From Macrocystis pyrifera (Eukaryota; Sar; Phaeophyceae; Laminariales; Laminariaceae), in NCBI GenBank assembly GCA_031763025.1, contig JASSKH010000009.1, positions 2,356,001-2,420,000 on the forward strand: DNA of 64,000 bases, in the 5' to 3' direction. This document shows, piece after piece, positions 1-64,000 of this stretch; the stretch's first letter is position 1; each line of letters begins with the position of its first letter. Below the pieces are notes generated by a model. That model searched no databases. It saw only the letters and a program-made list of their open reading frames with translations, and was not told where the DNA came from. Position numbers and translations under genes: made by a program.

Positions 1-566
1 TCGGATGAGATTTTGAGGCGCCTACAGCAGCAAGCAGGCGCTTTCTCGACGACCGAGTGTGTGTCAACTCTTCGACGAGACCGAACTACGTTCGCCGCTG
101 ACCCGCCCCATGGAGAGGAGGGCCTCATGGATAGGAGTGCCCCATGGAGAGGAATGGAGAGTTGGTGTCGATGCCGTCCATCCATGGATGAACGAAGCAA
201 AGCATAGGATATGTTGAGCAACAGGTGGAAATTTGATGGAATGCCATGAGTCGGTGCTTCACCCTCGCTCCGCAATCGATGGTGGTCTGTCATCTCTTGA
301 GTTGCGTGGATGGACGGACGTAAAGAGGGAACCTGAACTCGCGATTCAACGTGCGTCGTTGCAGGCAGTATATACGAGTACCCGTTTCGCTTCTCGTACT
401 ATGTGTGACTCGACTCCTGTGCTCATCAACTGTCCCCCTTCGTCTTCGCCGCTGCTCGCAAACGTTCCCCTTTACGTTTCTGGTCGTTTTGGACGACTGC
501 TCTGCTTCCTGCCGGTGCTACGGATGCTGCCTTGGTGTGTTTCCAGTTCTAACAGCCGGCACCACC
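1..566. other. 5' flank of eL21, no gene seen
   Basis: I see no supported gene here. Short open frames lack recognisable domains. The stretch just upstream of 567 should hold the promoter and 5' UTR of the eL21 gene, but I cannot point to a convincing core promoter element. Confidence 0.4.
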
Positions 567-3500
567 ATGCCGCACTCTTTCGGTTACCGCGCGCGTACGC
601 GCGACATGTTCGCGCGTGACTTCGGCAAGAACGGAGTCAACGAGCTCTCCATCTATCTCAGGAAGTACAAGGTAAGCTTCGCAATGGCCTTGCGTTGCAC
701 TTAACTATTGTCCTGCTGTATTTCGTAAACTCGGGAGTATAGGCAGGAAGGAGCCTGCAACTAAGCGCAGTACGAGTACTTGTATACACAAGCAAGTAGC
801 GGCAGCAGAGCAAGCAGTATTATCTACAGCAGCACCAGTAAGTGCTGTGTTTGAGTAGCAATCCTCGTACTACCAATGCCTCGTCGCTGTTCGTCGTTGT
901 GTCGCGGAAGCTCTTGTCATACTACCAGATACGTTTGAAGTAAGCTTTGACATGCGTACCAGTATGTATCGCCTTTTGTGACCCGCGTATAAAATACCAC
1001 GAAAAGAGAATACAGAGCACTTTGGTGAGAGGTGCTTTTGCGCTCGGCGGGGCAACTCACCCGTGAGCAGAGCAAAGCGGACGTCAGTCTCTACAGGATA
1101 CGCATGTACACCGTCTGTTGGTAGCTCAAGATCGATGACAAACTGTGTATTTATTCGAATGATGTATGCCGTTACTCAGCAGCAACGCGTTGTGCGAGTA
1201 TATCCAGGTTCGCGGCGATGCATCAGCCATCGCAACCAACGACAGCAGCAGCAGTATGTAACCCCGAAATGCCAACGCCAGCGCCAAGCCGAGCAGTGAA
1301 GGACAGCAGCTCCCACCAGCCCAAAGCAAGCTAAACCACTTTTATCACACCTTGGACCTGTCTTGACGACCCTGCCTTGCCTCAACCTCTCGATCGCGAG
1401 TCAACTGCTACATAGAGCAGAACTGGTCCCAGGCGCACTTGCGGACTACCTGGTATACTCGAACGGGTACAACAACCCGTGTTGATTTGATTGGTCAACT
1501 TCTCCCTTACCTGGTACATACTAAACACGTACCCAGCTTCGCGGCCATATAGTGTCGACGACGCTGCTCTTTATTTTGGCAATACTCAACGTACTATGTA
1601 TATACCTGGTATACCAGGTAGATTTCACCCACCATCAATTATATCGAAGTATGTTGTCAGTTTGAGCTCTGTGATGGAGCATGCTTGCTGGCGGGAAGAG
1701 GACTGGTGGTGTACTGCTGCTGTACCGCAACTGCCTATAAGCGGCAGGGAGTAGAGAGTACCTGGTACGGCTTACACCGCAGTCTGGGCGGCTAGATGGT
1801 ATTCCCACCATCTAGTGATGGCGTTGTGGTACTGCTGTGATGTGACACTCTTTATGCGCATGCATACCCCTGAACCAACATGTAAACAGGAGAACAAGAG
1901 CCTGTAACCCCTTTGGGTGTTCAAGATAAAAACGAAAACAATGATATATTTGGGTGTTGGCAATCTCGCGTAGGAGCAGCGTGAGCGGCCAGCAGTACGA
2001 GTAGGATCACACCTTGCCCATGCCGTACGACTCCTTGCGTCGTACCTGGTAACTAGGAAACGAATCTGTATCATGCCCCATTGAATCACCCAGTGGCCTT
2101 TGCTGCAATCGTCACTTTTTTATAGTCATTTTTTCCCTCCGACGCCCCGCTCGGAGGGTTGATAGACCTAGCCACGAACGTTCGTCCTTGCGGCAGGTCA
2201 CGCTTGACCCTCTCCCCATGTTGTGCATACATTGTATGTACGTAGTTGACCATGCGCGCACTCCCAAACCAAGATGCAAAAACATGAGGAGCCCGAAACC
2301 TCGCCACGGTGATTGCCTCAAGCCACGCTTGACCCTTCCCCGACATTGCAATCGAACTTGCGCTTGCAGAGGGGAGACTACGTGGACATCAAGTGCAACC
2401 CTTCCATCCACAAGGGTATGCCCTTCAAGTACTACCACGGCCGCACTGGTGTCGTGTTCAACGTAACCAAGACCTCCTTGGGCCTCCGCGTCAACAAGCA
2501 GGTAATCGGCGCCAGCAGCAACATATTTTCCCAACCTGTACTGACAGCCTGGTGTGTGTGAACTGTGTTATGTTGCCTTTTGTGTGTCCGCTGGGCACCC
2601 ACGTTTTGGGTACAAACTACTGCTGTAGTTGGTGTTGGACTGGGGTTCGTTTGGCAGTTCTAAAGAGTTGAAAAGTAAAAGCTGCTCAAGGTTTTACAGT
2701 GCGTGCGTGCGCCTCCGCGATGTCGATCTTTTTGATATAACCAGTGGGATCAGTTGTCGAGGAAATGGGGAGTCCGTTTGGTGCGGTCTTCCTGGGTTCA
2801 GCCTTTCTGTACAACGAGCAACCTTTGTATGCCTGCAGCAACGTCTCGCTTGCTATTCATTGGAAAAGACTGCTGCCGCCACGTTTCAGCGCCAGTCACG
2901 ATGAAGCCGAACGTTATCTTCTGTTTAGACATATCCTCCAGTTCACGTTGGGGTTTCCAGCGAGGTGTCACGTCTCGCGTTGGGTGAATTTTACTTTTGT
3001 TGGTTGGCCTGCTCTCGACTGACATTAACGCCAACACAATGGTGTCGTTGACTCGACCGTACCGCCCTCCGACCGTCTCGTAGGCGACTCCAATCCACAC
3101 TAAAGCTCAATCTCTACAGATGTAAACCACACACCTCTATTTGGGTTCAGTTTTTACTAAGGGTGACTCGTTGCCGCACCCCATCTATCTGTGTGTAACG
3201 CTATCGCGTGCTGCACTGCAAAGGTTCTTGCAATCGCATATCACTTAGGAATTGACGCGCTTCATGTTTCCTAGAATCTGAACCTCGTATTTTCAGAGGG
3301 GTGGAATCGACCTGTCGCTGTTTGTTGTCCATCGTGCTGCTCTGCTCCGCGCTTTCAAGGCTTTGAGGGGGGTGAAAAGGGGTTGTCGCTGTTTGTTGAT
3401 CGTGGTGTTCCCTGCTCTTTTTTTCGTTTTTTGTTTGGGTTTCTTCTCGCAGGTGAACGGGCGTATCATCTCAAAGCAGATCCACGTACGGGTGGAACAC

Positions 3501-5189
3501 GTTTCCCCGTCCAAGTGCAGGGACGAGCTGAAGAGGCGTGTGAAGGAGAACGAGGCCGCGAAAAAGGACGCAAGGGCGGGAGGCGGTGAGTTCGCGCCTC
3601 TTTTTTCTCCTTTGCTCTGACGCAGCGAGACCTACTATTAATAATCATACGTACATACCTACTGGGAGTTTTTCGGTGGGTTCGAGCGGGACGGTTTTAA
3701 CCGTTTTGAGGACGTGACTGTTTCAACCGTTTTGATGGCGTGACGGTTTCGATCTTTTTGAGGGCGTGACGGTTCTAACCGATCTGAGGGCTTGATGGTT
3801 TTGATCACTTCGGGGGCGTGACGAACAAAGTCGGCCAGGCCTCTTGCTGCTTGTCCATACGGTCAGTGTTCTGTTTTGGGAAGGACAAGGTTTTCAAAAA
3901 TCTGTACCTGGTACGAAAACGGTGCTGTCACCCCCACTATTTTGGTTCTAAAGGCTCCTCGGGGATTGCTCGGTGTTCTCACCGGCGAATTGATGCCGGT
4001 CCCACAGGCCGGGGGATCCTGCGGAGGGTCTGGGTCTACACCGTCGTCGTAGGCAACACGTGAAGTCACGAGAGAACAAAGCAGCCCCTTGCATCCCTAC
4101 GGGGTGGGGGGGGGGGGGTGCGTGCCGCCAGTTGGTGCAGGTTACAGGGTGGGTATCTGTTTAGCTGGCTGGATGGCTATAACAGTCGTGGAGGCATATG
4201 CAGCTCGCGTCGGACGTCGTGGCCACCCTCGGGAGCTTCTTGCGCTGCTAACGTATCTTGAGATAGTTTATACTGATAATTGAGCAGATTTTATTGTTTT
4301 CCGACTTCGGAGACGTAAAAAAACCCGCGCCCCGTTCGACGTATTCACAAACCTATACAACATAAACGCCCCCCCCAAAAATTAATTGATGCTGTTATGA
4401 CTGACAGTTCAAGGCATTGACGGTTGTCCACCTCCGAGGCATACGATATACAAGTAGGCGATATCATAGGTATACACTACTGCAGTATCTTAGCGCTACC
4501 CGTGACCGCGACTATGTTACTGGAACATTACAGTAGAAACGATACACGGATTGCATTGACGTAATGCAAGCCGTGTTGCTGGTGTTGCCGCCTGACTCGA
4601 GCTGCCAACATTGCGGCTGTCATGACCTAACAAAGGAGTAAGGAAGGTTGTCCGGTGCATCGAGTAAGGATGGTTGTTCAGCCGACAGAGGAGTATTTCA
4701 AAATGCAAACGCAGTAGTATCTCCCAGCGTATACAGCAGTACCGGCCCTCTAATGTGAAACGGAATACTGGCCTTGGCGATAACTCTTAATTCAATGTTG
4801 TGCTCAACACAACCTTAAGTGTAGCTGCACTCAATTTCTTATTTACCGGGCAATGTGCGGCTGACTTTCTTACGGGGCTTCTTCTTGTGAGTCTAGTGCT
4901 GACGAATGGTAGCATCACATTGTTTAACGCCGAAACACAAAGGGTACTGCTGATACATCCATAGTCGATTTCACAGCTGTTCGCTTTTTTATTTTCATAC
5001 ATGACACGCCCTCCCGCCCTATCTTGACTTCCAACCCCACCCCCCCCCTTCCCTCCCCCAATTCACTTGGTCACAGCGAAGAAGGTGCTGAAGCGGTCGC
5101 CGACGCAGCCCAAGGAAGCGCACGTAATGACCATGGGCGACCACGAAGTGGAGACTATCCAGGCGTTGCCCTTCGTCGACCTCGTCTGA
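567..5189 (+). CDS. RPL21: 60S ribosomal protein L21 (eL21)
   Basis: Structural protein of the large cytosolic ribosomal subunit. Four exons join in frame: 567-671, 2370-2501, 3453-3585, 5077-5189, all with GT-AG boundaries, giving 160 aa, the usual eL21 length. The start [15 protein letters not shown] is the conserved eukaryotic N-terminus. Exon 2 carries GDYVDIK and [13 protein letters not shown], exon 3 carries [21 protein letters not shown], and exon 4 carries [19 protein letters not shown], matching the family order (KGD.VDIK, KGMPHK.YHGKTG.V, R.EH...S..RD...RVK.N, P.P.EA). Introns total about 4.1 kb, large compared with the 483-nt coding sequence; intron 3 contains a degenerate tandem repeat. 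No frameshift or missing block. Convergent with the HAD gene downstream. Identification is firm; splice sites are by eye but fit the protein exactly. Confidence 0.95.
3690..3825 (+). repeat. Degenerate tandem repeat, about 27-bp unit
   Basis: About five diverged units built on ACGGTTTTAACCGTTTTGAG followed by GGCGTG recur roughly every 26-27 bases inside intron 3 of the eL21 gene. The AACCGTTT/AAACGGTT core is self-complementary, so each unit could form a small hairpin. Confidence 0.7.
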
Positions 5190-6087
5190 GTGTGCTCGAG
5201 ACTCTGGCGCTCCGTGTGCAGTAGAGGCCTACGACGACTGCTGCTGTATTTGTGGCTCGTTTTAGGTTGATGCTTCTCTTGGGGCGAGCTGGATCTGGGA
5301 TGCCAGGCATACGGGAGTCGTTTTTGCTGACGCCTTGTTGTATTCTTCTTCCCAGGACCGGTGTGCTGGCTCCCTCACGTTAATTCAAGCATGAACAACC
5401 GACGTTTCGTGGTCCTCTCTGTTCTTTATGCTGTTTTTTTTTCGGACATTGAGGTTGGGTCGACTCCCAGTCGGTCAGAGCATGGCATGTACATGTTGAC
5501 CTTCGCTGCTGAGATGGACACTTCTGTTTTCCATTACGCAAAAATAGCTATCGAGGTGGAGATGGTATCCATTCGAGCCACCTGCTCGAATCCGGCTGGC
5601 TTCGAACCAATATCAGAGCATCAAGCTGCGCGATACTGAAGTCCCACATATTTAACGCGATTTTCGTCGTGATTCTCCCGTTCACGTTTTTCCTGAAACG
5701 TTTTGCTTGCATGAGCTGTACCTGTCACTGCCTTACAGAGCCCAAGTACGCGGTGTGCGTAAGGTAAACCTACTAATTATCTCCGAGCTGTGTCTCCTTT
5801 ACAACGCAAGGGGTGTTGCTCCTCCCTGAACATACTGCGAAGGAAAAATCCGCCGTGTATCTTGCGCATTGTGACACTGTGAAACATCCACGTCTTGAAC
5901 GAACTCTTTTGAGCGCAAGCCTATATCACACACCATGTAGTGGCAAGTAGTATGTCCCCAAAAATGTGGGTGCAGTTCTTCCACGACTGAAAAATATCGC
6001 ACATTGCGAGTACACGATAATTGGAGTAATTTTTGTTCCAAAAACCAAATGTGATTGCAAATCTTAACGACTGTCCAGGCGTACGTA
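5190..6087. other. Convergent intergenic region, no gene seen
   Basis: Space between the eL21 stop and the stop codon of the minus-strand HAD gene. It should contain both 3' UTRs. No domain-bearing ORF and no strong repeat was seen. Confidence 0.5.
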
Positions 6088-9000
6088 TCAACTTCGGTCG
6101 GTCGTGCCGGCCTCGAGCCGCCAAGCCGAAGGGTCCCATTTGCTCAACGTCTCCAGCACCACGTCGGCACCGGCCTCAACAAACGGCCCTTTGTCTAATC
6201 GCTGGTCGGGAACCGCAACAATGAACATGCCGGCAGCCTTCGCCGATCGCACCCCCGCCAGGGCGTCTTCGAAAGCGAGACACTCTCGAGGATCTAGACC
6301 CATACGTCTTGCGGCGGCGAGATAAATGTCTGGTGCAGGCTTGCCCAGTAGTACCTGCGGGTGGTGCATGAGTGCAAACCGGGGGAAAATAGAAAATATG
6401 ATGAGGCACGGTATGCGTGTACCTGAAAATAAGCTATCTCGGTACCACACACCTATTTTCGTCATCTAGAAGGGGGTGTGCTGAAATAAAACCAAGTAAA
6501 ATGAAAGTTGATACGGTATGGTACCCGAAAACAAAATATACTAAAACCAAGTAAAATGAAAGTTGATACGGTGGGGTAACAGGAAACAAATCCCGCTCCG
6601 ACGCTCCTATTTCCGAAACTTAGACCGGGGAGGGGGGGGGGGGTTACTCGATATCATGCATGGCCGTAGTCGTATGACCATAGACCCTCGCATCTCTACA
6701 ATGCCGGGACGGAGCACGTCGGGTTTTCACCGACCAGGCAGACATTGCTTGCGGAGGGCGCCGTGAGGTATATCTGTAATAAAAGCGCAATACGGAGTTC
6801 AAATCTCTCCAACGCCCTTCTTGCCTTTTGTCCTGAAAGTCATTGAAATAGTGCAAGTATACACCTGAAAGTCATGGTACACACTTTCAGGCAAGAAGCG
6901 CCCTAATACCTCCTGCTCGGGGCAGTGATCACTAGAGGAATTGCAACCCTTGAGTAAATCCGAGGTCCCGTCTTAACAGTCAAGGGAGCCTGGATCGTGC
7001 TTGCATTGGAGATACACCCTAATCACTGAGCTAACAGCCAGAGCTGACTGTTGCTCAGTGGTTAGGGTGTATTGCTGACTGTTAGTTCTGTGGTTAGGGT
7101 GTATAATCTAATACACATGAAGGGTGAGCTGCATCCTACTAAGAACCGCCTGTGAGGCGGGCTTGCATATGGATGACATGTAAGGCCGACTTGCATATGG
7201 ATGACAGCTTCAATAGCTTGATATATTTTCCGGTGTGGCCACTTCCAGAGACAGCAATGGGGGTGTATTATGTATCTGCCACGTGGGTGCCTTACCATAA
7301 ACACTGCCAGGTATACGTGATACGATAATTCCCCTTGTGCGGAGTAAAGGGTCTCCACCCCGCAAAAACGATATACACTCGATCGCCAGCTGTGACCGAC
7401 CGCCAAAAAAAAAACAACAAAAACGGTGCCCGGATTGTCTAGCTCACGTGGTGAGCGGCATGTTTTACAGCGTCGTTGCCAACCGACGCCAACCCAACCG
7501 GCATATAATCTATTGGGGGGGGGCGAAAACAAAAATATCCCGGCACCACGCTCCTATTTCAGAAACTTAGCCCGGGGGAGGGGGGGGGGGGTGTACCAAA
7601 AACAACTGACAAACTTGCGATTTATGTAGAAAAAATCCCATATTACTAGTACTCTTAGTATGTTTTGTTCTCGGGACATGGACGCGAGTGTGGTTTTGAT
7701 TTTTTCTTGTCGCGTACAGATATTTTTGCGGGCCGGCAGAATCAGGAGACGTTACTATTTGGTAGGTGCTTATCAGTGGGAAACGTGGTGCTCTACTTAT
7801 CGTCGAACTTATATTTTGGAGACTAAGAAAAATCCGAGCGGGGCGTGAAGGATGAGAACGGTCCGCTTGTTACATCGTACCGGAGTACTTCGAAGCTCAT
7901 CATGCGGAAATGCGACCTACCGTTGCTACCTCTACTACCTGGTACATTGGTGCTAATGATCTATGTTACCCGTGCATGTGCATTGTAGGAATGCGAGGCT
8001 CTATGGTCCTTCGACTACGGTTATGCTGGACATGAGTACCCCTCATCCCCTACCGTTCCGGGGGTCAGTGGTGTGCCCCAGGTATATAGTACGCCATTCC
8101 CCACTCCATACGTAGATCCTCTTCATACTGCAGCTCGACAGTACAGTAGTGCACGTTCTTCGAAAAAATAGTCCAAACACACATAGCCTACCTCGGGGTC
8201 GTCTCCAGTGACGATGCACTTCATGCGTTCGAAGAGCCCCGAGTGATTTAGTCGTTTGAGGCTCACCGCCTTTGACGAGCTCGAGGTCGCGATGCCCTAT
8301 AACCGTTTCATGCATCCAAAGTTGACAGCGGGGGGTGTGGAGGGGTGTGGGGGGGCGTACTCATTGTTTGCCTGCCTTGGTCATTTTACCATTGACCACG
8401 CATCGAGGGGGGGGCGTACTCGGTATCATGCATGGCCGTAACCGTACGACCATAGACCCTCGCATCCCTACAATGCCGGGGCGGAGCACGTCGGGTTTTC
8501 ACCGACCAGGCAGACATTGCTTGCACCAAGCGCGAAGCGCCGGCAGGTGGTCGGCGAGTCGCACGAAGGGTGAGCTGCATCCTACTAAGAACCGCTTGTG
8601 AGGCGGACTTGCATGTGAATGACAGTGTAAATGAGCGGGGGGGGGGGGGGGGGGGTGTGTGCTCAGTATCATGCATGGCCGTAGTCGTATGATCATAAAC
8701 CCTCGCATCCCTGCAATGCAGGGACGGAGCACATCGGGTTTTCACCGACCAGGCATACATTGCTTGCACCAAGCGTGAAGGGACGTGAGGTGTGGCTCGA
8801 GGAGCTCAGCCTTGCATTTGCTCGGGTCGCGGCAGCCCACTTTTCCCACCTGGGGAATGCCCATGTCCTGTAGACTCGCCGTGACCGCCTCTGCGCCATC
8901 GCACTTCTCCACTTTAGCGCTCATTTCGTGGTAGTCGTGCCCCACCTCTGCTGCTAGGTCCTCCGGGGATAATAGACCTTCCAAGCACAGCTCTGTCGCG

Positions 9001-10275
9001 AGGTACGACAACACAGACAAAATGTAGGGTTAAAGTTCTAGACCTGTACATCGACTACTACTGTGGTACGATATTCGCACAGAGTTATCACGGTCAAGCA
9101 AGGTGAAACAGGCCCTGGCTCCTCCAAAATCGGAAAACTGCGAGCACGAAATGCCTTTCTCTCTACGAGTACCGGTACTGTAAGTACTTCTCTCTTTCTC
9201 TGAGATATATTCGGGACTCGTTTGAAGCTGAATATCATGAAGAACAACGCTTCGTCAATCAAGAAATCCGCAGTCCGGCCCAGCATTCCGCTTCATACGC
9301 TACAAAGGTAATAATACTCGTACGGTGTCATCTACTACATACTACCAGGTACCTTGTACAGCAGTAACGACGGACTGTTTTTCAAACACGAGCACGAGTC
9401 GTTATTGGTGGTACAAGTTCATCTTGTCCAGATGCAAACAGTCGTCCTGCTCTTGTCGTTTCTTACAACGAGTCTCACCAGATCTTCCCCTCACCTTTGA
9501 TCACGATGGGTGCCCAGCACTCTTGGCGGAGACCTAGGATCTTCTGCTTTATTTCCCACGTGAATAACTTGCCGAACCTGCCGACACTTTTTTGCAGTGA
9601 TTGCGACACGAGGTTTTCCGTGTCGAGAAGCGTGCCTGCATGCAGTGGGTGTCGACATGTTGAACGTTGAAGTCGCTGTAAATTCGTCGTGCTCATCCTG
9701 GAAATTCATTACTGGGGGAGTCGCAGGCCACAGGCGGACCACGCACGGGCGACCGGCGCATTGTAGCACTGCAGTAAGCCTCAGCTTTCTCCGGGCTACC
9801 ACCTGAGCTGCGCCTGAAACTCCGAACTAAAGCAGTCATATCCGCATGTACCTACAGCAGTACGTACTGCTGTAGTCCCAGTACGTACGTAGCTCGGACC
9901 CGCGGAGAGACGCAGGATGCAGTTATTAATAATAGTCAAGCAGTCTCGCCAAGGTGCGTTTCGAACATGTCATGGTCTACAGTTAGTATACAGTACACCT
10001 GTTGCAACGCTGTGGGCATGCGGTTGATATGCAACAAGATAGCATGCCTCGCCCCCCTCGGATGCAGGGCAATATCGTCGACAATTAGCTTCGCCTTGCC
10101 AGACAGACACCCCACCCAGCAACATACACCACAAAGCAATACTTGGGTCATTGCATCATTTGGTTCGAAGCTTCGTGCCGCGTGATACAGCAGCAGTGGT
10201 TCAGTATGGCTGTAGACGCTCACCGTCTAAGTCAAAGACTATCCCACGTATAGGCTTGTCGCTGAAGGGGGCCAT
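6088..10275 (-). CDS. HAD-superfamily hydrolase (HDHD1/GS1-type phosphatase)
   Basis: Small-molecule phosphatase of the haloacid dehalogenase superfamily, subfamily IA. Exons from the 5' end: 10275-10224, 9635-9479 (alternative end 9534), 9290 to about 9225, 8990-8850, 8296-8192, 6354-6088. The N-terminus MAPFSDKPIRGIVFDLDG joins TLLDTENLVSQSL, giving motif I with the catalytic DxD. Motif II is GIATSSSSK, motif III is GKPAPDIYLAAARRMGL (catalytic Lys), motif IV is CLAFEDALAGV (acidic metal ligands). The order and spacing match HDHD1 (pseudouridine-5'-phosphatase), plant GS1-like and FMN phosphatase proteins; substrate cannot be told from sequence. The cap-domain junctions (exon 2 to 3, exon 3 to 4) are uncertain; exon 2 ending at 9479 keeps frame into 9290. 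Introns 4 and 5 are packed with SINE/LINE pieces. No targeting peptide is evident. Confidence 0.85.
6640..7530 (-). mobile_element. Poly(C)-tailed SINE-like copy with internal insertion
   Basis: Minus-strand copy of the about 510-bp family in the last intron of the HAD gene. The 3' end (GGCCATGCATGATATCGAGT then a C run) lies at 6640-6760; the body resumes near 7110 and the 5' end (GGTTGGCGTCGGTTGG) is near 7500. Roughly 340 bp at about 6770-7110 interrupt the element. A similar sequence of about 50 bp, with core ACGCTCCTATTTC and AAACTTAG followed by a G run, is present on both sides (about 6595-6648 and 7540-7592). Confidence 0.75.
7011..7080. repeat. Inverted repeat with tRNA D-arm-like arms
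   Basis: TACACCCTAATCACTGAGC is followed about 26 bp later by its near complement GCTCAGTGGTTAGGGTGTA, and a third related arm (TGTGGTTAGGGTGTATAATC) follows at about 7090. GCTCAGTGGTTAG resembles a tRNA A box. The repeat sits in the insertion that splits the SINE-like copy. No complete tRNA folds here. Confidence 0.5.
8330..8405 (-). mobile_element. LINE 3'-end module with poly(C) flank
   Basis: Minus-strand 5'-truncated copy of the LINE 3' module: GATGCGTGGTCAATGG, AATGACCAAGGCAGG, a TGA stop, GAGTAC, then a C-rich tail (seen as G runs on +). It directly abuts the poly(C) of the neighbouring SINE-like copy, in intron 4 of the HAD gene. Confidence 0.75.
8406..8656 (-). mobile_element. 5'-truncated SINE-like copy, poly(C) tailed
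   Basis: Minus strand. It retains the 3' half of the about 510-bp family: AGTCCGCCTCACAAGCGG, GGTGCAAGCAATGTCTGCCT region, CGGTGAAAACCCGACGTGCT, GGCCATGCATGATACCGAGT, then C run. A G run at about 8636-8656 separates it from the next copy. Confidence 0.8.
8657..8790 (-). mobile_element. SINE-like 3' fragment
   Basis: Minus-strand copy of the terminal about 130 bp of the same family, placed head-to-tail behind the previous one with a C run (plus-strand G run) between. It ends close to exon 4 of the HAD gene. Confidence 0.75.
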
Positions 10276-10294
10276 CCCTGTCGACACGTGGTGG

Positions 10295-10742
10295 ACACGA
10301 GTGCACCAAGTAGCTTCTCGTAGCTGTAGCCGGAACCAGTGCGAGATGCGGCACAAAAAGTAGACACGAAAAACCGTCCGTCGGGCGTTTCACATGATGC
10401 TGTAGCGTTTCGTGCTCAGCGGTTTCATATTTTTATTTTTCATTCCGAGTACGACGACCTTTTACCTTTGTTTGACCTGTTTTGCTGCTGCTGTTTGTAA
10501 TTATACTACTGCTGTACTACACGAGTGCACCAGGTAGCTTCTCGTAGCTGTAGCCGGAACCAGTGCGAGATGCGGCACAAAAAGTAGACACGAAAAACCG
10601 TCCGTCGGGCGTTTCACATGATGATGTAGCGTTTCGTGCTCAGCGGTTTCATATTTTTATTTTTCATTCCGAGTACGACGACCTTTTACCTTTGTTTGAC
10701 CTGTTTTGCTGCTGCTGTTTGTAATTATACTACTGCTGTACT
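10295..10742. repeat. 224-bp tandem duplication in HAD gene 5' flank
   Basis: 10295-10518 and 10519-10742 are direct copies of a 224-bp unit; I see only two clear differences (ACCAAG/ACCAGG and GATGCTG/GATGATG). The duplication begins 20 bp upstream of the ATG of the minus-strand HAD gene, so its promoter or 5' UTR is doubled. The near identity points to a recent event. Confidence 0.9.
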
Positions 10743-13060
10743 GCTGACTGTGTACGGCCTTGAGCCAGCAGAGGTGATCTGGTGGTGGTGGGGTTAAAGG
10801 AGCTCTCCCATACCTTGTACGTGCTCCAGACCAATACAAGCAACAAGAAGAGACGAAAAAAGGAGCGTTATTCCTCACTATTTTACTACGTATTTTACTT
10901 GCTGTGAGGCGGGCTGTGGATTGTCATTAATTTACCATGGTGGTGTGTGGCCTATGGCCAGACTATACTAAAGGGTAGATCAAAGGCTTGCGTTCGATAC
11001 GACCGTACCAGGTACTAGGTATATGGGAAACCGAACGTCCGTGGCCGCTTTGATGGAATGCCCGCCTTTGAAAGCGGGATGCCAAGATGTTAAGGCTTCT
11101 GGCGCCCCAGCAAAGATGAGACTACAGATCAAGAGCAAATGTGCCATATGCACCCCTTTCGAACTGAACCCGCGTTTTAGGGGACAAACTTCTTGATCAA
11201 TGTAGGGTGGTCGCAGCAATAAACGTAAGACACCACCCCAAAGCGAAGGAGCGCTCAAGTCTGCTCTTCTCGGTCGTCATTGTTTTCCTCTACTCATACG
11301 GGTACAGTTTAATTAAGATGCTTACGTCCCATAAGGGTTGATGTTGCGTACGTACATGAGATCGGTCTTTTCGGGCGCGCCCGTTTTCTGGCCCTGTTAT
11401 ACTGGTTTCAGTATACGGGGGTGGTCAAACCTCGGTTCCACTTACCGCAACGACGATAGATAGTATATTTGTTTGGGAGCTTGTTATCCTACTGAGTAAG
11501 TCCTCATCGCCATCTAGCGCGTACAGAGCAATCCTGAAAAGGGAACTATGTGCTCTGAACGAAAAATCCAGCGCTGGCGCGTTGTCTCGATCTTATTAAC
11601 GAGGATTATTTTTCAGATTTTTTTTTTTTCGGTTCTTTTCGGTTTTTTCCTAAATGAAAATACCGAAATATTGGGAAAATACTGATAAAAACGAAAAACA
11701 CTGCTCGTTAATATCGACCTTATGGCGCACGCATTTCTCCACGAGGAGCGGCAATAAGGAATCAATCACGTAGATGGCGAGGAAGCATGTTGGAACGAAG
11801 CGCCATGGGGGGCAAGGGGGTGTACTCGATATAATGCATGTCCGCAGTCATATAGAACTACTTAATAGATATATCACTCTCTGAACGTGCTCGGTTGGTA
11901 CATCCCTGGCCTCTCAGAGCTCGCACTTGAGAGCCGCCTCCTCTTAATACTTGCCGGCCGGACCTTTCCAGCGGGTCTTTGTTTTCTCCATCTCTCTTGG
12001 CACTTTCGATCATTTCTTCCTTTTTTCTTATTTCGCTTCGTGTGCGTGCGTGTACTCCGAGCACGGCGCCGCGGGTGTCAGCGGGTGCTGGCGCGTAGAG
12101 GGGGGGTTGTAAGGACGGTCGCCGCTTTCGTGCCTAGGCGTCGCGTGTGCATCGAGACACATGGGATGCATCAATGGGCTCTGTCTGGCCTCCATTCGTG
12201 ATTTTTGATGGAATACGTACGAGCAATTAAGGGTCGTTCGGGATTGTAAGATAATATTCAAGCGATGCTCATTTTTGCGACCGGGCTGAAATCATAGAGG
12301 CAGGTACCCAGTCTGAGCACCAATATTGTCGAGCTGGCGAATGACGGCCACGGTGAGCACCGAGCTTCACCCCAGGCGGCCGACGGGGCTGACTGTGGCA
12401 GAGATTGAGGAAAGCTTTACCCGGACCGAATCGGTGGCGAGGTGTTCGCGAGCGGGGCGGGCGGCGTACAAGGCTGAGAGAGCTCTGTTTTTTTTTTTTT
12501 TTTTTCTTCTTGACCGGGGTGTAATAATGTAATAAGGTGTTCCAATCAGGCAGGAAATTATTACACGAGAGGGGACGGGGATTTTTCTTCGGTCCGAATT
12601 TTTCGGTTTCATTTTCATTGTTTTTGCGGTTCTGCTGTGCCGTGCTGTGCTTTATCTTTCGTACATAATGAGTACAGACATAAGAGCATATCGAAAGAAG
12701 AAAATAAGTACCCTACCTGGGGTATGTACGTACGTACGACATGTGAGCGAGCGTAGCGGAAAACCGTCCGCGACGCGAAGCGCATGTGGCGTCCGAGCTG
12801 TTTTCTCCTGAAGCATGGCGGCGGGACTCTTAGCACTATCGAGTCGCCAGTTTGCAACTACAATCAATGATGAAAAAAACTATATTTTATTATTCAATCA
12901 AGGACCTCTCTCTGCTTTGCATAATTTGATGTACTTTTCCTTCCTGAGCGAGCGTAGCGGGAGGCATAGGCCGCCCGCGGAGCGAAGACCTTTGTATATA
13001 TGACCATAGACCCTCGCATCCCTACAATGCCGAGACGGAGCACGTCGGGTTTGCATGGGG
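10743..13060. other. Intergenic, repeat scraps, no gene supported
   Basis: No domain-bearing ORF. Two minus-strand fragments of the poly(C)-tailed SINE-like family occur at about 11810-11855 and 12993-13060. A GC-rich open stretch at about 12326-12480 has coding-like composition, but I do not recognise it. T-rich tracts lie at about 11610-11660 and 12485-12510. The string GAGCGAGCGTAGCGG occurs twice (about 12745 and 12947). Confidence 0.4.
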
Positions 13061-13101
13061 GGGGTGAACCTTGACTCCAAGTTGCATGCCCGCCCGGAGA
13101 T

Positions 13102-13626
13102 GTGTGTAGACATGCCCAATATACAACAGGTTTCATCGTCAGCTGCGAATACATGAAGTTTTGCCACCACCGAAACGATGACTACATGTCGCCTGGGCAA
13201 AACATCGTCAGCCAGACGGACGAAATCTCGTTTGACGCCTGCTACGTTATAGTCAAAAGCATTTTGTATATAATCAAACCTGTATCTGTGATAAATTTTA
13301 CGTTGCGTCCGATCAACCCGGAGCAAGGGACACACGAGCGGGGGTACGACATACGAGTACCCCCTGCCAAAAAACGAGTAGAGCTTTCGACACGGGCGCT
13401 CAAAGGGCCACCACGGAAACAACGGGACATTCTACTCTCCTTCGAAGGAACACAAAGCCAGACATTCCTCGTCGGAGCCCTTCCTTCTACACAGCGCTGG
13501 AGTTCCGTGATCCAAGCAGCTGAAGGGCTTCCATTCAACTTAGCTGAAGATGCTGCCGAATCCCTGCATACGACGAATGGGGGGGGACGGGGTCACAGAA
13601 CGGCCGGGGGTGTTTACTTTTTAGGT
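13102..13626 (+). pseudogene. Possible exostosin/GT47-like glycosyltransferase fragment
   Basis: One open frame of 174 codons. The stretch ERGYDIRVPPAKK, then about 20 residues later KQRDILLSFEGTQ, then QRWSSVIQAAEGLP, resembles the exostosin (GT47) pattern in which a G-[YF]-D-[IV]-x-[VI]-P motif is followed by R-x-[IL]-[LF]-x-F-x-G. Upstream and downstream parts of such a domain (usually about 300 aa) are not found, no convincing neighbouring exons were seen, and a SINE-like fragment lies just upstream. It could be a gene relic, a single exon of an undetected gene, or chance similarity. Confidence 0.35.
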
Positions 13627-13942
13627 TAGATCGGAGTAGATTTGGGTGATGAGTTATCGTTAGAACAATTGTCTCCTTACGCAAAGCACAATATCTTCAC
13701 TCGCGAACAATTCGAAGGGGGCAGAGGGTAACAAGACTGGCGGCAATCTGAAGCAGCAATCTGAGGTGGACAGTCATATATTACAACGGGGTGTACGACA
13801 TATAACGAACTACCAAGCCCCCCTACAACAGACTCCTCGATGCCTACCTCAACGCAACCCATTCATGGAAGAAAACATCGGATGGTTTCACAGGGCAGAG
13901 GGGTGATTTTCGAAAGCCTCGGTCACAAATCAATAGCCGGTA

Positions 13943-14200
13943 AGAATTTGGGTGAAACCAATTGGTTGGATTTCTCGTGGTCTGTTTTCCTATACAAAAA
14001 TGACCCCGAAACACGAAAACAACGTTAGGATCTTCACAAGGTAGTGGCAAAAAGTGGCCAAACTGCCATTTTTAACCTAATAGTCTTGGGTTGGGTTATG
14101 ACTCATACTCGTAGGAAGGTTGTATGGGTTGGGGTCATCAATATATATAGGAAACTTACCACAAGACACCCAACCAATTGGTTCCAACCAAATTCTATGC
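13943..14200. repeat. Fold-back element, about 65-bp inverted arms
   Basis: 13943-14008 (AATTTGGGTGAAACCAATTG ... TGACCCC) is complementary to about 14132-14200 (GGGGTCATCAATATATATAG ... CCAAATT) with some mismatches; the spacer is about 125 bp. This is the structure of a fold-back or MITE-type element. No coding capacity. Confidence 0.7.
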
Positions 14201-15400
14201 AAACACCGTAGTGTGAAAGAACCCTGACAATGACTCCTCCAAGCTACTACGTTGCTCTCGAGGCATAACTTGCGCGATACACCACCGGCCCTCTCATAAG
14301 CTAATAAGACATACAAAAACAAAGAGCTTGTCGAGTAACTCAAGACTGAGATTTCCCGTGAAAAAAAAAGAAAACCGGGAGCGGTTGTACTTGATCCCGT
14401 TGGGATCCCGACTAGAGACCAAAACAGTGATAACTTTTGTGTTATCAAGTACTGTCTGCCAGCAGCGTGAGAGCCCGGCGGAACGGGTACGATCACGCCG
14501 CGCCCGTGCCGCACGACTGCTTGCATTGGACTGTACGTAGTTCGGACACCGATTTGCGGCATCCCCCCAATCACGCCGTGGCCGTTGCTGTACTCAACAT
14601 TTTTCGACAGTTTTCCCCTCTGAAGTCCCAAGAGCGTCAAGTTAGAGCAGTGTGGAACACACCCTATGTCAAAACAAGAAATCTAGCCCGGGCCAGTATC
14701 CTGGCATCTTATCAGAGAGTCGGTACTGGTAGGGAACTGTAGGGCTGAGTTGGTCATATAGACGTCACGGCTACAGCAGTACTGCACCAGTAGTTACTAG
14801 CTGGATGGGAGAGTAAGGCACCTTAAATACCGAGTCGTACATGAATAAAAAAACACACGTCGTGCCACAGCAGCGCAAGTCAGATGCAATCGACGCAAAA
14901 AATGCGGAAATTGCCACACGCGACTTAACTTTAGTACGTTTTTTCTGTTCCTTTTCCATCCCATCCATTTTCTTCGCCCTTGTTTTTTCTCTCTGTCCTA
15001 TCAATAGTAGTAACTCAGATCCGGGGTCACATACGTGGTGGGCTCTTATCCGCCCTCCCCACTACACCACCACAGCACTATCGGTTCGTGCCTTGCATTT
15101 TTATCGCGAGAGACAAGACTGCAGCCCTTTCTTCAATCGTCGACTCGCGTCTAATTCATCGTATGATATAATAGCCAGCCAATGACTGCAGTCGTCCACT
15201 TATGGACAGCGAACTCGCAGCCCTAGTAAATTGACTATTAATAGTATAAATAGTAGCGCGAACAATGAAGCTGTTCACACCTTGGATAAATCATCAATGA
15301 ACACCTGATAATCTACGTAGACATTTCGGGGAATGTACATCCCTGATCTCTATGGTCTCTATGGTCTAGCTCACGCTGCTGGATGAGAGCCATATCATCT
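14201..15400. other. Intergenic, no gene seen
   Basis: Downstream of the minus-strand DnaJ gene. Short open frames lack domains. I see nothing I can name. Confidence 0.35.
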
Positions 15401-15490
15401 GCATTATCTAGGACATGTTTCCTCGGTTGGATCTGTACTATGCAGATCCTGCACAAGCACCTGAGAACGGCAGGTTAGGATCTAGATGAT
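15400..15490. repeat. Copy of dispersed GATC-rich repeat
   Basis: Contains ATCTGCATTATCTAGGACAT, TATGCAGATCCTGCACAAG and GGATCTAGATGATCTAGG, related to blocks at about 47760-48060, 49540-49690, 62400-62660 and 63595-64000. Confidence 0.45.
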
Positions 15491-18400
15491 CTAGGGGGCG
15501 ATCTGTCCGACTTGTTGACTGTTGCGTACCTTGCTCCCCTTGGCCTTCTTCCCGTCCTTGGCCTTACCCCCGGCTTTGCCGTCCCCCTTTCCCTGGAGCT
15601 CCTGCAACAATTTCCTCTCGTCCGCGCTGATGTCTTTCGGGATCGTTACCTTCATGGTCACGTAGTGGTCGCCGCGCGTCTGCATGGCAAGAACCAACGT
15701 CAGGTTTCGACGGCAAAGAGCGGACATGATACGGAGAGCGTTTTTTTTTTTTCCTGAGTGGTGAGTTCCACGACTTACCAAGAAAGGCACACACCTACAT
15801 CATTTCCCCCAATATATAAATACAGGAAAAGTCTGGTGACAAACGCCAGGTTTACTTGCAAATTTTATAGCATCTGCGGACAGATTTAAAAACGGGTATA
15901 TATAGGGACCGAGGCCTACTTGGCAAGGCGTTCAGTGAATATCTCAATTCCGGCCCTACAGCGCGGGGAGGGGGGGGAGGAAGTGATATTGTTTCTCGCG
16001 CGAAGAGCCGCTCTGGCTCCTGTCAAATCGAGTTGACGGAAAACGAACGGGCTTTCTGGCCAGGACTGGTTGGATCACTCGAGAGCCCCCCCCTTCCCCC
16101 CTTCCCCCCTCCACTCCCCTCCCCCCGCTGGCAGGCTGCACGTGGGGCATCCAATGACGCGGAATATCGCCCTATAGGAGTACAAAAGACAACAAAGTCG
16201 ACGCAAACACACATGGAACGTGGAACGCCACTGAGACGGATGCCAAAGAGGGAGCAGGTTCAAAGCAAACAAGCAGACGGCGGCCTCGATGGTCCGTATC
16301 GACAACTACTGACATCTGGCAAACACTCACCGACGCATTGTTGAGCTGCGGCGCTCCCTTGCCCCGAATACGGAGCACAGTCTCAGGCTGGCAGCCTTGG
16401 GGCACCTTGATTTCCACGGACCCGTCCACGACCTCGACGTGCACGTTCTCGTTCCCGAGGATAGCGTCCAGGTACGAGATCTGTTTCACCAGAGACGAGA
16501 GACGCAACCCGAGAACATGGTCCACTTAAAACCCGCCGACCGACGTGTACTATCACGCAGCGTGCGAAGCTGAGTATCAATCACTCAATCGGCCGAATCC
16601 CCAGCTGACGTATGCAGCCGACATATCACGCAGCTTGCAAAGCTGAGTACCACCCACTCAATCCGTCGAGTTCACAGCCGACGGTATTTGTAACAACTTT
16701 ATCAAACAAAAAAAGCGTGGGGGTGGGGAGAGAGGAGGGCAGGCTACTTACTCAAAAGCCTTCCTGCCTACTCTACTTGGCGAAAGTCGTGAGCCGAGAC
16801 GCTAGCGTTGCGCTCGTGGTGTCGGTAAGGGGACAAAATAACCGCTGTACCGTCTGGCTTCAGACCCGCAAATACCCTAGATCACACCGGGTGATACGAT
16901 CACACACACCCTCAGACGAGTCATTCTCCACAACGGGGAGAGTGCAAACGTCGAGCAATGCACCAACGAAAATATCTCCACGAGATTTCCTCAAATAAAC
17001 CGTTTTTTTTCGTTGAGTGCACACGCCTTTTGTTGCGGCGGCGGAGAAAATCGGCTCGGAAAATCGTCCCGGGGGGTGTATTATCGCTGTTAATCGCGTG
17101 TTCATCTGTAAATAATAAAAAAATACCAGAAAACATCACAACAATCAAATGGGTAATGGAGGGCGACGAGCCCGAAGACGTGGTCACTAACAAGTCAAAG
17201 GACCGGGGCGTCCTACGACAGGTATGTGTCCTGCTTACTCTCCACGCAGTAGCCGGCGTGGGGCCAAGCAGCGACCGTGTTGTCGTGGGATCAATCCGAG
17301 GTATACATGGCGTCTCGTTGTGCTTGATTAGCAGACATGAGGCGTTCGCTACTAATAGCTGTTGTTTGCCATGCACAAAACGCAACATACTGAGGTCGCA
17401 CTGTTCGACTACAGTTCTTGTACTGAGTATTCCGCACACGTTCACCACAGGTAAAGGGCGTCACCAAAGACACCCACGTACTTCATAAGGGGCTCTCTCC
17501 CGCACAGACGGCGAACACAGCGCAAAATTCAGCGCTGACTTGAGAGTCGGCCGTCTCCTGCATGCCTTCGACTACCCTGGCGGTTGTACTCCGAGCAATC
17601 AATAAACGGCCAGCCGCCCCACTTTCAGGTCGTCTACGGTACAAATCTAAACCAAAAAGTTCGTCCTTCAGATCCCGGTCGCGCGCTCCACGCACCTTCT
17701 GCTCGCTGTAGATGTCCTTTCCTGTCCTCTTGAAGAGGGGGTGGCTCTTGACGCTAAGGAACACATAGAGGTCTCCCACGGGGCCGCCCTTCGCCCCCGC
17801 GTCTCCCTCGGCCTTCACCCTCAGCTTGTTGCCGTCCTCCACTCCGGCCGGCACCTTGACCTATAAACAGCAGCGGTCAAACAGCAGCGGTCAACAAAGA
17901 TGATGCGGCAGAACACATTCGCTCGATGAGCAGAAACCCCTGCCGAGCTGCACACAATTTTTCAAACTGCTTGAACTTTAGTTTTGATACTCTGTTTCTG
18001 TGGAAGTAAAAGGGTAAAAAAAACACCTAATCAGCATCCGAGAGCGAAAACAGAACACATCGATAGGCACGGCGACTTACGTGCCTCTCACGTGCCGAGT
18101 GGTTGAGTACAAACAAGAAAGAGGTGCCGTGCTCGTGGGCGAAAGCCCAGGCGATTTCGAGGGTGCCCTGAGCTGAATCGACAGAGCAAGAGATCGACTG
18201 AAACGAGCCGGGCTGGCCTTTCTTGTCTTCGAAACCAGACTCAAATAAAAATCAGGTCGTTCGACTCTGAGCACCAAATAAAACGTCAAAACTTCAAAAC
18301 ACAGCTATCAATATTAGACATTTTTTAAAGCTCACAGCTGAGGTCTCGTTGTAACTGCTGCTACAAAAACACGCAGGGATCAAACACCGGCTGATGGCTG

Positions 18401-21400
18401 AATATTCCCGCCTTTGGGGGACCTGCTCGCCCACCTCATCTTCCTCTCACCTTGACCTGCTTGGTCTTCTCCAGGAGGCCCTGGCCAGAGCAAGTCCCGC
18501 AGTACTCATCCACGACCTTTCGAACAAAAACGGGGAACACGTAGGGAAGCGTAGTGGCGTTGAAATTATACCCCCGGAACAATACGCAATAGTAGAAGCC
18601 CATCCCCTCACGAAAGAAAGGGCTCCCTTCGGTGCCCCGCCTCACGAAGAAAACACTTGATGAAATGCAAAAATACCCGAGTGTTGTTTCGCTAGGACGA
18701 CAAAAACACGTTAACATAGGACTTGTCACAAATGCCAACAAAAATGATCGTTTGGATTGAATCCTGATATACCAACATTCATTATATTTTGGGGGATAGT
18801 GACTAAAGTTTATTTTTACCCATCCGCCGAGCGATAAAACAAAAACAAGAGCAAGAACAAAAAACGCAGTTCTGAACACTGCGACAGCGACTACTGCATG
18901 GCCCAGACAAAGCCTTTCTTGTTCCAAAAGAAAAGGTCACCTACTGGGCACAACACGCACACACACACCTGTCCCGAGCCGCGGCAGGTGGGGCACGTGG
19001 TCTGGGTCTGGAAGGCGCCGAGCGGAGTTCGGGTGGTCTGGGTAACCACTCCGGAGCCACCGCACTGCCCGCACGTGTGGGATTTGGAGCCCGGCTTGAC
19101 GCCAGTGCCATCGCAGGTGGTGCACGTTTCCAAGTGGCGGATGCGAACCTAGGAAGGAAGGGAGGGGGGGGGGGGGGGGGGGGGTCACAACAACGAGATG
19201 TTTCGTTTTCTTTTATGAAAGCCAGGAAGACAAATTGCCGTCAAATCGAATAACTCGTCGAAACTTATCTTTGCAAGCTGCTCGTGATACTTCGATCGCG
19301 TTACGTATACATCGTGCACTTTTGGGGGCCATAATCACGCACAACGATACCCGTTAATGGCGAAGTGAACAGAACGACAACACGCGGTTCTTTCCGGCAA
19401 CGATCGGAAACGACACAGCTGCAAACGTCCGCGCCAGAGCAATTTCAACGGACAGCAAAAAGGTATCCGCCACAGCATTCTAATGGACAGCAAAAAGGTA
19501 TCCGACACAGCAATTCCAACGGACAGCACGAAGGTATCCGCCACAGAAGCTCAACGGACAGCAAAAACGCATTCACCAGAGCAATTCCGACAGACAAAAC
19601 GGTATCCGCGTGCGGAACGGCTGTTCAGCGCCACCACTGCTGCATCCTGGGATTAAATAACCAGACAGTCGGATAGGTATGGTGCATAGCAGTAGATGCC
19701 CTCAACCGTATATTTTACGTAGACTGTAATTTTACAAAATCTTAATATAAATAGTCGTCGTAGTAGTACAGTATTTTGTAGCGTGCATGCTGCTTCTACC
19801 TTTAATAGAGTAGTGCATCTATCTGCGTAGTAGTGGTGGTGGTGTATATTAAGAGAAACAGTTTAGTATTCATGCCAACAACCGAAGGTACAGACTTACG
19901 ATACTGACGGAAGGAACGCTGCCATCACTTCGTCCAAAGGTGGCTGCCGACGTCGGGGGTTAAGGATACAGATTGCGGTTCGCGTGTCACAAACAGTGGA
20001 CGCTGACTTCCAACCCTTTGAAACCTGAAGGTAGCTAATCGCGCGCCTTAGGTCAAACTGTGGGCCGAAGCAAATCCTGCGAGTAACGCCAAGCTCTTTT
20101 TCGACGCCAACCACCCTCGTGAAAAAAAGCAAATTTGAGGGGGGGGGTGGTGCCGGCGCAAAGCGCGGACACAAACTAGAGGGTCGTCCCGGTCACTCGA
20201 AAGCGTCAGACGCTACTACCGTGCCGCACCTTCTCTTCGCCGCCGAAGCAAGCGGTCTTAAAGTCGAGGTCGAGGTCCACCCGGAGGTCGTCGCCTACCC
20301 GCACCACGACCGGGCCACACGAAGCACAAAATGGTACACAGCAAGCAAGCAAACAAGGCAACGAAGTCACACGGCACACCGGCGGGTACAAAAAAAACAT
20401 GAAACTTTGATGAGGCAACGCCATAAAGCGGATATCTCAACACACAATTAGAGTATTGAATCCCCCTCGCGCAAACACCAACTCCTTTTATGCCATTAGG
20501 TGCATACGTTAACGAGGCAACGCCAAGACGCGGACGCCTCAAAACACAAATAGGGGTATTGGACCCCCATCGCGCAAAATACCACGCCCGTTGATGGCGT
20601 TCTAACCAAGCACCGCTCAAACCTCAGGGCGTCTTCGGTAGGGTGCGATAACGGCCTAGGCACCCCCGTCCGACGTCACATCAATCAAGCGCAACAGCAG
20701 TGTCCCCGTTCACCCCCACCACCAAAAAGCCGCCGTTACGAAGGCGATACGACATTTTTGTTCGAGCAGTTACGGGCACGATGATAAAAGCGAATATACG
20801 GCTATGGCCACAAAACAAGCAGAGGGCAGGGAAGGCAGCCTCGCCTCGCTCCGACCTAACTCAACACCTTTGGTTGAACCCTCGCGGGCCAGAGGCAGCA
20901 ACAACTACATCATTGCGCTGTGCCGTGTGGTGGTATTCAAAACTCAAGATGGACCCAAACACCATACATCCTATTTTTACGGACTTTGTTTGGTTCTGAA
21001 TACTATGTTCCCCCGTAGTAGGGTTTCCATCAGATGGCGTACCTCGCACGGGCCCTTGCCGTCGTTGTTGCTGGCGTCCTCCGCCGCCTCCCATTCCGCC
21101 CCCACCGCCAAAGAAGCTGTCAAAAATGTCGGACAGGTCAACTTGCTGTGAGGCGTTGGGTTTCCCCAAACGCAACACATCGCCGGAACGACCAACAACG
21201 AGTGCGGATTTACCGGCGAGAGAGAGCAAAGTTAGTGGTGTTGAAAAACACGGCCTGTCAGCATTATGAGCTACATGGTAGGGCAGAACTGGTAGACGCT
21301 TGGAACGGGCCGACGGCGCAAAAAAAAAAAAACGCCAACCTACAGTAGAGGTTGATGGCATCAGGGCAGCCACCCCTTTGTGCCCTGTGCATTCGTTTGT

Positions 21401-24400
21401 TACCTCGTGCTGTTTTAATCCTCTGATGGGACGGAATCACAATGAGTTGAACCCAAAAACATGCTCGACCGAAATATCACTCGCCTTGCAAAGGTGAGAT
21501 TCGACCAATGCCATCGAATTCACTCATGGACTACTACGAACGAACAATAAACCAGGCACCGGCTTGACCGTAACAAGACAAGTTTCCATGGATGGCATTC
21601 GCTGTTCTTTTGTACGAGCGACCTGGTATACGACACGCTGAATATAACACACCCTCTGAAATGAATTTCCGAGCCGATTTTGTCCAGAACATGGGGGGCG
21701 CACACAACCAGAAGGCATTGAAAAGCAGCTAAAAATGTAAGAGAGGGGGTATTTATTTTCTGAACTCGGGGAGATCAAAGGAACCAGACGTAACAAACAA
21801 AACACCAACCGATACACAGTAGTAGTTTGTCATAAAAACAGGTTTCATGGCGGTGGTAGGCGACTTCAGAGTGATGCGTATGCGACGGCCCCGAGGTTTT
21901 GGCCAAACACCTCGCATCACTTGAACATAATTCGTACCAAGTACCCTTTAGGACTCTTGCTTGCTTGGTGCTATGATATGCACGTAGTATAGAGTTATTA
22001 GCTCATTCGCACGATGCCTTGAGGACGGGTATCGACAGAGAGCGACATTTTACACTACTGCTGTCTACAGCTGTGTTACACGCGAACCATTACCGGAGCA
22101 CCCAGAAACCCAAGCTACGCACGCTTCGAGGATCCGAACAAAACCTGCAGCTCAGAACATGCGGTACTCTAGCATGCCTTCGTTCTCACCTCGAAACCTG
22201 AGCCCCCGCCTCCACCCCCCGCCCATACCGATGCCCGCCTCTCCAAACTGGTCATAGCGCTGCCTCTGCTCGTCGTCGTTCAGAACCTGCAACATGTAGA
22301 TGTGAATATTTAGATCCTGATGTTGTGGTCTTTGGGATTCAGACTTGGCACCATCCGCATTGTACACCGTACGCATGACGTAAACCGTACACATGATTCC
22401 TGCAATAGAAATCGCGTTGATGAACCGTTCGCCAGGATTACAGTACTCGTAAGGCATCGACCGCGGAGTTAATGCTATGAATATAGAGACAAAAGAGGAT
22501 TTGAACAACGTTGGCGACAGCAGTCATTTAGGCAACTACTGCTGTAGGCGCGGACAGAGGTGTCGCCGGATGGCGCATTCGTTCAAGCGAGCCTTCGTTC
22601 CGTCATAAAAAACCATGTTGTGGTTCAGGCGATTCAGGTTCGAAGGGGCAGATACGCAGGGTCAACTTGGTATCACATCAGGCGATTCAGGTTCGAAGGG
22701 GCAGATACGCAGGGTCAACTTGGTATCACATCAGGTATGTTGCGTGATTTTCTGCAACATGCTTTTTGCCAGGATGATGCCCACGTGAATCAAATACCTG
22801 GTACTCTGTACGCAGGGGGTACCTACCGCTTGCAACTTGCTCCCGGATAGCTTCCGCTTGAAGCTAACTTATTTCAAGTAGCTTACGTCGCACATCGTAA
22901 AGTTAGCCTGCTGCGGCATGGTACAGCCTCGCGGTTCAGGGCTTGCTGCGAAGTCGGTGTGAGGATGGGCGTGGTTCATTGTCACCACCCGCCGATGCAA
23001 GTATATCATTTGGGATGAACAACGTCCTTCGATGATAACCGCCGGTTAGTCGAGCAGAACTTCGCAGGTCGCAAAAGACACGCGCCAGCGTGAAACCCAA
23101 AGCGCTGCGCCCTGCTGTGTCCTTGTATATATACACGTACCACGGATATCGTGACTCGCGAGTTGGTGTTGTTTTTAATCTCCTGGATTGGTTTACCGCT
23201 GTGTATACGTCGTCGTAGCTGTCTGTTTCCCCTCCACCAAGTGTTGCTGTTTTTTTTTTTTTTTTTTTTATCATCACTTTTACTTTCCAGCCCACTCGTA
23301 GGAGGTTTTACCCTCGACGATCTTCTGGACAAGCCGTGGTCACAGGTGTCGTCCCTTCTCCCCCCCGGTACGTGCCTTTAGTTTTTATCGCGCATAGGGT
23401 TCAGCATTCCCACTGCTCGTCGATTTTCATCGAATGTACAGCTAACTCACGCTCTCGCGCTTTCCGCTAATCAATTTTATGCAAGAAAAAGTCCCTATGA
23501 GCATGCACTCGGTGAGACTCGAACTCACGAAATTGATCTTGATAGGCTCGCGGACCACCTACCAAGCCACCGGGGACGCCGTGGCCTTCCTTGACTACGG
23601 ATGGCATACTATTAATCATAATACCTGGGTACTCAGGAAGATGTTCAGTATTAGTAGTACCTGGTATCTCTGTACCAGGTAACCCTGAGAATGCCACAGC
23701 AACACATCGTACCCGAACTCTGCCGCAGTTCATAAACCAATGCACCGCCGATGGAGCGCCCACCACATGACTCTACCCAATACCCAGAGACAACAAAAAC
23801 ATATGATTTGCCCTGCTTATCTCAGTTCGGGTGAGAAAGCCAGTCATCACTCGTACTCCTACCGACTTGTACTGTAGCAGCTGCTACTGCTGCTGCGGTG
23901 CTGCTGCTGTACGGTACGTGGCAAGTGGGCTGAGAACTCACGGTGTAGGCTTGGCTGATCTCGTTGAATTTGTCCTTCGCTTCGGGGCTGTCGTTCACGT
24001 CGGGGTGGTACTCGCGCGCGAGCTTCCTGAACGACGACTTAAGGTCCGCTTTCGAGCAGCCTCTGTCCACGCCGAGAACTTCGTAAAGGTCCCTCCCCAT
24101 CCGCATCATGCGGGATGGTCGAGTCCTCGCCCGTGAGGTCGACCATCCCGCGGGTCGCTGGGCTCGGTCGCGGGCCGTCCTGCTAACGGCGAAGAATGGT
24201 CGGTTCACGCCGCTGCTCACTGCGCTACGGCTCTGCTCACCAATGTTATGACTGCCGCCTGTCCTGAAGCCCGACCAAGCAGACACAAACGCCGTGCTGT
24301 CAGCAGCAGCGGCCGGCCGTGCCGATGACGGCGTTGCGCTCGCGATGCTGCCGGCGCAGCAGCAGATGAGCCCCACCAGGGCTGACTGGGTCAACAGATG

Positions 24401-24406
24401 CATCAT
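15491..24406 (-). CDS. Type I DnaJ/Hsp40 co-chaperone
   Basis: Co-chaperone that stimulates Hsp70 ATPase and delivers unfolded clients. Nine exons, 5' to 3': 24406-23942, 22286-22190, 21141 (or 21145)-21043, 20294-20230, 19148-18969, 18516-18451, 17860-17696, 16480-16331, 15679-15491; about 491 aa. J domain [12 protein letters not shown] to FNEISQAYT carries [23 protein letters not shown] follows. Then a Gly-rich linker, [34 protein letters not shown], and four zinc repeats [33 protein letters not shown]-terminal domains show [13 protein letters not shown] and [20 protein letters not shown], ending [16 protein letters not shown] plus a Lys/Gly-rich tail. The first about 100 residues are a targeting-type extension ([20 protein letters not shown]), so an organellar protein is likely; no ASAFAP plastid motif is obvious. 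Exon 2 has a probable one-base frame anomaly. Confidence 0.93.
19440..19612. repeat. Tandem repeat, about 35-bp unit
   Basis: About five units containing GGACAGCAAAAAGGTATCCG and CCACAGCA, spaced 35-36 bp, in the DnaJ intron between exons 4 and 5. Confidence 0.8.
20411..20600. repeat. Degenerate tandem duplication, about 100-bp unit
   Basis: GAGGCAACGCC and its surroundings (ACACAATTAGAGTATTGAAT / ACACAAATAGGGGTATTGGA, then CGCGCAAA) occur twice about 100 bp apart in the DnaJ intron upstream of exon 4. Confidence 0.55.
22624..22735. repeat. 53-bp perfect tandem pair
   Basis: CAGGCGATTCAGGTTCGAAG ... TATCACAT is repeated back-to-back with no difference I can see, in DnaJ intron 1. GGTTCGA resembles a Pol III B box core, but no tRNA-like fold surrounds it. 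Confidence 0.85.
23503..23580 (-). other. tRNA-like sequence (pseudo-tRNA or SINE head)
   Basis: On the minus strand GTGAGTTCGAGTCTCAC forms a perfect T arm (5-bp stem, TTCGAGT loop), and TGGCTTGGTAGG upstream fits an A box. The anticodon stem does not close and the acceptor stem pairs only partly, so this is not a convincing functional tRNA. It lies in DnaJ intron 1. It may be a tRNA-derived element. Confidence 0.4.
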
Positions 24407-25826
24407 GTTTCTCTCAGGCCCTTCTTTCTGGAAGGAGGGAAACGTCTGCGGACACACGAGGGTGACAAAATGAAACCACGGTGCTCCCACAGGTGCTGCA
24501 GCTATCCCTGCAACAGTTCCAGTTGCTGCTGGGGGCCCGATCTCGAGCTGTGTGCAACAACGCACGTATGCTGTGGTTGCGACGTCAAAAACACTGCTAT
24601 GCTGCCACGCGTTTCTATAGGGAGTTCAAAGAGGCGTTTTGTCTTGACGGGGATAATTTTTATTTTATGGCGTTTGATCCCGCCATAAAGATGAAGCTGG
24701 CTGGGCCAGCAACCTACCATAGATATCATCGAGAGCGAGGTCATAACGTGGGCAAATCATCATAAAAACTGACAAGCGAGGGGGGCACTGGGTCCCACGC
24801 GTTGTAGAATCGGAATGTGAAGGCAAGCACCGGAAAAGCTAGAGGAGAGTTTTTTTTTCCGGTACATGAGCACACGACCCCGATTTTCTGTATGAATGGT
24901 GATAACGGGCGAAACAAGACGGCACCAACTGGCGTGCCGTTGACGTTCAGAAGCAGGCCATTTATACCTGGTACACGTTTTCCAGCGCTCAATCCCGACA
25001 ATTCTGTGGATGCTCTTGTATACCGCAAGCCAGTAGGGATCAACACGCCTGATGTTTCATGATGCAAGGATCTGCAACTCTTTAGGCTGCAGTTGTTATG
25101 GTTACGATGCAGGTTTCCCAAGACAGAACAAACGTCCCGGCTACTCGTATTGTTTTCATTTTAGGCTCGCAGCACGCCACAAAGCACAACTGAACTACTT
25201 GAAGCTGCTGATGTTTTGCTCCTGTCTATCAGGAAAAACGAGAAACGATCGTGAAGAAACCGCGAAATATGTCCTCACGTACCTTTACTAAACAACAAAG
25301 AATGAGGGATACCGTTAACGGCCTCGCTGTAGACTTTAGTATGGCTGTGCAAAGTGGATGCTTGCTGGTTTTCTTGCGGTAGGAAAGGCCGTGCTCGTTC
25401 GAAGCTAGGCCGTACCCACCCATCGGCGTGAAACGGAGTTCATTTGCGGTCAACGCCAGCCGCCTCCAGCAAGGACACAGCAGAGAGGTGACAACCCCGG
25501 CGCACTTCACTCCGTGACTCACTCTCGATTCGCCAAAAAAGGAGCACATCGAGGGCACAGACGTCCACATGGATAGAGCGGGCGGAATCAACTGGCCCGG
25601 TAGCAAAAGGACTGGACGTAGCCGAAATATAGCAGAACGACAAGAAAAATCTGGACCAAGCACCTACACTGGCCACCCCCGACCACCGAGGGAGCCAACA
25701 GGGGGCCAACAGCTGTCCACGGCTTCCGAAACATCGGCGATCTGCACTAGATCTACCCCCCCCTTCCCCCCTCTCCTCCTTGCGCCTGCCACGCGAACCA
25801 TTGTCTGCTTCCCAATTCATGGCTGA
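24407..25826. other. Intergenic between DnaJ and PPIase-rhodanese genes
   Basis: Both neighbours are on the minus strand, so this holds the DnaJ promoter and the downstream gene's 3' UTR. No recognisable coding region or strong repeat. Confidence 0.4.
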
Positions 25827-28800
25827 TCAATAGACTCCAACAGAGGAGTCGACCTGCTTCGCGTAGGCATCAATGCCGCCCTCCACGTTCCACAACCTCT
25901 TGAACCCCGCTTTTGTGGACAAGTGTTGCGCCATTTGATTTGACCTATGACGGCAGTTGGCACAAAGTACGTCGATGGAGGGGGGGGGGGGGCGATCGTC
26001 GTTAGCGTTGCACACCCTCGCTGAACCCGATGCAGATGCGCACGCAAATGCTGTCAGCAGATCGTGGCTTTTGCATGGGCAAGACGGACAGTTGACAAGA
26101 AATCGCAGTGGCGGGGATCGGTTGACACTATGGCGACGGCGGATAACCACCATAGACGTGCCCCCTGTTGCGCGCTACAACAGCAGTAGGTCAGCCAGGA
26201 GGAGAGGTGGGCACTGCGTATTGCGATGAGCGCCAAGAGCTGACGGTTTTTTATTCGACTCCAAGGCATGTCCTTGAAACAAAAGCACGGGCGGGTGCAG
26301 GTGCAGTTATCCAGGTTTTGTAAATACAAAATCGAGTGGCGCCTTTTGTGTCGGTCTTTCGTTATACTACATATTCGGTATCAAACTGTCAGCGATGTAA
26401 GACATGCGGGAAGCTCTTGGGAAATATCACAGTCAGACCGCCCTTCAACACACTTTACACTATGAGTACGTAACGCCTTCGACCAGAACTCGCTCGTCCC
26501 GAGCTGCGGTGGGCTCAACCGATACAAAATGTGATATAATGCGTATACCATACCGCCCCCCGCACCTCATCCCATGGTGGCACAAGATAACGACGTCTTT
26601 CTCCGCGTCGAGAATGGCATTATCTCCGGTGAGTTTCTCGCTCCACTCCTCAAACTTAGAGAGCGGCAGATTGATAAAGCCTGCGAGCCCGGCGGACACG
26701 AAACGGAAAAAGAACACACGTTTGTGAGGGGACGGGGAAGGGAAGGGGCGTAGACGGAACAACCTTAGTTATCTTCGATCGATCACAATCGATACCTACA
26801 GCAGACAAGTGGTGTGGGCAGGCTTTCGGCAGGCTTGCTATAAAGAGTACAAAAAAAGGATTATTACAAAGGAGGAGACGGGGCACCGATTGCTTCCCTT
26901 CCGAAAACAAGCTTTGCTTCTCTGGGAAAGGTCTGCCCGTCCACGGTACGCTCAGCAGGCTCGCCGCCCCGTGTATCCGAAGCCAGTCACCCGCCACCAC
27001 TCGTACCAAGGAAATAGATAATATCCGGCCTCTCGTGGACGCGCCGTCAACAGCGCATTGCCGTACGTGCGGTGTACGAACCGTTACCGCACATTTCAAT
27101 ATCGTTCCCCCCAACAGGCAAGAAGTAATCCCAGCGAACAGAGAAAAAACTCGAAGCTAATGCTGACGTCCCGAACTCCCGCGCTTACCGTCCAGCTTGG
27201 CCATTTTCAGCTCTTCCTCTTCCCGCACGTCGACAAACTGGTATTTGTTCTCCGCGCCACCAGCCTCATTTTTTACAAGCTCGAGAATCTCGCTCAATTC
27301 CTCAACCCCGATCTGCCGCGGCAGTACGGCCTTCGACAGAAGAGCCACCTTGGAGCGGAAGACGTTTGGCATGGGACGAGAGACCGGGCGAAGCAATGTT
27401 GAGATTCGGCAGGCGCAATCCGCTGATCTTTATCGCGGGAAGGCGTGGTGCTTGGGAGTCAATGGTACCACAGTAAGGGGAAGAGAAAAGGGCCTCGGGG
27501 GGGGACGGAGAGGGGGCGATCCAACATGTTTGGCCGCAATCTTTAGATGGGCTTTTCGATGGATGAGTACATTGCGACAAGCGAAAAACAAAGTCACTAC
27601 CCGTCAACGGCGCACTCATTGCAGTTTGACTATTATAGGGCTCTTCTGGGTGTACCGCCCGTTCATGCCGTCGTGTGCTGCCCTCAAGCCCCGATTGGGG
27701 GACGTTGGCCTGTTCATCTAGCTTTCTGCGGAACTTGTGTGAGGCGCTCCAACGGGACTGTATAAACACATACAGTCGCCGTGCCCACGGGTCTGAGGAC
27801 AAGATCGCGATATGAATCTTCACCTTCCGACTGCAAACGAGTACCAGGTAACATACCCTACAGTAACGGAGCTCCCCCCTAATTGGGCTGGTGCTATTAC
27901 ACAGCAGTAGGTAGAGCTACTCGCGAGCGGCATGAATTCTACATCTTCGTAGTGTTGATGAAAATGTGTCAGTCGATGATACAAAGAACACAACCAGCCA
28001 TCACTTCAACCCACCACGTGCCATCCGAACTGCGACTGAACCTTGACAATCGTCCCGGGGTCGTTCTCGAAGCACGCTGCCTCGAACTCCGCAACCATCT
28101 GGCCCTTCTTGAACCACCCTAGGTCCCCTCCTTTCTCCTTGGAAGGGCAAGAGCTCATGCCCGCGGCTACGTCGCCGAACTGCTCGCCAGCCTTGATTCG
28201 AGTCAGAGCTGCCTCCGCGCTCTCGTCATCCGCGCACAAGATGTGCGCGCCGCGCGACGAATCTCCTCCCCGGGGGTGGCGCCGATCATAGAGGACATCA
28301 TGAGCGGACGGCCGGAGCATGGTCGCCACCGCTTGACGGAGGCGTTGAGAGCTGCCGCGACCGGGGAGGGGATGGGGGCCCTTGCCGAATGGCGGTGTGA
28401 AGCGGGCAGCGCGTGAAGCCATCGCCTGCCGCCGGTAAGGTTCGTTTGTTAAGTGGTGGGAAGGGAGGTGTTGCTCGAAAAGTGGCCTTGGCTGGCGGCG
28501 GCGGTGGTCGAGATAGGTCCTGTGTTACGGTGGTGCTCGGCAAGGGGTGGCACGGTGTTCGGTGGCGGTTTGGCTCCTGCGTCCTTCAAAGGCAGCGGCA
28601 TACCCTTGATAAGATATCAGGTACGCATGATATCATACTGGTACAGTACCCCTGACAGAGTAACTCTAATCATACTAGCATCTAGTGCTGGTGAGTCCGT
28701 TCCGTCTTTGCGTCGCGGGCAACATGCTTTTGGCGGCAACGACATCACAAATTGAGGTGTGCAAAACAATCACGTGTGCTCCTCTTTACCGGTTCGCTCT

Positions 28801-29163
28801 TACAACGGGTACGTAGGGTCTCGAGCTTGCCTCGACACGTTGATATGCGCGCATGAACACACCCAAGGACCAACCTACCGCCGTACAAGTCGTACGTGTG
28901 GAAATGAGGCCAAATATCACATGTCACAATACGCAAGCCTGCAGGGTTGATGCTCGACAATAATTCAGCGGGCAGCAGAGCACGAGCCATGCCAAGTCGT
29001 GCATCGTGAGTTGCCTCCGTTATCTACGAGCGGGACCGCACCTGTTGGACGGCTGCTGGCCTGCTTCAGCTCCAAAAGCACGAGCTTCCGAGGACAAAGA
29101 CGAAGGTGCAAGACCACCGCATCGAGGAGCTGCGACGAAGGCGCCAGCGAAGCGCCTGCCCAT
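25827..29163 (-). CDS. Parvulin (PpiC) prolyl isomerase-rhodanese fusion
   Basis: Two-domain protein: a parvulin-type peptidyl-prolyl isomerase followed by a rhodanese domain, the arrangement of plant organellar rhodanese/PpiC proteins. Supported exons: 28351 (or 28422)-28015, about 27348-27189, 26680-26566, 25944-25827. Parvulin residues: GAHILCADDESAEAALTRIK, SSCPSKEKGGDLGWFKKGQM, QSQFGWHV. Rhodanese: QFVDVREEEELKMAKLDG, FINLPLSKFEEWSEKL, active-site loop CHHGMRSNQMAQHL with catalytic Cys, then NVEGGIDAYAKQVDSSVGVY and stop. A likely first exon, 29163-29042 (MGRRFAGAFVAAPRCGG, transit-peptide-like), splices in phase to 28351 and gives 283 aa; this first exon is inferred. The parvulin-rhodanese junction could include another small exon. 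The product probably acts in an organelle. Confidence 0.88.
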
Positions 29164-29473
29164 GATAAAGGCAAAGGCCGCATGCTGTCGGGATAAAGAA
29201 CAGCCTACGCGCATGGTGCCTCTGTGGGAGCAAGAGGGATCGAGCTTGATAGTTACGTCTTGCGTAAGCTCGAGGTTTGCGGTTAGCGCCCGATTAGATG
29301 AGCAGTTGGATGTTCCAATGTTGTTGAGGGCTTTATGGTTCGGGACACCGTATTTTCGTTTCATTCCTCTCCGTCTGCCAGGATCTCCAGCAGCTGCGTT
29401 CTCAGGGTTCTGGGTAAGTGTTTTCCACTTCCCCATCTCCTACCTATTATCTTTCTTCTGACTCCGGTGAGGG
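29164..29473. promoter_or_regulatory. Candidate bidirectional promoter
   Basis: About 310 bp separate the inferred start of the minus-strand PPIase-rhodanese gene and the start of the plus-strand RAB3GAP1-like gene. If both first exons are right, one short region drives both. I see no clear TATA or initiator motif. If the PPIase gene starts at 28422 instead, the spacing is about 1 kb. Confidence 0.4.
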
Positions 29474-32315
29474 ATGTCTCCCTCTGGGGAGGACGCTGTT
29501 GGTGGGCCCAACCACGGAGTGGAAATTCAAGACAGCAGCGCAGTAGATGACGGGCGATGGGAAGACTACACGTGCCAGGGTTCTTGGGAGGATTTTATTC
29601 GCTCTCTCGAGAGCGTGTTGAGAGACTGGAAGTCTTGCAATACAGGTGTGTCCGACACGGGCACTACTCAGGACCACCACCCGTAACGTTTTGCGCATGG
29701 ATATATACGCAAGAGCTCTGCTGTTAAGTCTCCAGCTCTAGTCGCTTCTGTGCGCGATTGCGCGAAACTTCAACAATAGGCGGTTAGGTGGGGAGACCCT
29801 GTGGTTGACTTGCGTTGTCGACTTCGCTGATTCTACTTGAAGGCATCGATGGTGTAGGACGCTGACTGCTGTCCTTGAGGACCTGTTCGTTCGACTACAA
29901 AGTAGCTCGGTAATCCTCACGTCCCATGTTTGTTCAGGATGTACGTCTTCAATTGTGCAACCGCGGGTCCTTTTCCGTTACCAGGTAAATATTATCGGCT
30001 TGTCCCATCAAACCTGATTCTTTGCTTAAGTTTCTTCATATCATACCGGTAGTATAGTACGAGCTCTAAACTTAAATATCGCAAGTTTTGACCACTTGCT
30101 TCAACTTGCGTTCGGGCCAAACCGTTGCCCTTATCGTCCGTCGGCCTCGCCACGCCTCCAACAACACCCTAAAACTCTCACAGATTTGGTCGTTGCAGAC
30201 AAACATCGCAGCAGCTCGTCACCACCCCCCACCCGCTTCCTTCTCGCGGTGTCTGGAGCACGACGACCAGCTGTTCAGCATCCAGCTCGTCCCAAACCCT
30301 GAGCTTGCCACCGTACCCGTGCCAGCGGCAGCTACAACAACAGCAACCGCAACAGCAGCAGCATCAACAAAAACAACAACAACAACAACAACAGCAGCAG
30401 CAGCAGCAGTAACAGCAGCAACAGCGACAACAACAACAGCAATAGCGGCCAAGAGTCGCACGACCGCCGCCGCCTGCCAGCTAGAGAACCGGCGCCTAGA
30501 CTTCGCGTCCAATGAGGAAGCCCTTACCCGACTCCATCGTTGGTTTGGCCTCACCCAATTTGTCCTTCTGCGAGCCTTGGGAAAGAACGGGTCGTCCGGG
30601 ATGACCCTCGATCAGCTCTTGTGGGCAACCACGGTCGCCGCCGGCAACTGCAAGTGCTCCGTCCCGATGCTGGTATCTTGCGACTGGGACGGCCTGGACT
30701 GCGAGCGGTCGGAGGGTCGCACCGAGGGGTCGGATGGAGACAGCGGCATCGGCGCGGGGGGCGGGGAGATGAGGAGCGGCGCGAGCTGCAAGGGCTACTC
30801 GGCACCCGGCAGCGAGGGTGTTGCGTGCTCCGTTTTGTTCCAGACAGAGTGGACGGCGAAGGTGCGGAGGGTATGTTTCGTGGTGGGGGGGGGGGGAACG
30901 CAGCAAGTATGAAACTTTTGTAGTATACACTTAGCGATTATCTGATACCTGGTACTCACCAGACTTTGTCATCTGTGCTGGCTGTCCTTGTGGTTAACCG
31001 CCTTACACAATAGCAACCCCGTCTACCTCATTGAGCTACGCTTCGCCACCCGGTGAGCCATTTTGAGTGCGGTTCGGCTTATCGCCAGCTCGTCTGAGTA
31101 CGATGAGACGCCTGACATCAAAGACCACAACGCGCTCAGCCTATACGAAGTATATTTCAACAATATGGTGTCTGCGCAATATAAAAAATAAAATGAATTT
31201 TGCTTATCGATTCTACCGTTACGCCGTTCCTATGCGGTTCGATTTTTGAGCTTCAGATTTTGACCCGATCGCTTTTTCAGACGTGAACTTGGCAAATCGA
31301 AACAGTCTCCTATGCGGAAAAATCAGATTTATCGTGCTTGTAGAGTTTCGAGCAAACGCCAAAACCAACCGCTGTTGTTGTGGTTTGGCGCCGCGAAGAG
31401 ATGCGCTGGGTGCGCTGCCCTGTGCGTAGGACCCAAGTGTCCGAGCCAAGGTTGACTGCCTCTGGTCTGGCGGCGAAGAGACGTGGCGAGTGCGCTTGAG
31501 TCAACCTGTCGTGGTATTTTGTGTTTCATTGCCTGACTGAGTGCTGCCGCTGCTGTACAGCAGTGAAGTCTATGAGTACGTATCCACGGAGAGGTGCGTG
31601 CCGAGCGCGCTTCCTTGATCTCTAGGCCCGAACCCGCGCCAGCCGACTGTAGTCTGGTCACGGAGGGACGCGCCGCCCGCCGCCCGCGCGTCGGGCGCGA
31701 AGCAACGTCGCTATACAGCTGTGTCACCATCCAGCTCATCGATCGTTTTGCTGCTGTTTGCTGCCGTGGATAACATCTTGAATATAGAGAGCATGCCATT
31801 CTTCGATTTGAAAATCTGATGACCCAAGTCGTCGGATTGTGGCCCAAAATCCGACGACTTGGGTCATAGGATTCTCAAATTGAAAAAATTCCGGTCGGAT
31901 TTTTCATATTTGGACTGCGTAAGCAGTGTCATTCATTTTTAGATCGAACAATGTCAATCTGAAGCTCGAAATCGAACCGCATAGGAAACAGCCTTATCGA
32001 TTAATCTAAAAGCCTCATCAAATTTGCACAAATATGACGAATTTATGCATTTTTGGATCGCTTATTATGAACTAGAGCGATATTTGTGTGATATGAGATT
32101 CGACCGCTGCATTCTGTTCGCCGAACACCCTCCGGACGCTTTGGATTGGCCAAGCTTGCCCCGAGAGTGGCCTCGGGCCACGTTTGCTACCGGCGAGATT
32201 TTGCGAGAAGAATTGCCGCCGCTGCTGCTGCATGTCTCTGCTGCCTGCTGCTGCAGTAGACAGGTGCTGCTTCAGCAGCTGCTGCACGTCACGGACTACT
32301 GCTCTGCATGTAGTG

Positions 32316-32347
<32 letters not shown>

Positions 32348-35300
32348 CTGCTGCAAGTAAGTGTGCTGATCGTTGCAGTGCTGCTGCTGCAGGCGCTGCG
32401 CCAAGTAAGCTGTAAGCAAGAGAGCCGCTTCAAGCAAGAACTGCTGCAAGCACTATTGCAAGTGCTGCTTCTGCTTGCGACTGCTGCTGCGGCTGCTGCA
32501 AGCGCGTGCGCCCTTGCCACTACGCTCCTGATCCTCGCCGCTGCGACCGCTTATCGAGCAGAGAGGACAACGAAGAAGAAGGAGAGCGATCTTCTCGTTG
32601 TGGCTTCGTTGCTTGCGCAGCGAGAGTCGAGGAGCGCAGGATAGACCGCACTTCTGCATTTTGGTGCTTGCTGCTGCTTACTGTTTCTGCAGCTTGCTGC
32701 TGCTGCTGCTGCTGTTGCTGCTGTTGCTGCTGCTGCTGGCCGCTGCAGGTAGATACTGCTGCTTGCACGACTTCTGCTCGTCCTGCAAGTGCTGCCGCTG
32801 CCGCAAGTGTTTTTTTTGCCAACATTGCATTCCAATATTTAGCGTTTTTTCGTCTCCGATTATGCGCATGCCGGAATGTGTTCGAGTATGATTTTTTTTT
32901 TCCGGCGGAAAACCATAATGAACAAAATATTATGCACAGACACCATAATAAATACCGTTTTGACCTACCGCTGCGCCGATGACAGCCCCCACCCGAGTGC
33001 CTCTACCTGGACGGCCTCACCGACCTGTTTCTCTCCAAGATCAGAGACGCTCACTGCCTGCCGGGCCGTGCGTTTGCCCCGAGAGTATACACCGCCGTGC
33101 AGCAATCGTGGGAATGGAATAAGCCTGAGACGGAAACACCCATACCCCCGCCCGGCCTCCCGTGGGACCGTGTCCACGGGACGAAAGAGCGATCAGGGTC
33201 GACGGCGAAGGCGGAGAAAAACGACGGAGACGTAAGAGGGAGTGGTTCGGCGGCCAGTGGAGAGCTTCGAACGACGGTGACTGCTCCTTCTGTCACTGAG
33301 ACATCGGTAATGGCGACGGTGGACCGTGTTAATTGCCCTGGCGGAAAGAGAGGAAGAGCCGTGCGGCGACTCCTTGGCGCCGCCGAAGGAGGCAAAGAGC
33401 GTGCTCGCTTGTGGGGGCCGGATGAGGTATGCGTACGTGAGAGGGGGCTTCGAGCACATTCGTGGTGTCGGCCTACTTAAGGTGTAGCGTCATGAGTAAC
33501 TCGGAACCTACCTACGTACTTGTACATGCGTGGGATATGTTTCAGTAACCGATAGGATTAGCGAAAAACTCGATAAAATGTTGTGTGGGTGTTACAACTG
33601 CGGCGAAACCAGCGCGCTGGCTTGCACCCTTTCGTTTCTCTGCAGAGCTTTCAACGGGTCCATTGCTTTGCAGGGCGTGTTTTCGCAGCCGAGTAGCCAG
33701 TCTTCAACGGGACTTTCGGTTTCCATCTGTACCACCACTCGGCTTCTTTTTCTGCACAATATACGGCCGCCTTGCAGCAAGTGGCGACCTATCGCACTAG
33801 GAAAACCCCCTCTTCCTCCGCCCCGACGGCCATGCATGACTTAAGTACTCCATCCCCTCCCCCGTCCCTGCCTGCTTCCGTTCCTGCGTCCGCCCCTCCG
33901 TTGATCCTCCGCACTCGCTCGCCTGCGCCCCTTCCCGCGAAATATAGGACCCGCTGTTGTCAATCTGCTTGCGGGTGAGGTGGACAGATCTAAGGGAAGG
34001 CCTCGTCGAGGAGAGCCAGCACTACACCACGCTAAATCCGCTGCCTAGTGGAGGAGGGGCTGCTTTCGGCAGCGATGGCGGCGATAGCGGCGATAGCAGC
34101 TCGGCAGGGCAGTGGTTTGTCACACCCCCCGTGAGCGTCTGCTATTACGGGGGTCCATAGTTAACAGGACCTATGGTGTACATAAAAACCTATATATTTG
34201 CCTATTTTTACTAACAAAATTTGGTCCCGTTAACTATGGACCCCCGTAATAGTGTAAACAGACCTGGCAGGGTGTTGTTGTGGACAGGGTTACGGGCGGG
34301 ACTGCACGCTCCACAAGGAGTTGTGGGTGCGTTGACGCTGACTGTTGTGACTCCGTAAGCTATTTTTGTCGCGCGGTGTCCGCTCAGCGTCACGCCATCC
34401 GTCTCTACATACCTGGTAGTGTATTTCGATTGCCTGATGCCGTCTGCGGTGGGCCTTGGTGTTTGTTCATACTGCCGGTGCTGCTGTGGATTGCGCCACG
34501 ACATAATTTCTTCTAGATACCCGGACGGACACTGAATGTCCGAAATAAAAATCTCTCGGGTGCCAATCGCCCCCCGCCCCCCCCGTTCTTGATTCTCCGC
34601 CGCGTCGTCACCCGCAGCTGGAAAGTGAACGGAACAGGCCCCAACGGCACCAAACGCCGCGGGGCAGAGGGCTGCCTCGGAGACGCGTGCTGCCGCCTTT
34701 TGGCCGCCTTGGTGCTAACCACGACCATGCACCCAGGCACACTGATCGCAGATCTCGGCGCAGATCCGATGTCAGACAGCCCCATGGTGAGCTGGGGACT
34801 CTGCTTCTTCGTTTTTTTTCTCTGACCGGTGACGCGAGGCTGCCGTGACATTTCTGCTGCTTCGCTAGGCACCCGCGAGATGTAAACGGTGGATCCGACC
34901 GCGACGGGCAGTGCTCGAGATGGTTTGGGTGTCCCATTCCCGATGACAACCTCGTAAGGTCTCCCTCCACGACGACGTGATGGTGACGACCGCTGAACGC
35001 GTCCCATCTGTATTAATATCGAACGGCGTTCCCGTGAAGATAGCTATTGATAGAGGCACCCTTAAGCGTTGGTCAAGCCTCAGGCGCTCAGCGTATGTCG
35101 TCTCGGTTTTCTCATTTCGCTCTTCTCCCCATCTGAGACGGAGATCGCCGCTCCGTGTGGTGCGTGCTCTCTCGCGCAACCTCGCGCATCGTTCGTTCTA
35201 ACAAAACTGCCCAATCGTTGTCGTCGAACGATCTGCCTTGAGAAGGCTGTGGCGAAGGATTACGGGAAGGCGGCTTCGGCGATGCTCAGCGCTGACACAA

Positions 35301-38300
35301 GGGCGTCTGTCGAGGTGAGGGAAGCGCGGTCGTCTTTTTCATCCTGGTGTTTCATTTGTCCCGATAAAAAATAGGACGGTTCGCCGGCACTAGCTCTGGA
35401 TATGCCAGCGTCACCGCGTACGGCAGGGTCCTTTGTGCTTTCGATCAAACGACCTTAAGAACGGCGCGAGGCTCTCGTCGCGTTGTTTGTGGTATGTAAG
35501 CGGCACCGCGGCGCGGATGACGACCTCCAGAAAAAACTAAAGCGCTTCCCGATCTTTACCCTCAACCCTCGTTCTGCCCTCGTTCCACGCTCTTCCGGAT
35601 GCTTCGCCCTGTGTGCTACTACTCTTCCAGGAGCTGTGCTCGAAGGACCACCCGCCCTCTATTGGCCACGACGAGATCGATGCCATCCTTCGACACCTGC
35701 TGCAGTCCGCGGAAGAGGAGGACGAGGCGGAGGGACAGGGGATTCCGACTCCTACACCAAATCTTTCCGACCTACCGGCCGCGCTGTCGGGGGGGGCAGC
35801 GGGGACAGCTGCCGGCCACCAGAACGACCGAGGTGGGGCATCCGCAGGTTCAAGCGCCGCCGACGGCCTAGATGAACAAGGCCAGACCTTGAAATGGACG
35901 CAAGTGTATCCCAGGGAACCAGGCCCGGACGACTCGACGACGGTGGAAGAAGGAGCGGGGCGGTCATCCGAGGCTGGCATTCTCCCGGTGCCCAGATCCC
36001 CGTTTGATGGAGCGAGCAAAGCCTGGCACCCTGAGGCGCGCTCGACCTCCTTGCCGAAGCGGGAGGAGGAAGAGGCGGGAGAACGCGACGAGAGCTTGTG
36101 GGCGTGTGCGGGGCGAGGGGGGGCGCCGATAGGGCGCTTGGTTTCGTTGCTGTCTCTCAGCGTCGCCAACTGTGGTGAGACGCGAGATGCGCGCAGGCAT
36201 TGTTACACGTTGGGTGTTACGCCTGAGCTTTGTGCCCCCCCCAGTTTTTATGCGGGGAGAACCTCCTCTCCGCACAAGGGGATTGATCGTATCACGTAGT
36301 GTGTATATGGTAGGACACCCACGAGGCAGCTACATAGTACACCCATTGCTGTCTCTGGAAGTGACCACACCAGTGAAATCAATTCATTGACGCTGTCATC
36401 CATATGCAAGAAAATCCGCCTCAGAAGCGGTCCTTTGTAGGATGCATCTCACCCTTTATGCGGCTCGCCCAACACCTCACGGCGCTTCGCGCTTGGTGCA
36501 CGCAACGTCTGCCTGATCGGTGAAAACCCGACATGCTCCATCCCGGCATTGTAGGGATACGAGGGTCTATGGTCATACGACTACGGCCATGCATGAAAAT
36601 GAGTACACACACACACCCTAAGCAGAGGGACTTTTGTTTTTTTTGTTGGTAGTGGGGTGCATCATAGCTCACCATTACGTGCGAATTGTGCGGTGTTGCT
36701 CTGTTGACAGCAACCCGCACGCATCAGGGACCCCCTGTCCCGCTGCGTATCTCGCTGGTGTTGCCACCTGGATTGTTATCGAAACCTTCCTGCCTCCTTT
36801 TTTTGTTGGTGGGTATACGCCTCTGAACCCCGCCGCGCTCGGCGCGTCGACCTTCCTCCCTTCCCCAGACGACCTTGGGTCGATGTCGCTGCTGTGGATG
36901 TCTTTCGTGCGGGACGTGCGTCTCCTATGGGAGGATGGAGCCGCCATCCCAAGAATGGTAAGTTGCGGGGGATCAACCAGCTGTCGGTTACCGAGGCATG
37001 TAGTGGTGCGCCGGCGACTGTCGGCTCACCTAGCACGCGCGCTATTACGGGGGAGCATAGTAATCAGAATCAAATATAGCTTGTAAACACATTGGGGGAT
37101 ACATAGTCTTCGGGTCCGTCGTGAGGTTTGATTGCCATAGTCCCCTCGCAGTGGCAGCGAAAGACGCCTTCCTCGGACGGCTTCGACGGCTCCAACGTTA
37201 ATTTCTACCGTCCTTTACCTTGTCTTGGGTGGACGGATGTTGTCGCGCCGGCATCCATTTTCAGCTGGGCAGTTTCGGACGCGCTCCTCTACCCCGGTCG
37301 CCGCGCCACAGCTGACAGTAACCAAAAGTGCACGGTGGATGTTATGATGGACCTGTTTTTGGGAGCTGTCCGACGTCGCGGCCAGGTTTTCCCGACCTGA
37401 TAACTCCAGCTTGTCGCGTAAAACGCTAGCTCATCTCCCTGCGACCCTCGTACCATTGGCCTTATCTACCTGCCGCCTCCCTTGACGCCACCCACAGCGA
37501 GCCATGCCTGAGGTCGACGGCATCAGCATGTTCGATCGCCGGGTGGGCTGCACAGGACAGAACTTGAGTGTGGCGGCTCAGCTGCGAGGCAGAGAAGCGC
37601 GCGACTGCGCTCCGAGCCGCGGCGGGTTGCGCTCAAGCCAGGGCATGCAGCAGGGACGTGGTTTCGGCGTGAGCGATGGCTGGAGATTCAGGTGTGATGC
37701 GCCCCCTTTACGGCCGCGCTATCTCGCTTTTTCAGGGTGGGAGGTAACCCGATCGTTTTCGGGTACAAGAGTGAGGCTTGGCTGAAAGGCCGCTGAAAAT
37801 TTACCCTTTTCTTCGACGCAGTAGTGGCAGAGTTGTACGTAGCGCTCGCCCCCCCCTGTCTTATGCAAACATGCTATTAATAGTGCGGGGGGGCTACTGC
37901 TGTACGCAGAACCCACGATGGACCCAAAAGCCCTTTATCCTCCTATGTTTACGCGCCTTATTCGGTTCTGATTACGGCTATTACTATGTTTCCACGCAAG
38001 ACGTACACAGGAGACCGCGGTTTGATCCCTTGACTGGCCGACTCTACACTAAAACTAGTTTGTTGAGATCAACGGAAAGACCTTGACGCGCCAAAAACAC
38101 GACCGGTTTCCAACCATGTTGTGATATGGAGTAGCGATCCGTCCGTCCGGTCCTCGACAACGCTGGCCAATTTGTTTGTGCTCCCGCCGCCTTTGATGAC
38201 GCGGTGTTTCGTTTCGGGCTGAAATTTTGCGCCGCAGCGCGGAGGCGGGTCGGTTGCTCCCGGACACGCGGATGTGCCTGATTTGGCAAAAGCTGCAGAT

Positions 38301-41300
38301 GCTGAACTGCTGCCGCCCGGAGGGGGGAAAGGCGGCTATGGCCTCCGCCGCCGCTGCCACTGCCGCCGTCGCTCTGAGCGCTGCGGAGCCCTTCTCGCCG
38401 CACCCGTCGCTGGGTGCCGCGGGAGGGGGAGGAGACGAGGACGAGGAAGACACGCTGTTTTTCGACACGCGAGAGTATTGCCAAACCTCGGATTACGAAA
38501 CTTGTGGTGGTGGTGGTAGCAGTGATCGTGATCGAGATCGTGATCGTGGTGGCGATGGTAGCTGTGGAGACGACGACCCCGACAGCTTCGCAAGCGACGG
38601 CGGTGGTGGTCGCAGTGACGGTGTTGGTGGTATCGGGGGTGTGGGTGATGATGGTGGCAAGGAGGGCGGCGCTAACGACGACGACGACCTCTTGAGAGGG
38701 GAAGAGGGGGCCCCGACTGGACTCTCGAGCGTCGCCGTGGCCCCGTCGGATCTGCCTGCGCCGCCACCGGTCGTAGGGGGTGGGTTGCCGCCGACGGTAG
38801 CGGCAGCAGACGCCGTCACGGTAATCCCCGATGTCGACGGCGACAGCAGCGTGATTGACCGCCATGACGGCGATGACAGCGATGCCGAGGACGCGCAGCA
38901 AGGTAAGGAGTGTTCGGTATTGTTATCACCAGAAGCGGCAGAAGTAGCGGTAGGAGTGACAGGAGCTGCGAAAACAGCAGAAGCAGCAGAGGCAGCAGAA
39001 GCGGTGGAAGCGGTGGAAGCAGCGGAAGCAGCAGAAGCGGCAAGAGCGGCAGGCGTGGCGAAATCAGCAGGCGCGGCAGACGCTTCAGATGAAGCGGGCG
39101 AAGCCGAATCGACGGAGCTTCCAGCACCGGCGGGGATGAGGGCGACGACCCAACAGATGCTTGATGCGGCTGCCACATCAACAGCAGCAGCAGGAGCAGC
39201 AGCAGGTGAAGCAGAACCCCGCGATCACCATAACACCACGAACAGCGCATGCTTCAACGGCGAGAACATGGGTGAGGCACAGAGTCTCCAAAGCTTGGAC
39301 ATTGTGACGGGCGGTAGTCCCGATCAAGACAGCGATATCGCTGGCTTGCCCTTCCCCCAGGCGCGGAGGGAAGGGCAGATCCCAGCAGCGGCGGCGGCGG
39401 CGGCGGCGGTAGCGACTCCCGCTGTTGCTTCGCCGGTCGCGGTGGCGAGACGATTGGCGGCCCAGGGTCCGCCCCGTCTGCTGCGCACGGGCGCCGCTGT
39501 GCGGGTGCCGAGGCTGCCGTCGAGCGGTCCGGTGACGGGGGACATGCTCGAGCAGCAGACGGGGCAGGCCGGCGTCTATCGCTGGAGGGAGGTGCTTGTA
39601 GCAGATATGGAGGCGTTTAGGCGAGAGAACGGCTCGGCGGCGGCCTTCGCGGACTTCGTGCGGTGGTACCGACCGGAGTGTTGGCAGGTGAGGAGGGGGG
39701 GAGGGGTGGCGGGGGGGGAGGCAGGGGGGGCTTGTACTCGATATCATGTACGGCGGTAGTCGTATGACCACATACCCTCGCATCCCTACATTGCCGGGAC
39801 GGAGCACATCGGGTTTTCACCGACCAGGCAGACATTGCTTGCACCAAGCGCGAAGCGCCGTAAGATGTTGGACGAGTCGCATGAAGGGTGAGCTGTATCT
39901 TACTAAGAACCGCTTACGAGGTGTGCTTGCATGTGGATGACAGCGTCAATGAGATAATTTAATTTCCGGTGTGGCCACTTCCAGAGACAGCAATGGGAGT
40001 ACTGTGCATCTGCCTCGTGGGTGTCCTGCCATAAACACTACGTGATACGATCTTCCCCCTCGCGCGGAGAAAAGGTTCTCCACCCCGCACAAACGGTGCC
40101 CTGGTTGTCCAGCTCAAGTAGTGAGCGGCATGTTTTACCATGTCGTTGCCAACCCAACCTAAATATAATATAGGCAGGGGCAGGGAGGGGGGAGAAGGGA
40201 GGGAAGGGAGGGGGAGGGGGCAGAGGGAGGGGTGGAGGGGGGGGGGAGGGGGGAGACGAGGGGCGTGGAGGGGAAGTGGGGGAGGAGGGGGGGGGGAGCA
40301 AAGTAGGTGCACTCATGCCATGCATGCCCGTAGTCTTACGCCCATAGACCTGGGGAGGAGCTGTTTTTTGTGTGCTGAGTGCGCTGGTTACTGGATCGCT
40401 TGTTGGGGAATGCATTCACGACATGGGTAGGCGTATTTATCGGGGCCTCTTTTGTGCGCGATGCTGGGAGAGGGGGTGGGTGGGGGGTGTTACGGGCCGG
40501 TGACTGGGCTAGGTTTTGTTTCCGAGAGGGCACGCGTGCGACCGACTCGGTATTCGGGTGGCTGTTTTACGTTCCACGCTGAAGGTGGCTCTTGTTATTC
40601 TTCTTGGAATGAAAATCGAGCGCTGACAAAAATAACGATGGCACGCATGCACCCCCCTGCGCTGCAAACTGAACCCTCTCTACGGCATTTTGGGACCCGA
40701 TATGCGTTTTACAACATTCTACACTACGTTCGAAAAAATAAAGACCGTATGGATTTCATATTATTATACATGTATGGTCATTATATTTTGGAATATAGTG
40801 TGTACAGCTCCTGAGTTACAGTGGTTGAGGAATCCCCCCCAGCGCCGTCACTGGGAAATGTTTGGGCTTGAAAGTGCACCCTCCCCCTACCGCAGGCACG
40901 CCTCCTTACCCTCCTTACCCCCCCCCCCCCCCCCCCCCCCTACACACCGCCACTCCTCAGGGGCTGATGCTCGACGGGGAGTGGGTGCAAGCGTCAGACG
41001 ATCGAGCGGGAGGAGCTGCGGAGGACGACCTGCGGTTGGCGTGGCCAGGTCAAGGCCAGGTGCGGCACACATAGCGTGCACACGAGGACACACGTTGACC
41101 TTGCCGCCGTCGGGGGCGGAGTTGAGGAGCGAGGGGGGCGTGGGGCGGGAGGCGGGGATCGGGAGCGGGGGCGGGGGTAGTGGCGGGAGCGGGGGCCGGG
41201 GGCGGGCCGGGCCGGTTGGCGGCGCTAAGGTCGCTTGAATGTAGCAGCCACATGTGACACTATATATCTTGGCCATGGCGGAAGTAAGCAAGTTGCATCG

Positions 41301-43493
41301 GCCGGTTGCCTGTGCCCGACGTGCTGCGCTTGCTACGTTCGGCTCTTTGTGCCGCGCAGAGCGCTCTCACTGTCGAGAGATGCATTCCTGCGTGGTAGAA
41401 GTTTTTTCGTTCGACTTTTACCCCGGCTGCTTCGTGTGTTTTTGCCCTGGGCTACCTGCGCGAGACGCTCTTTCGACGCCAAGCCGATCCCCGATACATC
41501 TCAAGAAACCGGCGCTGTGCATGGATGGTGGGCAATCGGAGAGGGCACGCATCAGTTCCAATGATGGCTCTGACGCACCTTATCCCTCTTTTTTTTGTGT
41601 ATGTGGTATCCCTCCCGCACAGGTGCTGTGGCGACCGGCGGACGAAGCCCGCAGCTGTCCGAGTCCGGGAGTCACACGCCCCTCACGTCCCGCAGTAGTC
41701 CCTTCGCCCGCTTCCGCCCTGACCCTAGCGACTTGGCGCTCGTGCTGGAGCGATACTGGCGCCGCGATGGAGAAAGAGCGGGCGCCCTCGCCCCTGTTCT
41801 GCCGCGTCAAGGAAGGAGAGAAGGTGAGGGTGGTGATGATGGTGGTGGTGGTGGTGGTGGTGGTGGCCTCGTTTTTTCAGGACGTTCGTCGGAGAAGCGA
41901 CCGTGGTCCTGTTCGGGCTGGCGCGTCCGGGCGCTGTTGCTTTCGATGGCGTGGGAAGGTTTAGATGCGGCAGCAGCGGAGGAGAGAGCACCACCAGTCG
42001 CGGCGGACACGGCGACTGTTTATAGTGCCGTCCTCCTTGACGGGACGTGACCGCGCCACGTGCAGTGTGTATGTATTGTGGGGTCGCGGGATCACAGGTG
42101 CGGGGTGCCCGTTTCTCTCTATAGCTTCGTGTCCTCCCGTATCTCCCTCCTTCATTGTGTGCCTCTTTACGTCTCTTGACTTATATTTTGTCCCTCTATG
42201 GAAATACATCTGTCTATCTATCTCCATATCTCTGCCTCCGTCTATCCCCATCCCCATCTCTCGCCATCTCCCTGCATATTCATCCATCTCTATGCCTTTT
42301 AAATGACCTCCTTGTCGTATCTGATTTTCTTTTGTTTCTCTCGCTTGCGTGCCCCTCACCCCCTTTCCCGCCCAGGCCCTGCACTACCTCGAGACGATCT
42401 CCCCGGGACCTCTGCTCGTGCAACTGCTCTCCTCTGTCCTGGGGCTGTCGGTTTTCATTTTGGAGGAGGCGTGCGCCTCCATCGATGGTCTGTCCGCAGC
42501 CAAGGTGAGATATGCAACGTAGCGGCTTGGAAACGACGCCAGCAAACTTCACGTTCACCCCCTGATCCATATTGCGATTTAGCCCGTAAATACGCGCGAA
42601 GACCTGGGCTTTTCATTCATTCAGCGATGGCTATAGATGAAGAATATGCCTGCGCTGAAAATATGTAGATCATGAAGCCGGAATCGGTTATCTACCAGAG
42701 GTGTGAAAGGTTTATTACCCTTCAAGTAACTATTATTAAGGGGGACCATAGTAAATCGGATCTGCGGTACACACAAAAAACCTACCAGGTATGTATTTGT
42801 CCATTTTTACGAAGAATATTCGGTCCTATTTACTATGGTCTCCCGTGATTGGGGGGAACATAGCGAAAGCGTAAGTTAGCTACATTCGATGAAAATCGAC
42901 GAGCAGAGGGAGTGCTGAACCCTATGCGCGATAAAAATGAAGGCGCGTACCGGGGGGAAAGGACGACACCTTCGACCACGGCTTGTCCAGGAGAAGATAG
43001 CTGAAGGTAAAAATCTCCTACGAGTGAAGCTGGAGAGTGAAAGTGATGAATAAAAAAATATATACATATACTTTTACATAGGTACTCAGAACTCAGAACG
43101 CAACATGGTGTGTAAACATTGGGTACCACCTGGTATTATCAGTAGAAAGGTAGAAAACAAGACATTTTTCTCGGCCCATGAAAGCACCGCAGGTTCGCTC
43201 GCCCCTCCTCCGCTTTGTGGGTCGCGTCACCCAGAGGGCGCTGGCGGGTAATGAGCTCGATTATTTGCCTTCACGCTGTTTCCCGTTCGGAAATGGGACA
43301 CATGGCTTTTGGGCTCAGTGTTGGTCCTGATACTATCCCCCCCCCCCCCCCCCCCAGTAATGCTCGGTGCAAGCAATGTCTGCCTGGTCGGTGAAAACCC
43401 GACGTGCTCCGTCCCGGCATTGTAGAGATGCGAGGGTCTATGGTCATACGACTACGGCCATGCATGATAATGAGTACATCTCTCCTATCGAGT

Positions 43494-43553
<60 letters not shown>

Positions 43554-46500
43554 GTAATGTTGCATGCACGAATTTCATTTACAGCAGATTTGCCCGAAAA
43601 AACGCGGGTGCGTGTATAAAAAGGTTAACGTGTCTCCCTGCCCTCCACACCCCGCGGTCGTGTCAGCACGTCATCGACCAAGCGAGGCGGAAAGTGACGG
43701 AGGCTGTAGACCTCCTCGCCTCTGCAGCAGGGGAAGACGGTAGCACCGACCAGGCGGCCCCCGCGACGGCGACGGCAGGGGGGGGCGATGGGGCGCAACG
43801 GCGGGCCACTCCGCAGGGGGCCGGCAGCAGGTGCGACGCCGTCGGGTCGCAAAAAACATTGGAGCGACGGGTTAAAATTGACACACACGACACGTTTGTT
43901 ATATGTACCCCTCTGTCCACGATACGTTCGTTATATGTACCACTCTGTACCGAAATATAATCAACTTTTTTTATTGAATATTAATATACAAAAGGTTCTT
44001 ATATTTAGGTACAGAGCGTTTCGTGAAGTTGTGGTGAGCTTACCCCTTCTAGGACAGCCTTCCCGTTTTGGAAACAAATTACTGGGCATAGAGCCCGATT
44101 ATGTGTTTCGGTACAGTGCAGTACTACGAGTACAAGGGTTGAGCTTCACTTTTACCGTTCCGCCGAAGCATTGAAGAAGGAGGAAAAAAATGGTTTAGGA
44201 GTTTTTGTGGCGTAGACCTCGGCGTGGGGTTTTCATGCTGTGCGGCGGTTTATGGTTGCGCCTATCGATTGGTATCGATGTTGAGGGCGACCTTGAGCGT
44301 GCCGAAGTTTTTTCGGCCGGGGATGGTGGCGGTATGATAGCCGTGCCCCCCCCCCCCCCCCCCCGCCCCCCCTCCTCTCGCTCCTTGTCTGTGCGGCCGC
44401 GACCGCTCGCTCGCTTTTGCCTCCCTGCTCGAGTGAGACGTTGTTGCTGTAGATGTGTACCATCCACTGAGAGGATTCTTCTGGCGGAGATCGCGGAAAT
44501 CGTGGACGGACTCGCGATCTACCCTTTTGTTTCTGCTGCCTCGGACCACGCGAAGGCCTCTGTCGCCGCCGTCTTCTGTGTCATAAGTCGTGACTTGGTA
44601 GAAGTGCCGACGGTACAAGGGCCGCTGTCGTGCCATTCAGTGTGTGTGAGAGATTTCGGGTCACCCTGTCTATGCGAACCCTTATCTCCCCCCATCTACC
44701 ACCGCAGTAAAACTTTGGCCGCCCCGGACGTACGAGACACCTCTGTCGTCATCCACTGCGGCTTGAGCCTTTATAGCTGCGGTCCCCGTTTTTTGGACGA
44801 ACCACTCATGTTGAGTACTATTACAGGGGGCCATAGTTAATAGGACCTGCGGTACGCACAAGAACCTATATATTTACCTCTTTTTACTAACAGTATTTGG
44901 TCCTATTTACTGTGGTTCCCCGTAGTAATAGTTGTTACCGAAACCGGGCTGCGGTCCTAAAAAAGGGTTGCACTTTTTCAGCCCGAACATTTCTGACTGA
45001 CAGGGAAGCCACCCCGTCTAATGTGTACCAGGTACGTGTGTTCAAATGACGGTACTCGTACCAGGTATTCGTTGCATACATACCTACACAGCCCGTAGGA
45101 TTCTTGTATTGGCCTTGGCTTGAAACGTGCCAACAGCGCGCACCGTAATGGCAGGGGGTAGCGTACTCGATATCGGGCATGGCTGTAGTCGTATGGCCTA
45201 CGAGGCCCTCGCATCCCTGCAATGCCGGGACGGAGCGCGTCGGGTGGGGGGGGGCTGTGCCTACTGTATGACCCCGAAACTGAGTTACGACTAGGGAGGG
45301 AGCAGGAAAAATAAAAAGGCCGAGTATAAGAAATGGAGTGAAAAACGAAAAGGAGAAAAAAATTCCAGTTGTTCTCAAAGTCGGATGGTGGGTGACTTAC
45401 TATTACGGGGGACCATACGTAGTAAATAGGACCAAAAATTGTAAGTAAAAACAGGACAATATATAGGTTTTTGTGTGTACCGCAGGTCCTATTTACTATG
45501 GTCCCCCGTAATAACAGTATGGAGATACTCAAGTGAGGACCTTTACCGTAGCACACGCGACATAACTTGCTCACGCTTACCTTATAAATACAAGCGCCTG
45601 CATTATCGTGTGGCTTATTATGATATCCCGCCTCCCCTGTATTGTATACCTGGTACATATATATATATGTATAGCTTGGGTTGGCGTCGGTTGGCGACGA
45701 CGCTGTGAAACACGCCTCTCACTGCGTGAGCGAGACAACCAGGGTACCGTGTTTTTTGTGTTTTTTTTGAGCGGTCACCACGGCTGGCGGTCGAGTTATA
45801 GATAATTCTTTGTGCGGGGAGAGCCTTAACTCCGCACAAGCGGGGCGATCGTATCACGTAGTGTGTACCTGATATATGGTAAGGCACCCACCAGGCAGTC
45901 ACATAGTAAACCCATTGCTGTCTCTGGAAGTGATCGCACCAAGTAAATAAATCTATTTATTGACGCTGTTATCCATATGTAAGAAAGTCCGCCTCAAAAG
46001 CGGTTCTTGGCAAGATGCAGCCCACCCTTCATGCGACTAGCCAGATACCTCACGGCGGTTCGTGCTTGGTGCAAGCAATGTCTGCCTGGTCGGTGAAGAC
46101 CCGACCTGCTCTGTCCCGGCATGGTAGGGATACGAGGAGGGTCTATGATCGTACGACTACGGCCATGCATGATACTGAGTACACCCCCGCTCCCCCCTTC
46201 CTACCCAATTCTCCCACATTTGGGGGACAGACGACTTACTTGGAGTTAGAGTACGCTATGTTTTGCAGTGGAGAAGATGAAAGTAACAGCTCTTCTCCCC
46301 CTTCCCCTACACCGTGTGCAAACGCCTCTCTCACCGTCCAGCGTTGTTGCTGCAGATATAAACTGGGCCACTGCTACCACCAGAAACACCTCTAAACCAC
46401 CATCCAATATGTATCTGTCCGGAAGGAAAATAAGGCGTTTGGATTACGTACGATGCTCGCATGAGTATCGAACACGTTTTGACTATTCCCGGCGAGAGTG

Positions 46501-48650
46501 GTGACTGCTGGCCCCCGCTTAAACGCTTAAAACTTCAGCCCTCGTTTCGGGAGGAAAAATACTTGGAGTTTCGTGTGGGACAAATGCCTGCAGTTGTTAA
46601 GGGAGTTGATTGTGGCACCTGTCCCCTCCGTGCAAACACCCCTCCTTCGTTAGGTCCTTGGACTGGTTAAGACCACCCAGTTGTATTACACGACTTAACT
46701 TGTGTCACCCCCGTCTCTCCCTCCCTGCCCATGCGACCCCCCCCCCCCCCCCCTCTTTGGTTATCTCTGCCCATGGACAGACCGTGGTCGCCGTTCAGAT
46801 CGGCGCTGATAGCTGCCGACGAGGCCTGCATTGCGATAAAGGAGGCCGAGACCGCTCTCGCCAGGATGGTCTCCCTTCTTAGGTCGATGCCGGGGGAGGT
46901 GGGTGGGTCTGTTGGGGAGGGAGGGCCGGGGTCGGTGCGTGGGTGTGCACGCACATTGCCGGGACAGGAAAGATAGATGCATGGGGTAGAGTATATAATA
47001 ATAACATGGGAGTGTAGCACAGGGCACCTCCCGGGAACATCTGATACGTACCCGGGAGAAACATGCCTGCTGTTTCTACGTGTCCCAGGGGGTTACATGT
47101 AACCGTCTTGTATATACACCTCGTACACCCAACAGGTTCAGTCGAGCCGAGAAAGAGCCGAAGAACAGGGGGGCACCGACGAGACCACACGGTCGGCGGG
47201 GTTGTTTGTTTTTGGCTGCTTTTGTTTTGTCGAGCTTCTTCCTTCACGGGTGCGGGAGGTTTAGCTTTCGAGAGGCAGCCCGTCCGCCCCTATTTCCTGC
47301 CTCTCGGAGTAGTAGTAGTAGTAGTAATAGCAGCAGCAGTAGCAGTAGTAGCAGTAGTAGCAGTGGTGGCCATTCCCGCATGTTTCCATGAATGTATCGC
47401 ATAATGTATGCCATATACTACGATATGCTATGTACCAGTGTATGCATATATGCTTGGTGCGATTGACGGCGGGTGTTGGGTTGACGCCGTGGTGGTGGCG
47501 AAGAGGGGGAGGGTGGACGGGGGGGCGGTGCTAAACATTTGGCGCGTGAAAAGCAAGGCCTTACCGGTCAACATATATGCCTGGTACGAGCCTGCAACTA
47601 TGTGGAGGGTGGGACTGGGCTGTTGATAGTAGTCGGCTGCTTTGCGGTGAGGGGAACGCTTTGGTGCTGACGCCAGCAGGACCGTGCGGCCAAACGGAAC
47701 CCACTAAGACGTTGCTGTTGAATCGTAGAACCTACCACACATCCTGACAGGTCATGACCTGCAGTGCACCTTTTAGATCCTCTAGCTGACATCATGATGT
47801 GCTGTGCAGGTTATACAAATTTGATCCTTTTCACCCGCATCTCCCGTTGTGATACACGTTGTGCAGGATTTGTATCAGTGCAGATCTAACCCAGGAAATA
47901 TATGTTGGTAATAATGCAGATCATGCGGCTCTCACCGGTCAAGATGGTCTTCAAGTAGTCCATGCAGAACCATGCAGAGCTTATTTGACCGGGTAATCCA
48001 TCTCCCCTGAAAGAAAAGAGTTTCTGAAATGGGGATCTGAGATGGCCGATGAGTAGATTCTACCGAAGTAGACAGCGATAAGAGGAGACGCCCCCAACCC
48101 CAGGTTGATTACTGCTGTAGCTGTGTTCCAGGCAGATTGTTCGTCGCGTCCTCGCTCTCTCTCTTGCGCAGGCAGCTCTAGTAAGAGCGCAGATGATCAG
48201 ACTCCGCTCGAACTGTGACAGTCGTAGTATCTTGTAGCGCCGCTTACTATGTGTGTTATCGCACCGGTTTGTTATTTTTATACGCCAGGGTAGTTATTTA
48301 CGCGAATACATCAGCTGTGAGCTCGACCGACTGAGTGGTCGATACTCAACTCTGTAAGCCGCGCGAAACATCTTGCGCCGTCCTGCTTCTTGCACCGCTA
48401 TAGTATAGCTCCGCACCGCGCATAACGCCTCTTTTCGTTTCCCACCACGCTCCGGCGCAACGGGGACATCGTTTTTTGTCTGTTGTTTTGCGTGACAGCG
48501 GGAGCTCGCGAACGCTACGGTGGGTTCTTGCGACAAAGCGGGGGAAGCGCTCGTCGTGACGAGGTCTCAGAAGGAGTATCTGAGAGATCTTCTGCTCGTT
48601 CAGGGCATCCGTAAGACGCCCGGATCGGAGCTAGAAGACCTCCTCGCAAG
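29474..48650 (+). CDS. RAB3GAP1: RAB3GAP1-like Rab GTPase-activating protein catalytic subunit
   Basis: Catalytic subunit of the Rab3GAP complex, which acts on Rab GTPases in membrane traffic and autophagy. Exons: 29474-29645, 30086-30870, 32986-33426, 33948-34130, 34517-34786, about 35138-35314, 35631-36174, 36728-36957, possibly 37152-37196, 38245-39687, 40961-41059, 41623-41823, 42376-42504, 43667-43830, 44453 to about 44600, 46781-46898, 47136 to about 47197, 48499-48650. Family landmarks in order: GSWEDFIRSLESVLRDWK, LHRWFGLTQFVLL, YLDGLTDLFLSKI, VRWTDLREGL, FVRDVRLLWEDGAAIPRM, TRMCLIWQKLQMLNCC, DMEAFRRENGSAAAFADFVR then WYRP, LATWRSCWSDTGAAMEKERA, RVKEGEKALHYLE. Estimated about 1750 aa versus about 980 in human; excess is low-complexity insertions. 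Exons from 44453 on are less certain and the C-terminus is unresolved. Confidence 0.85.
30330..30460 (+). repeat. CAA/CAG trinucleotide tract inside RAB3GAP1-like exon 2
   Basis: Imperfect ACA/GCA repeat inside the exon, read in frame as Thr- and Ala-rich sequence rather than Gln. The flanking frame stays open, so it is probably translated as a disordered insertion. Confidence 0.8.
31170..32944 (+). mobile_element. CTG-rich TIR element, copy 1 (with nested insertion)
   Basis: Shares ends and body with 58493-59493. Terminal sequences GGTGTCTGCGCA (left) and the inverted TGCACAGACACC (right) form short TIRs. Shared body includes GATTCGACCGCTGCATTCTG, GCTTTGGATTGGCCAAGCTT and TTTCGTCTCCGATTATGCGC. 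The interior is dominated by CTG/GCT runs (about 32220-32500 and 32690-32750). It looks like a non-autonomous DNA transposon of about 1 kb, here in RAB3GAP1-like intron 2, split by a 765-bp insertion. No transposase seen. Confidence 0.75.
31225..31989. mobile_element. 765-bp TIR insertion nested in CTG-rich element
   Basis: Begins GTTCCTATGCGGTTCGATTT and ends with its inverted near copy AAATCGAACCGCATAGGAAAC; the TIRs are about 34 bp with few mismatches. Alignment of the host repeat with its second copy shows this block is absent there, so it inserted later. The target duplication is unclear; TTATCGATT occurs near both edges but not exactly at the TIR ends. It contains a perfect-looking hairpin (31806-31838 with 31848-31880). 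No transposase ORF. Confidence 0.7.
34143..34251 (+). mobile_element. TATTACGGGGG MITE, copy 1
   Basis: 109 bp with TIRs of about 29 bp starting TATTACGGGGGTCCATAGTT, one mismatch between arms. AT-rich core (CCTATATATTTGCC). TA at both ends suggests TA target-site specificity. In RAB3GAP1-like intron 4. Confidence 0.9.
36225..36615 (+). mobile_element. SINE-like copy, 5' truncated
   Basis: Plus-strand copy in RAB3GAP1-like intron 7. It starts in the GCGGGGAGAACCTCCTCTCC segment and runs through TGCTGTCTCTGGAAGTGACC, GTGAAAACCCGACATGCTCC, GGCCATGCATGAAAATGAGT, ending in ACACACACCC instead of a pure C run. Confidence 0.8.
37043..37080 (+). mobile_element. TATTACGGGGG MITE, truncated copy
   Basis: Only the left TIR (TATTACGGGGGAGCATAGTA) is clear; the right end is lost or too diverged. 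RAB3GAP1-like intron 8. Confidence 0.55.
39692..40175 (-). mobile_element. Near full-length poly(C)-tailed SINE-like copy
   Basis: Minus-strand copy starting 4 bp after the donor site of the large RAB3GAP1-like exon ending at 39687. G-rich tract 39692-39731 is its C-rich tail. Then GAGTAC, ATATCATG/CATGATAT core, GTGAAAACCCGATGTGCTCC, TCTCTGGAAGTGGCCACACC, and 5' end GGTTGGCAACGAC near 40155. No ORF. Confidence 0.85.
40180..40355 (-). repeat. Polypurine tract with SINE-like 3' fragment
   Basis: 40180-40305 is an almost pure G/A tract (runs of G split by single A). It abuts a minus-strand SINE-like 3' fragment at 40308-40352 (TATGGGCGTAAGACTACGGG). The tract reads as C/T on the element strand, as expected of a decayed poly(C) tail. 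Confidence 0.6.
42734..42849. mobile_element. TATTACGGGGG MITE, copy 3
   Basis: TIR arms GGGGGACCATAGTAAAT and ATTTACTATGGTCTCCC are recognisable but more diverged than in the other copies. In RAB3GAP1-like intron 13. Confidence 0.75.
43341..43550 (+). mobile_element. SINE-like 3' part between two poly(C) tracts
   Basis: C run at about 43337-43356, then GGTGCAAGCAATGTCTGCCT-type sequence from 43367, GGCCATGCATGATAATGAGT near 43459, a short ATCTCTCCTATC spacer with a second GAGTAC, and a pure C run of about 57 nt at 43495-43551. In RAB3GAP1-like intron 13. Confidence 0.85.
44819..44930 (+). mobile_element. TATTACGGGGG MITE, copy 4
   Basis: 112 bp; arms TATTACAGGGGGCCATAGTT and its inverted partner ending GTAGTAATA; AT-rich centre CCTATATATTTACC. 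Same orientation as copy 1. Confidence 0.85.
45135..45260 (-). mobile_element. SINE-like 3' fragment
   Basis: Minus-strand terminal fragment (GGGATGCGAGGGCCTCGTAG, ATATCGAGTACGC) bounded by G-rich stretches on both sides. In the intron after the RAB3GAP1-like exon near 44500. Confidence 0.7.
45401..45513 (-). mobile_element. TATTACGGGGG MITE, copy 5
   Basis: 113 bp, arms TATTACGGGGGACCATACGT and inverted ACTATGGTCCCCCGTAATA. The core (ATATATAGGTTTTTGTGTGT) is inverted relative to copy 1. Confidence 0.9.
45678..46199 (+). mobile_element. Full-length SINE-like reference copy
   Basis: About 520 bp on the plus strand: 5' end GGGTTGGCGTCGGTTGGCGA, CTCACTGCGTGAGCGAGACA, a T-rich patch, inverted GTGCGGGGAGAG/CTCCGCAC hairpin, TGCTGTCTCTGGAAGTGATC, hairpin GTCCGCCTCAAAAGCGG, GGTGCAAGCAATGTCTGCCT, then the LINE-like 3' module and ACTGAGTACACCCCCGCTCC. 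The 5' flank is (TA)-rich (TATATATATA). No ORF and no clear tRNA head. A useful consensus seed. Confidence 0.85.
47311..47370 (+). repeat. AGT/AGC trinucleotide microsatellite
   Basis: About 18 imperfect AGT/AGC triplets in the region after the RAB3GAP1-like exon at 47136. Confidence 0.85.
47760..48060. repeat. Dispersed GATC-rich repeat copy
   Basis: Contains TGTGCAGGATTTGTATCAGT, GCAGATCATGCGGCTC and related strings shared with 49540-49690, 62400-62660 and 63595-64000. Confidence 0.5.
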
Positions 48651-48998
48651 GTGTGCGCAGACAATTGTTTGTTTGTTCGTTCGTTTTATTTGTTTTTTTT
48701 TGTTCTCCGGCCGATAGGTAAATACTCTTTTTAATCCTCCGCCGGATGGGCAAAAAGACGTTTTCATCCTCCGCCGGATGGGTATACATATACGAAGTGA
48801 CGGGTATAGCTTAGGGTCACTACACTTCTTCATACCGCTCTGACGCTGAGCGGTACTGTACAGACCTTTTGGAGTCTAACGTCAAGATCAAACGGTGACT
48901 GTATTTCCGGTCAGGGTGACCTAAAGAAACGTGTCGTGCGTCCGTTTTTGCTATGCTGTTGTAGCACCGAAACGGTTTTTTTGTAGTAGCCAACGTTG

Positions 48999-49107
48999 TA
49001 TTACGGGGGTCCATAGTTAACGGGACCAAATTTTGTTAGTAAAAATAGGCAAATATATAGGTTTTTGTGTACACCACAGACCCTGTTAACTATGGACCCC
49101 CGTAATA
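48999..49107 (-). mobile_element. TATTACGGGGG MITE, copy 2
   Basis: 109 bp, almost identical to copy 1 but inverted. Both flanks carry GTAGCCAACG, so a short segment of flanking DNA is directly repeated around the element. Confidence 0.9.
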
Positions 49108-49198
49108 GTAGCCAACGATGCTGCCTTGGTCGAACGGCAAGCTTGTTGCAGTTTTGGACAGGTAGTTTTCGTACGTACGTTTTTTTTTTCTAGATTTC

Positions 49199-49365
49199 CC
49201 CCCCCCCCCGGTACTCTGTTTCGAAAGGGATGCGTGGTCAATGCTCAACTAACTAAGGCAAGGAAGAAATGAGTACCCCCCACCCCCCCCCCCTCCAGAT
49301 GCTCCGTCTCGAAGGGGGTGCGTGGTCAATGGTTAAATGACAAAGGCAAACAATATATTAGTACG
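49199..49365 (+). mobile_element. Two tandem LINE 3' modules separated by poly(C)
   Basis: C run 49199-49210; module 1 (TTTCGAAAGGGATGCGTGGT ... AAATGAGTAC) to 49277; C-rich run to 49293; module 2 (GCTCCGTCTCGAAGGGGGTG ... TTAGTACG) to 49365 without a C tail. Only the last about 70 bp of the LINE is present in each. Confidence 0.8.
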
Positions 49366-49539
49366 AGTGCGCGCGCCTGTCCCGTTTCGACAGAGTCATT
49401 CCTAACGAACGCGAAAAAACAGAACAAAACGGATATCTCGCGCAACCGAAGAAGTGACACCCCCAACTTGCCCTCCATCTCTGGCATCCCCGTGTTGTTT
49501 TGTGCTGATACTGAGAGAAACGTTTCACACGTCGGACAG

Positions 49540-49690
49540 ATATCATCTACAGATCATCTACAGATAGTCCATCAACAGATAGATCATATAGATCCTTACC
49601 TGCCATTATATGATGCTGTGCAGTGTATGTATAGTACACAGATCCACCCCGGGAAACATATCCTAGATTATGCAGATTGTGCAGCTCCTG
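49540..49690. repeat. Dispersed GATC-rich repeat copy with short minisatellite
   Basis: ACAGATCATCTACAGATAG units followed by CCTTACCTGCC and CACAGATCCACCCCGGG, the same order as at 63617-63930. About 100 bp of recognisable similarity. Confidence 0.6.
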
Positions 49691-49759
49691 TAGATCGTAA
49701 CAGATCCGGAACAGCAGGAGATGGGAAGGGAACGGGAAACTCGTGAAACAGTACAAATG

Positions 49760-50668
49760 ACAGCAGCTAAAAAAAATCTAAGAGACTAGCAATACAGTAT
49801 TAAGAGCAGAACTGGGAATGCACCCACTCAAGACAAATAGAGACATGACAAAGTTGGACTGGTAATATAAAGTAAGGAACATTCCAAAAAAGAGGTTGCC
49901 AGCCATAGTTGATAGAGCTGTATGGGAGAAAGTATCAAAAGGGCAAGCTGGAATAAGGTGGGATGACCCAGTTGAGAAAGTATGGAAGGATACAGGGGGA
50001 AACCAAGAAGAGATGATGTCCGCCTGGAAGTTTGGGAGGTACAAGGCAGAAGCAAAAGAAAGGGTAGAAAGAAGAGAAAGACTAGCGCTAAGAAACAAGG
50101 TGGAATCGGAAAAACACTTTGAGATATACAGGGGATTGAGGGAAGGAATAGGAATGAAAACGTATTTGCATGGCCCAATGGACATCGCGAAAACGCTGAA
50201 ACTGCGCTTTCGTGTAGGGGACCTGGACCTGCCAGAAAGGGAAGAAGTATACCAGTAGCCGGGAAGAGGAAGTAGATGCACAGATGTGCCCGTGTGGCAA
50301 AGCAATAGAGAGTAGAACTCACATAGTAGGAGATTGTGAATTATACAAGGAGGAACGGGATGTGTTAGAATCGGAGATGAGGGAAATAGACGAATGTGAC
50401 ATGGAGGAGTTTGATACAATGAATAGCAGCGAGAAAACGATCGCTATCCTCGAAGATAGATGGTGGCCGCAGGAGGCCAAACAGGAAGGGGATAAGATTA
50501 GCAAAAAGAGTCTATGTAATATATGGAAACAACGTAATGAGCGCCCAATTGTTGGAGGTGTCTCCATTAGGAGTAGGAACGGTGCTCCGTCTCGAAAGGG
50601 ATGCGTGGTCAATGGTCAAATGACTAAGGCAAGCAACAAGAGAGTACGCCCCCCCCCCCCCCCCCCCC
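49760..50668 (+). mobile_element. Degenerate non-LTR retrotransposon, 3' end with poly(C)
   Basis: C-terminal part of a LINE-type ORF2, broken by stops (TAA after KLDW near 49861; TAG at about 50256). Recognisable residues: RLPAIVDRAVWEKVSKGQAG, MDIAKTLKLRFRVGDLDLPE, then CPCGKAIESRTHIVGDCELY, the C-x-C-x8-H-x4-C zinc knuckle usual at LINE ORF2 C-termini, and RWWPQEAKQEGDKISKKSLC. The reading frame runs through the 3' module (NGAPSRKGCVVNGQMTKASN) into a pure C run at 50650-50668. In this copy the consensus stop is mutated, so the frame enters poly-Pro. The reverse transcriptase and endonuclease domains are missing (5' truncation). Confidence 0.8.
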
Positions 50669-51054
50669 ACCAGGAACATGAGCTAGACCGCAGCAATATC
50701 CGGAATTTATCTGCCTTCTGCAAAATCGAGATCGTGGAGTGGGGGAATCGATGATTTTGTTCGACACATGCTGTATAAGGGTTTCGGCGTATCGACATCG
50801 AGATTGTATAGTACCAGGGTATCGATTTATAACATTTCTTCTTTTGTCGGTATCGTATGATTAAATAGTGTCGAAGCCGATTCTCGTTAGGATGTTCATC
50901 ACTACCTTGCCTTGGTGCTACGTACTCATCAGCCATTTAGAGGTTGCACCGCTTACGTTACAGTACACGCGCGCGCGCGGACAACAGTACTGCCGGCGGT
51001 AGGAATTGGGAGCTGCACTACAACAGCTCTGTGTTTTTCAAGAGCCCCTCCCCA

Positions 51055-51420
51055 TCCCACACGCATAGTGAGAGAATGTGAAATACACAAGGAGGAACGG
51101 GGTGCGTTAGAGAAGATGAGGAAATTAGACGAAAGTGACATGGAGAGGTTGTGGTACACTACAGTAGATAGCAACGAGAAAACGATCGCTATCCTAGGAG
51201 GTAGATGATGGCCACAGACGGCGAAACAGGAAGAGGATTACTTTTTTTTTTTCACAGTTTCTATGTTACAACATGGGAGACAAAAACGTAAATGAGCGCC
51301 CAAGTGTTGAACGTGTCTCTTAGGATCAGGAACGGTGCTTCGTCTCGATAGGGATGCGCGGTCAGTGGTCAAATTACTAGGGCAAGCAGCAAATGAGTAC
51401 CTCCTCCTTCCGCCCCCCGA
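51055..51420 (+). mobile_element. Second degenerate LINE 3' fragment
   Basis: Parallel to 50325-50668: EIHKEERGALEKMRKLDESD, SNEKTIAILGGR, a disrupted middle with a T run, then GTTGAACGTGTCTCTTAGGA and the 3' module ending AGCAGCAAATGAGTACCTCC. The TGA stop is intact. The tail is C/T-rich instead of pure C. Confidence 0.75.
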
Positions 51421-51438
51421 CACCTTCTTGAAGTGCTT

Positions 51439-51714
51439 CTACGACTCGTCCAAGCAGTAGTAGCCGCGACAGATTGTGTCCACCTGCATTTTTAGTCTTT
51501 CTCGCGCGATCTGCTCCTCTTCTGCCGCCTCCTTGCCACGATTCGCCCGCGACATAGCTACGATGAAGAGCACCGACGAGAGGGCCGCGGCGGCGGTGGC
51601 GACGGCAGTGGTGGTCTTAACGACGGCGAGGGCCCTGTAGGTGGCGGCGATCGGGGGAGCACCGGTGGCGGCGGCGGTGGCGCGATGCCACCCCCCATCA
51701 CGAGAGAGTACGTC
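51439..51714 (-). CDS. Possible last exon of an unknown protein (TM segment)
   Basis: Open minus frame of 91 codons plus TAG, preceded by a good acceptor (CTCTCACCTCAG). GC-rich third positions support coding. Residues include AVVKTTTAVATAAAALSSVL (hydrophobic, membrane-like), then MSRANRGKEAAEEEQIARER and MQVDTICRGYYCLDES. I do not recognise the family. The opposite strand ends in AMPPPITREYVLR plus a perfect donor at 51719/51720, which resembles the PPP..REFILR motif near the C-terminus of RAB3GAP1, so the plus strand may be the coding one instead. A possible upstream minus exon is at 53604 to about 53700 (DQVYVQISDSHRERATLKCR), but its phase does not match. Confidence 0.35.
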   Translation of the reverse strand, partial: DVLSRDGGWHRATAAATGAPPIAATYRALAVVKTTTAVATAAAALSSVLFIVAMSRANRGKEAAEEEQIARERLKMQVDTICRGYYCLDES

Positions 51715-52139
51715 CTGAGGTGAGAGTTCAGACGCGTTCGGGTCTCTCTTCTTTTTCTTTCTTTTTTTTTTATGCCTTTTTGCATGCGGACCTGGAGTAT
51801 CAGGGACCGGGGGCGCTAGAGCTATGACTACTGGTATGAAATTACTGCTACTGCGCTATTGCCCGGCGCATCGCGCCTTGTGATTGGGTCTTTCGATCGA
51901 TTGGCCTGTGATGGTTGGGGGGAATTGACCTGTGATTGCGTCTTTTGATTGGCTTGTGATCGTGCCTTCGGATCTACCGCGCGACCGTCCCGTGGCTCCT
52001 CCCGACAACAGCCCTCCATATTCCCGGCGATAGAAGAAGCGCCGCCGCCAAATCGACGAAATGCTGTTGATTCGTGCTGTACGTGCAACAACAAAACCAT
52101 ATCGACTCGTATCGTACCAGGTACGAATGTACAGCGATA

Positions 52140-52275
52140 GTATATAGCAGTAGTAGCAATAGCAGAAGCAGTGGTAGTAATAGTAATAGCAGTAGCAATA
52201 CTACGTAGCAGCAGAGGTACTACTACTATTACTACTATAATAGTAGTAGTAGTAGTAGCAGTAGTAGTAGGAGTG
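52140..52275 (+). repeat. AGT/AGC-type trinucleotide tracts
   Basis: Imperfect triplet runs (AGTAGTAGCAATAGCAG, later ATAGTAGTAGTAGTAGTAGC) with an inverted TACTACTATTACTACTAT between them, so part can form a hairpin. Confidence 0.7.
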
Positions 52276-52706
52276 GCCTTATCGCTAGGAATGTCCCCTT
52301 ATGTTTTTGTTAGCACGTGGTGGTCTACTGGTTGTCTTCGGCGCGAACAGAGTATACCAGGTATTTTAATACAGCAGTAGTATGGTGCCGCCGGAGGTGG
52401 ACTGCCCACTACCCAACACGACGAACACGATTGTGGCAAATGGACCAACGCAGTCAATGGGAACACGCTCCAAGTCTCATCCTAAACCAGCGCAAAACCA
52501 CCGAAACTGAAAGACTGTTTGATTTTCTCCCGTGATCGTGAAGGCGTGAGAAACCGGAATATCGTGCCGTTGGCGGCTCTCTTGGACGTTTCTACCGATA
52601 ATACATCCGGGAGTCTTTTTACCGTGGTGTAGGTGGTTGGTTTGATTTTTCACCCCCACTTCTGTCGCATGTTATGAAGACCCCTCCCCTCTACTATATT
52701 ATATGT

Positions 52707-53218
52707 AGGTTGGCGTCGGTTTGCAACGCCACTGTAAAATATGCCGCTCACTACGTGAGCTAGACAACTAGGGTACCGTTTTTGTTTTTTTTTTGGTTAC
52801 GGTCGGTCACAGCTGACGATCGAGTTAGATCATTTGTGCGGGGTGGAGAACCTCTACTCCGCACAAGAGGAATGCTCGTATCACGTATAGTGTTTATGGC
52901 AAGGCACCCACGAGGCAATTACGTAGTACCCCCACTGCTGTCTCTGGAAGTGGCTACACCGGAAAATAAATTAACTCATTGAAGCTGTCATCCGTATGCA
53001 AGCCCGCCTCAGAAGCGGTTCTTAGTTTGTTGTAGGATGCAGCTCACCCTTCGTGCGACTCGCCGAACACCTCACGGTGCTTTGCGCTTGGTGCAAGCAA
53101 TGTCTGGTAGTCGGTGAAAATCCGACGTGCTCCGTCCGGCATTGTAGGGATGCGAGGGTCTGTGGTCATACGACTACGGTCATGCATGATATCGAGTACA
53201 CCCCCCCCCCCCCCCCCC
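52707..53218 (+). mobile_element. Full-length SINE-like copy with poly(C) tail
   Basis: About 490 bp plus an 18-19-nt C run. 5' end GGTTGGCGTCGGTTTGCAAC in an AT-rich site (CTACTATATTATATGTA), same internal hairpins as 45678-46199, 3' end CATGCATGATATCGAGTACA then C run. Best example together with 45678-46199. Confidence 0.88.
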
Positions 53219-53440
53219 ACGGTGCAAGCAACGTCTGCCTGCGTGGTCGGTGAAAACCCGACGTGCTCCGTCCCTGCATTGCAGGGATGCGACAGTCTGT
53301 GGCCAAACAACTACGGCCATGCATGACATGAGTACACGCCCGACCCAATGCGATCCATGTACCAAACACCCGCCCATGTTTTGTCAGGCGTTTCCACCCC
53401 ATCCCACGACTACGGCCGTGCATGACATAGGTACCCCCCC
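53219..53440 (+). mobile_element. Head-to-tail SINE-like 3' modules
   Basis: Directly after the C tail of the previous copy, GGTGCAAGCAACGTCTGCCT restarts and ends CATGACATGAGTACACGCCC at about 53340. A second short piece (CGACTACGGCCGTGCATGAC then ATAGGTAC and C run) follows at 53406-53448. Another C run is at 53508-53528. Confidence 0.75.
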
Positions 53441-55683
53441 CCCCTCCCCCTCTCGCAATGCGATCCAGCTGTGAAACACCCGCCCACGGTATGGCGTCCT
53501 AACCCCCTCCCCCCCCCCCCCCCCCCCCTCAATGTAATCCAGGTGCCAAACACCCGCCCCCTTCTTCAGCCGCAACGTCGGCCGTGGTCAGATGGGTGCT
53601 TACCCCACCCCCTCCACCAGGATGTTTGCCAAGACCAACGGCCGGCACTTGAGGGTAGCTCTTTCCCTGTGCGAATCGGAGATCTGAACATACACCTGAT
53701 CCTTTCCCGTCGGGCAGATTGTTTGGGGTTTTGTACATAGACGGAGGCGCGTGTTTTTTTTTTCCACGTTTGTTTTCGTATCTGCTGTGTTGCGGGCGGG
53801 GGGGGGGGGGGGGGGGGTGGCACTTTGGTTAGAGAGGAAAAAAGTGGAATGTTTTGAGGATGTGGGCGAATGTACGTGTGGTGAAATTCTGAAGCTCGTG
53901 CGTTTGTTTTTCCTCTTTTCTTCCGCCACTTTTTCAGGCGTTTTTTTGTACGTACTGCTGTCTTCGTATATGTGTGTCACGAGTCAACCAGAGGCTATAT
54001 ATACATCATTTTTTTTTTAGTATGAACAACTAAAAAAAAAGCTATCAGCTGTGAGATTCGAGGATGTCGTCGAGACTCATTTTCGCAAGCTGTGTGTAGT
54101 CATGCTAGTGGTACTTCGATTGCGCGTGCTTGAGGTGCAACTGTCTCTACAGGAACTCGCGCAGCAGGATGTTTGTGCTGTGATTGTCGTCGATTTTTTG
54201 TATGCGTTGGGTGATTTGGTGATTTTGGAGAACTGTTACGTATGAATCTCGGTCAGCGGTCGTAGAATCGGCTTCAGCCAGCTTGGAAGGAGTCCCTACT
54301 TTTTGGCGGGGTGTAACTTGGAAAAAAAAACAAAAAAAAAAACTCGGCACTCGCTCTCCTTAGTAAATGATACCAGGTATACTCGTAAGCAGCAGATGGC
54401 TTCACCCTCGATACAAGGTGACATATTGTAGTGTCTAATAATTGAAGCATTTCTTAGCGTCATTCCACACGAACGCAACAAATAGCTCGATTCGTGGCAT
54501 GCATGTACTTGCAAGTTGGTGTGGTATCACGACAAATGTGTAAAAAAAACAGTCTTTTTTGTCACGAAAAATCTTGCTGACATCACGTTTTTTATTGATT
54601 TTTTCCAAAACTTTTCATTTCTGTCACGGTTCGTGACCGTGACGATAAATAAATGTCATGACTGACGAAAATATCACGTCATTTTTGTGACGGTTCGACA
54701 CATACGTTATTTATGTTGTTACTTAGTACTAACGATCCTTTTTAGAGGGCGTGGAAGGAGTTGAAGCTGCGTCCCGCGCACAGGAGGAGTATATACATAC
54801 ATACCGGTCTGTCACCTGCCAGGGTAATATGCAGGGACATATTGTATATTAAAATTAAGTACAAGAGGTCTCTATATTTAGGTACAGAGTGGTATGTATT
54901 AATAGTACCATGTAGGAGCATTTATTTGCTGCTGGATACGTAACGGAATCAAAACGGAACCAATAAACAACTACAGTAGAATACCACTGTACATCAAGTA
55001 TGTACGCGACAGACAAGCACTTCAGAAATTGGGAGTTGATCGTTTCTCGCTCTCCGCTTTTTTAACACGAAAAAACGTCAGAGAATAATTTCGTCCAACA
55101 ACTGAGAGAAGTGTAGGACACACCCCACGTCGTGTTGTACGCAAGTGTAAACAGTTGATCCTTGCCCCTCCCCCCCCAAAAAATCGCAAGTGATGCAGCG
55201 TGCTGCCGTAATATCGAAGTATTTTTTCTTGCAGCGGCTGGTCCGCAAAAAATGCTCACGCCCAAGCTAAAACATGGATCATACGTAGCGAAAACATGCA
55301 CTCCTCAAAAAGAGTACACAATGTTTTGTTTTTTTTTTTATCTTCCTTTTCCCCGCAGGCTAATTATTGGGTGCGCTTGCTCTCGTTCGTACATTCTTGT
55401 TCCTTCCTTCCCCCAACATACCTCCCTCCCCTCTGTCATTCCTGCTGCGGCAAACAAAAAAAACACCCTTATTTTTCTGTGCGCTCCCGACAATAGTGTA
55501 CACCCACACACTGCATGCAGCGACACAAAACCCATTACTTTTTCTCTGCTACAGCCGCGCCACCTTTCTGCCTCTTCAGGTCAAAACTAGATACAAGCGG
55601 CCGCAAGCACGCACGCAACGCATACATCGCGCCGCATGTATGATGCGATGGTTGACGGCGCTCTTTGCCCCTTTTGACGGCTA
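53441..55683. other. Intergenic, homopolymers and AT-rich DNA
   Basis: G run at about 53800-53817; AT-rich segment 54540-54720 with a palindrome GTCACGGTTCGTGACCGTGA. Open frames on both strands show no domain I recognise. One stretch, 53604 to about 53700 on minus, looks exonic but is unassigned. Confidence 0.4.
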
Positions 55684-56165
55684 GTACATTGTGTCAACAG
55701 ATACCTTGACCGGCCGTCAAGGACCTCCCAATATCAAAACTAGGATACTGAGTCAACAGAGACCTTTTGACGGGCCGTGCCGTCAAGAATCTCCCACGAC
55801 CAAAACTAGTATCTTGAGTCAACAGAGCCTTTGACGAGGCGTCAAGGACCTCCTAACACTAAAACTAGAATATCGAGTCAGCAGAGACCTTGACGGGCCG
55901 TAAAGGAACTCTCAATACTAAAAGTAGTACAGTAAGTCAACAGACACCGCGCCGTCAAGGACCTCCCAATACCAAATATAGTATATTGAGTCAACAGAGA
56001 CCTTGACGGCCCGTCAAGGAACTCTCGATACTAAAAGTATTACATTGAGTCAACAGAGACCTTGACGGGGGCCGTCAAGGAACTCCCAATACTAAAAGTA
56101 GTATAATAAGTCAAGAAAGAGACCTTAACGGGCCAAGATTAGACTGTCAACCGTCAACCGTCATA
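55684..56165. repeat. Minisatellite, about 60-bp unit, palindromic core
   Basis: Eight units beginning GTCAACAGAGACC at 55693, 55752, 55818, 55877, 55937, 55990, 56049 and 56110. Each has the self-complementary CCTTGACGG-CCGTCAAGG, then a conserved CTCCCAATACTAAAA-type spacer. Units differ mostly around the palindrome centre. Confidence 0.9.
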
Positions 56166-56954
56166 CTTGAATCGCGGTGCCTGCCAAGCGAACCACACAC
56201 CGGTGGAGAGACTCAAGAAAAACGGGGTGTTCATTTTCATTCCCTAGAGCCCGTAACAAAAAGGAAACGACGGGCAACGACAAAAAACGGGGAGGGAGAT
56301 GTACCCCCCCCCCCCCCCCCCCCCCCTCCCCTTTGCCCCGCATCAAGAAAAGCAAGGAAAGGCGTGGAGCTTGACGGACCGGTTTGGCCGTCAGGGGTGC
56401 GCTGTTAGACTCCAATAACAAAAAATACTAATGTGGCGTAAGTTATCTCGCTTGTTCATCGTCAGAGCGGCGCTCCCAAAAAGTCAGGAGAAAGGACAGG
56501 CGTCGGCCGGGCGGGCGAGCGCATGCGTGTGAGCGAACAATTTTTTTTTTTTTAAAGCAATACAGAAAAAGCCTATGAATTAAAATCAACACTTAAAGAG
56601 TCGGTCTCTTCTCCTCTACAACGCGAGTTGGGTAGATACAACAGACGAGTGTCAATCGCGTAACGTGGCACGTAAAAAAAAAAATCCCTCTAGTGGGACC
56701 AGGCTGAACGGCCTCGGGTGTTCAGTTCACACAGCGAGATTCCATCTCGACGCCAATAAAAGCCGGTCGCCGGAAGCCGGAAACCGGAAACCCAACCAAT
56801 CATCCGCCGTGTCCAGCCCAGCCCCCCGCAAAAGAGTAAGTCCGTCAGAACCACATCTGCCCCTTCTCCCCGTGCCGCTTCTTCGGCAAACGCCATGACA
56901 GGAGCTGTCGACCCACCTCCACCACCTCAGCTCCAACGTCGCGGCGGCGGCGGC

Positions 56955-57061
56955 GGGGGGGGGGGGGGGGGGGGTGCGTACTCATTTGTTGCTTGCCTCA
57001 GTCATTTGACCATTGACAACGCATCCCTTTCGAGACGGAGCAGGGGGGGGGGGGTGGGGGG
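56955..57061 (-). mobile_element. LINE 3' module flanked by G/C homopolymers
   Basis: Minus strand: C-rich tract (57041-57061 on +), TGCTCCGTCTCGAAAGGGAT, TCAATGGTCAAATGACTGAG, GCAAGCAACAAATGAGTACG with intact TGA, then a C run (about 56957-56974 on +). Lies just downstream of the SAP-protein gene. Confidence 0.8.
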
Positions 57062-57225
57062 GCAACACTTGCTGACCTGATGGCCTCTGCCCAAGGAACG
57101 CCGTCAGGCGAGAGGTTTCCACAGTCCTTCAGGGGAGGCGGGGGACGGGGGATGGTTGTTTACCTAATAGTGGTATCCGCACCATGAACGCCCTACCGTC
57201 TGGTGGAAACCATGTTATCATTTTT

Positions 57226-63016
<5,791 letters not shown>

Positions 63017-63351
63017 CTGCGCGTGATTAGGGGTAGGGCGTGATTCGCGGACATGTTGGTTTATTTCGCGGGCGGCAAAAAAAAAAGGAAAAAAAAAAAG
63101 TCTTCTCACATGTCATCGGACGGCAAAGGCGACAGGTATACAAGCAAGCGGGAAGACGCTGAAGTCACTGACTCAGGTCATCGGACGAGAAGGGCGACCA
63201 ATATAAAAGCAGCGGCAAAAAATAGTAGGTCACAGGCGAGAGCCCAAACGCCGCCACGGTGGTACGTATGGGGGGGAGGGGGCACGTTTCGACCGAAAAC
63301 GCTCCCATTGACCGGGCTTCTCAAGTGAAGTTTTAACTTAACCATTTTCTA

Positions 63352-63426
63352 GTGCTGCAGTCCCGTCTTGGGGACAAAGTACTTGGAATTTGAGTGATTT
63401 ATCCCCTTAACGGGACAGCAGCACTG
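63352..63426. repeat. Hairpin element of the CTGCAGTCCCG family
   Basis: AGTGCTGCAGTCCCGTCTTG at the left pairs with CCTTAACGGGACAGCAGCACT at the right, leaving a loop of about 30 bp. Probably a very small MITE-like element. Confidence 0.65.
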
Positions 63427-63594
63427 AAAGGGGGTTAACCATACCAAGGAGGCAGATCAACGAAGGAAGTAACGAAAAGGTAAGCCGCGGAGGAGGCGCT
63501 TAGCAAACCCGTTTTTTCGTTTTACAATATTTTTTACTACACGAAAGTATGCTATTAATAACATCTAAAGCCCACAGGGGCTTGCTCAATGGGT

Positions 63595-64000
63595 TTCGTG
63601 TACATTGTTTCACACGTCGGCCAGACAGATAGATCATCTACAGACATATCACCTACAGATAGATCATCTACAGATAGATCATCTACAGATAGATCATCTA
63701 CAGATAGATCATCTACAGATAGATCATCTACAGACAGATCATGCACAGATAGATCATCTACAGACATATCACCTACAGATATATCATCTACAGATAGATC
63801 ATCTACAGATAGATCATCTACAGACAGATCATCTACAGATAGATCATCTACAGGCAGATCACCTAGACCCTTACCTGCCGCTATGACATGTTTGTGCAGG
63901 ATCTGTACAGCACACAGATCCGACCTGGCCACATGATCCACTGCTCAAGATACTACAAATCAGGAATAGATGATCTATCTGCGCTGAAAGACCTAAATCA
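63595..64000. repeat. 15-bp minisatellite within GATC-rich repeat
   Basis: AGATAGATCATCTAC repeated about 17 times from 63628 to 63870 with variants (ACAGACATATCACCT, ACAGACAGATCATGC). Followed by CCTTACCTGCCGCTATGAC, TGTGCAGGATCTGTACAGC and other family strings to the window edge. It is open in all frames but is not a gene. Confidence 0.85.

What the first reader, a model, noticed from the sequence alone, without database searches (positions are those of the whole stretch)
45678..46199. About 510-bp SINE-like family sharing its 3' end with the poly(C) LINE
At least 12 copies or pieces occur here on both strands, none coding. Their last about 75 bp keep the LINE module's skeleton in order: GTGCTCCGTC, GGGATGCG, ATGGTCA, GACTA-GGC, GAGTAC, then C run. 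Sharing a 3' tail with a partner LINE is how many SINEs recruit reverse transcriptase; here even the odd poly(C) tail is shared.
Basis: partly seen in the sequence, partly recalled or inferred. Interest (0 to 1): 0.9.

Follow-up and report, generated by a model that had tools for sequence, protein, structure and literature searches.

The report
SINE-like element borrowing a LINE tail
A short non-coding jumping element in what is probably a brown-alga genome carries nearly the same tail as a longer, enzyme-coding jumping element and probably uses it to borrow that element's copying machinery; a pair of this kind was reported in Ectocarpus in 2025, and what is added here is a candidate RNA fold of the tail and signs of insertion into runs of C.

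Summary
The roughly 515-bp family has 16 stretches in the window, probably 15 insertions; 14 reach the 3' end and 11 are 5'-truncated. Its last 72 nt align to the LINE tail above all 5000 shuffles (172 against at most 124; C run excluded). The LINE is real: its C-terminal ORF has 970 protein relatives, and two longer ones carry a reverse transcriptase domain. The shared tail is the end of the LINE ORF. A fold predicted from the LINE tail alone keeps 20 of 20 pairs in the short element, with differences mostly at unpaired positions (p=1e-4), but only 12 of those pairs are in the short element's own best fold, and covariation is not above shuffles. Of 18 non-nested 5' ends, 8 lie just behind a C run (0.8% background), and two insertions have duplications starting with the C run, so it looks like target as much as tail. 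No Pol III promoter was found, so strict SINE status is unproven. Ectocarpus RTEX-N1 (2025) is of the same kind. The own-genome search did not complete.

The parts
45656..46199 (+). S1, long copy of the short family (the finding); body to 46182, then C-rich run; exact 5' end uncertain (45656-45678)
46106..46182 (+). 3' module shared with the LINE in S1 (TGCTC..GAGTAC)
52694..53218 (+). S2, long copy with C18
53220..53345 (+). S10, 5'-truncated copy directly behind the C run of S2
53406..53447 (+). S16, tail fragment; a 30-bp direct repeat lies on both sides (three copies in all, perhaps a tandem array)
39717..40173 (-). S4, long copy with internal deletion of the T-run region
40302..40350 (-). 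S14, weak tail fragment upstream of S4
36229..36618 (+). S3, 5'-truncated copy; homology to other copies from 36247, preceded by C8
7111..7513 (-). S5, 5' part of a copy (model 2-363)
6628..6773 (-). S9, 3' part (model 368-520); with S5 probably one copy split by the insert 6774-7110
7531..7592 (-). 5' member of the direct repeat flanking S5+S9, beginning with C12 (7580-7591)
6584..6644 (-). 3' member of the direct repeat flanking S5+S9, beginning with C12 (6632-6643)
8643..8805 (-). S7, 5'-truncated copy with C19
8406..8635 (-). S6, 5'-truncated copy directly behind the C run of S7
43337..43362 (+). C19 then AGTAATG before S8 (5' duplication, read by eye)
43359..43488 (+). S8, 5'-truncated copy (exact start 43359-43364)
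43495..43559 (+). C57 then AAGTAATG after S8 (tail fused to 3' duplication, read by eye)
45151..45245 (-). S11, tail fragment preceded by C9
12999..13055 (-). S12, fragment preceded by C8, 3'-truncated
7980..8050 (+). S13, diverged tail fragment
11808..11853 (-). S15, weak tail fragment
49722..50668 (+). L1, 5'-truncated LINE copy: C-terminal ORF in two frames (change near 50245), tail, C20; 5' end uncertain (protein matches begin at 49638-49725); its own stop codon is lost
50582..50647 (+). 3' module of the LINE (end of its ORF) in L1
51038..51423 (+). L4, 5'-truncated LINE copy
49213..49294 (+). L2, tail-only LINE copy behind C12
49300..49371 (+). L3, tail-only LINE copy behind the C run of L2
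56959..57042 (-). L5, tail-only LINE copy, C12 upstream and C20 downstream
60097..60178 (-). L6, tail-only LINE copy directly behind a 456-nt run of C (98% match, 60176-60631)
8338..8404 (-). L7, LINE tail directly behind the C run of S6

Best explanation
The short family is a non-autonomous retroelement moved in trans by a non-LTR retrotransposon (LINE) of the same genome. Shown: both end in a homologous 64-72-nt module followed by C; in the LINE the module is the last 20 codons of the ORF plus the stop codon, so there is almost no 3' UTR; copies are 3'-anchored and mostly 5'-truncated. Inferred: the LINE's enzyme recognises the module as RNA (a closing helix GUGCUC/GAGUAC next to the C run and two hairpins), the G strand of a C/G tract is nicked, and the G-ended primer pairs with the C-ended RNA to start target-primed reverse transcription. 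That would make it a C/G counterpart of the poly(A)/T-tract priming of L1 (recalled, not tested). New copies land in the C runs of older ones, which would explain the head-to-tail arrays S7-S6-L7, S2-S10 and L2-L3.
For: 3' alignment above all 5000 shuffles. LINE identity: 970 protein hits; P0151 and P0152 (of 8 longer hits) carry RVT_1; P0151 matches R2 and LINE-1 chains. The LINE reading frame is broken in the short family (5-nt and 1-nt indels) yet the words persist, so the constraint there is not coding. Fold predicted from the LINE tail alone: paired positions 39 of 40 identical, unpaired 14 of 24, Fisher p=1.1e-4, 20 of 20 pairs still pairable. C run of 8 or more within 15 nt of the 5' end in 8 of 18 non-nested copies (12 of 22 all) against 0.8% of positions; G run of 6 or more in 0 of 22. 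Flanking repeats that begin with the C run: S5+S9 (41 of 48 columns identical, C12 in both members) and S8 (C19AGTAATG and C57AAGTAATG). C-rich continuation in relatives: of 13 LINE proteins that match the end motif and go on, 2 are internal matches and 10 of the other 11 have 3 or more Pro in the next 14 residues; 16 of 25 short-family translations with the TAMH-type motif (30 examined) have PP after it.
Against: Covariation is not above shuffles on any of five measures, and fold stability is ordinary (z -0.90, -0.47, -1.47). The short family's own best fold holds only 12 of the 20 LINE pairs; its closing helix has pair probability 0.09-0.15, and the LINE fold costs it -11.6 against -22.4 kcal/mol. 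16 of 18 insertion units show no flanking repeat by the alignment test; S8's short one was seen by eye and is not significant there; S16's may be a tandem array. Nine C/G runs of 12 or more lie outside the elements, as do 6 of A/T, so long runs exist here for other reasons too. The endonuclease was not seen and activity was not tested.
Confidence: 0.78

Rival explanations
1. The short family is an internally deleted LINE (LINE 5' end plus LINE 3' end, Pol II transcribed) rather than a SINE with a Pol III small-RNA head.
For: No Pol III boxes beyond background and internal T runs up to 10; no Rfam or tRNA match. Such elements are known for RTE LINEs: MAR4, RTESINE1, Bov-A2 and RTE1-N1_LA are listed with a '5'-end' of RTE or BovB as head (PMC3747384, passages).
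Against: None of 8 LINE proteins (RT and C-terminal parts only) matches the body in sense; one weak antisense match (P0158, E 6.8e-4 in a 524-nt search, 28% over 47) is taken as chance. A LINE 5' end could not be compared because no full-length LINE DNA was reached.
Confidence: 0.4
2. The C run is a true RNA-templated or slippage-made tail, and the C runs at 5' ends come from template jumping (the enzyme copies the C tail of a second RNA, then stops), not from target choice.
For: C follows the module in both families and in relatives; arrays of copies in one orientation fit jumping too. The C9 between S5 and its upstream repeat has no clear counterpart in the downstream repeat.
Against: The flanking repeats of S5+S9 and S8 begin with the C run itself, and C/G tracts without elements exist that could serve as targets.
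Confidence: 0.3
3. The 515-bp sequence is only the 3' part of a second, longer autonomous LINE.
For: 11 of 15 insertions are 5'-truncated.
Against: Four copies start at nearly the same 5' point, with differing flanks beyond; no LINE protein matches the body in sense (8 proteins).
Confidence: 0.08
4. A DNA transposon or simple tandem duplication spread the family.
For: Some copies lie head to tail.
Against: 5' ends vary while the 3' end is fixed, and the 3' end matches a LINE. Terminal inverted repeats were not searched for by a tool.
Confidence: 0.02

Closest known systems
RTEX-N1_Ec32 with RTEX-1/-2_Ec32 of Ectocarpus (PMC12477816; search listings and passages seen)
   Same: Brown alga; about 600-bp non-autonomous family with its 3' end conserved with autonomous LINEs; 'possible' SINE with 5' origin undetermined; more than 6000 copies there.
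   Different: The passages seen mention no C tail, C-tract target or RNA fold. An Ectocarpus relative of the LINE protein exists (P0158, 61% over 83%), but that record ends before the tail and its clade was not tested.
SINE/LINE pairs with a shared, stringently recognised 3' tail (for example tobacco TS SINE and an RTE-clade LINE; review PMC3747384, passages)
   Same: Short element with the LINE's 3' end, shared terminal repeat, stem-loop in several cases.
   Different: The terminal repeats in the passages seen are (TTG)n, (A)n, (CA)n, (CCAT)n and others, with no (C)n; here no Pol III head was found and the tail lies in the LINE ORF.
Mammalian L1/Alu
   Same: Homopolymer at the RNA 3' end and, by inference here, pairing with a matching target tract (recalled for L1).
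   Different: C/G instead of A/T, and a specific module is shared besides the homopolymer.

Membership tests
SINE (strict) | Short, non-coding, dispersed | tested here: met
   16 stretches on both strands, about 515 bp, no sense match to 8 LINE proteins
SINE (strict) | Internal Pol III promoter or small-RNA-derived head | tested here: not met
   Best A box 1-2 and B box 2-3 mismatches in four long copies, within the background of 300 random windows; T runs of 8-10 in three of four; no Rfam or tRNA hit. Upstream-type Pol III promoters were not tested
LINE-dependent non-autonomous element | 3' end shared with a partner LINE | tested here: met
   0 of 5000 shuffles reach the score
LINE-dependent non-autonomous element | Fixed 3' end with variable 5' truncation | tested here: met
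   14 of 15 insertions reach the 3' end, 11 of 15 are 5'-truncated
LINE-dependent non-autonomous element | Target-site duplications | tested here: inconclusive
   2 of 18 units by alignment (S5+S9; S16, maybe a tandem array), plus S8 by eye
LINE-dependent non-autonomous element | Shown to move with the LINE's enzyme | not testable with these tools
   Needs an assay
RTE-X LINE (partner) | Non-LTR reverse transcriptase | tested here: met
   RVT_1 in relatives P0151, P0152; R2 and LINE-1 chains matched by P0151; the window copies lack the RT domain
RTE-X LINE (partner) | RT tree position in RTE-X and an endonuclease domain | not tested
   No reference RT set or full-length ORF at hand; Pfam found RVT_1 only in P0151 and P0152
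RTEX-N1_Ec32 | Sequence similarity to that family | not testable with these tools
Stringent-type LINE tail | Conserved structured 3' RNA | tested here: inconclusive
   20 of 20 pairs still pairable; covariation not above shuffles; short family prefers another fold

The most novel reading that the evidence does not exclude
A LINE and its short partner in brown algae that insert into C/G homopolymer tracts by pairing a C-ended RNA with a G-ended primer, guided by an RNA structure that doubles as the end of the LINE's own coding sequence, so that copies stack in one another's C runs and seed new targets.
Probability: 0.45. Interest if true: 0.62.

Novelty: new member of a known kind. Interest (0 to 1): 0.45.

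Why it matters
It adds an example of a SINE-like family tied to a LINE in what is probably a brown alga, proposes which RNA pieces the enzyme reads, and offers a reason why C runs lie beside these repeats. If the C tract is the target, target choice and priming can be tested with simple G-tract substrates, and the dual coding and recognition role of the ORF end becomes a test case for constraint on two levels.

Tried and rejected
DNA transposon and plain tandem duplication: disfavoured (fixed 3' end, variable 5' end, LINE match). 3' end of another LINE: disfavoured by shared 5' starts. Rfam or tRNA head: nothing at the curated cut-off or by ARAGORN; on two long copies the only rows up to E 10 were chance-like (E 1.6 and 4.5, far below their cut-offs). 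Extra conservation of the LINE tail at protein level: mean entropy 0.89 in the tail against 1.06 upstream among 120 relatives, but some upstream windows are lower (0.67), so no claim is made. Covariation: not above shuffles. Duplications: a first version of the flank test (27 units) had a null contaminated by element tails and flagged S10 only through a tail fragment; the cleaned version is (18 units; S4 is in two of them; the one null pair above the hits is two overlapping flanks). DNA patterns found nothing in genome contigs or viral contigs; protein-guided scans found pattern matches (10 and 1) but no relatives. Literature for a C tail: searches found no paper; one search found 464, of which 12 titles and abstract starts were seen, none about such an element. 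That is only what these searches show.

Full report
Setting. The species was not determined. A LINE C-terminal ORF (50218-50670) has 970 protein hits; of the 120 listed, 119 are 'ena' records without a name and one is named, Sphacelaria rigidula (P0049, 67%). Longer relatives include another Sphacelaria protein and one of Ectocarpus, and relatives of a chance reading frame of the short family (30 hits) include Laminaria digitata (P0149). Sphacelaria and Laminaria digitata are brown algae. A brown alga is therefore likely, by inference.

The short family. A profile built from 11 seeds of this window finds 16 stretches of the family at E<=2e-4, 5 of them not seeds, and 3 LINE tails; 7 are on + and 9 on -. 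Four start at nearly the same 5' point, where pairwise matches between long copies also end; the others are cut at the 5' side. S5 and S9 cover adjacent model ranges and share one pair of flanking repeats, so I read them as one copy interrupted at 6774-7110. That gives 15 insertions: 14 reach the 3' end, 11 are 5'-truncated. None of 8 LINE proteins matches the body in sense. No tRNA or Rfam head was found, Pol III boxes are within background, and three of four long copies carry T runs of 8-10.

The LINE. L1 (49722-50668; 5' end uncertain) holds the C-terminal part of the protein in two frames. P0151 (655 aa) and P0152, two of 8 longer relatives, carry RVT_1; P0151 matches R2 and LINE-1 chains. 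L4 is a shorter copy and five copies are little more than the tail (all seven were seeds). The module is the last 20 codons of the ORF plus its stop: TGA inside TGAGTAC in 5 of the 7 copies, read directly from the sequence; L1 and L3 have lost it. Of 120 listed relatives 58 end at this point. Thirteen match the end motif and go on; two of these (P0049, P0071) are internal matches, and 10 of the other 11 are Pro-rich, as a C run would give.

Shared 3' end. With the C run removed, the consensus sequences align over 72 columns with score 172; 0 of 5000 dinucleotide shuffles reach it (max 124), and the same holds with a second scoring scheme (42 against max 31) and without the last 12 nt (147 against 125). 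The alignment lies at the 3' end of both. In the short family indels break the LINE frame, so the constraint there is not coding.

RNA fold. The minimum-energy fold of the LINE tail consensus has a closing helix, a GAAA hairpin and a second two-part hairpin. Projected on the short family, 20 of 20 pairs stay pairable; 39 of 40 paired and 14 of 24 unpaired positions are identical (Fisher p=1.1e-4). Against it: the short family's own best fold holds 12 of these 20 pairs, its closing helix is improbable (0.09-0.15), and the LINE fold is worse for it (-11.6 against -22.4 kcal/mol). On 15 tails (10 short, 5 LINE; the fragments S12-S16, L6 and L7 were left out) 92.6% of cells pair against 31-45% when slid, but five covariation measures do not exceed shuffles. 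Stability is not unusual. The fold is favoured, not proven.

C runs as target. Of 22 5' ends examined, 12 have a C run of 8 or more within 15 nt; of the 18 not nested in another copy, 8, against 0.8% of sampled positions (nominal binomial p 7e-13; the ends were defined by the same analysis, so take it as a guide). A G run of 6 or more occurs at none. S5+S9 is flanked by a direct repeat (41 of 48 columns identical; 62 nt at 85%) with C12 at the start of both members. S8 has C19AGTAATG before and C57AAGTAATG after, seen by eye and too short for the alignment test. S16 has a 30-bp repeat on both sides, which occurs three times and may be a tandem array. By the alignment test 16 of 18 units show nothing. 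C/G runs of 12 or more number 24 in the window (four are pieces of the one interrupted run at 60176-60631), 15 in or beside elements and 9 outside; A/T runs of that length number 6, all outside.

Mechanism. Module recognition followed by target-primed reverse transcription is inferred from known SINE/LINE pairs (PMC3747384, passages). The G-ended primer on a C-ended RNA is inferred from the flanking repeats that start in the C run. Template jumping remains a live rival for the arrays and for the 5' C runs.

Known or new. The Ectocarpus study (PMC12477816; passages) describes RTEX-N1_Ec32, about 600 bp, more than 6000 copies, 3' end conserved with RTEX-1 and -2, possibly a SINE with undetermined 5' origin. 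This finding is very probably of that kind, maybe the same family in another species, but the sequences could not be compared. The C-tract and fold observations were not in the passages I saw.

Noticed in passing
34139-34251, 42722-42849, 44819-44930, 45398-45513, 48999-49111, 61100-61224: Six copies of a roughly 115-bp element with long inverted ends (ATTACGGGGGACCATAGTAAATAGGACC and its complement, by eye); looks like a MITE, perhaps with TA duplication.
   Followed up: no
60176-60631: A G run of 456 nt (98% match) directly beside LINE tail L6.
   Followed up: partly
7043-7104: A 32-bp repeat resembling a tRNA D arm (TTAGCTCAGTGGTTAGGG; resemblance recalled) inside the insert that splits the short element.
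   Followed up: partly
55713-56134: Array of a 59-bp tandem unit, about 7 copies.
   Followed up: no
31998-32706 and 58552-59359: Two stretches 75% alike with CTG/GCA-type repeats, perhaps a gene family.
   Followed up: no
63625-63865: 15-bp tandem array, 16 copies, with related sequence at 49536-49590.
   Followed up: no
17486-17860 (-), 6091-6465 (-), 57229-57606 (-): Probable host-gene exons: DnaJ C-terminal domain, HAD hydrolase, SAP domain (Pfam).
   Followed up: partly
P0153: A 325-aa LINE relative is filed under a bacterial MAG (Parasphingorhabdus), perhaps algal contamination.
   Followed up: partly
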